Of a stretch of DNA of 64,000 bases, positions 1-64,000 are shown piece by piece; positions within the stretch are counted from its first letter, which is position 1; the number at the start of each line of letters is the position of its first letter. The stretch is from NCBI RefSeq assembly GCF_000768065.1, contig NZ_JRKM01000001.1, forward strand, positions 3,826,001 to 3,890,000, in the 5' to 3' direction. Position numbers and translations under genes: made by a program. The notes below the pieces were generated by a model. That model did not search any database. It saw nothing but the letters and a program-made list of their open reading frames with translations, and was not told the origin of the DNA. This DNA is from Aquabacterium sp. NJ1. GTDB taxonomy: Bacteria; Pseudomonadota; Gammaproteobacteria; Burkholderiales; Burkholderiaceae_C.

Positions 1-421
1 GCATCAGGCTCTGGTACTTCTTGAACGCGGGGGATTCCAGCAGGGCAGCCAGTTGCTTGAGCTCGTCTTCGGAGAACTTCTCCTCCAGAACGGGGCCGAC
101 CACGCTGGGTGCCAGCTTGGTGGCCGAAGCGCGGAAGATGGGGGCGGCCGATTCGATGTACTTCTTGATCTCGGCGTCGATCTGCTTGGCGGTGGCGTCG
201 CGTTTGTCCTCGGGCACAGCCTGGGCCATGATCGGGCGCACGCCGGCCACCAACTGACGGGCGGGCTGTTCGGCGATCGAGCGCGACACATCGTCAAACA
301 CGCTTTGCTGCGCCGCCAGCACCTTCTGGACCAATTCCTTCTTGTCGGCATGTGCAGACAGGGTGGTCAGCGCCAATGTCGCGGCCACTGCCGTCGCCCA
401 TACCGTTTTGCTCAATTTCAT
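1..421 (-). CDS. DUF2059 family exported protein (3' end cut by window edge)
   Basis: The first 140 residues are visible; the rest lies beyond position 1. The start ATG at 421-419 opens a Sec signal peptide (charged MKLSK, hydrophobic stretch, SAHA then DKKEL). The body is helical and contains the DUF2059 signature FSEDELKQLAALLESP near the visible end. It is similar to the DUF2059 protein at 33884-34447 (shared KRDAT, KKY/QKY and EDELKQL-ALLESP segments), so the two are paralogs. The family's function is unknown; a periplasmic location is inferred from the signal peptide. It lies just downstream of gyrA on the same strand, with a 47 bp gap. Confidence 0.8.
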   Translation of the reverse strand, partial: MKLSKTVWATAVAATLALTTLSAHADKKELVQKVLAAQQSVFDDVSRSIAEQPARQLVAGVRPIMAQAVPEDKRDATAKQIDAEIKKYIESAAPIFRASATKLAPSVVGPVLEEKFSEDELKQLAALLESPAFKKYQSLM

Positions 422-468
422 CGTCAGTCCTTTGGTGTGCTCGACCCTGATGGGCCGAGTTGTCGGGG

Positions 469-3138
<2,670 letters not shown>

Positions 3139-3476
3139 GCGGGCTAAAGCGGTGAGAAGAGCCGGCTCAAGCGCGGGGGCTCGAGGCCGTCAGGGGCTTC
3201 CACTGGCGCCAACGCCCCCCTGTCCTGACGGTCCACGGGCGCGCGAGCGAACAAAGAGAGGATTGTAATTGGCCGGCAATGTCGTCCACGCGCAACAATC
3301 GGCCTGCTTCTCCGTGGCCAAGCCCCGTCTTGCTTGAGCGGGAAAATGGCTATGGCACAATCGTTTTCGTTATGTGCCCTAGGGTTAACCTTGTGGGCGC
3401 GTCCCACCCCCTCAGGGGAGGTTGCCCTGTCAGGGCGTCCGCAGTGGAATGCTGCGTCTTTATCGTGAGGATTTGC
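3139..3476. other. Divergent gyrA / OmpA-type intergenic region with tandem leader hairpins
   Basis: No convincing gene lies in these 338 bases between divergent gyrA and the OmpA-type gene. The right half should be the OmpA leader. It holds CCCTAGGGTTAACC near 3378 and two short inverted repeats: CCCCT-C-AGGGG at 3408-3418 and GCCCT-GTC-AGGGC at 3424-3436. A ribosome binding site (GTGAGG) lies a few bases before the ATG. Promoter hexamers were not assigned with confidence. Confidence 0.5.
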
Positions 3477-4121
3477 ATGAACAAACTCAACAAAGTTGCC
3501 GCCCTGTTCGTTACCGCAGCTCTGGCTGGCTCCGCTTTTGCGCAGACCGTTGACAACTGGCGCGGTTCCGACGGCACCGTCTGGAAGAACGGCTCCAACG
3601 AACACTGCTGGCGCGACAACCCCTGGACGCCTGAAACCGGCGTTCAAGGTTGCGACGGCGTGCCGGCTCCTGCTGCGCCCGCTCCTGCTCCCGCTCCCGC
3701 ACCTGCTGCAGCCCCGGCTCCTGCCCCGGCTCCCGCTCCTGCCGTGGTGCCTGCTGCCCCTGCGACCGAAAAGGTGAGCTTCGCTGCTGACGCCTTCTTC
3801 GACTTCGACAAGGCTGACCTGAAGAAGGAAGGCAAGGCCAAGCTGGACGACCTGGCTGACAAGGTCAAGGGCCTGACGCTGGAAGTCGTGATCGCCGTGG
3901 GTCACACCGACGCCAAGGGTAGCGACGCCTACAACCAGAAGCTGTCGGTGCGTCGCGCTGAAGCCGTGAAGAAGTATCTGGCTGACAAGGGCATCGAAGC
4001 CTCGCGCATCTACACCGAAGGCAAGGGCAAGTCTCAGCCTGTCGCCGACAACAAGACGGAAGCTGGCCGCGCCAAGAACCGTCGCGTTGAAATCGAAGTG
4101 GTCGGCACCCGCACCAAGTAA
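3477..4121 (+). CDS. OmpA-family outer membrane protein
   Basis: This 214-residue protein has a signal peptide cut after AGSAFA. A short N-terminal region with W and C residues follows, then an Ala/Pro linker of about 40 residues, then an OmpA C-terminal peptidoglycan-binding domain. That domain shows FDFDKADL, GHTDAKGSDAYNQKLSVRRA and NRRVEIE. The large eight-strand barrel of E. coli OmpA is absent, so this is the short betaproteobacterial form that tethers the outer membrane to peptidoglycan. An open frame extends upstream to 3279, but the ATG at 3477 has the ribosome site and starts exactly at the signal peptide. Two terminators follow. Confidence 0.92.
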   Translation: MNKLNKVAALFVTAALAGSAFAQTVDNWRGSDGTVWKNGSNEHCWRDNPWTPETGVQGCDGVPAPAAPAPAPAPAPAAAPAPAPAPAPAVVPAAPATEKVSFAADAFFDFDKADLKKEGKAKLDDLADKVKGLTLEVVIAVGHTDAKGSDAYNQKLSVRRAEAVKKYLADKGIEASRIYTEGKGKSQPVADNKTEAGRAKNRRVEIEVVGTRTK

Positions 4122-4145
4122 TTGGTCGGCTCGCGCCACTGATGC

Positions 4146-4172
4146 AAAAGGCCCTTCGGGGCCTTTTGTTTT
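4146..4172 (+). terminator. Intrinsic terminator after the OmpA-type gene
   Basis: A 9 bp stem AAAAGGCCC/GGGCCTTTT closes a TTCG tetraloop and is followed by GTTTTG. It lies 24 bases after the stop codon. Confidence 0.9.
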
Positions 4173-4233
4173 GCCTGGACGTGGTGAACAGCTGGCCGCT
4201 GTGAAGATCGGCGCTCAGCGCGCCCAGGCAAAA

Positions 4234-4259
4234 CAAAACCCCGCCATGGCGGGGTTTTG
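4234..4259. terminator. Bidirectional terminator between convergent genes
   Basis: A perfect 26-base palindrome (core CCCCGCCATGGCGGGG, flanked by CAAAA and TTTTG) lies between the OmpA-type gene and the GMC oxidoreductase gene, which converge on it. T-runs occur on both strands. Confidence 0.85.
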
Positions 4260-4282
4260 TGCTTGTGGGGGCAAAAGCCGCG

Positions 4283-5896
4283 TCAGGCCAGGCTGACGTC
4301 CTTGCCGGTCAGGCGTTTGGCCAGGCTTGTGGCCAGGCGGTTCGTCAGGCCATAGATGGACAGCTGCGGGTTGGCGCCAATGCTGGTCGGGAACAGCGAA
4401 CCATCGTGCACCGACAGGTTCGACAGTTGCCAGTGCACGCCGTCCTGGCGAACCACGCCTTGCTGTTCCGTGCCGCCCATGCGGCAGCCGCCCATGATGT
4501 GCGCACTGCCGCCACCCACGTAATAAGGCTTCATCTCGTAGGCCGCGATGGCAGCCTTGGCTTCGGCCCAGCTGGTGTAGTAGTGCGCCTGCTCATGCAG
4601 TGGCATGACCTTCTTGGCGCCGGCGGCGAACTGCACCTCTGCCATGGTCAGCAGGGCCTGCTTGAAGCCTGCCAGCACGTAGTCGGACATCGAGTAGTTC
4701 AGCAACGGGCTGCCATCGACGTTCAGGATCACGGTGCCGCCGGTGGATTCCGGGTGGAAGCCATCGCGCAGCAGCGCCAGCATCATCTGCGTGTTGGGGT
4801 AGTGCTGGAAGCGCTCGGCCAGGCCCTTGCCATAACCGCCCATCAGCACAGCGGCCAGGCCGGGGTGCATGGGCGTGGCTTCCAGCTTGTAGCCAATCGG
4901 GCCGTCCATCGGGGCGTTGTGCACGAAGTGATCGGAGTAGATCGACTGCGGAGCGCCAGCCCAGCCCTCGACGCGCTGTTCGAACACGCCGCCGGAGAAC
5001 GCGACGGGGTGCAGGAAGGTGCGGGTACCCAGCAGGTCGTGCGGGTCCGGCGCCTTCGAGCGCTTGAGCAGCGCGGGCGAGTTGATGGCGCCACCTGAGA
5101 CCACGTAGTGCTTGGCCGTGATGCGCAGCACCTTGTCGGAGGTCTTCTGGCCGTTGACACGGATGGGCACGCAGATCAGGCCTTCGACCTTGTCGCCCTT
5201 GATGATGAACTCCTGGGCGCGGGTCTGGTAGAACAGGCGCGCGCCGGATTCCAGCGACGAAGGGATGGTCGTGACCAGCATCGACTGCTTGGCATTGGTC
5301 GGGCAGCCCATGCCGCAGGAGCCCAGGTTCCAGCAGCCCTTGACATTGCGCGGGATCACCTCGGCCGAGATGCCCAGCTTCTGGGCGCCGGTGCGCAGCA
5401 ATTCGTTGTTGGCGTTGGGTGGGGCCTCTTCCCACTTGTGCATGTTCAGGCGATGTTCGGCCTGGGCAAACCAGGGTGCCATCGACGCTTCATTGAAGTC
5501 CTTCAGGCCGAAGTTGTCTTCCCAGTACTTCAGGGTCGAGGCTGGCGTGCGGAAGGAACTCGTCCAGTTGATGACGGTGGTGCCGCCCACGCAGCGGCCC
5601 TGCAGCAGGGTCAGGGCGCCATCCATGGTCTTGCGGCCGCCGCCGTCCTGGTACAGGTTGGCGTAGGCTTCGGATTCTTTCTGGTTGAAGTCTGTGCTGG
5701 TGCGCAGCGGGCCTTCTTCGACCAGCACGACGTCCAGGCCAGCCTTGGTCAGCAACTCGGCGGTGATGCCGGCGCCAGCGCCGGTGCCCACGATGACGAC
5801 ATCGCATTGCACCTGCTCGGGCAGGCCTTGTTCGCCGTTGGTGGCCTTCCAGCCACGCGCCAGGCCTTCGCGGAATGGATCGGGGAGTTTGCTCAT
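4283..5896 (-). CDS. GMC-family FAD oxidoreductase with a possible iron-sulfur motif
   Basis: This 537-residue flavoenzyme probably oxidises an alcohol or sugar hydroxyl. The N-terminal Rossmann FAD motif is VIVGTGAGAG (34-43), followed by GGTTVIN (104-110). The C-terminal half has HIMGGCRMG (H466) and the NPQLS segment (N509), where the family's active-site pair sits. Cys188, Cys194 and Cys198 form C-x5-C-x3-C-P, the spacing recalled for the [3Fe-4S] ligands of bacterial FAD-glucose dehydrogenase. The start ATG overlaps the upstream Tat-subunit stop by 4 bp (ATGA). An open frame extends further upstream but only shadows that gene. The lack of its own signal suggests export as a hitch-hiker with the small subunit. 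Substrate is unknown; a long-chain alcohol is plausible next to fadD. Confidence 0.85.
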   Translation of the reverse strand: MSKLPDPFREGLARGWKATNGEQGLPEQVQCDVVIVGTGAGAGITAELLTKAGLDVVLVEEGPLRTSTDFNQKESEAYANLYQDGGGRKTMDGALTLLQGRCVGGTTVINWTSSFRTPASTLKYWEDNFGLKDFNEASMAPWFAQAEHRLNMHKWEEAPPNANNELLRTGAQKLGISAEVIPRNVKGCWNLGSCGMGCPTNAKQSMLVTTIPSSLESGARLFYQTRAQEFIIKGDKVEGLICVPIRVNGQKTSDKVLRITAKHYVVSGGAINSPALLKRSKAPDPHDLLGTRTFLHPVAFSGGVFEQRVEGWAGAPQSIYSDHFVHNAPMDGPIGYKLEATPMHPGLAAVLMGGYGKGLAERFQHYPNTQMMLALLRDGFHPESTGGTVILNVDGSPLLNYSMSDYVLAGFKQALLTMAEVQFAAGAKKVMPLHEQAHYYTSWAEAKAAIAAYEMKPYYVGGGSAHIMGGCRMGGTEQQGVVRQDGVHWQLSNLSVHDGSLFPTSIGANPQLSIYGLTNRLATSLAKRLTGKDVSLA

Positions 5897-6429
5897 ATTT
5901 GCACGGGGCCGGGGTAGCCAGTCAGGGGCCAGTGGGCGCTGTTGGAGTAGAAGGACATGCAGACGATGCTGCGCATGACCTGATAGGTCAGGCGGGTGGA
6001 GGGCAGCGGGTTGAGGCGCATGGTCTCGAGGGCCTGCGCCAGTTCGTCCTCGGTCGCATCGGACCACGAGGCGCCCATGCCGGTCAGCATCTTGCGGGTG
6101 GGGTAGTTGCCCAGCAGGCCCAGCAAGGCATTGATCTCGATCTGCAGCACATTGGGCATGCCGTTGAGGAATTCCTCGGTGTGCGCGAGGTGGCCTTCCA
6201 TGATGGCGTCGCGCTGGGCCTTGTCTTTGGGCAGCATCGGGCCCACGATGGCCATGGTCAGGCCTCGAAAGACGTCACGGCCGTGTTCAGTCAGTTTGCC
6301 GTTGCTCATGCCGCGGTGCCAGTAGACCAGTGCGCCAAGCGCACCGCCTACGGCCCCGATCGCCAGCGCCGTCTTGAGAAACCAGCGGCGCTTGGGTTGA
6401 AGTGGGTGATCTATGGATCGGTCGACCAT
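5893..6429 (-). CDS. Tat-exported small subunit of the GMC dehydrogenase (gluconate 2-dehydrogenase subunit 3-like)
   Basis: This 178-residue protein begins with a twin-arginine signal: KRRWFLK at about residues 13-19, then a hydrophobic stretch with GAVGGALGALVYW. The rest is helical and ends FYSNSAHWPLTGYPGP, typical of small subunits that accompany membrane-bound GMC dehydrogenases. In such systems the Tat signal carries the folded large subunit across the membrane. It is the first gene of a two-gene operon and overlaps the catalytic subunit gene by ATGA. It is divergent from the acyl-CoA ligase gene across 283 bp. No cytochrome c subunit is encoded next to it, so the electron acceptor is unclear. 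Confidence 0.75.
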   Translation of the reverse strand: MVDRSIDHPLQPKRRWFLKTALAIGAVGGALGALVYWHRGMSNGKLTEHGRDVFRGLTMAIVGPMLPKDKAQRDAIMEGHLAHTEEFLNGMPNVLQIEINALLGLLGNYPTRKMLTGMGASWSDATEDELAQALETMRLNPLPSTRLTYQVMRSIVCMSFYSNSAHWPLTGYPGPVQI

Positions 6430-6596
6430 GTGTTTGGCTTCCGTGCGTAACTGTTCCCAAATAAGGAAAGGTTGTGAGTCAGATTGCCGGGAGATTGTGC
6501 CTTGCGTGTGCAGCCTGTCCCGCTGGCGTTTAACCTCTCGTCGCCTGTTTTTTGCGGGCTGTCGGAGGAATGAACAAGAAGTGCGGCGTCCGGCTT

Positions 6597-6612
6597 TAAG
6601 GGAATACCCTTA
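6597..6612. promoter_or_regulatory. TAAGGG-N4-CCCTTA inverted repeat, candidate operator
   Basis: A 6 bp perfect inverted repeat with a 4-base spacer lies in the 283 bp divergent region between the GMC operon and fadD. TAAGGG-type sequences recur upstream of the duplicated secreted-protein genes at 24991-25010 and 27183-27190. The binding protein is unknown. Confidence 0.4.
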
Positions 6613-6712
6613 GTCACGAATGTTGCAGAATTCATGCAGTGCTTTACGCGATTTCTTCCGGGTGTCCGATTAACGGGTGTCCGCCGAACTTGATCCATCA
6701 AAGAGGATGACG

Positions 6713-8413
6713 ATGACGACTTCAAAGCCATGGCTGGCCAGCTACGAACCCGGTGTGCCGACCGAGATCAACCCGGGTGAGTACGACTCGCTGATGGACT
6801 TGCTGGATCATTCGTTCAAGCAGTTTGCCAAGCGGGACATGGCCGCTTTCATGGACGTGCACTGGACTTTCGAGCAGGTCGACGAGATGTCTCGCTCGCT
6901 CGCTGGCTGGTTCCAGTCCAAGGGCCTGGCCAAGGGCGCACGTGTGGCCCTGATGATGCCCAACATCCCGCAATACATGGTGGCGATCGCCGCTGTGCTG
7001 CGCGCTGGCTACGTGGTGGTCAACGTCAACCCGTTGTACACGCCGCGCGAGCTGGAGCATCAGCTGAAGGACTCGGGTGCCGAAGCCATCATCGTTCTGG
7101 AGAACTTCGCCACCACGCTGCAGGAAGTCGTGGCGCGCACGCCGGTCAAGCACATCGTGCTGGCCGCCATGGGTGACATGCTGCCTTTCCCCAAGGGCCT
7201 GATCGTCAACTTCGTGGTGCGCAACGTCAAGAAGATGGTGCCGGCCTTCACGCTGCCCAACAACGACAAGTGCAAGCTGACCAAGTTCAAGGATGCCCTG
7301 GCACAAGGCCGTTCTGCCAAGTACACGCGCCCGAGCCTCAAGCCTGACGACGTGGCCTTCCTGCAGTACACCGGCGGCACGACGGGTGTGTCCAAGGGCG
7401 CGACGCTGCTGCATCGCAATGTGGTGGCCAACATCCTGCAAAACGAAGCCTGGTTCAAGCCTGAGCTGGCCAAGCTGGGTGACCAGCCGCTGACCGTGGT
7501 GTGCGCCTTGCCGCTGTATCACATCTTCGCGCTGACCGTCTGCTACATGATGGGCGCGCGCATGGGCAGCATGAACCTGCTGATCGCCAACCCGCGCGAC
7601 ATTCCCGGTTTCATCGAGACGCTCAAGAAGTACAAGGTCAACCAGTTCCCCGCCGTGAACACGCTGTTCAACGCGCTGGTGAATCACCCCGACTTTGCCA
7701 AGATCGATTTCTCCGGCCTGAAGGTGTCCAACGGCGGCGGCATGGCCGTGCAGCAGTCCACCGCTGAAACCTGGAAGAAGGTCACTGGTTGCCCGATCGT
7801 GGAAGGTTATGGCCTGTCGGAAACCTCGCCCGTGGCCACCGCCAACCGTCTGGACCTGGCTGAGTTCAATGGCGCCATCGGTTACCCGATTCCTTCGACC
7901 GAAGTGGCCATCCTGGATGACGACGGCAACCACCTGGATGTCGGTGGCGTGGGCGAGATCTGCATCCGTGGCCCGCAGGTGATGGCTGGTTACTGGAACC
8001 GCCCCGATGAGACCGCCAAGGTCATGACGGCCGACGGCTTCTTCCGCACGGGCGACATCGGCGTGATGGACCCGACGGGCCTGTTCAAGATCGTGGACCG
8101 CAAGAAGGACATGATCCTGGTGTCGGGCTTCAACGTGTACCCCAACGAGGTCGAGCAGGTGGTGAACATGCACCCGGGCGTGCTGGAGTGCGCAGCCGTG
8201 GGTGTGCCTGATGACAAGTCGGGTGAAGCCGTGAAGCTGTTCGTGGTGCGCAAGGATGCAACCTTGACCGAAGCAGCCCTGAAGGCCTACTGCCATGAGC
8301 AATTGACCGGCTACAAGTGCCCCAAGCACATCGAGTTCCGCCACGACCTGCCCAAGACCAATGTGGGCAAGATCCTGCGCCGCGAACTGCGCGACGAGAA
8401 GAAGGCGGCCTGA
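6713..8413 (+). CDS. fadD: Long-chain fatty acid-CoA ligase
   Basis: This 566-residue AMP-forming ligase activates fatty acids to acyl-CoA for beta-oxidation. The P-loop-like motif is YTGGTTGVSKG (219-229). EGYGLSETSP, FFRTGD and the C-terminal GKILRREL with catalytic K553 are intact. Length and motifs fit E. coli FadD (561 aa). Three in-frame ATGs occur at 6677-6713. The one at 6713 is chosen because AGAGG lies six bases before it, whereas the ATG at 6707 abuts that site. The gene is monocistronic, with a strong terminator 28 bases after the stop. It is divergent from the GMC oxidoreductase operon, which may feed it if the dehydrogenase acts on fatty alcohols (inference). Confidence 0.93.
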   Translation: MTTSKPWLASYEPGVPTEINPGEYDSLMDLLDHSFKQFAKRDMAAFMDVHWTFEQVDEMSRSLAGWFQSKGLAKGARVALMMPNIPQYMVAIAAVLRAGYVVVNVNPLYTPRELEHQLKDSGAEAIIVLENFATTLQEVVARTPVKHIVLAAMGDMLPFPKGLIVNFVVRNVKKMVPAFTLPNNDKCKLTKFKDALAQGRSAKYTRPSLKPDDVAFLQYTGGTTGVSKGATLLHRNVVANILQNEAWFKPELAKLGDQPLTVVCALPLYHIFALTVCYMMGARMGSMNLLIANPRDIPGFIETLKKYKVNQFPAVNTLFNALVNHPDFAKIDFSGLKVSNGGGMAVQQSTAETWKKVTGCPIVEGYGLSETSPVATANRLDLAEFNGAIGYPIPSTEVAILDDDGNHLDVGGVGEICIRGPQVMAGYWNRPDETAKVMTADGFFRTGDIGVMDPTGLFKIVDRKKDMILVSGFNVYPNEVEQVVNMHPGVLECAAVGVPDDKSGEAVKLFVVRKDATLTEAALKAYCHEQLTGYKCPKHIEFRHDLPKTNVGKILRRELRDEKKAA

Positions 8414-8441
8414 TCGCGCTGAGCGTTTCAAGTTCGTCAAG

Positions 8442-8475
8442 AAGCCGCTGGTGAGTGCCAGCGGCTTTTTTTTTT
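8442..8475 (+). terminator. Intrinsic terminator after fadD
   Basis: A 10 bp stem AAGCCGCTGG/CCAGCGGCTT with a 6-base loop runs into an uninterrupted T-tract of about ten bases. Confidence 0.95.
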
Positions 8476-8506
8476 ACCCCCTGCGGAGGGCGCCCTGATG
8501 GGGGGT
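8476..8506. repeat. GC-rich imperfect palindrome (REP-like)
   Basis: ACCCCC at the left and GGGGGGT at the right enclose the palindrome AGGGCGCCCT (8487-8496). It sits directly after the fadD terminator. It resembles in style the palindromic sequences in the OmpA leader and inside hemW, but no exact consensus was derived. Confidence 0.35.
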
Positions 8507-8631
8507 TAAGAGCGCTTTAAGAATTGCTGAAGAAGCATTTACGAAACGTCTGGGTGCGTCTTCCCTACAGTCACTTCCATCATCAACAAGGGCCTGGCAC
8601 AGCACGCCGGGCCACAACAGGAAGTGACACC

Positions 8632-9396
8632 ATGAGCAACCTCACACAAGAGATCCCCGTCGAGCAGTTCGGGGCCAGCATCAGTACACAGCTGGTTGAC
8701 CAGGCGCTGGACCACAGCCAGCGCTTCAATGTTTACCAAGGCGTGCACAAGGGGCTGCGCGCCTTCATGGCCGACACGCTGGTGCGCGTGGGCAGCACCG
8801 ATTACACCGATGCCCAGGAGCGTCAGGACACGGCAGAGGTGGTCCGGTCCCTGTTGCACATCTGCGGTGAGCACCTCAAGCACGAGAACCACTTCCTGCA
8901 TACCGCCATGGAGCGACGCGCGCCAGGCAGCAGTGCCAGCTGCGCTCAGGAACACGTCGAGCATGTTGCGCACATCGATGCCTTGAGCGGCAGCCTGCGG
9001 CAGGCCCTGGCCGCATCCGAGTCACAACAGGCGGCGGCCTGGCAGCGCCTGTACCAGTTGCTGAGCCTGTTCGTGGCCGACAACTTCGAGCACATGCTGT
9101 TGGAGGAGCGTGAGCACAATGCGGTGCTGTGGCGCCACTTCAGCGATGAAGAGCTCATCGAGATCCACGATGCGCTGCTGGCCAACGTGCCGGCGGACGA
9201 GATGGCGCACCACTTCCGTTGGATCCTGCCGCAGTTGTCGCACCCCGAGCGCGTGGTCATGATGAGTGGCATGCGCCAGGGCATGCCGCCCGAGGTGTTC
9301 GCTTCCCAGCTGGACATGGCCCGGCCCTTGTTGAACGCCCGCGCCTGGCACAAGCTGCAGGCCGCGCTGAAGTCGGAGGTGGCTTGCCATGGCTAA
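8632..9396 (+). CDS. Hemerythrin-like (HHE-domain) protein
   Basis: This 254-residue helical protein has the His/Glu pattern of a diiron hemerythrin bundle: H39, HLKHENHFLH (81-90), EHVEHVAH (107-114) and NFEHMLLEEREHN (151-163). Such domains bind oxygen, NO or iron. The ATG at 8632 is preceded by AGGAAG; an open frame upstream to 8524 has no comparable site. The gene starts a four-gene run in which each stop overlaps or nearly touches the next start, and overlaps the next gene by 8 bp. A role in sensing or buffering O2/NO is possible but is not shown by the sequence. Confidence 0.8.
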   Translation: MSNLTQEIPVEQFGASISTQLVDQALDHSQRFNVYQGVHKGLRAFMADTLVRVGSTDYTDAQERQDTAEVVRSLLHICGEHLKHENHFLHTAMERRAPGSSASCAQEHVEHVAHIDALSGSLRQALAASESQQAAAWQRLYQLLSLFVADNFEHMLLEEREHNAVLWRHFSDEELIEIHDALLANVPADEMAHHFRWILPQLSHPERVVMMSGMRQGMPPEVFASQLDMARPLLNARAWHKLQAALKSEVACHG

Positions 9397-9772
9397 GAAC
9401 CTGTTGCGTTGCGCGGTGCTGTACGCGCTGTTCGGTATCGGCATGGGCATCGTGATGGCCGCATCAGGTGATTTCACGAACAAGGGCGTGCATGTGCACC
9501 TCAACCTGGTGGGCTGGGTGTCCATGGCCATCATGGCGATGGCTTACCAGGTCTTTCCCGCCATGGCGGGCAGCGTGCTGGCCAAACTGCAGTTCTGGCT
9601 GCACAACCTGGGGCTGCCTTTGATGGCCTGCGGCATCTACGCCGTACTGCACCACCTGCCGATGGCCGAGCCCATTGTGGGCAGTGGCTCGATCATCGTG
9701 GCACTGGCCTTTGCGGCCTTCGCCATCAATGTCTGGCGCAACTCAGGCGTCGGGGCGGGAGCGACAGCATGA
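9389..9772 (+). CDS. Small four-helix membrane protein, heme-copper-oxidase-like segment
   Basis: This 127-residue protein has four predicted membrane spans: about 5-25, 36-58, 70-88 and 96-115. The second span opens with HVHLNLVGW, which recalls the first heme-ligand helix of cytochrome oxidase/NorB subunit I. No full oxidase core is present, so it is not itself an oxidase. Its start lies inside the hemerythrin gene and its stop overlaps the E1-alpha start (ATGA), so translation is probably coupled. Function is unknown; heme binding through the two histidines is a guess. Confidence 0.65.
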   Translation: MAKNLLRCAVLYALFGIGMGIVMAASGDFTNKGVHVHLNLVGWVSMAIMAMAYQVFPAMAGSVLAKLQFWLHNLGLPLMACGIYAVLHHLPMAEPIVGSGSIIVALAFAAFAINVWRNSGVGAGATA

Positions 9773-10710
9773 ACAGCATCCAGGCGTTGCAGCGCATGCT
9801 CCTGATCCGGGCTTACGAGGAGAAGCTGGCCGCTTTGCAGGCTGCCGGTCCCTTTCCGATGAGCTGTTCGTCGCAGGGGCAGGAGGCCAGTGCTGTGGGG
9901 GTGATCGCGGCTTTGTCGAGCGAAGACAGGATCTTGACCAATCACCGAAGCGCCGCCCATCTGATCGCCCGTGGTGCGGACCCAGCGCGCCTGCTGGCGG
10001 AGGTGATGGGCAAGGCCACCGGCTATTGCAAAGGCAAGAGCGGCTCCCTGCACATTTCGGTCGCCGAGTTGGGTGTGGTGCTGACATCCACCATCGTCGG
10101 TGGTGAGTTGTCCATGGCGCCTGGCGTGGCTCTGGCGCGCAAGATGCGGCGTGAGGCTGGCATCGTGGCCTGCTTCTTTGGCGATGGTGCGGCCTGCGAG
10201 GGCATCTTCCATGAGTCATTGAACCTGGCGACGATCTGGTCTCTGCCCGTGCTGTATGTGTGTGAGAACAACCAATGGCAGGCATTTGTACGCCGAAAAG
10301 AGACCATGCAGACCGAGCACATCAGCGAATGGGGCAAGGGCTATGGCCTGCCCTGTCAGACCGTCGACGGCAATGACGCGCACGCGGTTCACGAGGCTGC
10401 CCGGGCTGCCGTGGCTCAGATTCGTGACACGGGCAAGCCCTTTTTGCTGGAAACCTTGACCTATCGACAAAGGGGGCACTTTTCGGGCGACGACGAAGCG
10501 CACATCAGCGATGCCGAGCGTGCGCCGTGGCTCAAGCGTGATCCGATCGAGCTGTGGCAGTCGCGGTTGCTCGCGCAAGGTCAGCTTCAGGCCTCGGACC
10601 TCAGGGGCTTGAAGGATGAGGCCCTGGCCCGTATCGAAGAGGCCTTGGCTCAGGCACAGGCTGCGCCTTACCCCTCGCCAGAGGCCTTGCTGACCGATGT
10701 CTACGCATGA
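9769..10710 (+). CDS. Thiamine-diphosphate dehydrogenase E1 alpha subunit (AcoA/PdhA type)
   Basis: This 313-residue protein is the alpha chain of a 2-oxoacid or acetoin dehydrogenase E1. The ThDP-Mg motif runs from GDG (138-140) to NN (167-168). QGQEA, LTNHRSAAH and KGKSGSLH are the usual conserved segments. Its length is nearer acetoin dehydrogenase AcoA than PdhA, but the substrate cannot be fixed from sequence. It overlaps the preceding membrane-protein gene by ATGA and is followed 13 bp later by the beta subunit. Confidence 0.85.
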   Translation: MNSIQALQRMLLIRAYEEKLAALQAAGPFPMSCSSQGQEASAVGVIAALSSEDRILTNHRSAAHLIARGADPARLLAEVMGKATGYCKGKSGSLHISVAELGVVLTSTIVGGELSMAPGVALARKMRREAGIVACFFGDGAACEGIFHESLNLATIWSLPVLYVCENNQWQAFVRRKETMQTEHISEWGKGYGLPCQTVDGNDAHAVHEAARAAVAQIRDTGKPFLLETLTYRQRGHFSGDDEAHISDAERAPWLKRDPIELWQSRLLAQGQLQASDLRGLKDEALARIEEALAQAQAAPYPSPEALLTDVYA

Positions 10711-10723
10711 AGAAGGAGGAAGC

Positions 10724-11701
10724 ATGACGACAACCATGACCGCAAAGGCTGCACTGCTCAGCGCCTTGCATGAGGAAATGACCCGAGACGATCGCGTCAT
10801 GTTGATGGGCGAAGGGGTGGCCACCTTGCATCCTGATCTGGTGATGGCGTTCGGCGCCGACCGCGTGCGCAATACGCCGCTGGCGGAGGCCATCATGGCG
10901 GGCTGCGCCGTGGGGGCAGCGGCCAGTGGGCTTCGCCCCGTGGTGGACATGCTGTATGCGCCTTTTCTGACCTATGCGATGGATGCGCTGGTCAACAGCG
11001 CGGGCAAGTTGCGCTACATGTCCGGCGGGCAGTTTTCCTTTCCGCTGGTGGTGCTGGCCAATACGGGCGCGGGCTGGGGTGTGGGCGCGCAGCACACCCA
11101 TAACCTGGAAGCCTGGTTCGTACACAGCCCGGGGCTGAAGGTGGTGATGCCCTCGACCGCGGCCGATTTCAAAGGGCTGCTCAAGAGTGCCATCCGGGAC
11201 GACAACCCTGTTGTATTCCTCAATGACATGACGTTGCTGCATCAGGCCGGAGAAGTCGCCGAACCTGACGACATGCTGGTGCCACTGGGGCAGGCCAAGG
11301 TGATGCGTGCCGGGCGGGATGTGACCCTCGTGTCCTACGCCAAGACTGTCCACACGTGCATGGCGGCGGCCGAGGTTCTGGCCGAGCGAGGGCTGTCGGC
11401 CGAGGTGATCGACTTGCGCACCCTCAAGCCCCTGGACATGGAGACGGTGTTGCAGTCCGTGCAGCGCACCGGGCACATGGTGGTGGTTCACGAGGCGGGG
11501 CCCCTGTGCGGGGTGGGCGCGGAAGTGGCCGCTCAGGTCGCCGAGCGGGCCTTTGGCGCGCTCAAGGCCCCGGTTCGTCGCATCACCAGTGCAGATGTGC
11601 CCACGCCGGCCAGCCATGTATTGGAGCAGGCCTTTCTGCCTCAGGCGGATCAGATCGTCTCGGCCGTCATGGCATGGGTCAGTCAGCCAGCTGCAGCTTG
11701 A
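10724..11701 (+). CDS. Thiamine-diphosphate dehydrogenase E1 beta subunit (AcoB/PdhB type)
   Basis: This 325-residue partner of the preceding alpha chain has the conserved beta-chain segments GEGVATLHPDL, NTPLAEAIMAGCAVGAA, AQHTHNLEAW and VVVHEAGP. The start at 10724 is chosen because AAGGAGGA lies four bases upstream; an earlier ATG at 10697 would overlap the alpha gene. No E2 (lipoyl acyltransferase) or E3 gene follows. The next gene is convergent and its 3' end overlaps this one by 23 bp. The complex must therefore borrow E2/E3 from elsewhere or use another acceptor. Confidence 0.85.
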   Translation: MTTTMTAKAALLSALHEEMTRDDRVMLMGEGVATLHPDLVMAFGADRVRNTPLAEAIMAGCAVGAAASGLRPVVDMLYAPFLTYAMDALVNSAGKLRYMSGGQFSFPLVVLANTGAGWGVGAQHTHNLEAWFVHSPGLKVVMPSTAADFKGLLKSAIRDDNPVVFLNDMTLLHQAGEVAEPDDMLVPLGQAKVMRAGRDVTLVSYAKTVHTCMAAAEVLAERGLSAEVIDLRTLKPLDMETVLQSVQRTGHMVVVHEAGPLCGVGAEVAAQVAERAFGALKAPVRRITSADVPTPASHVLEQAFLPQADQIVSAVMAWVSQPAAA

Positions 11702-13076
11702 GCGGGCGAGACACCTGCAGCTGAAACCGGCCTCGGCCTGTCTTGTGCATGCGCACGCAACTGGTCCGCTCGGCCAGACGGCGTTGCAACAGCACCAGAC
11801 GCGCTTCGAGGTTGTCGGCGATGTCGGGCAGGGACAGGTCGGGTGCCAGCCTCAGCTCACGGTTGGTGAACTGGTCTCGGCCTTCCTGTTGCCTGACCTG
11901 CACCAGCTTCCAGAAGATGGCGCCGGCCACGCCCTTGATCAGGTAGTCCTCGTCGAGGAAGATGCTGTGGTCGGCCTTGAAGTACCGAACCAGCACCGGT
12001 CGCCCATCGATGGATGCGGACGCAAGGGGGGCGACGGACATGGCGGGCTCGGCAGGGCGTGCAGGTGATGCGACAGCTGGCGTCAGTGCTTCATCGGGCT
12101 GGTCCATGGGGTCGGCGCATGCCATGCTCCGCGCCATCCAGCCGAACTGCTGCGCCACGATCTGCAGCATGTCTTCGTCGTCGTAGCTGAAGCGCAAGTC
12201 TTCATGGCTTTCGACATACAGCACGCCATACAGCGTGGCACCAGCGGTGATGGGCACCGCCATCTGGCTGCGGCATTCGGGCAGGCCGGGCATGGGGATG
12301 GCCGTTTCGAGCTGGTGGTGCAGGCCCAACGCCTCGGCGCTGTCACGCACGGCCTTGCCGTAGATGTACTCGCTGGTCATGTGCGAGATGCGGATGGGCG
12401 TGCGTTCGCGCGCGGCCACGCCGATCACGCCGTGCCCCATGGGGATCTCCGAGCCCACGCCGGACTGGTCATAGCCCCGGCTGGCCACGGTGAACAGACG
12501 CTCGCCGCACTCGTCGAGCTTGAGGATCATCATGTGGCCGATGCCGCAAACCGTTTGCAGCGCGGTGAGGGTGTTGTCGAGCAGCTCGTTCAGATCGCGG
12601 CTGGCATTGAGCATGGCGCTCATGTGGCGGAGTTTGGGCAGGCTGTCTTGAACGGTCGCCACGAGGCCGGGCAAGGTGCTCACCACGATCTCGAACTTTT
12701 CAACCTCGTAGATGTCAGAGCCCCTCAGCTTGAACACCTCGGTCATGCCGGTGTGCGAGGCGATGCCGGCCAGCTTGGCCTTCATGCTCTCGAACAAGGG
12801 GCCGCTGGTCTCCGTTCGCAGGTAGCGCACGTGCAGCTTGTAGCTGTGGCCAGTGTAAGGATCAACCACCTTCAGAAGGGCGTAGGGGTTGGCCAGAATG
12901 TTCTGGCGTGTCTTGTTGAAGAACTGGAACGTGGTGGCCACGTGACACTGGTCCACATATTGCACCTGCGAGAGGTAAGCGATATTGGGTGAGCCATCGG
13001 GCGAGCAGGTGGACAGTGCGCTGGGAATGGCGCCCTCAAAGCAGTTGCGCAGATGGGCGATGCACACGGCGCTCAT
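11679..13076 (-). CDS. FMN-barrel / GAF / C-terminal DNA-binding-like sensor protein
   Basis: This 465-residue protein appears to have three parts. Residues 1-165 look like a pyridoxamine-phosphate-oxidase split barrel (ALSTCSPDGSPNIAYLSQV, FFNKTRQNILANP). Residues about 185-330 form a GAF domain (GYDQSGVGSEIPMGHGVIGV, MAVPITAGATLYGVLYVES). Residues about 365-465 form a basic C-terminal domain (FTNRELRLAPDLSLPDIADN, GRGRFQL) that could be a winged helix. Together they suggest a flavin- or small-molecule-responsive regulator. The start ATG overlaps the upstream gene's stop (ATGA); the open frame extending further upstream is only a shadow. Its 3' end overlaps the convergent E1-beta gene by 23 bp. 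Confidence 0.6.
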   Translation of the reverse strand: MSAVCIAHLRNCFEGAIPSALSTCSPDGSPNIAYLSQVQYVDQCHVATTFQFFNKTRQNILANPYALLKVVDPYTGHSYKLHVRYLRTETSGPLFESMKAKLAGIASHTGMTEVFKLRGSDIYEVEKFEIVVSTLPGLVATVQDSLPKLRHMSAMLNASRDLNELLDNTLTALQTVCGIGHMMILKLDECGERLFTVASRGYDQSGVGSEIPMGHGVIGVAARERTPIRISHMTSEYIYGKAVRDSAEALGLHHQLETAIPMPGLPECRSQMAVPITAGATLYGVLYVESHEDLRFSYDDEDMLQIVAQQFGWMARSMACADPMDQPDEALTPAVASPARPAEPAMSVAPLASASIDGRPVLVRYFKADHSIFLDEDYLIKGVAGAIFWKLVQVRQQEGRDQFTNRELRLAPDLSLPDIADNLEARLVLLQRRLAERTSCVRMHKTGRGRFQLQVSRPLKLQLAD

Positions 13077-13564
13077 GGCTGGTTGCCCCCAAGGCGATTG
13101 CCGGCCATGGGGCCGGGTGTCTGTTCGAACACCAGTTCTGGTGTGAAGCTCAGTGCCACAAGCTGCCCGGCCTCGAACGCCATGGAGGACAGCCCGAACT
13201 CTCGCCGGTGCCCCAGCCGCACAATGCCATCCACAAAGGCGTTCCGGTACGCCTCGACGCAAGCTATGTCACTGGTGCTGGCGGCACTCAGGCTGACCTG
13301 ACGCCCCTTGATCTGGATGGCGGTTTCGGTGGCGGGCAGGCAAAACACCACGGCGATGACGTCCTGGCCGAGAACGTCCTGCAACAGTTGGCCGGCTTCA
13401 CCGCGGCGCACAAAAATGGTCAGGCGCTGCCGGTCTGGGGAGACACGGCAGGCAAATCCCCGGCAGGCGCTGGGGCGCAGATCCGATGAGCACGAGGCAA
13501 CATCGATGGCCACCTCCCGCTGGATGAAGGCCACGGTGCTGTCGCTGAGCAGGGCTGGGGTCAT
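13073..13564 (-). CDS. Pyridoxamine-phosphate-oxidase-like (FMN-binding split barrel) protein, putative
   Basis: This 163-residue cytosolic protein is translationally coupled (ATGA overlap) to the FMN-barrel/GAF protein. Segments such as RQRLTIFVRRGEAGQLLQDV and AIQIKGRQVSLSAA fit a small flavin-nucleotide-binding barrel, but the assignment is weak. It may form a heterodimer with, or supply a cofactor-binding partner to, the downstream sensor. No catalytic residue was identified. Confidence 0.5.
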   Translation of the reverse strand: MTPALLSDSTVAFIQREVAIDVASCSSDLRPSACRGFACRVSPDRQRLTIFVRRGEAGQLLQDVLGQDVIAVVFCLPATETAIQIKGRQVSLSAASTSDIACVEAYRNAFVDGIVRLGHRREFGLSSMAFEAGQLVALSFTPELVFEQTPGPMAGNRLGGNQP

Positions 13565-13628
13565 GCTGCTGTTCGACTGAGACTGAAGCGGGAATGTCGC
13601 CGGATTGTAGGTGGCGACGGGCAGGCCC

Positions 13629-14873
13629 TCAATCCTTCAGGAACAGGGCTTGCAGATCGCTGAGGAAATCAAAGCCCTTGGCCGTGGGCCAGGCGCGGGC
13701 GAGGTCACGCTGCAGCAGGCCTTGCGCTTCGGCCTGGGCCAATGGCTGCTGGATGCTGGCCAGGGTCAGGCCGGTGCGCTCGGTGAAGCGCAGCAGCTCG
13801 AAGCCATCTTTCAGGCGCAGGGCGTTCATCATGAACTCGAAGGCGCGAGAAGACAGGTCCACCTCGGTTTCGTTGGAGCAGGCCAGGCCCTGGCGCGCCT
13901 TGTCCATGTAGGTGGCGGGCTCGCGCCAGCGCACCTGGCGCACGATGCGGTCCGGGAAGCTGATCTTGCTGTGCGCGCCGGCGCCGATGCCGAGGTAGTC
14001 ACCGAACTGCCAGTAGTTCAGGTTGTGCTGGCACTGGTGGCCGGGGCGCGCATAAGCGGACACCTCGTAGCGCTGCAGGCCGGCACCGGTGGTGCGGTCG
14101 ATGAGGTGGTCCAGCATGTCGAAGGCCGTGTCGTCGTCGGGCAGGCCTTTGGGCGGCTGCGTGGCGAAGACGGTGTTGGGTTCGAGCGTGAGGTGGTAGA
14201 GCGACAGGTGCGGCGGCTCGAAGGCCAGGGCCTGGCTGATGTCGGCATCCAGATCGGCCGGGCTCTGGCCGGGCAGGGCGTACATCAGGTCGAGGTTGAA
14301 GGTCTCGAAATGCTGCTGGGCTTCTTCGATGGCGGCGATGGCCTGCGTGCGGTCGTGCACGCGACCCAGGGCCTTGAGCTTGGCGTCATCAAAGCTTTGC
14401 ACGCCGATGGACAGGCGGTTGACGCCAGCCTGGCGGAAGGCCTTGAAGCGGTCCTTCTCGAAGGTGCCCGGGTTGGCCTCCATGGTGATCTCGCATTGCG
14501 GCTCCAGCGGCAGGCGCGCGCGGATGTCGGCCAGCAGGCGGTCGATGCTGTCGGGCGAGAACAGGCTGGGCGTGCCACCACCGATGAAGATGGTGTGCAC
14601 GCGGCGGCCCCAGATCTGCGGCAGGGCGGATTCGAGGTCGGCACACAGGGCGTCGAGGTACGCGGTCTCTTTTTGCGTGTCGAGGTGTCCGGCGCCGGGC
14701 CGCCCCAAGCCGGACGCTCCCCCTTGGGGGGGCGACGCCGCAGGCGTCTTGGGGGCCAGGTCATGTGAGTTGAAGTCGCAGTAGGGGCACTTCTTGAGGC
14801 ACCAGGGCAGGTGCACGTACAGCGACAGGGGCGGCAAGGCTTGCAGGGCGCCGGGGCGTTGCAGCGTGATCAT
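13629..14873 (-). CDS. hemW: HemW, radical-SAM heme chaperone (with repeat-derived insertion)
   Basis: This 414-residue radical-SAM protein was formerly called coproporphyrinogen III oxidase-like. C25, C29 and C32 form the CxxxCxxC iron-sulfur motif in HLPWCLKKCPYCDFNSH. IFIGGGTPSL, EANPG and GVQSF are conserved. Between FNSH and KETAYLDAL there are roughly 25 extra residues, rich in Pro, Gly and Ala, compared with E. coli HemW. They are encoded by a GC-rich palindromic element. HemW is thought to deliver heme to respiratory proteins. The start ATG at 14873 is chosen to match the family; a longer frame to 15086 overlaps rdgB and has no homology. Confidence 0.9.
   Translation of the reverse strand: MITLQRPGALQALPPLSLYVHLPWCLKKCPYCDFNSHDLAPKTPAASPPQGGASGLGRPGAGHLDTQKETAYLDALCADLESALPQIWGRRVHTIFIGGGTPSLFSPDSIDRLLADIRARLPLEPQCEITMEANPGTFEKDRFKAFRQAGVNRLSIGVQSFDDAKLKALGRVHDRTQAIAAIEEAQQHFETFNLDLMYALPGQSPADLDADISQALAFEPPHLSLYHLTLEPNTVFATQPPKGLPDDDTAFDMLDHLIDRTTGAGLQRYEVSAYARPGHQCQHNLNYWQFGDYLGIGAGAHSKISFPDRIVRQVRWREPATYMDKARQGLACSNETEVDLSSRAFEFMMNALRLKDGFELLRFTERTGLTLASIQQPLAQAEAQGLLQRDLARAWPTAKGFDFLSDLQALFLKD
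14703..14755. repeat. Nested palindromic repeat inside hemW
   Basis: CCCCAAG at 14703 pairs with CTTGGGG at 14748. Inside lie CCCCC-TT-GGGGG (14719-14730) and GACGCC-GCA-GGCGTC (14734-14748). The element keeps the hemW frame open. Its form is that of REP-like intergenic repeats of Comamonadaceae (from memory). Confidence 0.6.
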
Positions 14874-14914
14874 GGGGTGTGCGTCGTCGTCGGGTGGGGA
14901 GGGGGCGGCGCAGC

Positions 14915-15592
14915 TCAGCGCTGCCAGGGCCAGCGCGCGTCGGCATCCAGGTGGTTCAGCCCGGCCAGGCCCCATTGCGCCTCGATCATGTGCAGCATGC
15001 GCTGGCAGGCCTTGGCGCGGTGGCTGACGCCGTTCTTGATCTCGGGCGCCAGCTGGGCCGCGCTTTGTTGGTAGGCGGGCAGCCACAGCAGCGGGTCATA
15101 ACCAAAGCCATGCTCACCCTGGCCGGCCTCCAGCAGCTCGCCCTCCCAGTGGCCTTCGGCGATCAGCGGCTCCGGGTCATCGGCATGGCGCACAGCCACC
15201 AGCAGGCAGGTGAAGTGGGCACGGCGTTGCGCCTGGCCACGCATCTGATCGAGCAGCCAGGCGTTGTTGGCGGCGTCGATGGTTTCGCGAGGCAGGCCTT
15301 CGGCGATGCGGCCAGCGTCCACGGCATAACGGGCCGAGCGCACGCCCGGTGCGCCGCCGAGTGCAGCCACACACAGGCCGGAATCGTCGGCGATGGCCGG
15401 GCCCTGGCCGATGCGCGCCGCATGACGGGCCTTGGCCAGTGCGTTCTCGACAAAGGTGATGTGCGGCTCTTCGGCCTCGGGGATGCCCAGCGAGCCTTGC
15501 GTGACCAGTTCAACGCCCAGCGGGCTGATCAGCGCCTGCAGCTCACGCAGCTTCTTGGCGTTGTTGGAGGCGAGGATCAGTTGCTTGCTCAT
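14915..15592 (-). CDS. rdgB: XTP/dITP diphosphatase (non-canonical purine NTP pyrophosphatase)
   Basis: This 225-residue Ham1/RdgB-family enzyme hydrolyses ITP, dITP and XTP to the monophosphates, keeping deaminated purines out of DNA. The substrate-loop motif LASNNAKKLREL, the metal site ADDSGLCV and the C-terminal GVSHRAKA are present. It is about 25 residues longer than the E. coli protein, mostly at the C-terminus. It lies between rph and hemW on the same strand with gaps of 25 and 41 bp, so these three probably form one operon. Confidence 0.95.
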   Translation of the reverse strand: MSKQLILASNNAKKLRELQALISPLGVELVTQGSLGIPEAEEPHITFVENALAKARHAARIGQGPAIADDSGLCVAALGGAPGVRSARYAVDAGRIAEGLPRETIDAANNAWLLDQMRGQAQRRAHFTCLLVAVRHADDPEPLIAEGHWEGELLEAGQGEHGFGYDPLLWLPAYQQSAAQLAPEIKNGVSHRAKACQRMLHMIEAQWGLAGLNHLDADARWPWQR

Positions 15593-15617
15593 GGTGCGCT
15601 CAGGGGGCAGGGTGGGG

Positions 15618-16358
15618 TCAGGCTGTGGGCAGGGGTTGGGCCAGCGCGGCGGCCTGGGCCGTGATCAGCTCGCGCACGCCCTTGTCGGCCAGGGCCAGCA
15701 ACTGGTCCATTTCCTGGCGGGTGAAGGCCACGCCCTCGGCCGTGCCTTGCACTTCCACGAAGTGTCCCGCACCGGTCATGACCACGTTCATGTCGGTGTC
15801 GCAGGCGGAGTCCTCGGTGTATTCCAGGTCCAGCAGGGGCGTGCCTTCCACGATGCCCACGCTGATGGCGGCCACGGGGTGCAGGATGGGGCTGGCGGTG
15901 AGCTTGCCTTTGGCGATCAGGCCGGTGACGGCGTCAACGGCTGCGACATAGGCGCCGGTGATGGCCGCGGTGCGGGTGCCGCCATCGGCCTGGATCACGT
16001 CGCAGTCGATGATGATGGAGCGCTCGCCCAGTTTGGCCAGGTCGAACACGGCGCGCAGGCTGCGGCCGATCAGGCGCTGGATCTCTTGGGTGCGGCCGGT
16101 CTGTTTGCCGCGTGCGGCCTCGCGGTCGCTGCGGGAATGGGTGGCGCGGGGCAGCATGCCGTATTCGGCGGTGACCCAGCCTTCGCCGCTGCCACGTTTG
16201 TGCGGCGGCACCTTTTCTTCGATCGAGGCGGTGCACAGCACCTTGGTGTCACCAAAGCAGATCAGGACCGAGCCTTCGGCGTGCTTGGTGTAGCCGCGGG
16301 TGATGCTCAAGGGGCGCAGTGCGTCTGCGGCACGGCCTTGGGTGCGCTGGTATGCCAT
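15618..16358 (-). CDS. rph: Ribonuclease PH
   Basis: This 246-residue phosphorolytic 3' exoribonuclease trims tRNA 3' ends. [20 protein letters not shown], the basic [20 protein letters not shown] segment and [16 protein letters not shown] are hallmark sequences. Length and start fit the family. It is probably the first gene of the rph-rdgB-hemW operon. An intrinsic terminator at 16395-16424 insulates it from the kinase/phosphatase genes upstream. Confidence 0.97.
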
Positions 16359-16394
16359 GGGGGCTCCTGGTCTTCAGATGAAAGTGGACAGTAC

Positions 16395-16424
16395 AAAAAA
16401 CCAACCGGCCACAGCGGCCGGTTG
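16395..16424 (-). terminator. Intrinsic terminator of the kinase-phosphatase operon
   Basis: A 9 bp stem CAACCGGCC/GGCCGGTTG (16402-16424) is followed on the minus strand by GTTTTTTG. It lies between the PP2C stop and the rph start. Confidence 0.9.
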
Positions 16425-16451
16425 ATCAATCAAGCGGAGGGCTGCGGCGTG

Positions 16452-17387
16452 TCAGCTTTTCTTGGCGGCGCTGGCAGAGCGGCGAATCGCTTCGTTGATC
16501 TCTCGGATCGAGCGTTCGATTTCGGCTTCGTCCAGGTCGTCGGCCTCGACATTGTCGCCCGGGGTGCCGGTGCTGCCTACGCTGGCCTGGATGGTGGAGG
16601 CAAACACCTCTTCACCCAGGTTGTCGGTGTGCACATTGGGCTGATCGTCGTTGGAGGCGGACTCCCATTCCATGGCCAGCACGGTCACGTTGTCGCACTT
16701 GGCGCCACCATTGCGCAGGGCCACTTCCACCAGTTCCGGCACGGCATCCGAGATGGTGCGGGTGGACAGGTGGCGGGTGATCTCTTCGTCTTCCACCGTG
16801 CCCCACATGCCGTCGGAGCACAGCATGATGCGGTCGCCCTCCTGCATGATCAGCGGGCCGGCCGTGTCGACCACGGGTTTGCCGGGGCTGCCCAGGCAGG
16901 TGAACAACACGTTGCGGTTGTAGCGCTCGTTGAGCGGCACCACGGTGGACAGCGTCTGCTGCAGTTCGGAGTAGGAGTGGTCGCGTGTGCGGGCAATCAG
17001 CTTGTCGCCGCGCACGAAGTACAGGCGCGAATCGCCACAGTGCGCCCAGTAGGCCGCATTGCCTTGCAGGATGCACGCGACGATGGTCGTGCGGGGCGTG
17101 TCCATCAGGCCTTTTTCGCTGGCGTAGCGCAGCAACTGGTGGTGCCCGGCCATGACGGCGTCCTGCAGGAATCGAATGGGGTCTGCCAGGGTGGGGCGCG
17201 CATCGCGCTGGTACAGCGCGGCCATGGTCTGCAAGGCCAGTTGGGACGCCATCTCGCCTTCGGGGTGGCCGCCCATGCCGTCTGCCAGGGCAAACAGGCC
17301 TGAATCCCGCGTGTAGCAATAGCCCATGCGGTCTTCATTTTTCTCGCGGCCGCCTTTGCGGCTGATCTGGTAGACAGAGAATCTCAT
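16452..17387 (-). CDS. PP2C-family serine/threonine protein phosphatase
   Basis: This 311-residue metal-dependent phosphatase has the PP2C motifs in order: KNEDRMGY, ALADGMGGHPEG, HCGDSRLY, CSDGMWG and the C-terminal CDN-VTVL. The metal-binding Asp residues lie in ADGMGG and SDG. After the catalytic domain (about residue 250) comes a Ser/Asp/Glu-rich tail of about 60 residues with no clear homology. It follows the kinase gene by 18 bp and presumably reverses its phosphorylations. Confidence 0.9.
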   Translation of the reverse strand: MRFSVYQISRKGGREKNEDRMGYCYTRDSGLFALADGMGGHPEGEMASQLALQTMAALYQRDARPTLADPIRFLQDAVMAGHHQLLRYASEKGLMDTPRTTIVACILQGNAAYWAHCGDSRLYFVRGDKLIARTRDHSYSELQQTLSTVVPLNERYNRNVLFTCLGSPGKPVVDTAGPLIMQEGDRIMLCSDGMWGTVEDEEITRHLSTRTISDAVPELVEVALRNGGAKCDNVTVLAMEWESASNDDQPNVHTDNLGEEVFASTIQASVGSTGTPGDNVEADDLDEAEIERSIREINEAIRRSASAAKKS

Positions 17388-17405
17388 GCCAGCGCCATGC
17401 TTTCC

Positions 17406-18374
17406 TTAGGCCTTCGCCCCGGATTTGAGGTTTTCAAGTTGCAGTTTGACCCGCTCGGCAAAGGTGAGCTTGGAGTAGCGCCTTTCGGTCTCACGGGCCA
17501 GCTCTTTTTGCAAGGCAAAAACGCTTTGCGGGCGGGCCAGCGGGTCCAGTGACATGCACCACTCGGTCACTTCGATGAGGTTATCCGAATAGACGTTGCG
17601 CAGTCTTGAGAGAGAAAGCCCTAATCGGTCTTTTTCCAGGCGTTGGGGCGCATCGTTGGGGGGGTAGCCCTGCATGCAGGCGTAGATGCAGGCACCGATG
17701 GCGTAGATGTCCGTCCAGGGGCCCAGGGAACCGTCGCGGCGGTACATCTCGGGCGCGGCAAAACCGGGCGTGTACATCGGGCGGATGAAGTTGCCCTCTT
17801 TGGACAGCACTTCGCGTGCAGCACCGAAATCCAGCAGCACGGCCTTGTTGTCGTTGGTGATGAAGATGTTGGCGGGCTTGATGTCCAGGTGCAGCATCTT
17901 GTGCTGGTGCACGATGCGCAAGCCGCGCAGGATCTCGTCAAACAACGAACGGATGGTGGATTCGCGGAAGACCTTGTCGCGCTTGAGATCGCGCGCCGTG
18001 ACGATGAAATCCTGCAGGGTGTCGCCCTGGAGGTAGTTCATCACCATGTAGACGGTTTCGTTCTCGCGGAAGAAATTCAGCACCGACACCACACTGGGGT
18101 GGGCGATCTGCGCGAGCGAGCGGCCTTCTTCAAAAAAACTTTTGAGGCCCAGGCGGTACAGCGGCTGCTTGTCGGGTTTGACGCGCGGGATCAATTCGCC
18201 CGGGGCGCGTTCTGCCAGGGAGGCGGGCAGGTATTCCTTGAGCGCGACGAGCCGTTTGTCGGGGTCTTCACAGAGGTAAACCACCCCGAAACCGCCGGCA
18301 GCGAGCTTCTTGACGACTTGGTAGCCGCCCACGACGGTGCCCGAAGGCAACGGGGCAGGTTTCGGCTTTGACAT
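17406..18374 (-). CDS. Hanks-type serine/threonine protein kinase
   Basis: This 322-residue cytosolic protein kinase shows a glycine loop LAAGGFGVVY (24-33) and ATP-binding K46 in VALKEYLP. The catalytic loop is HLDIKPAN (D164, K166, N169), and DFGAA has metal-binding D182. Most bacterial kinases have HRD; here it is HLD, so the Arg is missing, as in some non-RD kinases. There is no transmembrane segment or sensor domain. It forms an operon with the PP2C gene and is divergent from yicC with only 29 bp between start codons. Substrates are unknown. Confidence 0.9.
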   Translation of the reverse strand: MSKPKPAPLPSGTVVGGYQVVKKLAAGGFGVVYLCEDPDKRLVALKEYLPASLAERAPGELIPRVKPDKQPLYRLGLKSFFEEGRSLAQIAHPSVVSVLNFFRENETVYMVMNYLQGDTLQDFIVTARDLKRDKVFRESTIRSLFDEILRGLRIVHQHKMLHLDIKPANIFITNDNKAVLLDFGAAREVLSKEGNFIRPMYTPGFAAPEMYRRDGSLGPWTDIYAIGACIYACMQGYPPNDAPQRLEKDRLGLSLSRLRNVYSDNLIEVTEWCMSLDPLARPQSVFALQKELARETERRYSKLTFAERVKLQLENLKSGAKA

Positions 18375-18403
18375 AATCTAGTTTTGTCTGGTGTCAAGTA
18401 ACC

Positions 18404-19354
18404 ATGTCAGTCTACTCTATGACCGGCTTTGCCAGCGCGGTTGCGTCGGCTCCCGACCACGTCAGTGAAAACACCGATGAGGGGGATTCGCCTACTGCTT
18501 CACGCGCCGGCGGTGGCAAGAGCGCCTCGGGTGGCGTGGGGGCCGAGTTGCGCTCCGTCAACAGCCGCTTTCTGGATCTGAGCTTCAAGCTGGCTGACGA
18601 GTTCCGCGCGCTGGAACCCGCTTTGCGTGATCTGCTGACGGCCTCGTTCAAGCGCGGCAAGATCGAGTTGCGCCTGCAGCCCCAGCGCGCGGCCGATGCC
18701 GGTTGGCCCACGCCCCAGCCCGACCAGCTCCACACCCTGGCCCGTCTGGAAGGCACGGTGCAGAACTGGCTGCCCAAGGCTTCGCCGCTGTCGGTCAACG
18801 AGATCCTGAACTGGTGCCGTGCCGCGGCGCCATCGGTCAAGCTGGAAGATGCGGCCCTGGAAGCTGCCCGCCAATGTGTGGAGGCGCTCAAGGAGGCGCG
18901 TGAGCGTGAAGGCGCTCGCCTGGTCGGCATCCTCAAGGACAAGCTCAAGGGCTTGCTGGCTCTGGCCGAGCAGGCGACCCCCCTGGTGCCGCTGGCCGTG
19001 CAGCGTCAGCAAGAACGTTTTGTCCAGAAATACCAGGAGGCCTTGCAGGCCGTGGGTGGCTCGGTGACGCCCGAGGCAGCCCAGGAGCGTGCGCTCAATG
19101 AGGCGGCAGCCTATGCGCTGCGCATTGATGTGGACGAAGAGTTGCAACGCCTGAAGGCCCATCTGGACGAGATCGGGCGCCTGCTGAAAAAAGGTGGTGA
19201 AGTGGGCAAGCGCCTGGATTTCCTGATCCAGGAGCTGCACCGCGAGGCCAACACGCTGGGCTCCAAGGCGGCGGCGCTGGAGCTGACGCAGATTTCGGTC
19301 GAAATGAAGGTTTTGATCGAACAGATGCGCGAACAGGTTCAGAACATCGAATGA
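18404..19354 (+). CDS. yicC: YicC-family endoribonuclease
   Basis: This 316-residue protein matches YicC/YloC: SMTGFA at the N-terminus, [16 protein letters not shown], the central coiled coil, and a C-terminal [16 protein letters not shown] plus [20 protein letters not shown]. It is about 30 residues longer than E. coli YicC because of a Ser/Gly/Ala-rich insertion at about residues 12-42. The family cuts RNA and affects sRNA turnover. The start at 18404 is 29 bp from the divergent kinase start, so its promoter must overlap the kinase gene's 5' end. It lies upstream of gmk. Confidence 0.9.
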
Positions 19355-19425
19355 CGGCCGATAACTACCCCCAAACCTCCCCCATGTCCGCGGGCGCGTC
19401 GCCAGCGAATTCCGGAGACAAGCTC

Positions 19426-20046
19426 ATGGACTACCCCGGCAACCTCTTCGTGGTGTCTGCGCCCAGCGGCACCGGCAAATCCAGCCTGGTGAAGGCCTTG
19501 CTGGAGCTGGACTCGCGCCTGCAGGTGTCGGTGTCGCACACCACGCGGGCGCCGCGCGGGCAGGAGCAGCAGGACCGCGAATACCACTTCACCAGCAAGG
19601 AAGAATTCCTGGCCATGGTGGAGCGGGGGGACTTTTTCGAGCACGCCGAGGTGCATGGCAACCATTACGGCACCTCGCGCCACGCCATCGAGAGCCGCAT
19701 CAAGGGCGGCGAAGATGTCGTGCTGGAGATCGACTGGCAGGGCGCCTTGCAGATCAAGAAGATCTTCCCCAACGCCATCCTGATCTTCATCCTGCCGCCC
19801 AGTTATGAAGAGCTGTCGCAGCGCCTGAACCGCCGCGGCGAGGACAGCCCGGAGACCATCGAATTGCGCATGGCCAATGCCCGCATCGAGGTGGGCCAGG
19901 CTCAAAACTTCGATTTCATCGTCGTGAATGCACTTTTTGAGTCGGCTTTGTTCGATTTGAAGGCCATTGTTCATTCGCAGCGGTTAAAATACGCAGCTCA
20001 GCGCCGGAACAAGTCTGCCGTGTTCCGTGCCCTCAATCTGGTCTGA
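19426..20046 (+). CDS. gmk: Guanylate kinase
   Basis: This enzyme phosphorylates GMP to GDP. The P-loop is [10 protein letters not shown], followed by [10 protein letters not shown] and [11 protein letters not shown]. The start at 19426 gives 206 residues, matching E. coli (207 aa), and has GGAG eight bases upstream. An earlier in-frame ATG at 19351 overlaps the yicC stop and would add 25 unconserved residues without a ribosome site. It stands in the conserved order yicC-gmk-rpoZ-spoT. Confidence 0.95.
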
Positions 20047-20088
20047 CCGGCTTTCTGGCTGATTCAGACACCCTACCGGAGCGCCCAC

Positions 20089-20292
20089 ATGGCCCGCATC
20101 ACCGTTGAAGACTGCCTGCAAAAGATCCCGAACCGCTTTCAGCTGGTGCTCGCTGCAACCTACCGTGCCCGCATGCTGAGCCAGGGCCACACGCCCAAGA
20201 TCGAGTCGCGCAACAAGCCCGGCGTGACCGCGCTGCGAGAGATCGCCGCTGGCCAGGTTGGCCTGGAAATGCTGCGCAAGGTGCCGACCTGA
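20089..20292 (+). CDS. rpoZ: RNA polymerase omega subunit
   Basis: This 67-residue omega subunit stabilises RNA polymerase assembly. [20 protein letters not shown] and the [17 protein letters not shown] segment are diagnostic. CGGAG lies eight bases before the ATG. It is 42 bp after gmk and 158 bp before spoT, with a hairpin between it and spoT. Confidence 0.96.
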
Positions 20293-20352
20293 TCGTCATG
20301 CACGCCAATCGGGCCCACGCCGCTGACTGACGGCGGCCCCGAACTTGCAGAA

Positions 20353-20377
20353 AAAGGCCCGTCTCGAACGGGCCTTT
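20353..20377 (+). terminator. Candidate terminator after rpoZ
   Basis: A 10 bp stem AAAGGCCCGT/ACGGGCCTTT with a 5-base loop. The T-tract is only that of the stem itself, so it may be leaky and allow read-through into spoT. Confidence 0.6.
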
Positions 20378-20450
20378 GCTATTTCGCGATTGATTTCCCA
20401 GATTGATTCAGACGGCCCCGGGGCTTTCCCAATCACGCTACAGTCAACAC

Positions 20451-22652
20451 ATGACCTTGGCCAATGATGCTGCAGCGGCTTCCTTTGCTGCACTGACCCA
20501 CAAACTCGACTACTTGGACGAGGCGGACATTCGTCGCGTCCGTGAGGCCTATCGCTTCGCCGACGAGGCGCACCTGGGCCAGTTCCGTGCCAGCGGCGAG
20601 CCCTACATCACGCACCCGATCGCCGTGGCCGGCCTGTGTGCCGACTGGAAGCTCGATGCCCAGGCCATCATGGCCGCGCTGATGCACGACGCCATGGAAG
20701 ACTGCGGCGTCACCAAGATCGAGTTGATCGAGCGTTTTGGGGCGCCCACGGCCGAGATCGTGGACGGGCTGACCAAGCTGGACAAGCTGCAGTTCTCGAC
20801 CAAGGAAGAGTCCCAGGCCGAGTCCTTCCGCAAGATGCTGCTGGCCATGGCGCGCGATGTGCGCGTCATCCTGATCAAACTGGCCGACCGCCTGCACAAC
20901 ATGCGCACGATGGACGCGATGGTGGCGCACAAGCGTGCCCGCATCGCCCGCGAGACGCTGGACATTTACGTGCCCATCGCGCACCGCCTGGGCCTGAACC
21001 AGACCTACCGCGAGCTGCAGGAGCTGTCTTTCCAGTACATCAACCCCTGGCGGCATTCGGTGCTGTCCAAGGCCGTCAAGAAGACACGTGGCAACCGCCG
21101 CGATCTGGTGGACCGCATCCGCAAGGAAGTCGAGCAGGCCTTCGAGGATGCGGACATGCAGGTCGAGGTGTATGGCCGCGAGAAAACCATCTTCTCGATC
21201 TACAACAAGATGATCGAGAAGCACCTGAGCTTTGCCCAGGTGAGCGACATCTTCGGCTTTCGCATCGTCGCGCGTGAACTGCTGGACTGCTACCGCGCTC
21301 TGGGCGTGCTGCACCAGCTCTACAAGCCACTGCCAGGGCGCTTCAAGGATTACATCGCCATCCCCAAGGCCAACGGTTACCAGTCGCTGCACACGACGCT
21401 GGTGAACCCGGTGGGCACGGCGGTGGAGTTCCAGATTCGCTCGCAGGCCATGCATGCCGTGGCCGAGAAGGGCATCGCGGCGCACTGGATGTACAAGGAG
21501 CAGGATTCGGCCGATGACGCTTCGCCGCAGCAGGCCGCCGTGTGGCTGCAGTCGCTCATCGACATCCAGCACGAAACACGGGACTCGGCCGAGTTCCTGG
21601 AGCACCTCAAGATCGACTTGTTCCCCGAGTCGGTGTATGTGTTGACACCCAAGTCGCGCATCGTGGCGCTGCCCAAGGGGGCCACGCTGGTGGACTTCGC
21701 GTACGCCATCCACTCGGGCGTGGGCGACCGCTGCGTGTCGGCCAAGGTCAATGGCGAGCCGGTGGCCTTGCGCACCGAGCTGCGCAGTGGCGATGTGGTC
21801 GAGATCATCACGGCGGCCAGCGCCAAGCCCAACCCGAGCTGGTTGAACTTCGTGCGCACGGGCCGGGCGCGCTCCAAGATCCGCCATTACCTCAAGAACA
21901 TGGAGGCCGAGGAGTCGCTGGAACTCGGCGAGAAGCTGCTGATGCAGGCCCTGCGTGCCGAAGGCCTCACGATGCCCGCGGGCAACGAGACGACCGAAGG
22001 CGATGCCGGCTTGCTGTGGCAGAGCCTGATCCGCTGGGGGGGCAACCGCACCCGCGACGAATTGCTGGCCGACATCGGCCTGGGCCGCAAGATCGCGACC
22101 ATGGTGGCCAAGCGCCTGGCCCAACTGATGGCCGAGTCTGGCGCCAAGCCCGATGCGCTGACGCTGACGCTGGGGCGCTTCTCGGATGAAACACCGGCAC
22201 AGGGCTCCGTCATCATCGACGGCAGCGAAGGGGCCACCGTGCAACTGGCGCCGTGCTGTTGCCCGGTACCGGGAGACCCGATCGCGGGCTACCTGGGGCG
22301 TGGCGAAGGCCTGGTCGTGCACACGCAGTCTTGTGGTGTGGGCAAGCGCCTGTTCGAGCGCGACCACGAGCGCTGGATCGATGTCAGTTGGTCGGATGAG
22401 CCCACGCGCCTGTTCGAGACAGTGCTCAAGGTGCTGGTGGCCAATGGCAAGGGCGTGCTGGCTCAGGTGGCGTCGGCCATCAGCAGCGCCGAAACGGACA
22501 TCACCCACATCGAGATGGGTGACGAGCGTCTGGGCGAAACCGCCGAGCTCAAGCTCACGGTGGCCGTGCGCGACGCCGAGCACCTGGCTGACGTGATCCG
22601 CACGCTCAAGCGCTGCCCCGTGGTGCTCAAGGCCGAGCGCTTCAGTCAGTGA
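20451..22652 (+). CDS. spoT: Bifunctional (p)ppGpp synthetase/hydrolase
   Basis: This 733-residue alarmone enzyme has the hydrolase HD site intact: H55 in ITHP, H79-D80 and E83-D84 in MHDAMED. The synthetase domain has GRFKDYIAIPK, the R-x-K-D form typical of bifunctional enzymes rather than RelA, and NGYQSLHTT. TGS, zinc-finger/helical and ACT domains follow. The start at 20451 is preferred because the alternative upstream start at 20403 adds unconserved residues. It follows rpoZ as in E. coli and ends 7 bp inside the convergent greB gene. Confidence 0.95.
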   Translation: MTLANDAAAASFAALTHKLDYLDEADIRRVREAYRFADEAHLGQFRASGEPYITHPIAVAGLCADWKLDAQAIMAALMHDAMEDCGVTKIELIERFGAPTAEIVDGLTKLDKLQFSTKEESQAESFRKMLLAMARDVRVILIKLADRLHNMRTMDAMVAHKRARIARETLDIYVPIAHRLGLNQTYRELQELSFQYINPWRHSVLSKAVKKTRGNRRDLVDRIRKEVEQAFEDADMQVEVYGREKTIFSIYNKMIEKHLSFAQVSDIFGFRIVARELLDCYRALGVLHQLYKPLPGRFKDYIAIPKANGYQSLHTTLVNPVGTAVEFQIRSQAMHAVAEKGIAAHWMYKEQDSADDASPQQAAVWLQSLIDIQHETRDSAEFLEHLKIDLFPESVYVLTPKSRIVALPKGATLVDFAYAIHSGVGDRCVSAKVNGEPVALRTELRSGDVVEIITAASAKPNPSWLNFVRTGRARSKIRHYLKNMEAEESLELGEKLLMQALRAEGLTMPAGNETTEGDAGLLWQSLIRWGGNRTRDELLADIGLGRKIATMVAKRLAQLMAESGAKPDALTLTLGRFSDETPAQGSVIIDGSEGATVQLAPCCCPVPGDPIAGYLGRGEGLVVHTQSCGVGKRLFERDHERWIDVSWSDEPTRLFETVLKVLVANGKGVLAQVASAISSAETDITHIEMGDERLGETAELKLTVAVRDAEHLADVIRTLKRCPVVLKAERFSQ

Positions 22653-23209
22653 CTGGTGGGCGGGGCAGGGTAGCTGACCTTGATGATCTCCAGGCGCTCC
22701 AGGCCGCCTGGGGTCATCAGCTGAACCTCGTCACCTTCACGTGCCTTGAGCAGCGCGCGCGCAATGGGCGAAATCCAGCTGACCTCACCTTGCAGGTTGT
22801 CGACCTCGTCGATGCCCTTGATGGTGATGGTGCGTGACACGCCCTGCAGGTTCTCGTAGGTGACGGTGGCCCCGAAGAACACCTGGTCATGGCCGTGGTG
22901 CAGGCTGGGGTCGGCCACTTCGGCGATGTCCAGCCGCTTGGTCAGGAAGCGGATGCGGCGGTCGATTTCGCGCAGGCGCTTCTTGCCGTAGATGTAGTCA
23001 CCGTTCTCCGAGCGGTCGCCGTTGGAGGCGGCCCAGTGCACGATCTCCACGATCTTGGGGCGCTCGATGTCGATCAGGTTGAGCAGTTCCGTGCGCAGGC
23101 GCTGGTAGCCCTGCGGCGTGATGTAGTTCTTGCCCCCGGCGGGCAGCGGCGGCAAGGACACGTCATCGTCGTCGTCGCTTTCTGATTCCTTGGTAAAGGC
23201 TTTGCTCAT
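22646..23209 (-). CDS. greB: Transcription elongation factor GreB
   Basis: This 187-residue protein rescues backtracked RNA polymerase by stimulating transcript cleavage. The N-terminal coiled coil includes WAASNGDRSENGDYIYGKKR, whose acidic tip residues act in the polymerase active site. The C-terminal FKBP-like domain ends with the expected barrel. The N-terminus carries a Ser/Asp tract (SESDDDDDVS) longer than in E. coli. The start MSKAFTKES is chosen over an in-frame extension to 23347. The 3' end overlaps the convergent spoT gene by 7 bp. Confidence 0.93.
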   Translation of the reverse strand: MSKAFTKESESDDDDDVSLPPLPAGGKNYITPQGYQRLRTELLNLIDIERPKIVEIVHWAASNGDRSENGDYIYGKKRLREIDRRIRFLTKRLDIAEVADPSLHHGHDQVFFGATVTYENLQGVSRTITIKGIDEVDNLQGEVSWISPIARALLKAREGDEVQLMTPGGLERLEIIKVSYPAPPTSH

Positions 23210-23381
23210 GGGACGCGATTGTGCCCAATCCTGGGGGCGGGATGAAAGCGTCACTTCTTCACGAGGGCCAGATCTTTGTTCGCCAGAACGTGTGCCGAAG
23301 CGGATTTGAACTCGCAAAAATGAAATGGCTGCCGATAACAAACCCATTTCAACCGCCGTTTGTGTCCCTGAAAGGCGCGAG

Positions 23382-24065
23382 ATGTCTCAAGTCATCCCTT
23401 TGGGCCCCGCCGCCCGCATGTTGACCACCCGTGAAGCCGCTGTGCGCCTGGGTGTCTCGCTGCGCACCGTGCAGCTCTGGGTGGAGGCCAACATCCTGCC
23501 CGCCGCACGCACACCTGGCGGGCACCGCCGCATCCCCTACAACGCGGTGGAAGCACTGGCCTTGAGCACAGGGCTGGGGGGGGAGCCGGTGGCGCGCAGC
23601 GCACTCAACCGGCAAAACGAGCGCCCGCTGCTGGACGACACGCCTGTACCTGCCCCGACTGAACCGGGTCGTTCCGGTGCGCCCATGGACGTGCTGCTGG
23701 TGGCCGATGATCAGGACTGGCAGACGCGTTGCGCCGAGGCCATGGCGCCCTATGGATCGGCCGTCAAGCTGCGCTTTGCGGAGACGGGTTACCTGGCCTT
23801 GCTGCAGATCGGGCAGAAGGTGCCGGACCTGCTGATCACGAATCTGGAGTTGCCCGGCATGGATGGCATGGCCATGTTGCGCACGCTGGAGCGTTGCGAA
23901 TCCATCGCCAACATGCGCATCCTGGCCCTGACCGAAAGTGGCGAGCACGAACTGGCACGCCGTGGCGGCCTGCCCCGCTCGGCCGAAGTGATGCGCCTGC
24001 CCGCGACGGCCGAGGCTGTGGCGGTGCGTGTGGGCCGATGGTTGCTGGGCCAGCGCGTGTCCTGA
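23382..24065 (+). CDS. Excisionase-type HTH plus receiver-domain regulator
   Basis: This 227-residue protein joins an N-terminal MerR/excisionase winged helix (LTTREAAVRLGVSLRTVQLW, TPGGHRRI) to a C-terminal CheY-like receiver. The receiver (about 105-225) has VADDQDW and a partner position in TNLELPGMDG, where the usual phospho-acceptor Asp is replaced by Glu (LLITNLEL). It may therefore not be phosphorylated and could be fixed in an active-like state. The order is the reverse of standard response regulators. No kinase is adjacent. Confidence 0.75.
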   Translation: MSQVIPLGPAARMLTTREAAVRLGVSLRTVQLWVEANILPAARTPGGHRRIPYNAVEALALSTGLGGEPVARSALNRQNERPLLDDTPVPAPTEPGRSGAPMDVLLVADDQDWQTRCAEAMAPYGSAVKLRFAETGYLALLQIGQKVPDLLITNLELPGMDGMAMLRTLERCESIANMRILALTESGEHELARRGGLPRSAEVMRLPATAEAVAVRVGRWLLGQRVS

Positions 24066-24210
24066 GCCCATGCCGCCCCCCGACTCCCGGGGGATCCAAC
24101 CGAACTCCAAGGTAAGCACGGGCTGATTTCGCCTGCAACTTGCCTCAAGATGCGCCAGCCTGCGGCATGCACGGGGTGGCAGGCGCCCCACGAGAGACGG
24201 AGTTCGTGTT

Positions 24211-24903
24211 GTGAGTGACAAGCCTGTTGCAGCCTCCGGGCTGGCCTGGCGTTGGTTGGTGCTGGGCGTGTATGTGTCGGTCCTGATTGGCCTGGCACTG
24301 CTGTGGCGGCAGCCCGATATGCGCCACTGGCTGGACCCCCAGTCGCTCAGCGAACAGGGGCGGCAATTGCTGGCCACGCCACTGGGGCCGCTGGCCGTGA
24401 TGGCAGGGTATGTCGTAGCCGTGCTGCTGGGCATGCCCGTGCTCGTGCTGATCACGGTGGGTGCCCTGGTGTTCACCCCCTGGCCAGGCATGGCCTACGC
24501 GCTGTTCGGGATGGTGGCCGGTGCCACGGTGACCTACGGCATTGGCCGTTACACCGGCGCGCAGACCATGGACCGCTGGACCAAGGGGCGGCTGGCGCTG
24601 CTTTCTCGCCACCTGCAGCGTCGCGGCCTGCTCACCATGATGGCCGTGCGTGTGATGCCGGTGGCGCCCTTCATCATGGTCAACATGGTGGCCGGGGCCT
24701 TGCGCGTGCGCTTGCGCGACTACGTGCTGGGGACCTTTTTCGGGCTCCTGCCTGGCACGGTGATGATTTCCCTGTTCATGGACCGCCTGACCGAAGCCTG
24801 GCGTGCGCCCGGCGTTAGCAGCTACGTGGCCCTGGCTGCATGCGTGGTTCTGCTGATCGTTGTTTTTTGGTGGGTCCGAAAAAGACTGTTGCGATCGACC
24901 TGA
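24211..24903 (+). CDS. TVP38/TMEM64 (DedA-related) family membrane protein
   Basis: This 230-residue integral membrane protein has a GTG start preceded by a GAGACGGAG ribosome site. About five to six membrane spans are visible. The family core lies at about residues 65-190: GMPVLVLITVGALVFTPWPG, then FGMVAGATVTYGIGRYTG, and MMAVRVMPVAPFIMVNMVAGA with the conserved R-x-x-P-x-x-P/N feature. Relatives act as lipid scramblases or flippases in eukaryotes; the bacterial role is uncertain. It is monocistronic, followed by a strong terminator. Confidence 0.8.
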   Translation: MSDKPVAASGLAWRWLVLGVYVSVLIGLALLWRQPDMRHWLDPQSLSEQGRQLLATPLGPLAVMAGYVVAVLLGMPVLVLITVGALVFTPWPGMAYALFGMVAGATVTYGIGRYTGAQTMDRWTKGRLALLSRHLQRRGLLTMMAVRVMPVAPFIMVNMVAGALRVRLRDYVLGTFFGLLPGTVMISLFMDRLTEAWRAPGVSSYVALAACVVLLIVVFWWVRKRLLRST

Positions 24904-24937
24904 ACGCAGCCCGATGAGCGGGTTTCCACGTGAATTC

Positions 24938-24959
24938 AAGGGGCCGAGGCCCCTTTTTT
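24938..24959 (+). terminator. Intrinsic terminator after the TVP38-family gene
   Basis: A 7 bp stem AAGGGGC/GCCCCTT with a 4-base loop and six T residues. Confidence 0.9.
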
Positions 24960-25233
24960 GTCGCCTTCAGCCAAGTCGCGAACGGTCCCCTAAGGGGTGC
25001 CACTTAAGGGGTTTCCTCGCCCTTCATTGGGGTGGTTTCAAGGGTCATGCGCTTGGCTTGTCGGGCCAGTCTGCATCTTGTAACAAAGCCTGATGATTCG
25101 TTCACGCCGCAGCCAGTTTGTCGCGGTTTCGATGCCGACGTCGCATCGGGCCAACCTGACGGATTGATCACCCGAACGGTTGCATGAACTGGCCGGCGCG
25201 AGACATCACATACACACATACCTGGAGTTCTAC
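24960..25233. other. Upstream region of the first duplicated secreted-protein gene
   Basis: No gene is seen. The region holds CCCCTAAGGGG at 24987-24997, the block shared with the second copy at 25003-25057, and a leader that ends CATACACACATACCTGGAG before the ATG. The start-proximal leader is also shared with the second copy. Confidence 0.6.
25003..25057 (+). promoter_or_regulatory. Conserved upstream block, copy 1 (TAAGGGG element)
   Basis: CTTAAGGGGTTTCCTCGCCC at 25003-25022 matches 19 of 20 bases at 27181-27200. GGTCATGCGCTTGGC at 25043-25057 is identical to 27221-27235. Spacing to the start codon is 231 bases here and 226 in the other copy. This suggests a shared promoter or operator. 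Confidence 0.6.
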
Positions 25234-25863
25234 ATGCAAGCTTTCAAACTGTCCGTCATCGCCCTGGCTCTGACCGCCGTGGCCGCTTCCGCTTCCGCCA
25301 TGTCGTCCATCGACGACGCAGCCCTGAGCCAAGTCAGCGGCCAGGACGGCGTGTCGATCGCTGGTGACCTGAACATCAACATCGGCTCGTTCAAGTACAC
25401 CGACACCGACGACAACGGTGGTTCCGTGTCGTTCAACAACATCGGCATCAAGGGCATGTTCGTGATGACCGTGGACATCCTGAACAAGACGTCGTTCGTG
25501 GGTGCCGTGGGCGCCGCCATGGCTTCGCACGGTCTGTCGACCGTTGCTGGCTCTGCTTCGAACGCCACTGCAGCTGCCGCTGGCCTGAGCGATGTGGACT
25601 ACAACCTGGCTCTGCTGGCTCCTGCAAGCGCCACGAACCCGTTCGGTCAGGGCGTGTACGACGGTCAATCTGATGTTGTCCAGTTCGCCTTCCCCAACGC
25701 TGGCCTGAACAGCAAGCTGGCTCCGACCATCACCGTTGGTTCGATCACGATGGGCAACGCCGCTGCCACGAGCAATGCTGACGGCCACACTGCCTCGTTC
25801 GGCTCGTTCGCCATCAACAACATCGACATGCAAGGCACCAAGATCTGGATGTGGGCCCACTGA
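25234..25863 (+). CDS. Secreted SGQDG-motif protein (FilA-like), copy 1
   Basis: This 209-residue protein has a signal peptide ending near ASASA (residue 22). Directly after it comes [14 protein letters not shown] (L31, V34, G36, Q37). The remainder is a beta-rich, low-charge sequence ending KIWMWAH. The product is identical to that of 27407-28036. Proteins with this motif occur, from memory, as DUF6160/FilA-type surface proteins next to a C39 peptidase in Acinetobacter. The motif matches a double-glycine leader except that the final Gly is Gln. CTGGAG precedes the ATG at 25234. A terminator follows, so this copy is probably monocistronic. It is probably a surface or fibre component (inference). 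Confidence 0.75.
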
Positions 25864-25865
25864 TC
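25252..25865 (+). repeat. 614 bp direct repeat, copy 1
   Basis: This segment reads base-for-base the same as 27425-28038. The first six codons of the two genes differ only at three third positions, all synonymous. Downstream of the stop the copies diverge within two bases. Confidence 0.9.
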
Positions 25866-25933
25866 CTGAGCTGATGCTGATCGCCTGACCGGGTGCCCAC
25901 AAGGCGCCGGCAGGGCGCACCAGGTCGATGCAG

Positions 25934-25969
25934 ACAACCCCCGGGGACTGGTTCCTCGGGGGTTGTTTC
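25934..25969 (+). terminator. Terminator after copy 1 secreted-protein gene
   Basis: Stem CAACCCCCG/CGGGGGTTG (25935-25943 with 25957-25965) with a 13-base loop and TTTCG after it. Confidence 0.75.
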
Positions 25970-26149
25970 GTCTCCGGAGTCCGAAAAACGTGATGTCCAT
26001 CACGCTGTTTTTACCGAGCGAAATCTGAATTCAAAAAGTGTCTGAATGAAACATAAAAATGCGGGTTATCCCTGTATTTATGTTGCATTGTCTCTGCAAC
26101 CATCCGAGACCTTTCGGGGTAGCAGTCACATAACCTGAAGGGTCTTGTC

Positions 26150-27154
26150 ATGGCCGTCAAAGCATTCACCTTGTCGCAAATCGCGTGGTACCGAACCATG
26201 AGCGATGCCTTTCGTCAGCGCGGCCTGGACGCTGACGAGTTGCTGGTCAAGTGTGGCGTGCCCATTGGCTCGACCGATGAAATGGATGTGAACCACTTGT
26301 CCGACCTGTTTTCGGCCATGTGGGAGCTGGCGGTGACCTTGACGGGTGACCCCAGCATTGGCCTGACGAGGGTGGTGCACCCGCTGGCAGCGTTTGGTGT
26401 GGTGTCACACATGCTGCTGTCGTCCACGAACGTGCTGGCGGCGGCCAAGTGCCTGGCGCGTTTTGCGGCCCTGGTTTCGCCGACTTTTGCCATGGACGTG
26501 GTGCGCGAGGACAAGCACTACGCCGTGTCGTTTGCCATCTCGGGTGGCCGTCGGCCTGTGCCCATGCAGCGCTTTGACTTCCTGGCTTCGGTGTTCCTGG
26601 CTGGCGCGCAGTGGATCACAGGCAAGCGCCTGGTGCCCAACGTGATGCATGTGCCATTCCCGGAGCCGGCCGATGCGCAGCCCTGGCGCGAGGCTTACGG
26701 TTGCCCCATCGTGTTCAATGCCAGCTCCTTCAGGGGCGAGTTCAACATCGCCGACTTCGAGCAGCCCATTCCCACCAGCGACCCGGCGATCGCCGATATG
26801 TGCGTGCGCATGACCGAGCAGGCTGCGCAGGACATGGGCGATCACTTCACGGGCAAGGTCCGGCAGTTGCTGACGCGGATCCTGCACAAGGGCGATCCGC
26901 GGCGTGAGCAAGTGGCTGAAATGCTGTGCGTCAGCGAGCGGACCTTGCAGCGCCGCCTGAGTGAAGAGGGGACGAGCTTTGCCGAGCTGGTGGATGCGGT
27001 CAGGCGCGAGCGCGCGGAACGCATGCTGGCCAGGGGCTTTCTGAGTGTGACGGAGATGGCTTGCGAGCTGGGCTTCTCCGACCCAAGCAATTTCTACCGT
27101 GCGTGCAAGCGCTGGTTTGGTCTTTCACCCAGTTCATTGCGCGTGACGCAATAA
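26150..27154 (+). CDS. AraC-family transcriptional regulator (OruR/ArcR-type)
   Basis: This 334-residue regulator has an N-terminal effector domain (residues 1-215, the 'arabinose-binding domain of AraC, Arac_N' type) and a C-terminal pair of helix-turn-helices. The second half reads VAEMLCVSERTLQRRLSEEG and MACELGFSDPSNFYRACKRW-FGLSPSSLR, the classic AraC signature. GAAGGG precedes the ATG. It lies between two identical secreted-protein genes and upstream of the surface operon, so it is the best candidate regulator of that locus. Its inducer is unknown. Confidence 0.88.
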   Translation: MAVKAFTLSQIAWYRTMSDAFRQRGLDADELLVKCGVPIGSTDEMDVNHLSDLFSAMWELAVTLTGDPSIGLTRVVHPLAAFGVVSHMLLSSTNVLAAAKCLARFAALVSPTFAMDVVREDKHYAVSFAISGGRRPVPMQRFDFLASVFLAGAQWITGKRLVPNVMHVPFPEPADAQPWREAYGCPIVFNASSFRGEFNIADFEQPIPTSDPAIADMCVRMTEQAAQDMGDHFTGKVRQLLTRILHKGDPRREQVAEMLCVSERTLQRRLSEEGTSFAELVDAVRRERAERMLARGFLSVTEMACELGFSDPSNFYRACKRWFGLSPSSLRVTQ

Positions 27155-27180
27155 GCGGGTGGTGCTGTGTCGTACTAGTA

Positions 27181-27235
27181 CCTAAGGGGTTTCCTCGCCC
27201 TGCATGCGGGTGGTCTGTGTGGTCATGCGCTTGGC
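27181..27235 (+). promoter_or_regulatory. Conserved upstream block, copy 2 (TAAGGGG element)
   Basis: CCTAAGGGGTTTCCTCGCCC (27181-27200) and GGTCATGCGCTTGGC (27221-27235) repeat the block upstream of copy 1. The palindrome GTACTAGTAC lies immediately to the left at 27172-27181. The sequence between the two shared parts is diverged, which points to conservation of the elements themselves. Confidence 0.6.
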
Positions 27236-27406
27236 CTCAGTGGTCAAGGTGAAAAGCAGGCGCTTCGCGATGATGCGTCAGCGTTTCAAACAAGAGCCGC
27301 TCTATCGCACAGGGACGTCAGGCAATAGAGATCGGTGATCTGATCAATCACTGGTGTGGCATTGAAACGCCCAAGCAAATCTCATACATACATATCTGGA
27401 GTTTTC

Positions 27407-28036
27407 ATGCAAGCATTCAAGCTTTCCGTCATCGCCCTGGCTCTGACCGCCGTGGCCGCTTCCGCTTCCGCCATGTCGTCCATCGACGACGCAGCCCTGA
27501 GCCAAGTCAGCGGCCAGGACGGCGTGTCGATCGCTGGTGACCTGAACATCAACATCGGCTCGTTCAAGTACACCGACACCGACGACAACGGTGGTTCCGT
27601 GTCGTTCAACAACATCGGCATCAAGGGCATGTTCGTGATGACCGTGGACATCCTGAACAAGACGTCGTTCGTGGGTGCCGTGGGCGCCGCCATGGCTTCG
27701 CACGGTCTGTCGACCGTTGCTGGCTCTGCTTCGAACGCCACTGCAGCTGCCGCTGGCCTGAGCGATGTGGACTACAACCTGGCTCTGCTGGCTCCTGCAA
27801 GCGCCACGAACCCGTTCGGTCAGGGCGTGTACGACGGTCAATCTGATGTTGTCCAGTTCGCCTTCCCCAACGCTGGCCTGAACAGCAAGCTGGCTCCGAC
27901 CATCACCGTTGGTTCGATCACGATGGGCAACGCCGCTGCCACGAGCAATGCTGACGGCCACACTGCCTCGTTCGGCTCGTTCGCCATCAACAACATCGAC
28001 ATGCAAGGCACCAAGATCTGGATGTGGGCCCACTGA
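27407..28036 (+). CDS. Secreted SGQDG-motif protein (FilA-like), copy 2
   Basis: The product is identical in all 209 residues to that of 25234-25863: signal peptide, then [14 protein letters not shown], then a beta-rich body ending in MWAH. The ATG at 27407 follows CTGGAG. A strong hairpin follows the stop, so it is either monocistronic or the high-level first gene of the surface operon, with partial read-through into the gene at 28195. Retention of two identical copies suggests a need for high dosage or recent conversion. Confidence 0.75.
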
Positions 28037-28038
28037 TC
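27425..28038 (+). repeat. 614 bp direct repeat, copy 2
   Basis: Identical to 25252-25865. The copies lie in the same orientation 2173 bp apart with the AraC gene between them, so recombination between them would delete that gene. Confidence 0.9.
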
Positions 28039-28098
28039 GGCTGATGGCCGATGGGCTCGCGTCAAGCGGGCCCGCTCTCTCCGCTTGAGTTGAACAGC

Positions 28099-28131
28099 AA
28101 ATCCGCCGTGGCATCCACGGCGGGTTTGTTT
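28099..28131 (+). terminator. Terminator after copy 2 secreted-protein gene
   Basis: Stem CCGCCGTGG/CCACGGCGG with a 3-base loop, extended by AAAT/GTTT pairing, then GTTTG. It may act as an attenuator before the downstream operon. Confidence 0.8.
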
Positions 28132-28194
28132 GTGAAGCCTGATTTTCTGAAAAGCCTTTTCAGATCCTGACGACCTCTTCCACCCGCAGCCAAC

Positions 28195-28995
28195 ATGAAC
28201 AGGACATCCCGCTTGATGCCACTGCTGTGCATGAGCCTGGCGCTGACAGGCGCACCACTGGCACATGCTCAGGGCAAGCCCATTGGTGATGAAGAGTTGT
28301 CTGACGTCTGGGGCCAGGCGCTGTTCTCGCTGACCAACACCAGCGACGGCACGTACGACTTTTCCCGCATCACCTTGAATGCGGACATCAAGCTCAACGC
28401 CAACCTGGGTGGCGTGCGCCTGGGCGAGTACACCAGCGCGATCCGCAATGGCACGGGCGCTGACATCGACATCGCCAAGCTGCAGTTCGGGCGCACCGAT
28501 GGCACGCTGGCCCAGCGCACGGTGGCCGTGACCGACCCGTATATCGAATTCGTTTACCGCAATGTCGCCAACTCGTCGACGCGCGAAGTCGTGGGCATGC
28601 GCCTGGGCTTTGGCGGCATCCAGGGCGACATTGGCTTGCAGATGAACGCCGTGAGTGGCTCGCTGCTGATCGATGCCGGCAGCAGTGGCACCGTTGATTC
28701 ACGCAATGACACCTTGGGCGGCAAGCGCTGGGATGGCAGCGCCGCCACCTGCGCCAATGCAGCCGCTTGCCAGGTTGCCTTGTCGCAGATCGGCGGCGTG
28801 ACCGCGGGTAATGCCAGTGGTGCCAGCCGCGACTTCTTCATCTCCGTGCTCAAGAGCGCCGTCAACTTCCCGACGAACGCGGCCACCGGCCTGCCGACGG
28901 ACACGGCCATGGCGGGCTTCTGGCTGAACTGGCGCGACCGCCTGACGGCCTTGAATACCACTGGCACCGTGCCGGCCAATGTGGGCAAGAAGTGA
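28195..28995 (+). CDS. Secreted protein with leader-like motif (surface operon gene 1)
   Basis: This 266-residue exported protein has a signal peptide ending at APLAHA (residue 25). GDEELSDVWGQ then gives E34, L35, V38, G40 and Q41, the same spacing as in the SGQDG proteins, but the DG that follows is lost. The body is beta-rich (ITLNADIKLNANLGGVRLGE, GGIQGDIGLQMNAV) with one likely disulfide pair at C-ANAAA-C. It is the first gene of a run to 36189 in which most genes are less than 20 bp apart. No enzymatic motif was found. It is probably a surface-structure or substrate protein of the locus. Confidence 0.65.
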   Translation: MNRTSRLMPLLCMSLALTGAPLAHAQGKPIGDEELSDVWGQALFSLTNTSDGTYDFSRITLNADIKLNANLGGVRLGEYTSAIRNGTGADIDIAKLQFGRTDGTLAQRTVAVTDPYIEFVYRNVANSSTREVVGMRLGFGGIQGDIGLQMNAVSGSLLIDAGSSGTVDSRNDTLGGKRWDGSAATCANAAACQVALSQIGGVTAGNASGASRDFFISVLKSAVNFPTNAATGLPTDTAMAGFWLNWRDRLTALNTTGTVPANVGKK

Positions 28996-29005
28996 GGTGG
29001 GGCCT

Positions 29006-29893
29006 ATGAACACGCGCTTGTTCCTCATCGCGCTGGGCCTGTGCCTGTTGGCCACGTCGTCTGCTCATGGCAGCAGTGCAGCAGCACCGAAGGCACTGCA
29101 TGAACTCGAGGACGAGGCGCTGTCAGAGGTCAGTGGGCAGGATGGCCTGGCCTTCAACCTGCGTGACTTTGCCATGGGTGGCCCGCTCACCTTGACTTAC
29201 ACCAGCCCGGACGATGGCAACCCCAGTCTGTGGTTTGGCAACCTGTACCTGTCGCGCTCGGACGATCTGGACGCGACCTTTTCCGATCCGTACCGGCTCA
29301 ACATCTACGGCCGGCCAGGCATGGCCGACGTGATCGAGTTGAGCAACCCGCTCAACACCAACAGCCTGCTGAAGTGGCAGTTCGCGGCCGACTTCGGGGT
29401 CAATGCCAACGGCACGGCCTTCAATGCAGGCACCTTGATCCTGCAGGACCTGGTCTTCCAGGGCGGTGGGCTGAGCATCACCACGCCAGCTGACCCCAAT
29501 GTGCAGGGCGTGGTCTTTGGTCTGGCGCTGCATGTCGACATCGGCAACTTGATCATCCGCCCGCGTGGGGCCGATGACATCAGCGTGGCCAACCCCGATA
29601 CGGTGGCCGAGCAGCTCAGCATTTCAGGCATCCATCTGGCTGGCGCCAATGGCGGCACCTGGGCCCTGGCCGATGTCACCACGCAACCCGGCATCTTCAA
29701 TGCCATCACCGAGAACGGGCAGTCCTACCTGCACCTGGGCGTCGACTGGAGTTCCAGCCCCAATGGTGCGCCCGTGGGCAGCCTGCTGATCGACAACATC
29801 AGCTTCAAGAGCGATGTCACCGGCAACCTGAACCTGGGGTCCAGCCGCATCAACACCATCCAGCTCCAGTACCTGGACGTCAAGTTTCGCTGA
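29006..29893 (+). CDS. Secreted SGQDG-motif protein (surface operon gene 2)
   Basis: This 295-residue exported protein has a signal peptide (MNTRLFLIALGLCLLATSSA) and then LEDEALSEVSGQDG (L39, V42, G44, Q45). The body is predicted to be beta-strand rich with many Asn and Gly residues (GNLYLSRSDD, GSLLIDNISFKSDVTGNLNL). GGTGGGG precedes the ATG at 29006, which lies 10 bp after the previous stop. It shares only the leader-like motif and general style with the other secreted proteins of the locus, so they form a divergent family. Function is unknown. Confidence 0.68.
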   Translation: MNTRLFLIALGLCLLATSSAHGSSAAAPKALHELEDEALSEVSGQDGLAFNLRDFAMGGPLTLTYTSPDDGNPSLWFGNLYLSRSDDLDATFSDPYRLNIYGRPGMADVIELSNPLNTNSLLKWQFAADFGVNANGTAFNAGTLILQDLVFQGGGLSITTPADPNVQGVVFGLALHVDIGNLIIRPRGADDISVANPDTVAEQLSISGIHLAGANGGTWALADVTTQPGIFNAITENGQSYLHLGVDWSSSPNGAPVGSLLIDNISFKSDVTGNLNLGSSRINTIQLQYLDVKFR

Positions 29894-29902
29894 GGTGTGG
29901 GG

Positions 29903-30382
29903 ATGTTGATCATGTTGGCTCGCCTGCTTTGTCTCGCCCTGATGTGGATGGTGTGCATGCCGCTTGCCGCGCTGGCCGCGCCGGAGCCCCTGGACGACCA
30001 GGCCATGGCCAGCGTCAGCGGGCAGGACGGCATCGGTTTTGCCGTGCACCTGGAGATGAACTCCGCCTTGCTTGATGGTGCCGTGATGAACAGCCGCCTG
30101 CTGGCCGGCTTCACGGTCGACAACGTGACGACGTATGCCGTGGCACTCAATGTGGGCGGGATCATCGACATGTACGCGATGACGCTCAACCTGCGCACCA
30201 GGCCCGATGGCGGTGACTACATCGACATGGGCCTGCCCTTTTTCGTGGGCGTGAGCAAGTTCGGCTTCCGCGCGCTGGGCGTGCAGACCGACCCCACCGC
30301 ACCGATCACCCGCAACTACGGGCAACTGCTGCTCGATGGCCACGCGGCCATGCGCGGCCATGTGTATCTGTGGGCGCAGTGA
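29903..30382 (+). CDS. Small secreted SGQDG-motif protein (surface operon gene 3)
   Basis: This 159-residue exported protein has a strongly hydrophobic signal peptide ending AALA (residue 25), followed by LDDQAMASVSGQDG (M35, V38, G40, Q41). It ends HVYLWAQ, reminiscent of KIWMWAH in the duplicated FilA-like proteins, which hints at a shared C-terminal signal. The ATG at 29903 has GAGGTG upstream; the GTG six bases earlier is less likely. It lies 9 bp after the preceding gene and 40 bp before the C39 peptidase gene. Confidence 0.65.
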   Translation: MLIMLARLLCLALMWMVCMPLAALAAPEPLDDQAMASVSGQDGIGFAVHLEMNSALLDGAVMNSRLLAGFTVDNVTTYAVALNVGGIIDMYAMTLNLRTRPDGGDYIDMGLPFFVGVSKFGFRALGVQTDPTAPITRNYGQLLLDGHAAMRGHVYLWAQ

Positions 30383-30422
30383 GCGCGCCACGACAGCCCG
30401 AACGAAACAGGACGCCTCACCC

Positions 30423-31190
30423 ATGTTGCCCATGCTGCTTGGAATCATCGCCAGCGCGATCGGAGGATCGGCGGGCACGACCATTCACCCGCCAGACGAG
30501 CATCCCAAGGGGGAGTTCGAGCTGCCCATGGTCAGTGTGGGCGGTGGGGTGTCGCCTCAGCCCGTGACCATCAGGCCTTACTCGGAGTTCAAGTTCGAGA
30601 ACATCGTGCACCAGGCCTATGACTACAGCTGCGGCTCGGCCGCGCTGGTCACGGTCATCAACAACTACCTGGGCATCAAGGTGACCGAGCAGCAGGCCAT
30701 GGAGGGCATGCTCGAACATGGCGAGAAGGAAAAGATCATCGAGCGCCGGGGCTTCTCGCTGCTCGACATGAAGCGCTATGTGGCTTCGCTCGGGGCCAAG
30801 GGCGCGGGCTTTCGCGCCGAGATGTCCGATCTGGAGACGCTCACGCAGCCGGCCATCGTGCCCATCGAATACGCGGGCTTCAAGCACTTCGTGGTGTTCC
30901 GGGGCATCCGTGATGGCCGCGTCTTCATCGCCGACCCGTCGGCGGGCCACATCGTGTTCTCGGTCGAGCAGTTTGCCAAGTTGTGGGACAGGGGCACCTT
31001 GTTCCTGCTGACCTTGCCCGAGTCCATGGGCAAGCCCCTGACCAAGCTCGCCTTGAGCGACCGGGAGCTCGGTGTCATCGACAACGATTCGGTTCGCAAA
31101 GGGACCGTGCTCTCCATTCCCGACCATGCCGATGCGCTGCGCAATGCCGTGCAGTCGGGCATGGGTGTTTTCAATCTGCGCAAGTTCTGA
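30423..31190 (+). CDS. Periplasmic C39-family cysteine peptidase (FilB-like)
   Basis: This 255-residue protein has a hydrophobic N-terminus (MLPMLLGIIASAIGGSAG) that should direct it out of the cytoplasm. It then carries a C39 papain-like core: Q64 and C70 in HQAYDYSCGSAAL, H155 in FKHFVVFRG, and D171 in FIADPSAG. C39 peptidases usually sit on ABC exporters and cut double-glycine leaders inside the cell; here no ABC or membrane domain is present. Its neighbours carry leader-like motifs after Sec signals, so they are natural candidate substrates (inference). It begins 40 bp after the SGQDG gene and ends 2 bp before the barrel gene. Confidence 0.82.
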   Translation: MLPMLLGIIASAIGGSAGTTIHPPDEHPKGEFELPMVSVGGGVSPQPVTIRPYSEFKFENIVHQAYDYSCGSAALVTVINNYLGIKVTEQQAMEGMLEHGEKEKIIERRGFSLLDMKRYVASLGAKGAGFRAEMSDLETLTQPAIVPIEYAGFKHFVVFRGIRDGRVFIADPSAGHIVFSVEQFAKLWDRGTLFLLTLPESMGKPLTKLALSDRELGVIDNDSVRKGTVLSIPDHADALRNAVQSGMGVFNLRKF

Positions 31191-31192
31191 CC

Positions 31193-32227
31193 ATGCTGTA
31201 CCCCTCGATCACCCCCGCCCTTGTTCGTTCCGGCTTGCGCGCCGCCGCCCTGGCCGCCTTGTGTCTGTCGGCTTCGCTGACGTGGGCCGAGGACAAGACC
31301 GCGCCATCGGGAGATGCCGCCCGCGATGCGCTCGGCAAGCAGGAGGGCGACGTGGACCAGGCCGCCTTGCTCAAGCAGACCTTGACGGCCTCCGACAAGC
31401 AGTACTCCTTGCTCAAGAAGGGCAAGTGGGCCGCCACGTATGACCTGAGCTATGCCTACACGGGCCAGCAGCAGATCGACGCCAAGTTCACCGACAGCAC
31501 ACTGACGCTGTTCAAGATCGAGAACACGCGTTCGCACACCATCACCAATACCTTTTCGGTGGACTACGGCCTGCGCGACAACCTCACGGGCAATGTGTCT
31601 TTGCCGATTGTCAGCAAGTACTCCGAGTCCAGCACCTTTTCCGGTCTGTCTCATGGCTTTGGTGACCTGCAGGCCGGCGTGCGCTGGCAGCCCTTCGAGA
31701 TGCGCCGTGATGCGGCCAGCTTCACCACCAGTGCTTCGCTGCGCCTGCCGACAGGCCGCAGCCCCTTCCGCACCATCGACGGCCAGAACCTGGCCACGGG
31801 CTCGGGCACGGCAGGCCTGACGCTGGGCGTGAACTCTTCCAAGATCATCGACCCCATCGCCTTGTTCGGTTCGGCCAGCCTGGGCCTGAGCGCACCAGCA
31901 CGCCACCTCAACCAGGAGCGCGATGGCGTGACCCTGGTGGCCGTGCACCCTGGGCCCAGCGTCACGGTGGGTGGGGGCTTTGCCTATGCGCTGTCCTACG
32001 ACGTGTCGACCACCATGTCCCTGCAGGAGTCCTTGTCCTTCCCGTCCAAGCTGGTGTTTGCCGATGGCCAGACCTCGCGCACCAGCGTGCAGACCTCGGG
32101 CATGTTCAACATCGGCCTGGGTGTGCGCACGGCGCCGCAATACACGGTCAACATGACCCTGGGCGTTGGCCTGACCAGCGACTCGCCTGATTTCACGCTC
32201 GGCATGAACCTGCCTTTGAGCTTCTGA
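31193..32227 (+). CDS. Outer-membrane beta-barrel protein (FilC-like transporter family)
   Basis: This 344-residue exported protein has a signal peptide ending SLTWA (about residue 26). A periplasmic helical stretch (DQAALLKQTLTASDKQYSLL) follows, then alternating amphipathic strands that end in the terminal Phe (GMNLPLSF) recognised by the BAM complex. The pattern (FSVDYGLRDNLTGNVSLPIV, LPTGRSPF) resembles the transporter family grouped with MetA/phenol-pathway barrels. The start at 31193 lies 2 bp after the peptidase stop. It could secrete or anchor the secreted proteins (inference). Confidence 0.7.
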   Translation: MLYPSITPALVRSGLRAAALAALCLSASLTWAEDKTAPSGDAARDALGKQEGDVDQAALLKQTLTASDKQYSLLKKGKWAATYDLSYAYTGQQQIDAKFTDSTLTLFKIENTRSHTITNTFSVDYGLRDNLTGNVSLPIVSKYSESSTFSGLSHGFGDLQAGVRWQPFEMRRDAASFTTSASLRLPTGRSPFRTIDGQNLATGSGTAGLTLGVNSSKIIDPIALFGSASLGLSAPARHLNQERDGVTLVAVHPGPSVTVGGGFAYALSYDVSTTMSLQESLSFPSKLVFADGQTSRTSVQTSGMFNIGLGVRTAPQYTVNMTLGVGLTSDSPDFTLGMNLPLSF

Positions 32228-32243
32228 GCGAGTTGAGGCCTGC

Positions 32244-33875
32244 ATGATGAAGATGGCGATCGCCATGGGCAAAGCCTTGCCTGCACAGTGGCTGTGCGGG
32301 CTGCTGGGCCTCGCCTGGATGGGCGCCTCACACGCGGCCTTGACGGACAACCTGGGCACGAGCGTCAAGGCCATGTCCATGGGCAACGCGGTGACGGCCG
32401 ACCCGCCTGGTGTGGACTCGATCCACTTCAACCCGGCCGGTCTCACTCGCCTGGAAGGCAACGTCAAGCAGGACAACTTCTTTGGTGCATCGATCCGCAT
32501 CAAGGCCAACTTCCACCAGCCCGATGGCTTTGACGTCGGCGGCTGGAAGGAGGACCCGCTTGCAGGCAGCACCAGTGGCCCCGTGCGCCAGAAGATCTAC
32601 CTGCCCGGCATCGGCCTGCCCAAGTGGTCCTTGCCGGCGGCGCTGGGCGCGGGCATGGGCTTCAGCTTCAACCGGCCCGGTTCGCCCTGGACGTTCGCTA
32701 CAGCGGCTTATGTGCCGCAGGCCGTGGGTGTGGATCGCAGCTCGGACCCGAACGACCCGACCCGTTTTGACGGCCGCTCGGTGGTGCTGCAGCGCCTGGT
32801 CTACCTGTCGCCCTCGGTGGCCTACAAGGTGAACAACACGCTCAGCGTGGGCCTGGCCGTGCCCATTGCGCACCAGAGCTTTGCGCTGGACACCGACATG
32901 CGCTTTCCCAACAAGCTGCTGGGCATCATCGGCAAGCTGCAGGACGCCTGGTGCGGCAATGGCGACGGCGGCAACCCGCTGGACGAGTTCGGCTTCGGCC
33001 TGTGTGGGGGCGGGCAGCAGGGGCGCCTGAGGCCTTTTAACCGCGCCGGCACGATGAAGTTCGACATGACCGCACCGCTGGACCCGACCTACAACGTGGG
33101 CCTGCTGTGGGAGCCCAAGGACTGGTTCGCCTTCGGTGCGGTTTACCAATCGGGCAGCAAGACCACGCTGACTGGCCGCTACACCTTCATGGCCGACCCG
33201 ATGTTCCCCAAGTTCGTGCAGGGCATGTACGGCAGCCTGCTGGGGCCCGTGGTGGCCTCGATGTTCGGCTTCCCGACCTCGATCCCCGATGTGCAGACGG
33301 GCAATGCCACCATGCGGCTGCCGTTCCCGGCGCGCTTGCAGGCCGGCATCAAGCTCAAGCCCTTCAGTCGCCTGCAGTTCAACATGGACGCCATGTACAC
33401 CGACTGGAGCAAGTGGGACAAGCTGGAGATCCAGTTCGATCGACAGATTGCCTTGCTGCAGATGGCGCGCATCTTCGGCCAGGCCGATGCGTCCAAGCTG
33501 GTGATCCCGCGTGGCTACCGCGACCCCATCCACTTCGGCTTCGGGCTGGAGCTGGGCGTCACACGCGGCTTCAAGCTGCGCTATGGCTATGAGCCCCGCA
33601 AGACCTCTGTTCCGCAATCGGCTTTCGACCTGATCGCACCCCTGCCCACCATGACGGTGCGCAGCGTGGGGGCGGGCTACGAGAGCCCATCGGGCCTGAA
33701 GATCGACGCGACCTACAGCTATGCCAAAGGCCGCTACAACGTCCCGGCTGACACCAGCTGCAATCTCAATTGCACCAATTTCTTCAACGTCATCTACAAC
33801 CCCTATGCGGGGCTGGATGTCTCAGGCTCCATAACCGTGCGTTATGGCGGCATGTCCATCACCAAACCGTTCTGA
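32244..33875 (+). CDS. OmpP1/FadL-family outer-membrane protein
   Basis: This 543-residue protein has a signal peptide ending GASHA (residue 31). The FadL-family N-terminal signature follows: A-MGNAVTADPPGVDSIHFNPAGL, where NPAG marks the hatch domain. A long barrel ends ITVRYGGMSITKPF with terminal Phe. FadL proteins import long-chain fatty acids and other hydrophobic compounds. The protein is about 100 residues longer than E. coli FadL, with two Cys-containing loops (AWCGNGDGG-...-LCGGG and SCNLNC) that may form disulfides at the surface. It lies 16 bp after the previous barrel gene. Confidence 0.85.
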   Translation: MMKMAIAMGKALPAQWLCGLLGLAWMGASHAALTDNLGTSVKAMSMGNAVTADPPGVDSIHFNPAGLTRLEGNVKQDNFFGASIRIKANFHQPDGFDVGGWKEDPLAGSTSGPVRQKIYLPGIGLPKWSLPAALGAGMGFSFNRPGSPWTFATAAYVPQAVGVDRSSDPNDPTRFDGRSVVLQRLVYLSPSVAYKVNNTLSVGLAVPIAHQSFALDTDMRFPNKLLGIIGKLQDAWCGNGDGGNPLDEFGFGLCGGGQQGRLRPFNRAGTMKFDMTAPLDPTYNVGLLWEPKDWFAFGAVYQSGSKTTLTGRYTFMADPMFPKFVQGMYGSLLGPVVASMFGFPTSIPDVQTGNATMRLPFPARLQAGIKLKPFSRLQFNMDAMYTDWSKWDKLEIQFDRQIALLQMARIFGQADASKLVIPRGYRDPIHFGFGLELGVTRGFKLRYGYEPRKTSVPQSAFDLIAPLPTMTVRSVGAGYESPSGLKIDATYSYAKGRYNVPADTSCNLNCTNFFNVIYNPYAGLDVSGSITVRYGGMSITKPF

Positions 33876-33883
33876 GTAGTGCC

Positions 33884-34447
33884 ATGTCCTTTGTTCGCTC
33901 GCTTCCCCGTCTGAACCAGTTGACCGCCGCGCTGTGCCTGTCGGCCTGTGCGCTGGTACCCGCCTGGGGGCAGGCCACCGATGCCAAGGCCAAGCTCGTT
34001 GAGCGCGTGCTGGCGGTGTGGCACCCCGACGATGTCGTGGTCGTGATGGTGCAGCGCCCTGCGGCCAGTGCCATGCAGCAGGCCCGCATCGCCCTGCAAG
34101 GCCGAGTGTCTGCCGAGAAGCGTGACGCCACGCTCAAGGACATCGCCGTGGACATCCAGAAGTATGTGGATGAGGCCACGCCCATTGCCCGTGAGGCCGC
34201 GCACAAGCAGGTGACCGCCACGGTGGTGCCTGTACTGCAACAGCAGTTCACCGAAGACGAACTCAAGCAACTGGTGGCCCTGTTGGAATCCCCCGTGAAA
34301 AAGAAGTTCGAGCAGTTGATCCCGCAGATGGAGCGTGCGCTGGGTGAGAAAGTCGCCGCAGAGAGCCACGCGCAGATCGACCCCAAGTTGCAGGCCATGA
34401 CGCAAGCGGTGGGCCTGAAGCTGCGCGCTGCGACGGTTGCACCATGA
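33884..34447 (+). CDS. DUF2059 family exported protein
   Basis: This 187-residue protein has a signal peptide (about residues 1-30, ending AWGQA) and a helical DUF2059 domain with FTEDELKQLVALLESPVKKK. It is a paralog of the partial protein at 1-421, but here the gene lies inside the surface operon. The start at 33884 is 8 bp after the FadL-like gene and its stop overlaps the lipoprotein start by ATGA. A periplasmic accessory role, such as a chaperone for the barrels or secreted proteins, is a guess. Confidence 0.78.
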   Translation: MSFVRSLPRLNQLTAALCLSACALVPAWGQATDAKAKLVERVLAVWHPDDVVVVMVQRPAASAMQQARIALQGRVSAEKRDATLKDIAVDIQKYVDEATPIAREAAHKQVTATVVPVLQQQFTEDELKQLVALLESPVKKKFEQLIPQMERALGEKVAAESHAQIDPKLQAMTQAVGLKLRAATVAP

Positions 34448-36189
34448 AGACGGCGCGCCATCCTGCTTGCGGCCCGGGCTGCGCTGGCGCGCGGTGGCTG
34501 CTGGCCTTGCTCATGTGCAGCGTGCTGGCGGCTTGTGGTGGCGGTGGTGGCAGCACCGGCAACAGCGCGAGTTCAAGCACGTCATCAGGTGCGGACAGCA
34601 CGCATGCTGCTTTCACGCTGGGCTTGTCTGGTGGTGCCTACCGTGATGTGACCCATGTGTGGGTGACGGTGGGCAGTGTGGCCCTGCATCCGCAAGCCTC
34701 TCAGGCCTGGTCCAGCTCTGATCGCAGCTGGACGGTGTTGAAGCTCGAAACGCCCGTGGTCATCGACCTGGCCGTGCCCGATACGTCGCAGGGCAATGTG
34801 ACGCCCATCTTCAACGGGTTGAGCGTTCCCGCCGGTACCTATGGGCAAATTCGCGTCTTTCCGCTGGCACACGATGCGGCGCTGGACGATGCGGCCGCTG
34901 CCAAAGGCCTGAGCTACAACGCACAGGTCAACTACAAGGATGCCGGCGGCATCGCGCGCACCGTGCCGTTGGAGCTCCCGTCGCCCGAGCTGGGCTGGCG
35001 TCTGCCTGGTTCGTTCACGATGGCGGCCAACAGTGGCAGTTATGTGGTGATGGGTACCGATCTGCTGCAAGGCCTGGTGCGCATGAGTTCGCCCGATGGC
35101 ATCGACCGTTTCAGCTTCCGGCCCAGTTTGCGCAGCTATGACATGGCCACCAGCGGCGCCATCATCGGCCAGCTCGATCCGACGCTGATTTGCGGCGGGG
35201 CGTCTGCCCCTGCTGCGCCCAATTGTGCAGAAGACATCGTGGTCAGCGCCCAGAGCCTGTCCGCCGATGGGCAGCGCCATGTCAGCGTGCGCCAGTATCG
35301 ATTGAGTGGCACCAGTGGTGGTTTTGCGCTGTACCCCCTGCCATCGGATACGCGTTATGACGTGGTGATCACGGGCCGCCACATGCAGACCATGCTGATC
35401 AAGGATGTGGCTGTGTCGGCCTTCAGCGTGCTGATCACCCTGGACTGGACGACGCTGGGCACGAGCAGCGACCCGATCCGCCCCGTGATCACGCCTGCCA
35501 CGCCACGCACCGTGAACCTGGCCTCCGCCATGTCACCCCCCGGCAGCCAGCTGTACTTCGGGCAGACGCTGGGCAGCGTGACCCAGCCGTATGAGGTTGC
35601 CCTGTCGAATGTGGACATCCTCAGCGGTACGCTGGCGCAGCCGTTGGCGCTGCCACAAGGCCCGGTGAGCCTGGCAACGTATGCCGCGCCCACGACGGAT
35701 TCAGGCACCGGTGTCACGACCTACCCGCCGCTGGTGTTTGCCGACACCGTGCCGCAAGAGGGCAGCGATGCCTTCAGTGTGATGGCCTTGGGCACGGCCT
35801 ATGACGACCCAGGTGCGAGCAGCGTACAAGCGCCCGCACTGGGCACGGCCAGCACCATCACGGTGGCCAACCCGGTGCGCCAGGCTGCGCTGGGCATCGG
35901 TCAGATCCAGGTGAACTTGACGGGCTCGCTGTCATCCACCTACGACGGCGCCAGGCTCATCGTGTCGGATGTCAATGGGGTGGTGGCCTCGCAGGCTGTG
36001 ACCGGTAGCGGCAGCGTGGTTGTCAACGTGCCTGCGGGCAGCCAGGCTGCAGCGCTGGGCGGCACGGCGGTGTACACGGTGGCTTTGCGTGCTGCGGGCC
36101 ACACCGGCAGCTTGCGCTGGGTGCGCGCCACATCGGTGGTGGACTTGCGCAGCAGCGCCAGCGCCGCTGTGACGCTGGCCTTGCCCTGA
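34444..36189 (+). CDS. Large lipoprotein with DUF4382-like N-terminal domain
   Basis: This 581-residue protein has a lipobox SVLAAC with lipidated Cys31, followed by a Gly/Ser linker. Residues about 55-230 resemble DUF4382 (VTHVWVTVGSVALHPQ, NGLSVPAGTYGQIRVFP). The rest is Ser/Thr/Ala/Gly-rich beta sequence in repeated strand-loop units, suggesting an extended surface domain. Asp after the lipobox Cys is absent, so outer-membrane sorting is likely. It is the last gene of the operon and starts inside the DUF2059 stop. By position it corresponds to FilF in the Acinetobacter-like arrangement (from memory). Confidence 0.72.
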   Translation: MKTARHPACGPGCAGARWLLALLMCSVLAACGGGGGSTGNSASSSTSSGADSTHAAFTLGLSGGAYRDVTHVWVTVGSVALHPQASQAWSSSDRSWTVLKLETPVVIDLAVPDTSQGNVTPIFNGLSVPAGTYGQIRVFPLAHDAALDDAAAAKGLSYNAQVNYKDAGGIARTVPLELPSPELGWRLPGSFTMAANSGSYVVMGTDLLQGLVRMSSPDGIDRFSFRPSLRSYDMATSGAIIGQLDPTLICGGASAPAAPNCAEDIVVSAQSLSADGQRHVSVRQYRLSGTSGGFALYPLPSDTRYDVVITGRHMQTMLIKDVAVSAFSVLITLDWTTLGTSSDPIRPVITPATPRTVNLASAMSPPGSQLYFGQTLGSVTQPYEVALSNVDILSGTLAQPLALPQGPVSLATYAAPTTDSGTGVTTYPPLVFADTVPQEGSDAFSVMALGTAYDDPGASSVQAPALGTASTITVANPVRQAALGIGQIQVNLTGSLSSTYDGARLIVSDVNGVVASQAVTGSGSVVVNVPAGSQAAALGGTAVYTVALRAAGHTGSLRWVRATSVVDLRSSASAAVTLALP

Positions 36190-36213
36190 TCTGGTCGGAT
36201 CAGGCTGCCTGCG

Positions 36214-36657
36214 TCAGTGGCTGGCGTGTGGCAGGGCCGGCAAGCCGAACAAGGGCAGGCCGATCGGCGCCAGCGCGGCCACCGGTGCCAGTGCGATCAA
36301 GGTGCCCCCAACCTGTGCGGCCGTGTTCACCGCATTGACGGCCATGGCGGCGCTGCGCGGCCCCATATTGGTCTGCAACTCCAGTGCGGCCATCAGCGCG
36401 GCGGTGTTCTGCGCGGAAACAGCCTGGCGGCGCGGCTCATCAGCGGATTGCTTGAGCTGACCGCGTCCCAGTTGACGCAAGGTGTCGTCATCGATGCCGG
36501 CGCCGTGAACCTCTTTCAGATCCTGATCGTCCAGCGCCACCATCTGCGAGGTGGGCGAGGGCTGCGGTGCCGCGCGATGCGGTTCAGCCAGAACGCTCGA
36601 TGTGGCGAGTGCGGCGGCCACGGCCACGATGGTGCTCAGTCCCAAACCCTTGCGCAT
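36214..36657 (-). CDS. Exported protein with LDDQDLKEVHGAG leader-like motif
   Basis: This 147-residue exported protein has a signal peptide ending SSVLA (residue 24). A Pro-rich stretch follows, then LDDQDLKEVHGAG (D46, L47, V50, G52, A53). This has exactly the DL-x2-V-x-G-A form of an authentic double-glycine-type cleavage site. The C-terminus (about residues 90-140) is hydrophobic and Ala/Gly/Pro-rich, as in many bacteriocin or surface-active peptides. TAGGAG lies six bases before the ATG at 36657, which is preferred over a TTG two codons earlier. It is convergent with the surface operon. Function is unknown. Confidence 0.6.
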   Translation of the reverse strand: MRKGLGLSTIVAVAAALATSSVLAEPHRAAPQPSPTSQMVALDDQDLKEVHGAGIDDDTLRQLGRGQLKQSADEPRRQAVSAQNTAALMAALELQTNMGPRSAAMAVNAVNTAAQVGGTLIALAPVAALAPIGLPLFGLPALPHASH

Positions 36658-36849
36658 GCACAACTCCTAGACAAGCTCAGGCGCTGCGCGACATGCGCAA
36701 CCCTGCAGGCTGATCTATCGGTGCGGGTCAGGGCTGGTTTGAGCCTCGGGCTTCACTTAGCTCAGTGCTGCGTGATCAATCGACGGAAAAGCCGCGAATC
36801 GGTGCTGCTGTTGCGGCGATGGCCTTGACTTGCTGCGAGCTCGGGCACA

Positions 36850-36886
36850 AACAAAAACAGCCTGAAGGCGCAGGCCTGCAGGCTGT
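36850..36886 (-). terminator. Terminator after lipase 1
   Basis: Stem ACAGCCTG/CAGGCTGT on either side of a 14-base loop, followed on the minus strand by TTTTTGTTTG. Confidence 0.85.
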
Positions 36887-36929
36887 GGTTTGGGCGCGTC
36901 TTCAGGCGCGCCCATCGAGGCGCAGGGCC

Positions 36930-38258
36930 TCAGGGTGCGTAGACGAGCGGGTCCAGCGGGTTGCCCGCGGCGATGCTGGCGCAGTTGTCCGGCACAGGCT
37001 TGCCGGCAAAGCGGTCATCGATCCAGGCAGTGGCTGCGGGCAGCCAGTTGGCGATGGTCAGGAAGTGGCTGGAGCCGTATTCCTTGTGCTGGATCTTCAC
37101 GCCCTTGGCGCAGTACTGGCGAGCCAGTGTGCGCACGTCGCCTGCCAGCATCACGCCGTCACCCTTGCCCCACTTCGGCGAGGGCTGGGTGCCTTCCCAG
37201 ATGCCGCCGGTGCCCTGGCCAATCTGCAGGGGGATGGAGGGCGTACCACCCGTCCCCATGATGACCTTGTTCGCGGCGTTCACGTATTCGAGCAGCTTGG
37301 TGCGGTCCTGGTACTCGGGGACGACCAGGTCCTTCCAGGTGACGTTGCCATACTGGCCGAGCACGTAGGCGATCGACGCATTCTTGATCCTGTTGTAGAC
37401 CTCGATGCCACGAGGTGTCAGGTACTTCTGGATGTCGATGCCATACGAGCGCGACACACCGACCACCGCCATGGGCATCACGCCGCCCCAGATGGGCGCG
37501 CCTTCGATGTAAGTCAGGTTGTGCTCCGGGCTCACCAGCGTGCCACCGAAGGTGGCGCCGATCAGGTTGTCGTTCACATCCGGTGCGTAGGTCGGGGCCA
37601 GTTCGGCCGCCCATTCGGTGGCAATGGCGCCACCCGAGTAGCCCATCAAGGCCACCTTGGCGTTCTGGCTGAGGCCGATCTGCGGCGAATTGAATGCGGC
37701 ACGGATCGAATCCAGCGTGTTGTAGCCGTACTCGGGGCCGGCGGCAAAGTTGGCTTTCTGGCCTTCCGTGTCGGAGATGATGACGGTGTAGCCCTTCTTC
37801 ACGTAGGAGCCGAACAGCGCCGTCTCGACTGCTGGCAGCAGATCAGGCAGGCGCTTGCCGCCGGCGAAGGCGCGCGAAGGCGAGTCCTCAGGGTTCAGCG
37901 AGTCATAGAACGACTGGTACGAGACCACCTTGTTCTTGTTGGGGCAGGCAGATGCCGTTGCGCAATCCGGCGTGAAGATGGTCGTGACGTTGGCCGCCGG
38001 CTGTTGCTGGGCGTCGGTCGAGCGGTACACGATCTGGGTGGCCTTGTACGAGGTCTTGAGGCCAGCGACGTAGACGGAAATCGTGCGGCTCTTCAGAACG
38101 GTGCCGGGGGCGATGTCGGTCAGCGGGATGCCGTCGGTGTACTGGTAGAACGGATCGGGTGTGGTGGCCGCGCTGGCCATGGTCGGCACCATGATCGCTG
38201 CAACTGCGGTTTGAACTGCGGTCAGCAGCAGGCGTTGGGTGCTTGGGCGGAATGGCAT
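36930..38258 (-). CDS. Secretory lipase (LIP family), paralog 1
   Basis: This 442-residue exported alpha/beta hydrolase has a signal peptide ending ASA (residue 30). The nucleophile S208 lies in the elbow MGYSGGA and H398 in YGSSHF; an Asp in the GDGVMLAGD region or nearby completes the triad. C99, C105, C384 or nearby and C421 could pair. The family includes Candida secretory lipases and bacterial homologs that hydrolyse triglycerides or esters. It is similar throughout to the protein at 38541-39869 and has the same length, so they are tandem duplicates. Each copy has its own terminator and upstream palindrome. Confidence 0.85.
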   Translation of the reverse strand: MPFRPSTQRLLLTAVQTAVAAIMVPTMASAATTPDPFYQYTDGIPLTDIAPGTVLKSRTISVYVAGLKTSYKATQIVYRSTDAQQQPAANVTTIFTPDCATASACPNKNKVVSYQSFYDSLNPEDSPSRAFAGGKRLPDLLPAVETALFGSYVKKGYTVIISDTEGQKANFAAGPEYGYNTLDSIRAAFNSPQIGLSQNAKVALMGYSGGAIATEWAAELAPTYAPDVNDNLIGATFGGTLVSPEHNLTYIEGAPIWGGVMPMAVVGVSRSYGIDIQKYLTPRGIEVYNRIKNASIAYVLGQYGNVTWKDLVVPEYQDRTKLLEYVNAANKVIMGTGGTPSIPLQIGQGTGGIWEGTQPSPKWGKGDGVMLAGDVRTLARQYCAKGVKIQHKEYGSSHFLTIANWLPAATAWIDDRFAGKPVPDNCASIAAGNPLDPLVYAP

Positions 38259-38339
38259 CTATGTCTCCAGATCTTTGAGTCGTCATATCGCCCTGGCGGG
38301 ACGATAAGGCGCCATGGTGCGCATCACGTCATGATCTAA

Positions 38340-38357
38340 CTGTCGAGGACTCGACAG
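38340..38357. promoter_or_regulatory. Candidate operator upstream of lipase 1
   Basis: Perfect inverted repeat CTGTCGAG-GA-CTCGACAG, about 82 bases upstream of the lipase 1 start. It shares TGTCGA-N4-TCGACA with the site at 39956-39971. Confidence 0.65.
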
Positions 38358-38443
38358 TTTCGGGGTTTGCGATGAGGGTGCTTTCCCGTGATGCAGTTGG
38401 CGACAAACGCGCGCCAGGCCCCGAAAAATCAGGTAGCGGGCAT

Positions 38444-38481
38444 GGAAAAAGCCGCCCAAGGCGCTTGGCTTCGGGCGGCTT
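38444..38481 (-). terminator. Terminator after lipase 2
   Basis: Stem AAGCCGCCC/GGGCGGCTT (38449-38457 with 38473-38481), followed by TTTCC on the minus strand. It separates the two lipase genes into independent transcripts. Confidence 0.85.
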
Positions 38482-38540
38482 AGCTCGGCGGGCAGGACGC
38501 ACTTGGTGCGTCCATGCTTCAGCCTTGCTGAACTTCAAGC

Positions 38541-39869
38541 TCAGGGCGCGTACACAAGCGGCGCCAGCGAGTTGCCCGGGGCGATGCTGTCGCAATTCTC
38601 GGGTGCGGGCTTGCCGGCAAAGCGGTCATCCATCCAGGCCGTTGCTCCCGGCAGCCAGCTGATCATGGTCACGAAGTGGCTCGATCCATATTCCTTGTGC
38701 TGGACCTTCACGCCTTGGGCGCAGTACTGACGCGCCAGCGCGCGGACATCCCCCGCCAGCATCACGCCGTCGCCTGCACCCCAGATGGGCGACGGCTTGG
38801 TGCCTTCCCAGATGCCGCCTGTGCCTTGGCCGATCTGCAGCGGGATGGTGGGCGTGCCGCCCGAGCCCATGATGACCTTGTTCACGGCTTCAACATAGTC
38901 ACGGATCTTGGTGCGGTCCTGGTATTCGGGCTTGACCAGCGAGTTCCAGGTCACGCCAGGATATTGCAGCAGCACGTAGGCGATCGATGCGGACTTCATC
39001 TTGTCGAAGACAGCCAGGCCCTTGTCGGACAGGTACTGCGTCATGTCGATGTTGTACGAGCGCGCGATGCCAATGGCCGCCATCGGCAGCACACCGGCCC
39101 ACACAGGCGTGCCTTCGACATAGCTCAGGTTGTGCTCCGGGCTCACCAGCGTGCCACCGAACGCGGCGCCAATCAGCTTGGCGTTCACGTCTGGGGCATA
39201 GGTGGGTGCCAGTTCGGCGGCCCACTCGGTGGCGATCGCACCACCCGAGTAGCCCAGCAAGGCCACTTTGGCGTTCTGGCTGAGGCCGATCTTCGGCGAG
39301 TTGAAGGCCGCGCGGATCGAGTCCAGCGTGTTGTAGCCATACTCCGGGCCGGCGGCAAAGTCGGCCTTCTGGCCTTCGGTGTCCGAGATGATGACGGTGT
39401 AGCCATTCTTCACGTAGGACCCGAACAGGGTCGTCTCGACGGCCGGCAGCAAATCGGGGAGCCGCGCGCCGCCTGCAAACGCACGGGACGGTGCATCTTC
39501 GGGGTTCAGCGAGTCATAGAACGACTGGTACGAGATCACCTTGTCCTTGTTCACGCAGGCCGATGCCGTCGCGCAATCGGGCGTGAAGACCGTGGTCACG
39601 TTCGCCGTAGGCTGCTGGGTGGCGTCGGTCGAGCGGTACACGATCTGGGTGGCCTTGTACGAGGTCTTGAGGCCCGCGATGTAGGCTGAGATCGTGCGGG
39701 TCTTGAGGACCGTACCGGGCGCGATGTTGGCCAGCGGGGTGCTGTCCGTGTACTGGTAGAAGGGATCAGGTGTCGTGGCTGCGCTGGCCATGGTGGGCAC
39801 CATGATGGCAGCCACGGCGGTTTGCACGGCGGTGCGCAGCAGGCGTTGGGTATTCAGGCGAAAGGTCAT
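38541..39869 (-). CDS. Secretory lipase (LIP family), paralog 2
   Basis: This 442-residue exported hydrolase is collinear with lipase 1 without obvious gaps: signal peptide, S208 in LGYSGGA, H398 in YGSSHF, and the same C-terminal LVYAP. The differences are scattered substitutions, so the duplication is older than that of the 25-28 kb repeat. The start ATG at 39869 follows GGAGACATTG, which lipase 1 also shows (GGAGACATAG). A longer open frame to 40094 has no signal peptide at its start and is rejected. Substrate preference may differ between the paralogs. Confidence 0.85.
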   Translation of the reverse strand: MTFRLNTQRLLRTAVQTAVAAIMVPTMASAATTPDPFYQYTDSTPLANIAPGTVLKTRTISAYIAGLKTSYKATQIVYRSTDATQQPTANVTTVFTPDCATASACVNKDKVISYQSFYDSLNPEDAPSRAFAGGARLPDLLPAVETTLFGSYVKNGYTVIISDTEGQKADFAAGPEYGYNTLDSIRAAFNSPKIGLSQNAKVALLGYSGGAIATEWAAELAPTYAPDVNAKLIGAAFGGTLVSPEHNLSYVEGTPVWAGVLPMAAIGIARSYNIDMTQYLSDKGLAVFDKMKSASIAYVLLQYPGVTWNSLVKPEYQDRTKIRDYVEAVNKVIMGSGGTPTIPLQIGQGTGGIWEGTKPSPIWGAGDGVMLAGDVRALARQYCAQGVKVQHKEYGSSHFVTMISWLPGATAWMDDRFAGKPAPENCDSIAPGNSLAPLVYAP

Positions 39870-39955
39870 CAATGTCTCCTGGGGATCTGGAGCTGGATGC
39901 TCGTTGAATTGATGTGGGATAACGCAATATGGTGTACGTGATGGCGTTATCCGGT

Positions 39956-39971
39956 TGTCGAAGTATCGACA
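39956..39971. promoter_or_regulatory. Candidate operator upstream of lipase 2
   Basis: Inverted repeat TGTCGA-AGTA-TCGACA, about 87 bases upstream of the lipase 2 start. On the plus strand it is followed by (C)GGGGTTTGTGATGAGGG, which is also conserved at lipase 1. Confidence 0.65.
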
Positions 39972-40091
39972 TTCCCGGGGTTTGTGATGAGGGGGCTTGT
40001 CCGTCCCTGAGATAGGGGGCGCAGGGGCGAAAACACGTGCCGAAAGCCGCGCACCGGAGGTGCAGGCTGTGATGAGCGAAAGCCGTGAGCA

Positions 40092-40132
40092 CAAAGAAAA
40101 ACCGCCTGAAAGCGTTGGCCTTCAGGCGGTTT
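40092..40132 (-). terminator. Terminator of the tRNA-Arg transcript
   Basis: A 12 bp perfect stem AAACCGCCTGAA/TTCAGGCGGTTT with a 10-base loop has T-rich sequence on both sides. It lies 18 bases after the second tRNA on the minus strand. Confidence 0.85.
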
Positions 40133-40150
40133 GTTCTAGAACTTAAGTTC

Positions 40151-40227
40151 TGGTGCGGCTGGCAGGATTCGAACCCACGACCCCTTGGTTCGTAGCCAAG
40201 TACTCTATCCAACTGAGCTACAGCCGC
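40151..40227 (-). tRNA. tRNA-Arg(ACG), copy 2
   Basis: A 77-nucleotide cloverleaf with encoded CCA. The acceptor stem is GCGGCTG/CAGCCGC with discriminator A, the D arm contains AGCTCAGTTGGATAGAGTA, and the T arm holds GGTTCGAATCC. The anticodon loop CTACGAA has anticodon ACG, so after deamination it reads CGU, CGC and CGA. It is identical to the copy at 40271-40347, with 43 bases between them. Confidence 0.97.
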
Positions 40228-40270
40228 TAAAAATGTTCTCGGCTACCGGTTTGACACTGTGCAGTGAAAC

Positions 40271-40347
40271 TGGTGCGGCTGGCAGGATTCGAACCCACGA
40301 CCCCTTGGTTCGTAGCCAAGTACTCTATCCAACTGAGCTACAGCCGC
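40271..40347 (-). tRNA. tRNA-Arg(ACG), copy 1
   Basis: Identical in sequence to the tRNA at 40151-40227 and first in the transcript. Tandem identical tRNA genes raise dosage for common CGN codons in this high-GC genome. No integrase gene is near, so there is no sign of use as an attachment site here. Confidence 0.97.
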
Positions 40348-40471
40348 CGAGAAGTGAGACTATAGCATGGTTTACGAGCATGTGTAAACAAGTCGTCATA
40401 CAAACTGCTTTTTGAGCCCCGATCGATGCGCGCTCGCGTCGGGATGCAAACGTGGGCTTGAAAGCCTGGGC

Positions 40472-41725
40472 TCAATCGCGATCAGGCAGCGCAGCCAGGC
40501 GGTAGAAGCGGGCGGCTTCTTCGGGACGGTGTTCGCGCTCGGCCAGCTGGCCCAGCTTGGCCCAGGCCATGCGGCGGCGCTCCAGATCGAGTTGCAGGTC
40601 GTTGGCCGCAGACAGCAGCATGCCGCGTGCCTTGCCCCACAGCTGGCGCTCTGACAGGGCCAGGCCCAGGGTGAGGGCCAGCGCCGGGTTGCGCAGGGCG
40701 GCCTGCGTGGTCGCGTCCAGGCGAGGCAGCCATTCGGCTTCCAGGCCCAGCAGGCTGTGCGACAGGGCATGAGCCAGGGCGTCCACGGCTTCGGGGCTGA
40801 GTTGCGCGATGCGGTCCCAGAGGGGGGCCAGCCATTGACGGGCTTCGATCTGGGCACCGAGATCCGCCATGCGGCGAGCGGCATGCGCCACCACCAACGG
40901 GTCCTTGCGGTCGTTGTTGTCCAGGTTTTGCCACAGGGCACGCAATTGGTCGGCATCCCGCGCCGAGTCCAGGGTTTCTATGGCCAGGGTGCGCAACAGG
41001 CCCTCGGCCGCCACATTGGTGAAGCCCTGGTGCTTGGCCAGCAAGCGGGCGGTTTTCAGTGCTTCAACGGGCTGTCGGGCCAGGCGCGTGGCCTGCAGCT
41101 TCAGGCGCAAGGCCTGTGTGCGGCGCGCCACACCCGGGGGCAGTTCGGACAGGTCGTGCAGGGCGCGGCGGGCGTCGCGGTCTTCCAGGGCGCATTCGGC
41201 GGCCAGCAGGCGGGCGCCTTCTTCGGTGGCGCGTGGCTTGCGGGTCAGGCGCGACAGGTCGATGGCGCGTTGCAGGTGCTCATCGCGGCGTTTGCGGTCT
41301 TGCAGGCGGTGCAGGCTGCCGGCCGACAAGAGATGGGCCAGGGCGGTGAACTCGGCATCCAGCGTGAGCTCGGGCGTGTCGGCCTGGATGGACACGGCGC
41401 GCTGGCAGGCCTTGTGGGCGCGGGTGTAGCGGCCGGCCATGTACAGGGCCAGGCCTTCGCGCAGGGCGGCTTGGGCCACGCGGTCACGTTGGGCAACGCG
41501 CCAGCGTTTGGCGCGCTCGGGCAGGGCCAGCAGGCTGTCGAGGCCGCGCACCAGCGAGTACACGGCCAGGAAGATCAGCACCATCCCCAGCAGGAAGAGG
41601 TTGAGCGAGATGTCGGCGCGCCAGCCCAGCCAGTAGATGGTGACCAGGCCGTCGTTGGCACCCAGGGCGGTTGCACCCACCACGGCGGCCACGGCCAGCA
41701 CGAGGAACCAGACAATGGAGCGCAT
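40472..41725 (-). CDS. hemY: HemY-type heme biosynthesis membrane protein
   Basis: This 417-residue protein has two N-terminal membrane spans (about 3-23 and 40-60), followed by a TPR-like helical domain (about 85-410). ISLNLFLLGMVLIFLAVYSLVRGLD is cut here into its typical parts: GWRADISLNLFLL and the second span. It is the proteobacterial HemY, distinct from protoporphyrinogen oxidase HemY of Bacillus, and is thought to scaffold late heme synthesis. It follows hemX by 27 bp and ends the hemCDXY operon. Confidence 0.9.
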   Translation of the reverse strand: MRSIVWFLVLAVAAVVGATALGANDGLVTIYWLGWRADISLNLFLLGMVLIFLAVYSLVRGLDSLLALPERAKRWRVAQRDRVAQAALREGLALYMAGRYTRAHKACQRAVSIQADTPELTLDAEFTALAHLLSAGSLHRLQDRKRRDEHLQRAIDLSRLTRKPRATEEGARLLAAECALEDRDARRALHDLSELPPGVARRTQALRLKLQATRLARQPVEALKTARLLAKHQGFTNVAAEGLLRTLAIETLDSARDADQLRALWQNLDNNDRKDPLVVAHAARRMADLGAQIEARQWLAPLWDRIAQLSPEAVDALAHALSHSLLGLEAEWLPRLDATTQAALRNPALALTLGLALSERQLWGKARGMLLSAANDLQLDLERRRMAWAKLGQLAEREHRPEEAARFYRLAALPDRD

Positions 41726-41752
41726 GCGTTGGCGTCCTTGTACGGCGGTGGC

Positions 41753-42937
41753 TCAGCGGCCGCCCGAGACCGCGGCCAGCGCGGCCAGGGTGTCGTCGGG
41801 GCGCGGGACGGTGGTCTGCTGGCTCTGCGCGGCCACGTCGTTCAACATGGATTGCAGCAGTTGCGTCTTGCGCGATTGCAGGTCGAAGTAGCGCGGTACG
41901 GTCGCCTGGATGTTCTGCAGATCGGCCAGGGCCACGGCGTTCTGGCGGCTCAGTAGCGCGAGGCGCGCGTTGAGCAGGCGCAGCTTGATGTTTTCACGCA
42001 GGAAGAAGCCCTGGTCCGGCGAGATCAGCATGCCCTCGGGGCGGTTGATGCGTGTGAGGCGGATCAGGCCACGGGTTTCGTTCCAGAAGGTCTGGGCGGC
42101 GCCCTTGGTCCAGTCCAGCATGTGGCTGCCCCAGCCGGGGGTGTTGTCGGCGGCTGGGGTTGCGGATGCGGCCTGGCTGGCGGCCGTCTTGCCCTTGCCT
42201 GCAGATTTCGTGTTGGTGGCAGCCGCCCCGTTGGGCTTGGGCGCCGCGGTTTCGGCCTTGGCCGCAGGGGCCATCACCACCTCGGGCTGGTTGAGCAGGG
42301 GCACCTCGTCGACCAGGCGCGCGGCTTCGTCCAGGCGGATGGTGAGGGAGGCGGTGTCGGCCACCCGGGTGGCGCGCACGCGGTCCAGGTCCTTGGCCAG
42401 GGCGCGGCGGATGTTGTCCAGGCGCGGCTGGCGGGCGCGAGCCAGGCGGTCATCGGCCGATTGCATGGCCGTGATCAGCGGTTCGGCGCTGCCTGTGAGG
42501 GTGGCTTGCTGGCTGGCCACGCGCAGGCCGGCTTCGATGTCGGCGACCAGGTTCTCGTCACGCGACAGGCTCAGTGTCTTGATCAGGTCTTCGACCTGGC
42601 TGCGCTGCAGGGCGACCTCGGCGATGCGGGTCTCCAGCAGCGTGGTGCGGGCGGTGGCTTCGCGCGAGGCTTCCTGGGCCTGGCGGGCCAGCACGCGGGC
42701 TTCGGTGGCCTGGCTCTGGCTGTCTTGCTGGCGGCGCACCAGTTCTTGCTCCAGCGACAGGACCTTTTTCTGGGTGCTCCAGGCCATCCAGCCCGAGCCG
42801 GCAGTGGCCACGCTCAGGATGAGAATGGCCCAGCGCACCCAGTTGGCGGGCGCGTCGGTGTCACCTTGGGGATCGAGCGGGATGGCTTCGATCTGGACGG
42901 GTGTGGGGAGGTTGGTGGGGGCGCTGGTGTCGGTCAC
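41753..42937 (-). CDS. hemX: HemX-type uroporphyrinogen-III C-methyltransferase-like protein
   Basis: This 394-residue protein has one membrane span at about 33-50 (WAILILSVATAGSGWMAW), a long coiled coil (55-125) and a periplasmic helical domain. An Ala/Lys-rich insertion at about 225-265 is probably a linker. It starts with GTG at 42937; no in-frame ATG lies near. Despite the database name it lacks a methyltransferase fold and probably organises heme synthesis with HemY. It lies 62 bp downstream of hemD. Confidence 0.88.
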   Translation of the reverse strand: MTDTSAPTNLPTPVQIEAIPLDPQGDTDAPANWVRWAILILSVATAGSGWMAWSTQKKVLSLEQELVRRQQDSQSQATEARVLARQAQEASREATARTTLLETRIAEVALQRSQVEDLIKTLSLSRDENLVADIEAGLRVASQQATLTGSAEPLITAMQSADDRLARARQPRLDNIRRALAKDLDRVRATRVADTASLTIRLDEAARLVDEVPLLNQPEVVMAPAAKAETAAPKPNGAAATNTKSAGKGKTAASQAASATPAADNTPGWGSHMLDWTKGAAQTFWNETRGLIRLTRINRPEGMLISPDQGFFLRENIKLRLLNARLALLSRQNAVALADLQNIQATVPRYFDLQSRKTQLLQSMLNDVAAQSQQTTVPRPDDTLAALAAVSGGR

Positions 42938-42999
42938 AGTGAAATCATTGTATCGACGTGCTCAGCGGGCGATGGTGAAGACACCGGATGTCCGTCGCC

Positions 43000-43812
43000 T
43001 TACTCGATGGATCGTAGTGCTTCCACCACTGCACCGAGGGTCGGGCGGGTGGCGGTGATGCGCTGGATGCCGAGCTGGCGGCAACGCTCGGCGATCTTGG
43101 GGTGGGTGACGAGCGCCTGGGTGGTGGACCAGTCCGGTGCCGGCAGGCCGCTGGCAGGCAGGTGGTGTTCGACCAGGTGGTCGATGGCTTGCGAGCTGCT
43201 GAACAGCCAGATGTGGCGGCTGGGCTGGCCCAAGGCCTGGCTGGCGAGCCGTTGTTGTGCGGGGCTCCATTCGCCGGGCCCGCGCTGGTAGGTCAGCACG
43301 GCGTGAACCGTGGCGCCACGTTCGCGCCATTGCTGCGTCAGCCAGTTGCGGCCTTTGGCCTCCTGCTGGTCCCCGCCGCTGATGATGGCGACCTGCTGGC
43401 CTGGCCAGTCCAGCGGGGCCAGCAGTGGCCACAGGGCTTCGGAGTCGAATTGTTCGGCCGAGGCGTCGGGTGACAGCACTTGCTCGGCACGCAAGCCGGC
43501 AGCATGGCCGGCAGCCAGCAGGCTGTGCGCCGTGCCCGGGCCAGGCGTGGCGGCCAGGGTGCCTTCGGCCCAGGTGGCGCCCTCGGGCCGCAGCTTGAAG
43601 AACCACTCGACGGCGGCCGGGCTGACAAACATCAGCAGGCGCAGCTTGCCCATGTCATGCCAGGTCTGCAGCACGGGCTGCGGGTCGGCGGGGCCGTCGA
43701 TCGAGATCAGGGGCAGGGCATGGGCGTCCAGTCCGTTGGACTGCAGGTCGGCCGCCCAGATGCTGGCCTGGGGCTCGGGGCGCGTCACCAGCACCTGCAT
43801 GGCATCAGGCAT
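43000..43812 (-). CDS. hemD: Uroporphyrinogen-III synthase
   Basis: This 270-residue enzyme cyclises hydroxymethylbilane to uroporphyrinogen III with inversion of ring D. VLVTRPEPQ at the start, FVSPAAVEWFF, GPGTAHSL, SSSQAIDHL and the C-terminal ITATRPTLGAVVEAL are conserved. Starts at 43812 (MPDAMQ) and 43800 (MQVLVT) are both possible; the longer frame to 44010 overlaps hemC and is rejected. It follows hemC by about 20 bp in the expected order. Confidence 0.92.
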   Translation of the reverse strand: MPDAMQVLVTRPEPQASIWAADLQSNGLDAHALPLISIDGPADPQPVLQTWHDMGKLRLLMFVSPAAVEWFFKLRPEGATWAEGTLAATPGPGTAHSLLAAGHAAGLRAEQVLSPDASAEQFDSEALWPLLAPLDWPGQQVAIISGGDQQEAKGRNWLTQQWRERGATVHAVLTYQRGPGEWSPAQQRLASQALGQPSRHIWLFSSSQAIDHLVEHHLPASGLPAPDWSTTQALVTHPKIAERCRQLGIQRITATRPTLGAVVEALRSIE

Positions 43813-43832
43813 GGCGTGGGGCAAGGGGGCGG

Positions 43833-44795
43833 TCAAAGTGCGGCCAGCCAGTCCGGCCCGGCCTGGGCCTTGAGCTGCTCGGCCACCGAGCGGCCCAGGG
43901 CTTCGGCCTCGGCGTGGGTTTGCGGCTGCCCTTCGGCCTGGGCCTGCACGAGGCTGCTGTGCTCGGGGTGGCCCAGCAGGCTGCGCAGCACCAGGGTGTC
44001 GCCACGCCATTCTGCAAACGCTGCCAGCGGCATGGAGCAGCTGCCGCCCATGGCGCGGGAGACGGCGCGCTCGGCCATGGTGGCCAGCCAGGTGGGCTGG
44101 TGGGCCAGGCTTTGCAGCGCGGGGCCCAGGTCGGCGTGGTTCTGGCGGATTTCCAGGCCCAGTGCGCCCTGGCCGGCGGCCGGCAGCATGTCGGTGGTGG
44201 CGATCAGCTCGCGGATGCGGCTTGCCAGGCCCAGGCGCTTGAGGCCGGCGGCGGCCAGCACGATGGCGTCGTACTGGCCTTCATCGAGCTTGCGCAGGCG
44301 GGTGTCGAGGTTGCCGCGCAGGGCTTCGATGCGCAGGTCCGGGCGGCGGGCGCGCAACTGCACCAGGCGGCGCAGGCTGGAGGTGCCAACCACGGCGCCT
44401 TGTGGCAGCTCGGCCAGGCTGGCGTACTGGTTGGACACCAGCGCGTCACGCGGGTCTTCGCGCTCCATCACGGCGGCCAGCACGAAGCCTTCAGGCAGCT
44501 CCATGGGCACGTCCTTGAGGGAATGCACGGCCAGGTCGGCGCGGCCTTCTTCGAGCGCGACTTCCAGTTCCTTGACGAACAGGCCCTTGCCGCCCACTTT
44601 GGACAAGGCGCGGTCCAGGATCTGGTCGCCCTTGGTGGTCATGCCCAGCAGCTGCACCTCGCGCCCGAAGCGGCTTTGCAGCAGGTCGCGGATGTGCTCG
44701 GCCTGCCACAGGGCCAGGCGGCTTTCGCGGGTGGCGATTACCCAGGGGGTGGAGGATCCGGACGGGGAAGTGGGGGGAGAAGCAGGCGCGGTCAT
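43833..44795 (-). CDS. hemC: Hydroxymethylbilane synthase (porphobilinogen deaminase)
   Basis: This 320-residue enzyme joins four porphobilinogens on a dipyrromethane cofactor bound to C253 in [38 protein letters not shown] and [13 protein letters not shown] are diagnostic. A Ser/Pro/Thr-rich N-terminal extension of about 15 residues precedes the core. It is the first gene of hemCDXY and is divergent from nothing; the PilZ gene upstream is on the same strand, 34 bp away. Confidence 0.96.
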
Positions 44796-44829
44796 GCGCC
44801 GATGCTATCAGCCAAGCCGCGCGGCGGCC

Positions 44830-45567
44830 TTAACGCTTGTCAGCCAGCATCGCCAGGCGGCGTTTTTGCGTCTGGTTGATGTAGTACTGCAGCGTGCGGT
44901 CGCTCCAGTCCATGCCGATCAGCTCGCAGCCCAGTCGGGCGCCTTTGGATTCGGGATGGATGGCCGTGACGTGGTGGATCATCAAGGTGACGTCCATGCT
45001 GGTGTCGTCATCCAGGTCCAGACGGCATTGGCCGATCTTGACGCCGGCGGCGATCATGGGCACGTTGTCCGGCAGGAACAGGGCCACGCCGCTGAGGCTC
45101 ACGTCCAGCACGCGCAACGCCAGTTGCATTTCGGGCATGGCAGGGTGGCGGAACCTGGCCACGGGGCTCTTGGTGGCCAATGGTTGCACGCGGAATGCAG
45201 CCCGGCGCTGGAAGCGGTAGAGCACGGTGGGGTATTGCGCATTGAGGGCGCTGTGGTGGCCGCCCTTGACGTGCACCACGCCTTCCAGGTCGAACTGGAG
45301 CTTGATGCTGTCGAGGTAGGCCACGGCCACGATCTCGCCGGACTCCAGCAGGGCGTCCAGCCGGGCGTCGCTGTCTTCGGCACTGAAGCACAGGCCCCGG
45401 CCGCCTTCTGCCGCCCACATCAGGGTGGTGTAGCTGTCGCCATTGGGGCCGCTGAGCGTGACCATGGACTTGGCGTCCAGCAACTGCTTGAGCAGGGCCT
45501 GAATCTCGACGGACGAGGTGATGCGGTAGTCGTCCAGCTCGGCGGTGGCGGCGCGTGAACCTGGCAT
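44830..45567 (-). CDS. ycgR: Flagellar brake protein YcgR (PilZ domain)
   Basis: This 245-residue c-di-GMP effector slows the flagellar motor. The N-terminal YcgR domain covers about 10-115 and PilZ about 119-235. The c-di-GMP site is intact: R121, R122 and R126 in QRRAAFR, and DVSLSG at 155-160. It sits at the end of the flagellar filament block, 16 bp after fliT, linking second-messenger level to motility. Confidence 0.88.
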   Translation of the reverse strand: MPGSRAATAELDDYRITSSVEIQALLKQLLDAKSMVTLSGPNGDSYTTLMWAAEGGRGLCFSAEDSDARLDALLESGEIVAVAYLDSIKLQFDLEGVVHVKGGHHSALNAQYPTVLYRFQRRAAFRVQPLATKSPVARFRHPAMPEMQLALRVLDVSLSGVALFLPDNVPMIAAGVKIGQCRLDLDDDTSMDVTLMIHHVTAIHPESKGARLGCELIGMDWSDRTLQYYINQTQKRRLAMLADKR

Positions 45568-45583
45568 GTGGGCCCTTGGGTGC

Positions 45584-45931
45584 TCAATGCATCTTGGTGG
45601 GATCGGTGGCGTTGCCCATCATACGGCTGAGGTCGTTGATCCAGGGCTCCGCCAGGTTGCGGATCTCGGCATCGTTGACCAGGATGCGCTGCATGATGCG
45701 TGTCTTGAGCGCGACCTCGTCGGGCCCCAGGGGGTGGTCGTCGGAGGCGTGCTTGAGCTGGGCGATCAGCACGGCGCAGGCACCTTCCAGCTTGACTACG
45801 GTGTCCCAGTCGCCGGCGCGTGCGGCGTTGAGCATGTCCAGGCTGGCGTGTTCGATGGCTTCGTAGTAGCTCAACAGATTCCCGTTCATCAGGTCTTCGT
45901 CGGGCGCAGTGATCAATTCCGGGGCGTTCAT
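45584..45931 (-). CDS. fliT: FliT-like flagellar chaperone
   Basis: This 115-residue helical protein lies immediately downstream of fliS (ATGA overlap), where FliT, the FliD export chaperone, is usually found. Sequence conservation is low (LLSYYEAIEHASLDMLNAAR), as is normal for FliT. The start at 45931 is set by the fliS overlap; the longer frame to 46024 runs through fliS. Confidence 0.75.
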   Translation of the reverse strand: MNAPELITAPDEDLMNGNLLSYYEAIEHASLDMLNAARAGDWDTVVKLEGACAVLIAQLKHASDDHPLGPDEVALKTRIMQRILVNDAEIRNLAEPWINDLSRMMGNATDPTKMH

Positions 45932-46389
45932 GCGTGCACCTCCATGGCTGCGCGTACAACAGTGGCATCGGCGGGGGCGATGGCGACCCACGCGTCTCGG
46001 ATCGGAGCCAGCAGCCTGACGCATTCATCCAGCGCTTCGGTGTCGTTGCGCAGGTTGCCTTGTGTCAGGCGCATGGTGATGTAGCCGTACAGATCGCACA
46101 GCTGCTGGGCGAGTTGGCCGCCGGCACGCATGTCCAGGCCTGCCTTGAGGCCTTCGTCGACGATGCGCACGGCCTTGGAGACCGCCGCGCACTTGGCTTC
46201 GATGTTGCGCGACTGCATGGCGCCCTTGGCCTGGGCGATGCTGTCGAGCGCACCGTTGAACAGCAGTGTGATGAGTTGATGCGCGGAAGCGCCGCTGACA
46301 CCGGTCTCGATGTCAATCTGGCGGTAGACGCTGCTCATGTTTTTTGAACCGAACATACTGGCGGAGGATCCGGTAGCAGTGGCGTACAT
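45928..46389 (-). CDS. fliS: Flagellar export chaperone FliS
   Basis: This 153-residue chaperone binds flagellin C-termini before export. Y-IDIETGVSGASAHQLITLLFNGAL is the FliS signature region, followed by four more helices and the YGYITMRLTQGN segment. It lies after the two fliD-type genes and overlaps fliT, so the two chaperones are probably made together. Confidence 0.93.
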   Translation of the reverse strand: MYATATGSSASMFGSKNMSSVYRQIDIETGVSGASAHQLITLLFNGALDSIAQAKGAMQSRNIEAKCAAVSKAVRIVDEGLKAGLDMRAGGQLAQQLCDLYGYITMRLTQGNLRNDTEALDECVRLLAPIRDAWVAIAPADATVVRAAMEVHA

Positions 46390-46494
46390 CTGGAGCTCTT
46401 GGGTGATGCTGATTTCAGCGTTAATGCTTTATCGGCATCACCCCTCGCAGCTTGAACTCCTGGGTGTGATGTGATCCCAGGAAATAGGCGGTAT

Positions 46495-47859
46495 TCAGGC
46501 CGCGTTTGCCGACATCGAGACGTCGTCTTCGTGCATGGACGACGTCGATTGCGCGTATTGCTCCAGCAGGCGCTGGCGGAACAGGGCGCCTGCGGCAGAT
46601 GGGTTGTCCTGCCCGTTGATGGGGGCCGAGGCACCCAGCGCCGCGGCCAGCGGGTCCTCGCTTCGGGTCAGTGCCAGCAGGCGTGTGGCCAGGCCCGATG
46701 AACGACCTGCGCCGCCACTGCCATCAAACAATTGTTCGACCTGGCTGGGGTCTTGCTGCAAGGCCTGGTTCAGTGCGCCTTCGTCCACCTGCAGCTGGCC
46801 GTCCTTGAGCTGGATGCCGATGGACTGGAAGGGCTGGCTCAGGGAGTTGGCACCGGCGTTCGCGCTGAAGGCTTCCTGGATGTGCTGCTCGATGGCGTGC
46901 GCCGCCTGCAGGCTGGGGTCCGAGGTGGACGGGTCGCTGGCGGCCAATTGGGTCGCCATGTCGTTGTAGGCATGCGCGAAGGACTGGATGTCCTGCACCA
47001 TGGCCTGCGTGTCGGACTCGACGTGGATCCTGACGGGATCAGGGCTTGTGCCATTGAGCCTGAGGGTCAGGCCCGACTGCTCATCCTCGATCAGGTTCTG
47101 CGGGGATTGCACCTGGCGACCATCGATGCGCAGCCGGGCGTCCTGCGCGGGCTGGGTCAGGGGGGCGTTGCCCTTCATGGACTGAGGGTCCACGCCCATG
47201 GATGCGAGCGCCTGTGCCGCTTCCGGTGAAGTCTTGCCGTCCGCTTCCGGGCTGGCCTTGAAGCCGTTGGCTTCGCCGGTGGCCGTCGAGCGCAGCACCA
47301 GGCGCGAGCCCGTGGCGTCAGAGACCACCAGGGCGATCACGCCCACGCCGGCCGCGTTGATCTTGTCGCGGATGCGCTCCAGCGAGGTGTCCTTGGGGCC
47401 CAGCATCACGCTGGCCTTGGGCCAATTGGGGTTGGTGGAAAAGGTGCTCAGCGAGGTGTTCCAGCTGCCCAGCTCGATGTTGAGCGTGCCGATGCCCACA
47501 ACGGTCGACAAGGACGAGAAGGTGGTGGAGGCCGTGCTTTGTGCCGTGGCCAGTGCGTCCACATTGATGGCGTAGTCGCCCGGCGTGGCTTTGTCGCTGA
47601 CAGCCTGGACCACCGCCTCGTTGTCCGATGTGGCCTTCGTGGCCTGCCAGGTCTGGGTCTTGTTCAGGCGTGCGGCCGCATCCATCACCGCGGAGGTGGC
47701 GCTGCGCAGCCTGGCTGCTTGCGAAAAGCGGGCGTCCGGTTCGCTGTCGGCCGAGGAGGCGTTCACATGGGCTTGCGGGCGCGCAAAAGCAGTAGCAGCG
47801 CTGACCATCATCTGGAGGTCAACGCCGTCAACTCTTGTTGCTGAGCCTACGGTAGCCAT
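46495..47859 (-). CDS. Second, divergent FliD-type filament cap protein
   Basis: This 454-residue protein resembles FliD in its middle and C-terminus: DYAINVDALATAQS, SLERIRDKINAAGVGVIALV, GSRLVLRSTATGE and FAHAYNDMATQL. The N-terminal GLGSGLD-type segment of standard FliD is missing. It has two FliD-like coiled-coil ends, but the C-terminal one is short. It follows fliD by 134 bp. It could cap a filament of the second flagellin, act as a hook-associated variant, or be degenerating. The start ATG at 47859 is preferred over an earlier frame start. Confidence 0.7.
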   Translation of the reverse strand: MATVGSATRVDGVDLQMMVSAATAFARPQAHVNASSADSEPDARFSQAARLRSATSAVMDAAARLNKTQTWQATKATSDNEAVVQAVSDKATPGDYAINVDALATAQSTASTTFSSLSTVVGIGTLNIELGSWNTSLSTFSTNPNWPKASVMLGPKDTSLERIRDKINAAGVGVIALVVSDATGSRLVLRSTATGEANGFKASPEADGKTSPEAAQALASMGVDPQSMKGNAPLTQPAQDARLRIDGRQVQSPQNLIEDEQSGLTLRLNGTSPDPVRIHVESDTQAMVQDIQSFAHAYNDMATQLAASDPSTSDPSLQAAHAIEQHIQEAFSANAGANSLSQPFQSIGIQLKDGQLQVDEGALNQALQQDPSQVEQLFDGSGGAGRSSGLATRLLALTRSEDPLAAALGASAPINGQDNPSAAGALFRQRLLEQYAQSTSSMHEDDVSMSANAA

Positions 47860-47993
47860 GATGCAGTCCTCTAAAGCCTCATCACACCTGTGAACAGCGG
47901 CCTGAGATGGCCCCATGCCATCCGCGTCACACCGCTTGTCCTGTGTTTCGGCTGGAACTGCTCAGCCTTGAGGGCTGAACCGTGAAAATGTCA

Positions 47994-49472
47994 CTAACCT
48001 TTATTCCAGTTTGTGATCATCTGTGTCACGTAGCTGCTTTGGCCGCTGATGTTGGCCATGGTCTGGTCCAGCGCCGTGTATTGCGCGCGCAGGCGCTTTT
48101 CGTACAGCGTGGCGCGGGCGTCCAGTTCATCCTGGCGCTTCTGGTTGTTGGCCACGGAGGTTTTGAGGCCGGCGGTGCGGGTGGTGAGTGCACCTTCGAA
48201 GCCCAGCAGGTTGTCACCCAGGGTGCGCAGCTTGGTGGCGATGCCATCCTGGCTGCTGTCGGTCAGGTTGGCGTTGGCGAACAGTTTTTTCACTTCACTC
48301 AGTTTGCCCAGCGAGTTGGTGAGCTTGGTGCTGTTCACCGCCAGCGTGCCATCGCTTTGTACCGTCACACCCACGGACGACAGGGTGTTGAACACCGATG
48401 AGTTGCCCGAGGTGCTGCCGATGGTCGCGCGCAACTGGTTGAGGACGCCCACGGCGGTGCTGTCGCCTTGCAAGGTGCCGGCCGTCTTGGTGGAATCGTC
48501 GTACTTGGTGTTGGTGCGCAGCAAGGTGACCAGCGAGGAGTAGGCGCCGGCGAAGTCGCTGATGGCCTTGCTGATGGTGTCGTTGTCCTGCTTGACCGTG
48601 ACGGTGGCGGGGTTGTCGGTGAGCACCGGCGGTGTGCCGCTGGACGTCACGGTGAGCTTGCCCACGGTGAAGCTGATGCCGGTCAGCACGTCCGAGAACT
48701 GGTTGGTGCTGGAGGTGACATCCACGCCGTTGACCGAGGCTGCTGCATCAGTCGCCGATTTGGCCAGCTTCGTGCCGGCGGTGCCGCCCGCCGGGTCATA
48801 GGCCAGGGCAGACAAGCCTGCGTCGTCGGTGTTGTTGCCGTCACCGGTGTCGTTGACCGTCACCTTGAAGGCGTTGGCTGCGCCGGTGGCACTGGAGGTC
48901 ATCACCAGGCGCGCGCCCTTGGAGTCCTTGACGATGGAGGCGGTGACCCCCGCGGCGGCATCGTTGATCTTGTCTCGGATGGCTTCCAGCGTGTCGGATG
49001 AAGCGATGCTGATGTTCGTCGTCTTGCTCGAAGTCAGCGTGGTGCCGTTCAAGCTGCCCAGGTCGATCGTCAGCGTGCCGCTGCCCAGTGTGGACGTGCT
49101 GGATGCCAGTGCGGTGTTGGTGACCACCGATTGGGTGGACGCCAGCGAGGAGACCGATACGCTGTAGCTGCCCGTGGCCGCGCCGGACGAGGTGGTGAAG
49201 CTGACGACGTTGCTGTCCGTGGACGAGGAGGTCGTGCTGTACCAAATGTCGGGGTTGGCCAGCTTCTGCGCGGCGTCGCGCAGCGTGGAAAGATTGGACT
49301 GCACCTGGCCGAATGCCGAGATCTTGGACTGGATCTTGTCGGCTTCGGTCTGAAGGGTGGAAATGGGCTGACGCTCCAGATCCACCAGCTTGGTCACGAT
49401 GGCGTTGGCATCCAGGCCGCTGCCAACGCCCAATGAGCTGATGGTTCCAGAGATTGAAGAGGTGCTGGTCAT
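47994..49472 (-). CDS. fliD: Flagellar hook-associated protein 2 (filament cap)
   Basis: This 492-residue cap protein catalyses flagellin assembly at the tip. The N-terminal SSLGVGSGLDANAIVTKLVD, the SYSVSVSSLASTQS repeat region, IRDKINDAAAGVTASIVKD and the C-terminal coiled coil with ANISGQSSYVTQMITNWNK are standard. It is Ser/Thr-rich, as expected of an exported filament protein. It is 140 bp downstream of a flagellin gene and upstream of the divergent fliD copy. Confidence 0.93.
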   Translation of the reverse strand: MTSTSSISGTISSLGVGSGLDANAIVTKLVDLERQPISTLQTEADKIQSKISAFGQVQSNLSTLRDAAQKLANPDIWYSTTSSSTDSNVVSFTTSSGAATGSYSVSVSSLASTQSVVTNTALASSTSTLGSGTLTIDLGSLNGTTLTSSKTTNISIASSDTLEAIRDKINDAAAGVTASIVKDSKGARLVMTSSATGAANAFKVTVNDTGDGNNTDDAGLSALAYDPAGGTAGTKLAKSATDAAASVNGVDVTSSTNQFSDVLTGISFTVGKLTVTSSGTPPVLTDNPATVTVKQDNDTISKAISDFAGAYSSLVTLLRTNTKYDDSTKTAGTLQGDSTAVGVLNQLRATIGSTSGNSSVFNTLSSVGVTVQSDGTLAVNSTKLTNSLGKLSEVKKLFANANLTDSSQDGIATKLRTLGDNLLGFEGALTTRTAGLKTSVANNQKRQDELDARATLYEKRLRAQYTALDQTMANISGQSSYVTQMITNWNKG

Positions 49473-49611
49473 CGTGATCTTCCTTCAGCGCCAGTCAAGC
49501 CGGATGGGGCCAGACATGCCAATGTCCGGTCGAGGCCGGACACCGTGTACTTCGGCACGAAGCCTCAGGACTTGAGCGCCCGGCTGGATAACCATCCATC
49601 CGGGGTGGTCA

Positions 49612-50457
49612 TCAACCCAGCAGCTTCAGCACAGTCTGCGGCAGCTGGTTGGCCTGCGCCACCATCGCATTGCCGGCCTGCTGCAGGATCTGGGCGCGTG
49701 ACAGGTTGGCGGTTTCTGCGGCGAAGTCGGCGTCCATGATCCGGCTGCGGGCAGCGGTCTGGTTCTCGGCGGCCACCTGCAGGTTGGAGATGATGGCGTC
49801 GAAGCGGCTCTGCGTTGCACCGTAGACGGCGCGTTCGGAGTTGACCTTGTCCAGGGCGCCGTCGATCGAGTCGATCACCGTCTTGAGCGCCGCCGAGTTG
49901 GCATCGCTGCCGATGGACACGGTGGTGCCGGTGACGGCCGTGATGCTCGCGTCAGCCAGCATGTTGGCCGTGGAGATCGTGATCAGGTCGTTGGCGGTGG
50001 TGTTGGCACCGATCTGGAAGTCCAGCGCGCCGGCACCCGAGGCCAGGATGTCCTTGCCGTTGAAGGTGGTGGCGCCCAGAACCCGGGTGATTTCCATCGA
50101 CAGCTGCTTGAACTCCTTGTTCAGGGAGTCCTTGTCGCTGGAGCTGTTGGAGGCGTTGCGGGCCTGCACAGTCAGTTCACGCATGCGTTGCAGCGCGTCG
50201 CTGACCTTGCCCAGCGCGCCTTCAGCGGTCTGGGCCAGCGAGATGCCGTCGTTGGCGTTGCGTGCCGCGACGTTCATGCCCTTGACCTGGGCGTTCATCC
50301 GCTCGGCGATGGCCAGGCCGGCCGCATCATCCTTGGCGGAGTTCACACGCAGGCCGGAGGACAGCCGCTGCATCGACACGGACAGCGACATCTGCGACGT
50401 GTTGAGGTTGCGCTGAGCGTTCAGCGAGTTCAAGTTGGTATTGATCGTCTGAGGCAT
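49612..50457 (-). CDS. fliC: Flagellin, paralog 1
   Basis: This 281-residue flagellin has conserved D0/D1 ends: [34 protein letters not shown] and the C-terminal ARSRIMDADFAAETANLS through LPQTVLKLLG. The central variable domain is short, so D2/D3 are largely lacking. It is close to the flagellin at 50693-51538, differing mostly in the middle. TAGGAG lies upstream of the ATG in a leader with a hairpin. Ser/Thr in the exposed middle are potential O-glycan sites. Confidence 0.95.
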   Translation of the reverse strand: MPQTINTNLNSLNAQRNLNTSQMSLSVSMQRLSSGLRVNSAKDDAAGLAIAERMNAQVKGMNVAARNANDGISLAQTAEGALGKVSDALQRMRELTVQARNASNSSSDKDSLNKEFKQLSMEITRVLGATTFNGKDILASGAGALDFQIGANTTANDLITISTANMLADASITAVTGTTVSIGSDANSAALKTVIDSIDGALDKVNSERAVYGATQSRFDAIISNLQVAAENQTAARSRIMDADFAAETANLSRAQILQQAGNAMVAQANQLPQTVLKLLG

Positions 50458-50486
50458 AACGCGCTCCTAAAGATTCGTCAGACTTC

Positions 50487-50500
50487 CGGCGATGGCGCCG
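50487..50500 (-). promoter_or_regulatory. Leader hairpin of flagellin paralog 1
   Basis: CGGCG-CCAT-CGCCG, about 30 bases upstream of the ATG. A similar hairpin lies at the same place before the other flagellin gene, within a shared CGGCGC-YATC-GCCGG sequence. Confidence 0.45.
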
Positions 50501-50622
50501 ACCTTCAGCTAGTCGCCGAAGGAGTCCAAAAAATTCCTTCAGCCAGTGGTATGGATGTTCGGAGTTTTCTTGAGAACCAAAAGTGCGAATAAAGGCCCCA
50601 TCGGCCCCCAATTTCAGACTGG

Positions 50623-50650
50623 CAAAGAAAAAGCCGCCCGAAGGCGGCTT
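50623..50650 (-). terminator. Terminator after flagellin paralog 2
   Basis: An 8 bp stem AAGCCGCC/GGCGGCTT around a TTCG tetraloop is followed on the minus strand by TTTCTTTG. Confidence 0.9.
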
Positions 50651-50692
50651 GTGGGGGCCGGCAGGGATGAACCAGCCGGTTTGCCTGGCGTA

Positions 50693-51538
50693 TCAGCGCA
50701 GCAGAGACAGGACCTGCTGGGGCAGCTGGTTGGCCTGGGCGATCATCGCGTTGCCAGCCTGTTGCAGGATCTGGGCACGTGACAGGTTCGCGGTTTCCGA
50801 CGCGAAGTCGGTGTCCATGATGCGGCTGCGAGCAGCGGTCTGGTTTTCGACCGAGACCTGCAGGTTCGAGATCACCGAGTCAAAGCGGCTCTGAGTGGCA
50901 CCGTACATGGCGCGCTCGGAGTTGACCTTGTCGATGGCGCCGTCGATGTTGTCGATCACCGTCTTGATCGCTGCGGCGTTCTGGCTGCTGTCGATCTTCG
51001 AGCTCGCGCCGGTCACAGCGGTGATGCTGGCATCGCTGTTCATGTTGGACGTCGTGACGGTGATGGTGTCGTTGCTGGTGGTGTTGGCACCGATCTGGAA
51101 GTCCTTGGCACCGGCGTTGGAACCGATGATGGTCTGGCCGTTGAAGGTGGTGCCGCCGATCACGCGGGTGATTTCAGAGGCCAGCTGCTGGTATTCCTTG
51201 TTCAGGGAGTCCTTGTCGCTGGAACTGTTCGAAGCGTTACGGGCTTGCACAGCCAGTTCACGCATACGCTGCAGGGCGTCAGAGACCTTGCCCAGCGCGC
51301 CTTCAGCGGTTTGAGCCAGCGAGATGCCGTCGTTGGCGTTGCGCACCGCGACGTTCATGCCACGCACCTGGGCGTTCATGCGTTCTGCGATGGCCAGGCC
51401 GGCGGCGTCGTCCTTGGCAGAGTTGATGCGCAGGCCCGAAGACAGGCGTTGCATCGAGGTGCTCAGCGACATTTGAGAGACGCTGGTGTTGCGCTGTGCA
51501 TTCAGGGACAGCAGGTTGGTATTGATGATTGAAGGCAT
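50693..51538 (-). CDS. fliC: Flagellin, paralog 2
   Basis: This 281-residue flagellin has the same architecture as paralog 1 ([51 protein letters not shown]) and ends VLSLLR. It has its own leader and terminator, so it is an independent transcript and could be the major filament protein. It is the flagellin nearest the glycosyltransferase island, which begins divergently at 51862. Confidence 0.95.
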
Positions 51539-51861
51539 GGTGCTCTCCTATGGTTGCAAAACTCCCGGCAGATAGCGCCGGCATGTAAACGCGGTGATAC
51601 AGCTACCGCACTGCCAGACCGTCGCTAGCTAACCGCATTGCCCAAAGTGGCGTCTTGCCACCAGAACCTCGGCCGGCTAACCGGACCACGGACCCTTTCA
51701 GAAGACCGTTGCTTTGCATATCGGCGTCCCTTTGTGTGGACTTGAGAGATTTACAAAACCCGGATTCGTGAAATAGTGTCGAGAGAAATGACATTGCTTT
51801 GCTGCGCATCTCCAACTCCCACGGGAATCGTTGATGTCTAGACTGATGGCACCTCTTCCTT
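51539..51861. other. Flagellin / glycosyltransferase divergent region with repeats and hairpins
   Basis: No gene is seen in these 323 bases. They contain the flagellin leader hairpin, the direct repeat GCTAACCG at 51628-51635 and 51676-51683, the stem GTGGC-GTCTT-GCCAC at 51647-51661 and CCGG-CTAA-CCGG at 51673-51684. A sigma-28 promoter was looked for but not identified with confidence. Confidence 0.5.
51565..51581 (-). promoter_or_regulatory. Leader hairpin of flagellin paralog 2
   Basis: CCGGC-N7-GCCGG, about 27 bases upstream of the ATG, is the counterpart of the hairpin before paralog 1. The GGGAG on the start-codon side of the stem is a possible CsrA contact (inference). Confidence 0.45.
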
Positions 51862-53814
51862 ATGAAATGGGTGTCATCCGCCATGCAAACCTCGACACAA
51901 GCCGTTTTCGGCCAACAAGCACGGCTTCTGAAGCAGGCGCATCAACATTGGGAACATGGCCTGGCGTTTTCAAAGAAGGCGCAATGGCTTGCCGCCGTCA
52001 AGGAGTTCGACAAAGCCTGCAAGGCGGCACCAGCCGACACCCTGTTCAGGTTGAACCTCGCACGAGCCTTGTTGAGATCGGATCAGGCCGAGCGCGCCAT
52101 TGAAGAGACGCGCCGCATCATGGAACAGGAGCCGGGCAACCTGCTGGCACGCCAGTTCATGGGTGAGTGCCTCTCGCAAGTTGGTCGCCACAGCGAAGCG
52201 GCGAGCTACATGCTGGATGTGCCTCCTGGCATGAAGCCCAGCGCCGAGTACCTGCAGATCCTGGGGAACACCTTGTTCAGTGCGCAGCGCTATAAGGAAG
52301 GCATCCAGGTCCTGTTTGATGCGCTGTCACAAGATGTGACCCATGCGATGAGCCATTACCGCCTGGGCATCTGCTTCAATGCCGTGGGCATGAAGGCCGA
52401 GGCCATTGAGTGCCTGACCACGGCATTGACCCTGGGCCTCGATGGCGGCGAGCTGGCGGCGCAAAGCCTGCGTGTGTTCATCAGCCGCGAACTGTGCCGT
52501 TGGGATGAAGCCGCCCTGGAGATGGAAGAGGTCAACCAGCTGCTGGATGCCTTGACCCCCGAGTCGGTCAACTGGTCCTCGGTGTTTGCCGCGGTCACGC
52601 TCAGTGGCGATGTGGGCCGCCAGCTGCGTTCTGCACAGGCCTGCGCCAACTTCTATGCGCATGGCGTCAAGCCTTTTGCACCCCGTGCACCACGCCCCTT
52701 GGGTCAGCGCCTGAAGGTGGGCATGGTGTCATGCGACTTCCACCACCACGCCACCACCATCCTGCTGGCCGAGGTGCTGGAGAAGCTCGACCCCGAACGC
52801 TTCGAGCTGCACCTGTATTCACACGGCCCGGATGAAGATAGCCCCATGCGCCAGCGCATCAAGGCCGTGGCCACCCAGTTTGTGGAAGTGGGCGACTGGA
52901 GCGACCAGCAGGTCGCGCAGAAAATTCGTGATGACGACATCGACGTGCTGATCGACCTCAAGGGCCACACGGTCAATGGCCGGCTGGGCATCTTCGCCCA
53001 CCGCGCGGCGCCAGTGCAGGCCACCTACCTGGGCTTCCCGGGCACCAGTGGCGCCACCTACATCGACTACATGATTGGTGACGCCGTGGTGAGCCCCTTG
53101 GGCGAAGCGCCGCACTACACCGAGAAGCTGGCGCTGATGCCGCATTGTTATCAGCCCAATGACCGCAAGCGCCCCTTGCCCCAGCCCGACAGCCGTGCTG
53201 CGCATGGCCTGCCCGAGGATGCCGTGGTGCTGTGCGGCTTCAACCAGCCCTTCAAGCTGTCGCCCGAGGTGTTCGATGTCTGGTGCGATCTGCTCAAGCG
53301 CACGCCCAATTCGGTGCTGTGGCTGCTCAACTGGCTGGGGGACGCCGAAAACATCCTGCGCCAGGAAGCGGCCAAGCGCGGTGTGGACCCGCAGCGCCTG
53401 GTCTTTGCCCGCAAGGTGCACATCAGCGAACACATCAGCCGCTTTGCCCTGGCCGACGTCTACCTGGACAGCTGGCCCTGTAACGGCCACACCACGGCCA
53501 GCGACGCCTTGTGGGCAGGCGTGCCGATGGTGACCTATGCTGGCCACAGTTTTGCGCAACGTGTGGCGTCCAGCCTGTTGCACAACGTGGGCCTGCCTGA
53601 TCTAATTTGCCAGGATCTGGACACCTACAAGGCCAAGGTGCTGGAGTTGGCGGCCGATGCCGGCAAGCGCCAGGCCTTGCGCGAGCACCTGCACCGCGCG
53701 CGCAATGAGGCGCCCTTGTTCGACAGCGATGCCTATGCGCGCGATTTTGGCGAGCTCCTGTGGCGCATGGCCGAGCGCCAGGCCCAGGGCTTGGCACCTG
53801 ATCATTTGAGCTGA
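51862..53814 (+). CDS. TPR plus GT41 (O-GlcNAc-transferase-like) glycosyltransferase
   Basis: This 650-residue protein has about four to five TPR-like repeats in residues 20-200 and then a GT41 (SPINDLY/OGT-type) catalytic region. Characteristic segments are VGMVSCDFHHHATTILL with the catalytic His, GFPGTSGATYIDYMIGD, FNQPFKLSPEVFDVW and YLDSWPCNGHTTASDALWAG. Such enzymes transfer a sugar to Ser/Thr of proteins. It is divergent from flagellin, so flagellin is the obvious candidate acceptor (inference). A start at 51862 or 51883 is possible; neither has a strong ribosome site. It is first in the glycan island. Confidence 0.82.
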   Translation: MKWVSSAMQTSTQAVFGQQARLLKQAHQHWEHGLAFSKKAQWLAAVKEFDKACKAAPADTLFRLNLARALLRSDQAERAIEETRRIMEQEPGNLLARQFMGECLSQVGRHSEAASYMLDVPPGMKPSAEYLQILGNTLFSAQRYKEGIQVLFDALSQDVTHAMSHYRLGICFNAVGMKAEAIECLTTALTLGLDGGELAAQSLRVFISRELCRWDEAALEMEEVNQLLDALTPESVNWSSVFAAVTLSGDVGRQLRSAQACANFYAHGVKPFAPRAPRPLGQRLKVGMVSCDFHHHATTILLAEVLEKLDPERFELHLYSHGPDEDSPMRQRIKAVATQFVEVGDWSDQQVAQKIRDDDIDVLIDLKGHTVNGRLGIFAHRAAPVQATYLGFPGTSGATYIDYMIGDAVVSPLGEAPHYTEKLALMPHCYQPNDRKRPLPQPDSRAAHGLPEDAVVLCGFNQPFKLSPEVFDVWCDLLKRTPNSVLWLLNWLGDAENILRQEAAKRGVDPQRLVFARKVHISEHISRFALADVYLDSWPCNGHTTASDALWAGVPMVTYAGHSFAQRVASSLLHNVGLPDLICQDLDTYKAKVLELAADAGKRQALREHLHRARNEAPLFDSDAYARDFGELLWRMAERQAQGLAPDHLS

Positions 53815-53820
53815 AGGGGC

Positions 53821-55389
53821 ATGAACATGATGTCCCTGATCCCAGCCCCTAACGGAAACCGGAGTGCTGTCATGACTGAACTGCCCCGCATCCACCTGAG
53901 CATCGTGCAGCCCAAGGGCTACGTGCATTCGCTGGGTTTTCTTGACCAGGCTCGCTACTTCAGGCACCAGTTCCGGCGCATGGGGGCCGAGGTCAGCATT
54001 GGCAAGAACCGTTTGCGCCACGATGCCGTCAACTTCGTGTTTGGCGCGCACCTGGGCTTCGAGGCCGACCTGCGCCAGCGCTACAGCTGCATCTTCGTGA
54101 ACCTGGAGCAACTGGGGCAGGGCGGTGCGGCGGTGTCGAAGGATTACCTGGCCCTGCTCAAGACTTCCGCCGTGGTGGATTACGACCAGGACAACATCCA
54201 GGCCTATTCGGCCCACCCCGACGAGGTGATGGTGGTGCCCTTCCTGTACGCGCCGTATCTGAAGCAGGCCGATGCCATCCCGCTGGCGCAGCGCCCCATC
54301 GACCTGCTGTTCATCGGCAGCATGAACGAGCGCCGTCGGGCGATGATCCAGCGCATCGAGTCCACCGGCGTGCAGGTCAGTGTGTTTGATGGCGCGCTGT
54401 ACGGCCCGGAGCGCGATGCCTACATCGTGCAGGCCAAGGCCGTGTTCAACGCCCACTTCTACGAGAGCAGCCGCTTCGAGCAGGCGCGCGTCTCGCTCTG
54501 CCTGTCGCTGGGCACACCGGTCATCTCCGAGCGTCGCCCGCAGACCCGCCCGCATGACGCGTTCGAGCACAGCGTGCTGTGGCTGGAGGAGGATCAGCTG
54601 GAGGCCTATTTCAGCCAGCAATTCGGCACCCCCGCTTTTTACGAGCAGGCCCGTGCGGCTTTGCAGGCCTTCGAACAGGCCGACCCCATCGAGCCGTATG
54701 CCGACCTGCTGGCCTTTGCTGCTGGCTTCGGGCGCACCCACCAGGAGAGGCGGCCTCACGCGCCGTGGCAGCCCACCCGGGTGCACCTCGGCTCTGGCCA
54801 TGACTACCTGCCTGGTTGGCTCAACATCGATGCCAATGACCTGATGCAGCCTGATCTGCACGGTGATTTTGCCCAGCCAGTGTTCCTGCCTTTTGCGGGT
54901 GACACGCCGCAGACGGGCCCGATCGAGATCCAGCCGGGTAGCGTCGAGATGATTTTTGCCAGCTCGGCGCTGGAGCAAGCCGACGATTTGCCCATGCTGA
55001 TGCGCAACTGCCTGGACATGCTCCAGCCGGCTGGCAAGCTGATCGTGCAGGTGTCGCACGAGGCGGCCATGAAGACTTGGCAGGACCCCACGCACAAGCG
55101 CGCCTTCAACGAAAAGACCTGGCTGGCCTTCACCGATCAGTTCTGGCAGCTGGGCTGGTTCGAGCACCGCTTCCAGGTGGAGCGTTTCGAGTACATGAAC
55201 GACAAGAACGAGGTGTGCGAACGCGCGCAGGCCAGCAGCATGAGCTTGTTGCTGCGCAAGGTGGAAACCACCGCGCAGGAGCGCTCGCTGGCGCGCACCA
55301 TGCAGGCCGACTTTGGCCCCTTGCCCGATGACGAGCTGGACGCGGTCGAGCTGACCAAGGTGGCGCCATCCGCGACGCGGGCGGCCTGA
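53821..55389 (+). CDS. Glycosyltransferase-methyltransferase fusion, putative
   Basis: This 522-residue protein seems to have two domains. Residues about 20-290 resemble a GT-B or CgeB-like glycosyltransferase (DLLFIGSMNERRRAM, FYESSRFEQARVSLCLSLGTPVISE in parts). Residues about 315-470 form a class I SAM methyltransferase (VHLGSGHDYLPGWLNIDAND, SALEQADDLPMLMRNCLDML). The SAM motif is HLGSGHDYL rather than a standard GxGxG. The start could be 53821, 53827 or 53872; GGAG lies about eight bases before the last. It lies 6 bp after the GT41 gene and is probably co-transcribed. Confidence 0.65.
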   Translation: MNMMSLIPAPNGNRSAVMTELPRIHLSIVQPKGYVHSLGFLDQARYFRHQFRRMGAEVSIGKNRLRHDAVNFVFGAHLGFEADLRQRYSCIFVNLEQLGQGGAAVSKDYLALLKTSAVVDYDQDNIQAYSAHPDEVMVVPFLYAPYLKQADAIPLAQRPIDLLFIGSMNERRRAMIQRIESTGVQVSVFDGALYGPERDAYIVQAKAVFNAHFYESSRFEQARVSLCLSLGTPVISERRPQTRPHDAFEHSVLWLEEDQLEAYFSQQFGTPAFYEQARAALQAFEQADPIEPYADLLAFAAGFGRTHQERRPHAPWQPTRVHLGSGHDYLPGWLNIDANDLMQPDLHGDFAQPVFLPFAGDTPQTGPIEIQPGSVEMIFASSALEQADDLPMLMRNCLDMLQPAGKLIVQVSHEAAMKTWQDPTHKRAFNEKTWLAFTDQFWQLGWFEHRFQVERFEYMNDKNEVCERAQASSMSLLLRKVETTAQERSLARTMQADFGPLPDDELDAVELTKVAPSATRAA

Positions 55390-55397
55390 AAACAAAA

Positions 55398-55415
55398 GCA
55401 GCCCATGAGGGCTGC
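55398..55415 (-). terminator. Terminator for the minus-strand glycan operon
   Basis: Stem GCAGCCC/GGGCTGC with a 4-base loop, followed on the minus strand by TTTTGTTTTC. It lies beyond the plus-strand terminator at 55434, so the two convergent transcripts interlock. Confidence 0.75.
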
Positions 55416-55433
55416 CTGCTTGCACCATGAAGC

Positions 55434-55457
55434 AAGCGCCTGATCGGGCGCTTTGCT
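55434..55457 (+). terminator. Terminator for the GT41 operon
   Basis: Stem AAGCGCC/GGCGCTT with a 6-base loop, followed by TGCTTTT on the plus strand. Confidence 0.7.
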
Positions 55458-55464
55458 TTTGGGC

Positions 55465-56229
55465 TCACTCGAAGATGATGTAGCTCTGGTTGCCCGAGTA
55501 GGGCGAGCGGATGAGGCGGTGCTTTGACAAGTCCAGCACTTCGCGCAGGGCAACGGTTTCGCCCGGGAAGGCTTGCAGGCACAGTTCGTCGAAACCGATG
55601 ACGCTGCCCTTGGTCAGGCGTGGCAGCAAGGCTTCCAGCGCGGCGCGGGTGGGGCGGTAGATGTCCATGTCGAAATAGGCCAACGCCACGAGGCTCTCGG
55701 GGTGCTGCTCCAGCCAGGCAGGGAAGGTGTCGACCACGTCGCCCTTGACCAGCTCGAAACGCTTGAGGCCGGGGCGAGGTGCCAGGGCTTCATGCTGGGT
55801 GAGCAGGTTCTCCAGCGTGTCCTGCCAGTTGTCGCTCACGGCCAGGTGGCCGTCCTTGAGGATGGCGTCCTGCCCATCCTGCGCCGACAGCGAGGCAAAG
55901 CCTTCGAAGGTGTCGAAGCCGATGATGCGGCGTGTGTAGTTATGCGGCTCCAGCACATTGCGCAGCGAGGCGAACAACGCCAGGTTGCGGCCCCAGCGCA
56001 CGCCGAATTCGAGCACATCGCCGTGCACGGTCAGGGCCTGCTTGTACAGGTCCGTCATGAACATGATGTGCGCCATCGACGAGCGTGTCAGGTACAGGGG
56101 CAGGTGTGCCAGCAACTGATGCGGAGGGATGGGGTTGGTGCGCAGGCTGTGTTCCAGCGTGTCATAGGCCTGGACCTCCAGCTCGCTGGCGCGCAGGCGG
56201 ACGGTGTCTTTGTAATTGGGGGTGGTCAT
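55465..56229 (-). CDS. TylF/CmcI-family SAM-dependent O-methyltransferase
   Basis: This 254-residue protein fits the TylF/MycF macrocin O-methyltransferase family: VLEFGVRWGRNLALFASLRN is the SAM motif, FDTFEGFASLSAQDGQD the second, then ALAYFDMDIYRPTRAALEAL with the metal-binding acidic residues. Such enzymes methylate sugar hydroxyls. The start overlaps the ComA-ComB fusion's stop by 4 bp (ATGA), so it is the last gene of the minus-strand glycan operon. It may methylate the sugar that carries the glycan's terminal group (inference). Confidence 0.8.
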   Translation of the reverse strand: MTTPNYKDTVRLRASELEVQAYDTLEHSLRTNPIPPHQLLAHLPLYLTRSSMAHIMFMTDLYKQALTVHGDVLEFGVRWGRNLALFASLRNVLEPHNYTRRIIGFDTFEGFASLSAQDGQDAILKDGHLAVSDNWQDTLENLLTQHEALAPRPGLKRFELVKGDVVDTFPAWLEQHPESLVALAYFDMDIYRPTRAALEALLPRLTKGSVIGFDELCLQAFPGETVALREVLDLSKHRLIRSPYSGNQSYIIFE

Positions 56230-57692
56230 GCCTGGATCCTGATGCTGCCGTCCATGTAGACGGGCGTGATGGGGAAGCTGTCCTTGGTGGCACAAAAGAG
56301 CACGTCCGCCGTCTTGCCCAGGGCGGACAGGTTCAGGCCGGATTCGCTGGCCAGGAAGTCACGGTAGAAGTCGTTGCTGGAGATGGGCTGCAGGTCGCCG
56401 AGCACGGGGGCGCCAGGCAATGACATCGCGATCTCGGAGGCAGCGATCAGGTCTTCACTGGCCATCTGGTTGTTGCGCCCGGCGCAGATGAGGGAGATGT
56501 TGCGGCGGCGGCTGCGGGCCATGTCCAGCGCCGACCTGGCCACCGCGCGTGCGTTCAGCAGCGATCCTACCAGCGTGACGGCATCGGGATTGGAAGCGGC
56601 GGCATGCAGGCATTCTGTGCCGTTGGAGGTGGTCAGCACCAATTCTTTGCCCGCCATGTCCTTGCTGGCGAAGACGAGTGGCGAGTTGTCGTATTGCAGT
56701 TGTTCGACCTTCTTGCCACCGCGTTCGCCAGCGGTGACTTCACCGATGCAGGCGTCCACGCTGGTGACGGGGCGCACACTGCGCATGCCGTGGGCCAGGG
56801 CCGTGACGATGGTGGAGCTGGCGCGCAAGGCGTCGACCACGACGATGACGTCGCCGCGTTGCGAAGCGGCCAGTGCGGCTTCTGCACCCAGGCCCATGCG
56901 GATGCAGGGGTAGTCCATGTGGTAGTACCGCAGCGTGTCGCTGCGCAGGCCCAGTCGCAAGGTTTCCAGGGGGACGACATCGGTGGGGGCGATGTTGCCC
57001 AGGTTGACCTGGTTGCCCAGCATCAGAATCAGCTCGGTCTGCTGGCTGCGCAAGGGGGCTTCGAAGATCAGGTTGTCGGCGCCAGCCTCGTTCGTGAGCG
57101 CGTGCAGCAGGTCGAGCTGGGTGCCGCCCTTCTTGTCGAAGATGCCCTGGGTGCCGCTTTCGCGGGCCTCGATGATCACCTTCCAGGCGCCGGCGGCCAG
57201 CTCCGATCGGATTTGCGCCAGGCGCTCTTCCAGGGTGATGCGCTTGTCCTCTTCCGACAGCTTGGAGCCCACTTCGGAGGTCACGCGAAAGCCCATGTCC
57301 AGGGCCTTCTTGATCATGTCGTTCTTCTGGTCCTGCGGGATGGGCACCGTGCCGTTGGACACCTCGATGCATGAAAAGCCCAGGGCCTTGGCCTGCGTCA
57401 GGTAGCTGTCCATGCGGCCTTGCAGCCAGGCCAGCTCGGTCAGGGTGCCGCCAGGGCAGCACATGATCTGGCGCTCGGCCAGCATGGCGCACTTCTTTCG
57501 GATCAGCTCGGCGTCCTGCATGGCGCTCGTGCCCCAGCCGAACTTGACCAGATCGATGCTGGATGCCGCCGTGTCCAGCAGGTCCGTCAGGGCGTTGAGG
57601 CCCATGTTCTTGTCCAGCACCATGGTCAGGCCATTGGCGCGGGGCTTGGCGGAGCGGGCTGGCAGGCGAATGTCGGGAAAGGCGGAGGGCAT
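56226..57692 (-). CDS. Phosphosulfolactate synthase / 2-phosphosulfolactate phosphatase fusion (ComA-ComB)
   Basis: This 488-residue protein joins two enzymes. Residues about 20-255 match ComA, which adds sulfite to phosphoenolpyruvate to give 2-phospho-3-sulfolactate: VKFGWGTS (49-56), PGGTLTE (80-86), IIEARESG (173-180). Residues about 275-488 match ComB, the Mg-dependent phosphatase giving 3-sulfolactate: VVDALRASST (285-294), YDNSP (334-338), TTSNGT (354-359), GSLLNARAVA (376-385). In methanogens they are separate coenzyme M enzymes; in Bacillus spores they make sulfolactate. No later coenzyme M genes are present. AAGGAG precedes the ATG at 57692. It lies in a glycan operon between an ATP-grasp gene and a methyltransferase. 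Confidence 0.85.
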   Translation of the reverse strand: MPSAFPDIRLPARSAKPRANGLTMVLDKNMGLNALTDLLDTAASSIDLVKFGWGTSAMQDAELIRKKCAMLAERQIMCCPGGTLTELAWLQGRMDSYLTQAKALGFSCIEVSNGTVPIPQDQKNDMIKKALDMGFRVTSEVGSKLSEEDKRITLEERLAQIRSELAAGAWKVIIEARESGTQGIFDKKGGTQLDLLHALTNEAGADNLIFEAPLRSQQTELILMLGNQVNLGNIAPTDVVPLETLRLGLRSDTLRYYHMDYPCIRMGLGAEAALAASQRGDVIVVVDALRASSTIVTALAHGMRSVRPVTSVDACIGEVTAGERGGKKVEQLQYDNSPLVFASKDMAGKELVLTTSNGTECLHAAASNPDAVTLVGSLLNARAVARSALDMARSRRRNISLICAGRNNQMASEDLIAASEIAMSLPGAPVLGDLQPISSNDFYRDFLASESGLNLSALGKTADVLFCATKDSFPITPVYMDGSIRIQA

Positions 57693-57714
57693 GGTTGGCT
57701 CCTTGTCGGCTCGC

Positions 57715-58815
57715 TCAACGGCGAGGCAGGCACTGCCCGATGGGCAAATCTTCGTAGTCGGGCACGAACACGGGCAGGCCGTCGATGTCCCTGAACAGGC
57801 GGTTGCGAGGCGGGAAGGTGACTTCCACGGGCCCGATGTCATCCCACAGCCCGAAGGTGGCCAGGGCCTGTGCTTCAGCCAGGTTGGCACCCTCTACCTC
57901 GGCGAAGGCCGACGCGGCCGCGACCTGACGCAGGTTGATCTCGGTGACCTTGGGGGCGTCCTGGGCATCGGTGCGCAGGTCCACGGTCACCAGGCCGTGC
58001 ATGGTTTCGCCGGTGTGGCGGCAGAGTTGCTCAACCGCTTCTTTCGAGGCGGCCACGGCAACCGGGTCGTTGATCAACCGGCCTTTGCTGATGTTGCCCG
58101 AAACACCCGAGATGACCGTCTTGGCCATGAAGTATTCCAGCCGCTCGTAGCAGCCCAGCTTGACCAGCCGGCCTTGATTGAACAGCATCAGGCAGGCGAG
58201 GTTGCGGCCCGGCAGGAACTCGGAGACCATGAAGCGTTGCGTGCCCTGGTTGAGCACCATCCAGGCGGCGGCCTCTTCCTGGCTGTGGACGTGGATGGCG
58301 CCTTTGCCGCTTGTGCTGCCTTCGCTGACGTCACGGATCCAGGCGCTGCCGGCAAAGCGGTCGAGCACCCGGCCGGCCAGGATGGCTTCACGGCTGAGGA
58401 TCTCGTAAGCCGGCACCAAGCCGGTGTGCTTGAGCAAGTCGTAGACGCGAGCCTTGCTGAGGGCCTCGGTGCTGAACCGGGGGGGGGGCAGCAAGGCGGG
58501 GGCGGGCATCGGGTTTTTCGTCCAGAACAGCACTTCCGGTTCGGGCACCACGATGGCGGCGTCGATGCGTTCGGTCTGGACGATGTTGGCCACGCAGGCC
58601 TGGTAGGCCTGCGGGTCATTCAAACGAGGGACGCGGTAGATGCGTTCGTACAGCCCTTCATAGAGCGTGAAGGGGTTGTCGCACACGTCCATCCCGATCA
58701 GTCGGGTCTGCGCAAAGCGGGGGCTTTTTCTCAAGGCCCGCACGATCGTGCGCGAGGTGACGCCACAGGCGCCTGAAATCAGCAGGCTTTTCTGATTGAG
58801 ATCGATGGGGCTCAT
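57715..58815 (-). CDS. ATP-grasp domain protein (carbamoyl-phosphate-synthase-like)
   Basis: This 366-residue protein has the ATP-grasp layout: an N-terminal Rossmann-like part (LLISGACGVTSRTIVRALRK), a central nucleotide-binding part (WIRDVSEGSTSGKGAIHV, FMVSEFLPGRNLACLMLF) and a C-terminal metal-binding part (MHGLVTVDLRTDAQDAPKVTEINLR). ATP-grasp enzymes join a carboxylate to an amine or thiol. It lies 22 bp before the ComA-ComB fusion gene, so sulfolactate is a natural candidate carboxylate, and an amino sugar made by the DegT enzyme a candidate acceptor (inference). The start at 58815 is preferred over one 39 bp upstream. Confidence 0.75.
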   Translation of the reverse strand: MSPIDLNQKSLLISGACGVTSRTIVRALRKSPRFAQTRLIGMDVCDNPFTLYEGLYERIYRVPRLNDPQAYQACVANIVQTERIDAAIVVPEPEVLFWTKNPMPAPALLPPPRFSTEALSKARVYDLLKHTGLVPAYEILSREAILAGRVLDRFAGSAWIRDVSEGSTSGKGAIHVHSQEEAAAWMVLNQGTQRFMVSEFLPGRNLACLMLFNQGRLVKLGCYERLEYFMAKTVISGVSGNISKGRLINDPVAVAASKEAVEQLCRHTGETMHGLVTVDLRTDAQDAPKVTEINLRQVAAASAFAEVEGANLAEAQALATFGLWDDIGPVEVTFPPRNRLFRDIDGLPVFVPDYEDLPIGQCLPRR

Positions 58816-58864
58816 GGCGTGGCAGCTTGAAGGGCAAAAATGGCCTGCTTCCATATTGAGCCCC

Positions 58865-58928
58865 CATCGTCCGGCTTGATCGGACGATGAGGCGACGTAA
58901 AGCGCGTTAAATCCGACCGGCGCCGGTC
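58865..58928. other. Hairpin pair between operon genes
   Basis: CATCGTCCG/CGGACGATG at 58865-58889 (9 bp stem, 7-base loop) and the perfect palindrome GACCGGCGCCGGTC at 58915-58928, which overlaps the stop of the upstream methyltransferase. Neither has a T-tract, so they are structural or processing elements rather than classical terminators. Confidence 0.5.
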
Positions 58929-59667
58929 ATGCCGCCAGGCGGTTTGTGTCTGCCGGGTGGGGCTTCCAGAACACGAAGAAGGGCTCCCGGCCGTTGACGC
59001 CGGACTCGGCGGGCACGGTATCGGGCAGCAGGGCGTTGTGCTGCAGTAAATCGCCCTGCAGGCCGCTTTGGTGGAAGTAATTGGCGATGTCATCACCAAA
59101 AAGCCGGACGTGGTCGGATTGGCCGTAGAGCAGGTGTGCGGTTTGCTCGTCCGGGACGGTCTTCATTTCCAGTGTGTTCTTCAAGGACGGCGCGTAAGGC
59201 GTCTGTGCGATCAGCATGCCGCCTTCGCGCAGGCAGCGGTTGATCTCCGACAAGGCCTTGCCGGGGTGCAGGACGTGTTCCAGCACGTGGTTGCAGATGA
59301 TCAGGTCCAGGCTGGCATCCTCAAAAGGCATGGCCTCGAGGTCGACGCGCTGGTGGTGCGCCTGGGTGGGGTGCAAGTCCCCCCGGATGTAGTGGGCTGG
59401 CCCGCAGGCCGCGATCAATTGCTCGATATGGCGCTCGGGCGCGATGTGCAGGATGGTGGCATCCGGCAACTGCCTGGTGATGCCGGTGGCCTGCATGTAC
59501 AGCCAGAGGTGGCGGTCGCGGTCCGTGCAGCCGCAGGCGGGGCATTGGTAGACCGACAGGTCCGATCCAACGGTGCCGAGCAGGGCCATCAGCGGGCTGC
59601 GTTGCTCGATATGGGCATGGGGTAACCAGTTGCTGACCTGGTGGTCGCATACGCAGCAGTAAGGCAT
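58927..59667 (-). CDS. SAM-dependent methyltransferase with N-terminal zinc ribbon
   Basis: This 246-residue protein has C4-x2-C7 and C42-x2-C45, which together suggest a zinc ribbon. A methyltransferase fold follows: DATILHIAPERHIEQLIA and the motif LDLIICNHVLEHVLHPGKAL. The glycine-rich SAM motif is reduced to HIAPE, as in several glycan-cluster enzymes. The start at 59667 keeps the zinc ribbon and lies 23 bp after the aminotransferase gene. Its substrate is unknown but is probably a sugar or glycan. Confidence 0.75.
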   Translation of the reverse strand: MPYCCVCDHQVSNWLPHAHIEQRSPLMALLGTVGSDLSVYQCPACGCTDRDRHLWLYMQATGITRQLPDATILHIAPERHIEQLIAACGPAHYIRGDLHPTQAHHQRVDLEAMPFEDASLDLIICNHVLEHVLHPGKALSEINRCLREGGMLIAQTPYAPSLKNTLEMKTVPDEQTAHLLYGQSDHVRLFGDDIANYFHQSGLQGDLLQHNALLPDTVPAESGVNGREPFFVFWKPHPADTNRLAA

Positions 59668-59690
59668 GTGGGCTCCTGTGTGTCCGCGGG

Positions 59691-60875
59691 TCAGGCGGGG
59701 TTGGTGGCGTGGTGAAGCACCTCGCCGCGCGGGGCGGCTGGCACCGCCGGGCTGTCGGGCCATTGCGGCTGCCGGATGATCTGGGCCACGCGTGCAACGT
59801 CCTCGTCGCTCAGCGCCGGGTAGATGGGCAGGCAGATCACCTTGGACGAGGTGGCCTTGGCCACGGGCAGCAGGCCCGCGCTGGCGGAAGGCAGGCCGCG
59901 GTACATGGGGAAGTCCGAGATCAAGGGGTAGAAGTAGCGGCGGCCATTGATGCCGGCGTCCTTCATTTGCTGATACAGCGCATCGCGGGCGAGCGGGTAG
60001 TCCGGCTCGATCAGGATGGGGAAGTAAGAGCAGTTGACCTCGGTATCGGCCGGGGGCTCCAGCAGACGGATGCCTTTGACGCCGTTCAGCAGCGAACGGT
60101 AGAGCGCGTCGATTTCCTTGCGGCGCGCAATCGCCTTGCCCACATGCTTGAGCTGCAGCAGGCCGAGCGCGGCATTGAGCTCGCTCATCTTGCCGTTGAT
60201 GCCGGTGGCCACCACGGTGGTCTCGTTGACGAAACCGAAGTTCTTGAGGTGGTCGATGTGCTGCTTGGTGCGCGCATCCGGGCTGATGATGGCGCCGCCT
60301 TCAAACGTGTTGAACACCTTGGTGGCGTGGAAGCTGAGGATGGACAGATCACCGTGCTGCAGCACGCTCTGGCCGTGCTGCTTGACACCGAAGGCATGGG
60401 CCGCGTCGTAGATGACCTTGAGGTTGTAGTCATCCGCAATGCGCTGGATGGCTTCCACATCGCAGGGGCGGCCATAGCAGTGCACCGGCATGATGGCCGT
60501 GGTCTGCGGGGTGATGGCGGCTTCGATGCAGGCGGGGTCGAGGTTGAAGGTCTGTGGGTCGATGTCGACGAAGACCGGCTTGATGCCGTTCCACAGCAGC
60601 GAGTGCGCCGTGGCCACGAAGGAGTAGGGCGTGGTGATCACCTCGCCGCTGATGCGCAGCGACTGCAGCGCCGTCACCAGGGCGATGGTGGCGTTGGTGA
60701 ACAGCGAGATGTGCTTGACCCCGAGGAACTCGGCCAGTTCGGCTTCCAATTGCTTGTGGAAGGGGCCGCCATTGGTGAGGATCTTGCTGTCCCAGATCTG
60801 CTGCAGATAGGGCATGAACTCATCCAGCGGCGGCAGATCCGGCTGGGTCACATAGATGGGAGGCTGGGTGCTCAT
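59691..60875 (-). CDS. DegT/DnrJ/EryC1/StrS family sugar aminotransferase
   Basis: This 394-residue PLP enzyme probably aminates a keto sugar nucleotide. PLP-binding K186 lies in SFHATKVFNTFEGG, with the partner Asp in YDAAHAFGV and N/T residues in FTNATIALVTAL. The family makes amino-deoxy sugars for flagellin glycans, O-antigens and antibiotics. It sits in the middle of the minus-strand glycan operon. Nucleotide-sugar dehydratases that would make its substrate are not in the window. The start MSTQPPIYVTQP matches the family. Confidence 0.9.
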   Translation of the reverse strand: MSTQPPIYVTQPDLPPLDEFMPYLQQIWDSKILTNGGPFHKQLEAELAEFLGVKHISLFTNATIALVTALQSLRISGEVITTPYSFVATAHSLLWNGIKPVFVDIDPQTFNLDPACIEAAITPQTTAIMPVHCYGRPCDVEAIQRIADDYNLKVIYDAAHAFGVKQHGQSVLQHGDLSILSFHATKVFNTFEGGAIISPDARTKQHIDHLKNFGFVNETTVVATGINGKMSELNAALGLLQLKHVGKAIARRKEIDALYRSLLNGVKGIRLLEPPADTEVNCSYFPILIEPDYPLARDALYQQMKDAGINGRRYFYPLISDFPMYRGLPSASAGLLPVAKATSSKVICLPIYPALSDEDVARVAQIIRQPQWPDSPAVPAAPRGEVLHHATNPA

Positions 60876-60901
60876 GGGTGTGGCTCCTGCTCAGGTCTTG
60901 C

Positions 60902-61918
60902 TCAGCGCTTGGCTTGGGCGGGGTCGCTGGCGCTTGCGGCCGGGCCAGGGGTGTAGGACGTGGCTGGCTGGCTGGCCAGCAGCTTGAGCCAGAAGTCCCG
61001 ATAGGCCACGTACAACTCATCCAGGGAGCCGGCCTTGGTGTCCAGCACGTGGAAGTAGCCGGCCATCACGGGGTCTTCGCTGAAGTGGTGCACGATGCGT
61101 TGCGTGACCGTGCCGATCGCCTTGACGGCCGTTTCAGGGCTGATGCACCCATCGCGCCATGCTGCCAGAGCGTAGGTCACCCAGGCGAGGAAACCCACGC
61201 GGCCGCCATGGGTGGTGGTGGCCTGTTGCGTGGTCTGCTGGTCGTTCTGGCGGAACACACCCAGGTACTCACGGATGAAGGTCACCGGCAGCTGTTGTGC
61301 CGCGGTGAGCACGGCGCCGATGTCCAGCAGGCCGTAGTAGCTCAGGTCATTCGCCGGCGGGCGAGGGTAGAGCGCCGCGCCCTCTGCCGAGAACACCATG
61401 TTGCTCAACTCACCCAGCCAGTTCTGGCAGGTGCCCACCGTGCTGTTGAACAGCTCTTCGGTGGTGGGCTGCAGCACATGGCCATTGCTCTCTTGCACGA
61501 AGTCGGGCAGGGGCAGGGTCCAGGCGGGCACGCCGTCGTCATGGCTCAGCCAGCGCTGGCTCACGGTGGCGCAGCAAGGCGCGGCCATGTGGGCGGCCAC
61601 GTGGGTGCGGTAGAACTCGGGGTAGATGACGTCGTCATCCAGGTTGAAGTGCACCAGCGGGGTCTGGCCGCCCCACAAGTCCAGCAACTGCTCGTGGTTG
61701 CGGCGGGCGTTCTGCGGGCCACGCACCACGGTGAGGTTGAGCTCCGAGGTCAACTTGCCCCAGTGCTGGTTGCGGATCATGTCGGTGATGACACCGCCGG
61801 GGCTGTCGTCCGACAGGATGACCTTGAAGTCCTTGAAGCTCTGGCGGCGCAGGGCCAGGAACAGCTCGCCCAGGTATTCCTTCTTGTAGGCGGGGATCAG
61901 CGTGGTGATCTGGGTCAT
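60902..61918 (-). CDS. Family 2 glycosyltransferase
   Basis: This 338-residue GT-A glycosyltransferase opens TTLIPAYKKEYLGELFLALR, with DDSPGG and the catalytic metal motif DDD in HFNLDDDVIYPEF. The C-terminal part is helical and of unknown acceptor specificity. It starts 2 bp after the preceding gene's stop and is co-transcribed with the aminotransferase. A longer frame to 62152 overlaps the upstream gene and is rejected. Confidence 0.8.
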   Translation of the reverse strand: MTQITTLIPAYKKEYLGELFLALRRQSFKDFKVILSDDSPGGVITDMIRNQHWGKLTSELNLTVVRGPQNARRNHEQLLDLWGGQTPLVHFNLDDDVIYPEFYRTHVAAHMAAPCCATVSQRWLSHDDGVPAWTLPLPDFVQESNGHVLQPTTEELFNSTVGTCQNWLGELSNMVFSAEGAALYPRPPANDLSYYGLLDIGAVLTAAQQLPVTFIREYLGVFRQNDQQTTQQATTTHGGRVGFLAWVTYALAAWRDGCISPETAVKAIGTVTQRIVHHFSEDPVMAGYFHVLDTKAGSLDELYVAYRDFWLKLLASQPATSYTPGPAASASDPAQAKR

Positions 61919-61920
61919 GC

Positions 61921-63327
61921 TCAGTTGCTCCTGGTGGTCCGGTGCTGGGCCACGAAGCCCTGGTCGATGACGCCGCACAGCGAGTGGATGGTGCTGAAGG
62001 CGGTGTGCTTTTGCAGGATGTACTCGGCCGAGTCGTAGAAGGCCTCGGGCAGCTGCCAGCCGCTTTGCGTGTTGTGGTACAGCGGCAGGCGCACGATGCG
62101 CGGGAAGACGCGGTGTGTGCAGATGGCGCTCAGGCACAGGTCGGTGGCCCACAGGTGCCAGCCGATCTGCGGGTCGATGCGGTGGATGGAGTCTTTCGAG
62201 ATCACCAGGGCCAGCTCGTCGATGGACACGGCGGCGTCCGATGCGGGGTGGTCGGCGCTGTTGACGCGGTCGATCACAAAGCCGGCGGGTTCAGGCTGTT
62301 CGGTCTGGCGGTTGATGCCCATGCCGATGAAGCCCAGCAAGGTCTTGGGGCGGTCTTCCGCCGAGATGGTGGCCAGCAAGGCATTGAGGCGTTGGCCAAA
62401 GCCCTTGGGGAAGTAGACGTCCTGGTGGCACAGCAGCACCCAGTCGCTTTGCGCATGGGCCAGCGAGGCCTCCAGCGCTTCGGCCGGCGTGGCCGCCTGG
62501 CGGTAGGAAATGATGCGGGCCTGCACTTCCTTGAGCCCCGGCGATTGCTCGACGTTCACACGCAGTTGCTGTTCTTTGGTGGTGGGCACCACCACGTCGA
62601 ACAGTGGCTGGCTGGAGGCGGGTTGCACATCATCGAACTGGCGCACGCCGCGGATGATGAAGTGCTTCATGCGGTGCACGCGGTCGGCGCAACCTGCGGG
62701 CACACCGAGCGCATCGCCCATGTAGCGCACGGCGGCGGCCACCTTGTCGTCCATGGGCTGATCGGGCTGGTGGTCCACCAGGGTGGGGGTCCAGCCGGCG
62801 TCCAGCAGCAGCTTGTAGATGGTCGAGTGCGACTGGTAGCGGGGGTGCGCCAGCTCCTGGCTGAGCGTGTCATGAGCCGAAGCCGCGATCCCCGTGGAAG
62901 GGTCCGCCTCGATCAGGTGCGCCAGGGTGGACAGGCAGGCATGGTTCTCGGCCAGCACGAACAACTGGCCACCAGGGGCCAGCAAGGGGCCCAGCTCGGC
63001 CAGCGTCTTGGCGGCGTGGGGCAGGTGCTCCAGGCGGTTGACCACGATCAGGTCAAAGCTGCCCTTGTTGACCGGCAGGGCGGTGGTATGCGGGTTCAGC
63101 GCCAGCCACTGCGCTTGTGGGTGCCGGCGCTGATAGGCCTGGGCCAGCTCACCCTGGCCGCAATCCAGCTCCAGCACCTGCGAGGCGGCCGGCAGGGCGG
63201 CCAGCAGCCGTTGAAAAGAAGGGTCTGCGGCACGGGCTGCGCGCTCGTGGCTGGCCGGTGCCGGCGAGCCACCACCGATCACGATCAGGGCGGGTGCGGG
63301 CGCGTTGAAGGTGGCGGGTGCATTCAT
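61921..63327 (-). CDS. Methyltransferase-glycosyltransferase fusion, putative
   Basis: This 468-residue protein has a SAM methyltransferase-like N-terminus (VLELDCGQGELAQAYQ, FDLIVVNRLEHLPHAAKTLAEL; residues about 35-215). The C-terminal part (about 240-460) resembles a GT-A glycosyltransferase with DWVLLCHQDVYFPKGFG as the acidic motif region. The two domains are in the opposite order to those in the fusion at 53821-55389. It is the first complete gene of the minus-strand glycan operon seen in the window. Confidence 0.65.
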   Translation of the reverse strand: MNAPATFNAPAPALIVIGGGSPAPASHERAARAADPSFQRLLAALPAASQVLELDCGQGELAQAYQRRHPQAQWLALNPHTTALPVNKGSFDLIVVNRLEHLPHAAKTLAELGPLLAPGGQLFVLAENHACLSTLAHLIEADPSTGIAASAHDTLSQELAHPRYQSHSTIYKLLLDAGWTPTLVDHQPDQPMDDKVAAAVRYMGDALGVPAGCADRVHRMKHFIIRGVRQFDDVQPASSQPLFDVVVPTTKEQQLRVNVEQSPGLKEVQARIISYRQAATPAEALEASLAHAQSDWVLLCHQDVYFPKGFGQRLNALLATISAEDRPKTLLGFIGMGINRQTEQPEPAGFVIDRVNSADHPASDAAVSIDELALVISKDSIHRIDPQIGWHLWATDLCLSAICTHRVFPRIVRLPLYHNTQSGWQLPEAFYDSAEYILQKHTAFSTIHSLCGVIDQGFVAQHRTTRSN

Positions 63328-63417
63328 ACCACCATGATGGGCTTTTCACCCTGGAGCGATCTGCCAATGAGGCGCCTGAACAGTGCATTAATCCCGGCCT
63401 CACGGCAGGGCACGCCT

Positions 63418-64000
63418 TCAGATTTCGGCCATGGTGCCGAGCAGCAATTTCAGGTTGTGGCGAGCCAGATGGCTGCCGCGTCCGTGCACGGCGCCCTCGA
63501 GCTTGGGGTTCTCGCCGATGGCCAGGCACTGGCGCCAGGCGTTCTCGATCATGGGCAGGATGTCGGTGGCTTGCTCGGGCAGGGCGGTGGCCAGGTCCAG
63601 CAGCACGTCGCCCAGCACGAAGTAGAAATCGGGTGAGTCGGGCCAGTTGGCCATCTCGGTGTCGGCCAGTTGAATGGCTTGCTCCACCTGGCCGCTGGCC
63701 TTGAGGGCATACAGGCTGCGCAGGATCAGGTCATGTCGCCACGGGGGCTCACGCGTGGCCTGCGGGCCCAGCAACTGCAAGGCCTGTTCATAGGCTCGCC
63801 AGGCATCCTCGAAGCGGTCATGGATCTCGTGGTCCTTGCCCAGCTGGTAGCGCAGGTAGGCGTCTTGCGGGCGTTCGGCCATGGCGGCTTCCAGCAAGGC
63901 ACGGTTGCGCGCGCCTTTGGCCTGCATCTGCGCGGGCATGTAGCCGTCGTGCAGCACGGTCACAGCCAGGTCCCTGCGGGGCAGGCTGGACACCGGTTGT
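63418..64000 (-). CDS. TPR-containing protein, probably C-terminal part of a family 2 glycosyltransferase (5' end cut)
   Basis: About 194 residues are visible; the frame stays open to the window edge, so the true start lies beyond 64000. The visible part has TPR-like helices (NRALLEAAMAERPQDAYLRYQLGKD, DAWRAYEQALQLLG in parts). TVLHDGYMP followed by RNRALLE is typical of the link between a GT2 domain and its TPR tail in Burkholderiales. It continues the glycan island to the right. Confidence 0.6.
   Translation of the reverse strand, partial: QPVSSLPRRDLAVTVLHDGYMPAQMQAKGARNRALLEAAMAERPQDAYLRYQLGKDHEIHDRFEDAWRAYEQALQLLGPQATREPPWRHDLILRSLYALKASGQVEQAIQLADTEMANWPDSPDFYFVLGDVLLDLATALPEQATDILPMIENAWRQCLAIGENPKLEGAVHGRGSHLARHNLKLLLGTMAEI

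Follow-up and report, generated by a model that had tools for sequence, protein, structure and literature searches.

The 64,000-nucleotide stretch of Aquabacterium sp. NJ1 DNA analysed here (the window) contains a gene for a fused ComA-ComB protein, and we conclude that the locus around it probably assembles a sulfonated glycan and attaches it to flagellin. More generally, it appears rather likely that some Comamonadaceae carry a flagellar amino sugar with amide-linked 3-sulfolactate, which the fusion protein would form locally from phosphoenolpyruvate and sulfite. The sequences themselves show the fusion and the homologies, the residues that are kept, and a module of four genes conserved together, in a flagellar setting, in two genomes. 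The interpretation given in a first-pass annotation was supported overall; its amide link made by an ATP-grasp enzyme and its sulfur-containing flagellin glycan are kept here as conditional parts, with an experimental precedent in C. difficile.

The first-pass annotation had described a 488-residue protein joining ComA and ComB, its gene lying 22 bp from an ATP-grasp gene, overlapping a sugar O-methyltransferase gene, and belonging to the same operon as genes for a DegT protein and glycosyltransferases. All of this was borne out. The open reading frame (Table 1) contains a ComA domain (E 2e-85) and a 2-phosphosulfolactate phosphatase domain (E 1e-44), each nearly whole in Pfam searches. The gene follows the ATP-grasp-like gene after a 22-bp gap and overlaps the O-methyltransferase gene by 4 bp, and the DegT and glycosyltransferase genes belong to the same continuous minus-strand gene run. 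Two terminator-like hairpins, located between this run and the convergent one, would terminate the glycan operon downstream of the methyltransferase gene; such hairpins are consensus matches only (12 found versus 10.1 expected in shuffles). A sequencing error as the source of the fusion was ruled out, the Comamonas orthologue (72% identity) being equally fused and uninterrupted.

Table 1. Features of the NJ1 flagellin and glycan locus (window coordinates).
Feature	Position	Strand	Remarks
YcgR-type (PilZN) flagellar regulator	44830..45567	-	
FliS flagellin chaperone	45928..46356	-	
Second FliD-like protein	46495..47811	-	
FliD filament cap	47994..49472	-	
Flagellin	49612..50457	-	
Flagellin	50693..51538	-	
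TPR + GT41 (OGT-like) protein glycosyltransferase	51862..53814	+	candidate flagellin transferase
Probable glycosyltransferase/methyltransferase, 522 aa	53821..55389	+	weak methyltransferase match only; start perhaps 53872
Two terminator-like hairpins	55396..55453	.	one per strand, between convergent gene runs; consensus match alone
TylF/CalS11-like O-methyltransferase, 254 aa	55465..56229	-	nearest solved structure TDP-rhamnose 3'-O-methyltransferase CalS11; 73% Comamonas orthologue
ComA-ComB fusion, 488 aa	56226..57692	-	phosphosulfolactate synthase, residues 12-252; 2-phosphosulfolactate phosphatase, residues 277-480
ATP-grasp-like ligase, 366 aa	57715..58815	-	weak profile scores; ATP-grasp motifs kept; 65% Comamonas orthologue directly before fusion
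SAM-dependent methyltransferase	58927..59589	-	start uncertain: 59589 or 59670
DegT sugar aminotransferase	59691..60875	-	nearest solved structure DesI; 68% Comamonas orthologue
GT2-type glycosyltransferase	60902..61918	-	Pfam score slightly under cut-off
Methyltransferase with possible C-terminal GT2-like domain	61921..63327	-	
GT2 glycosyltransferase with TPR, 331 aa	63418..64000	-	extends beyond window to 64413

The earlier proposal that the fusion makes 3-sulfolactate was evaluated by active-site comparison, which agrees with it for the ComA half, where the conserved residues of the family are kept. This half scores 289.0 bits against the 280-bit equivalog cut-off of the NCBI profile TIGR03849 (282.3 bits for the Comamonas orthologue), while sulfatase-associated ComA paralogues reach about 150 bits. 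It retains 50 of the 54 positions that never vary among the ComAs of M. jannaschii and B. subtilis and five from coenzyme M clusters (27-38 in the paralogues) and, in the alignment, the equivalent of M. jannaschii Lys137, which we take to be a catalytic residue. In a ComA tree, the fused pair from NJ1 and Comamonas forms its own clade (support 100/99) within an open group that also holds the proteins of M. jannaschii, B. subtilis, Legionella, and the coenzyme M clusters, with no settled internal branching order. For the ComB half the outcome was mixed: the core is kept, but this half is more divergent than the ComA half. PF04029 matches it over profile positions 10-224 of 226 with 152.8 bits (cut-off 26.4), and 27 of 41 core positions invariant in three solved ComBs are retained, most changes being conservative; the segment around D433 is, in the alignment, shorter than in the solved proteins. 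Since the TIGR00298 cut-off is missed (120.3 versus 175.05 bits), as is every other ComB equivalog cut-off, we file this half as a ComB-like member of the PF04029 superfamily and not as a certain equivalog. A structure model of the fusion, built from a two-sequence alignment, had a pLDDT of 44.4.

Judging by these homologies, the ComA half would most likely add sulfite to phosphoenolpyruvate, yielding phosphosulfolactate, and the ComB half would remove the phosphate, leaving 3-sulfolactate. The same scores bear on a different reading, namely that the two halves have drifted to another nucleophile or 2-phospho acid and that some other acid supplies the acyl group. The sub-cut-off ComB scores and the shortened segment favour such drift, as do the ComA paralogues found in clearly different contexts within the same order; however, the ComA half lies above its equivalog cut-off with nearly all invariant positions in place, unlike the divergent paralogues, and is still paired with a ComB. 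We therefore regard drift as distinctly improbable and retain 3-sulfolactate as the expected product.

Elsewhere, ComA and ComB serve sulfolactate formation or coenzyme M synthesis. In NJ1, too, they might supply coenzyme M or free 3-sulfolactate (for storage, in a spore-like role, or as an osmotic solute), the proximity of sugar genes being incidental. Other Comamonadaceae ComA genes do lie beside those for epoxyalkane:coenzyme M transferase (EaCoMT), a 2-KPCC-like oxidoreductase, and two Lyase_1 proteins, as in bacterial coenzyme M synthesis. Genes of coenzyme M or sulfolactate catabolism, which would have spoken against the first-pass annotation, were searched for in the NJ1 genome, but neither EaCoMT nor a SuyB-family sulfolactate sulfo-lyase was found there; the sole EaCoMT match (24%) lies inside a 768-aa frame that is probably MetE. 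Coenzyme M synthesis was rejected because no EaCoMT homologue beyond this match was found and because the coenzyme M clusters of relatives are differently built; sulfolactate breakdown was rejected because the genome is without a SuyB-family protein.

A survey of gene neighbourhoods agreed with the glycan setting proposed earlier: the fusion lies in flagellar loci with sugar genes in both genomes, while separate ComA genes found in related Burkholderiales belong to clusters for coenzyme M/epoxide or other catabolism, with epoxide/coenzyme M, sulfatase, or tricarboxylate-transport surroundings. Along with the fusion, Comamonas (L002) has orthologues of the ATP-grasp-like (65% identity), methyltransferase (73%), and DegT (68%) proteins, and this module is found within a flagellar gene cluster, preceded by flhA and the gene for a FliA-type sigma factor and followed by three flagellin genes. 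The 4-bp overlap of the fusion gene with the sugar methyltransferase gene is present in both genomes. The overlap, and the co-conservation of the four genes despite rearranged surroundings, argue against incidental proximity, and we consider a role in free sulfolactate or coenzyme M supply very unlikely compared with one in glycan synthesis. In the Comamonas cassette, a GT41 protein is the only transferase recognised beside the four genes, and it shares a mere 29% identity with its NJ1 counterpart. The four proteins are conserved together while the transferase changes, and therefore travel as a sugar-building module. Two genomes only, NJ1 and Comamonas, were found to have it in a contig scan that used short exact peptide patterns and detects close relatives only.

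The label of the ATP-grasp-like protein is based on several observations. The ATP-grasp_3 profile gives 19.0 bits, below the Pfam cut-off of 23.2; hhalign yields a full-length match (98.2% over 323 columns) to the L027 ATP-grasp-like protein, itself below the cut-off (19.7 bits); and GSTSGKGA, SEFLPG, TVDLR, and TEINLR, presumably ATP-grasp nucleotide- and metal-binding motifs, are conserved in both the NJ1 and Comamonas orthologues. These findings suggest an ATP-grasp-like enzyme, and the protein is too divergent for substrate assignment. A model from a two-sequence alignment had a pLDDT of 36.7. An orthologous gene was absent from the other 400 family genomes and from 363 class genomes (one 26% match, in G102), and plasmid and phage searches gave no match.

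The DegT protein matches DesI best among solved structures (240.8 bits; runner-up 163.4), although it scores 310.7 against a cut-off of 650 for the NCBI DesI-type equivalog. DesI is a dTDP-4-keto-6-deoxyglucose 4-aminotransferase whose product is dTDP-viosamine. RmlB, the supplier of dTDP-4-keto-6-deoxyglucose, was found in both genomes. The 254-aa methyltransferase has as its best match CalS11, a TDP-deoxysugar O-methyltransferase, and the GT41 and GT2-type genes adjoin those for flagellins, FliD, and FliS. For the remaining substrates, the amide link, the sequence of steps, and the finished glycan, we infer the following. The DegT enzyme would aminate a dTDP-4-keto-6-deoxy sugar, with dTDP-viosamine (Qui4N) as the most likely product; the ATP-grasp enzyme would convert the sulfolactate carboxyl to an acyl phosphate and then to an amide with the sugar amine; the CalS11-like enzyme would O-methylate the dideoxy amino sugar; and the glycosyltransferases would place the sugar on the neighbouring flagellins, the OGT-like GT41 protein being the likely flagellin-facing transferase.

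ATP-grasp ligases often use amino acids as substrates, and sulfolactate might first be joined to an amino acid or peptide; or else the sugar might enter lipopolysaccharide or capsule instead of flagellin. The operon has several GT2-type genes besides GT41, and in C. difficile the sulfonate is attached to the sugar via a short peptide. Domain searches of the operon, however, recognised no FemAB-type or other amino-acid transferase, and both the location of the module among flagellar genes in two genomes and the Comamonas cassette, with its single recognised transferase, speak against lipopolysaccharide or capsule. We consider these variants unlikely and prefer a sulfolactyl amide on a flagellin sugar.

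No earlier report of sulfolactyl glycans, or of flagellar use of ComA-ComB chemistry, was found in the literature searched, which is not proof of absence; searches for phosphosulfolactate together with glycan returned only papers whose titles and abstract openings concern other subjects. If true, the model would give the ComA-ComB pathway a third role, next to coenzyme M and the sulfolactate of spores, and would describe a genetically encoded pathway for making a sulfonated glycan, with enzymes named for each step from central metabolism to sulfonated flagellin. It would connect the surface glycans of bacteria with sulfonate metabolism and provide a new ligase candidate for attaching charged acids to amino sugars. 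The filament would bear a permanent negative charge, which could influence motility, adhesion, phage binding, or recognition.

The two families, their predicted reactions, and the order of these are the same as for ComA and ComB of methanogen coenzyme M synthesis and Bacillus spores, but the NJ1 pair is fused, is accompanied by no further recognised coenzyme M genes, and lies in a flagellin glycan locus. In Xanthobacter-type coenzyme M clusters, too, the ComA homologue exceeds the TIGR03849 equivalog cut-off; unlike the NJ1 locus, these clusters contain two Lyase_1 genes and EaCoMT, and no ComB beside ComA. A Legionella lytica plasmid has adjacent ComA and ComB (39.6% identity by tblastn, covering 98% of the fusion), but its ComA has a fatty-acyl-AMP ligase and a carrier domain fused to it, and sugar genes are not nearby.

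On C. difficile flagellin, Fuc3N is acylated by a taurine-Ala-Gly unit; the glycan locus includes genes for an ATP-grasp enzyme and an FdtB-like DegT protein, and the sulfonated cap is lost in the ATP-grasp mutant (PMC5207245, PMC5207246). Like this type B locus (CDR20291_0244-0247), which is next to fliC, the NJ1 locus has DegT and ATP-grasp genes among flagellin-linked glycan genes and, if our model holds, a sulfonated group amide-linked to a dideoxy amino sugar. The C. difficile system uses taurine attached via Ala-Gly and includes an acyltransferase of the FemAB type and an enzyme resembling ornithine cyclodeaminase; the portions consulted describe no ComA-ComB and leave the sulfonate genes unsettled (PMC5207245, PMC5207246), whereas the NJ1 locus itself contains the predicted sulfonate-forming enzymes and would make its acid from phosphoenolpyruvate and sulfite. 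The viosamine on P. syringae flagellin is N-acylated and O-methylated and is produced by the viosamine island (vioA, vioM, vioT, vioS, vioB, vioR, acp), in which, as in NJ1, an aminotransferase and a methyltransferase are combined with an acyl-supply set (PMC3927599). There, ACP/ketoacyl enzymes together with an acyltransferase supply the 3-hydroxybutyryl group; in NJ1, ComA-ComB and the ATP-grasp ligase would replace them.

All the elements that the first-pass annotation had described, a 488-residue ComA-ComB fusion 22 bp from an ATP-grasp gene and overlapping an O-methyltransferase gene, with DegT and glycosyltransferase genes alongside, are present in an eight-gene minus-strand run that begins just past the window end (table below). 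The spacing between consecutive genes is 90, 2, 26, 101, 111, 22 and -4 bp. Two terminator-like hairpins were found 3' of the last gene; since their number is not above that in shuffled sequences, this evidence is weak. Converging on the run are plus-strand genes for a TPR-GT41 (OGT-like) protein and a 522-aa probable transferase, past which lie genes for two flagellins, FliD, a second FliD-like protein, FliS and a YcgR-type regulator.

Coordinates of the eight-gene run and of other features mentioned in the text
Feature	Position	Strand
Run gene 1, GT2 glycosyltransferase with TPR	starts 64413	-
Run gene 2, methyltransferase, possible GT2 domain		-
Run gene 3, GT2-type		-
Run gene 4, DegT aminotransferase		-
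Run gene 5, methyltransferase		-
Run gene 6, ATP-grasp-like	57715-58815	-
Run gene 7, ComA-ComB fusion	56226-57692	-
Run gene 8, TylF-type O-methyltransferase	ends 55465	-
209-aa ORFs, window	25234-25863; 27407-28036	
442-aa paralogues, window	36930-38258; 38541-39869	-
5089-residue ORF, same genome	G000:C1:3944683-3959952 (L031:2683-17952)	
Unfused ComA and ComB genes	L063:7941-9542	
Legionella lytica plasmid locus	NZ_CP071528.1, 318583-322211 (L032:12859-16487)	
Distant ATP-grasp relative	L027:1390-2457	

Elsewhere in the window, two identical-looking 209-aa ORFs head a run of proteins, extending to 30382, that share a motif near the N-terminus, and two near-identical 442-aa paralogues with signal-like N-termini lie in tandem. 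A 5089-residue ORF ca. 55 kb past the window (N-terminus MKSKARSPFAWMKRPAKVLDRARFDGQLEELEPRILFSADA) probably encodes a giant repetitive surface protein.

Pfam places ComA at residues 12-252 and 2-phosphosulfolactate phosphatase at residues 277-480 of the single 488-aa frame. The ComA half scores above the NCBI phosphosulfolactate synthase equivalog threshold (289.0 versus 280) and retains 50 of the 54 positions, including the equivalent of Mj Lys137, that are invariant among M. jannaschii ComA (1qwg), the B. subtilis-type enzyme (1u83) and five ComAs from coenzyme M (CoM) clusters. Of these positions, 32-38 are retained in three ComA-like paralogues whose genes lie in sulfatase or tricarboxylate-transport contexts, and 27 and 30 in two more divergent ones. 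The ComB half scores under its equivalog cut-off and keeps 27/41 positions invariant in three solved ComBs; its segment near D433 is shortened, and the Legionella and L063 (Burkholderiales) ComBs also lack that segment. On the basis of these scores and retained positions, the ComA assignment is strongly predicted, the ComB assignment is good at the superfamily level, and ComB activity of the fusion is likely.

A pattern scan of 84,980 reference genomes revealed a single close relative, a Comamonas MAG. There, genes for flhA, flhF-like, flhG-like (the latter two named from sequence and gene order), a FliA-type sigma factor and TPR-GT41 are followed by ATP-grasp, fusion and methyltransferase genes; next come a DegT gene in converging orientation and three flagellin genes. 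Identity between the two loci is 65% for the ATP-grasp protein, 72% for the fusion, 73% for the methyltransferase and 68% for DegT, and the 4-bp fusion/methyltransferase overlap is kept in both. The GT41 proteins are just 29% identical, and the Comamonas stretch lacks the window's remaining transferases. Conservation of four enzymes as a set, with variable transferases and gene order, is the pattern expected of enzymes that together make a single sugar donor.

The genome that holds the window contains one ComA gene. No SuyB-family sulfolactate sulfo-lyase was found in it, and no epoxyalkane:CoM transferase (EaCoMT) except a probable MetE match. ComA relatives occur in 10 of 401 Comamonadaceae genomes surveyed, fused only here; five (39-43% identity) cluster with EaCoMT-like, 2-KPCC-like and two Lyase_1 genes, an arrangement matching that reported for bacterial coenzyme M synthesis (PMC11507031). 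At the order level, 23/397 genomes gave matches (one to the ComB half only), and the neighbourhoods examined were mostly CoM-type or rich in sulfatase and tricarboxylate-receptor genes. One tricarboxylate-receptor-rich context, L063, contains adjacent unfused ComA and ComB genes, its ComA grouping with 1u83 in the ComA tree. No ATP-grasp orthologue was found in the family and class samples beyond the two module genomes.

Six Burkholderiales ComA-like paralogues (L020, L022, L023, L066, L068, L071) lie beside sulfatase-fold genes, several also beside tricarboxylate-receptor genes, with no ComB recognised nearby. Two that were scored gave ca. 150 bits, under the ComA cut-off, and several residues invariant in true ComAs are missing from the group, which may carry out a different, perhaps catabolic, reaction. 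On a Legionella lytica plasmid, a 970-aa protein combines a fatty-acyl-AMP ligase, a carrier domain and ComA in one chain. Its gene shares an overlap with that of a ComB and is preceded by genes for a class I/II PLP enzyme and a LysE-type exporter; the set is a candidate pathway for a sulfolactate-containing lipid or natural product.

ATP-grasp enzymes convert a carboxylate into an acyl phosphate and transfer the acyl group to an amine. The ATP-grasp-like enzyme would act on 3-sulfolactate in this way. Its nearest solved proteins by sequence are PurD/GAR synthetases, with E values (0.013 and 0.32) hardly distinguishable from chance; these couple glycine to an amino sugar phosphate, a superfamily precedent for the chemistry. 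On C. difficile type B flagellin, a terminal Fuc3N bears a taurine-containing acyl group (PMC5207245, PMC5207246). The locus there encodes both an ATP-grasp protein and an FdtB-like aminotransferase, and the sulfonated cap disappears when the ATP-grasp gene is mutated. This system provides the strongest experimental backing for the proposed ligase role. A literature search covering a minority of subscription papers found no report of sulfolactyl glycans. We consider the pathway model, with its predicted sulfolactyl amino sugar product, well supported. A distant ATP-grasp relative (25-28%) lies beside HAD and NAD-epimerase genes and, judging from sequence, a SPINDLY/GT41-type gene, so the ligase group may serve further OGT-type glycan loci.

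The DegT protein is nearest DesI (240.8 bits; next, 163.4), whose product is dTDP-4-amino-4,6-dideoxyglucose, and the TylF-type methyltransferase has its closest match (189 bits) in the TDP-rhamnose 3'-O-methyltransferase CalS11. Together with RmlB, present in this and the Comamonas genome, these similarities point to an O-methylated viosamine-type sugar. The predicted sugar resembles that of P. syringae flagellin, where the viosamine amine bears 3-hydroxybutyryl and VioM is the methylating enzyme (PMC3927599). That organism obtains the acyl group from ACP-linked enzymes and an acyltransferase, none of which was recognised at the window locus; here, the ComA-ComB fusion and the putative ATP-grasp ligase occupy the place of the acyl-supply genes.
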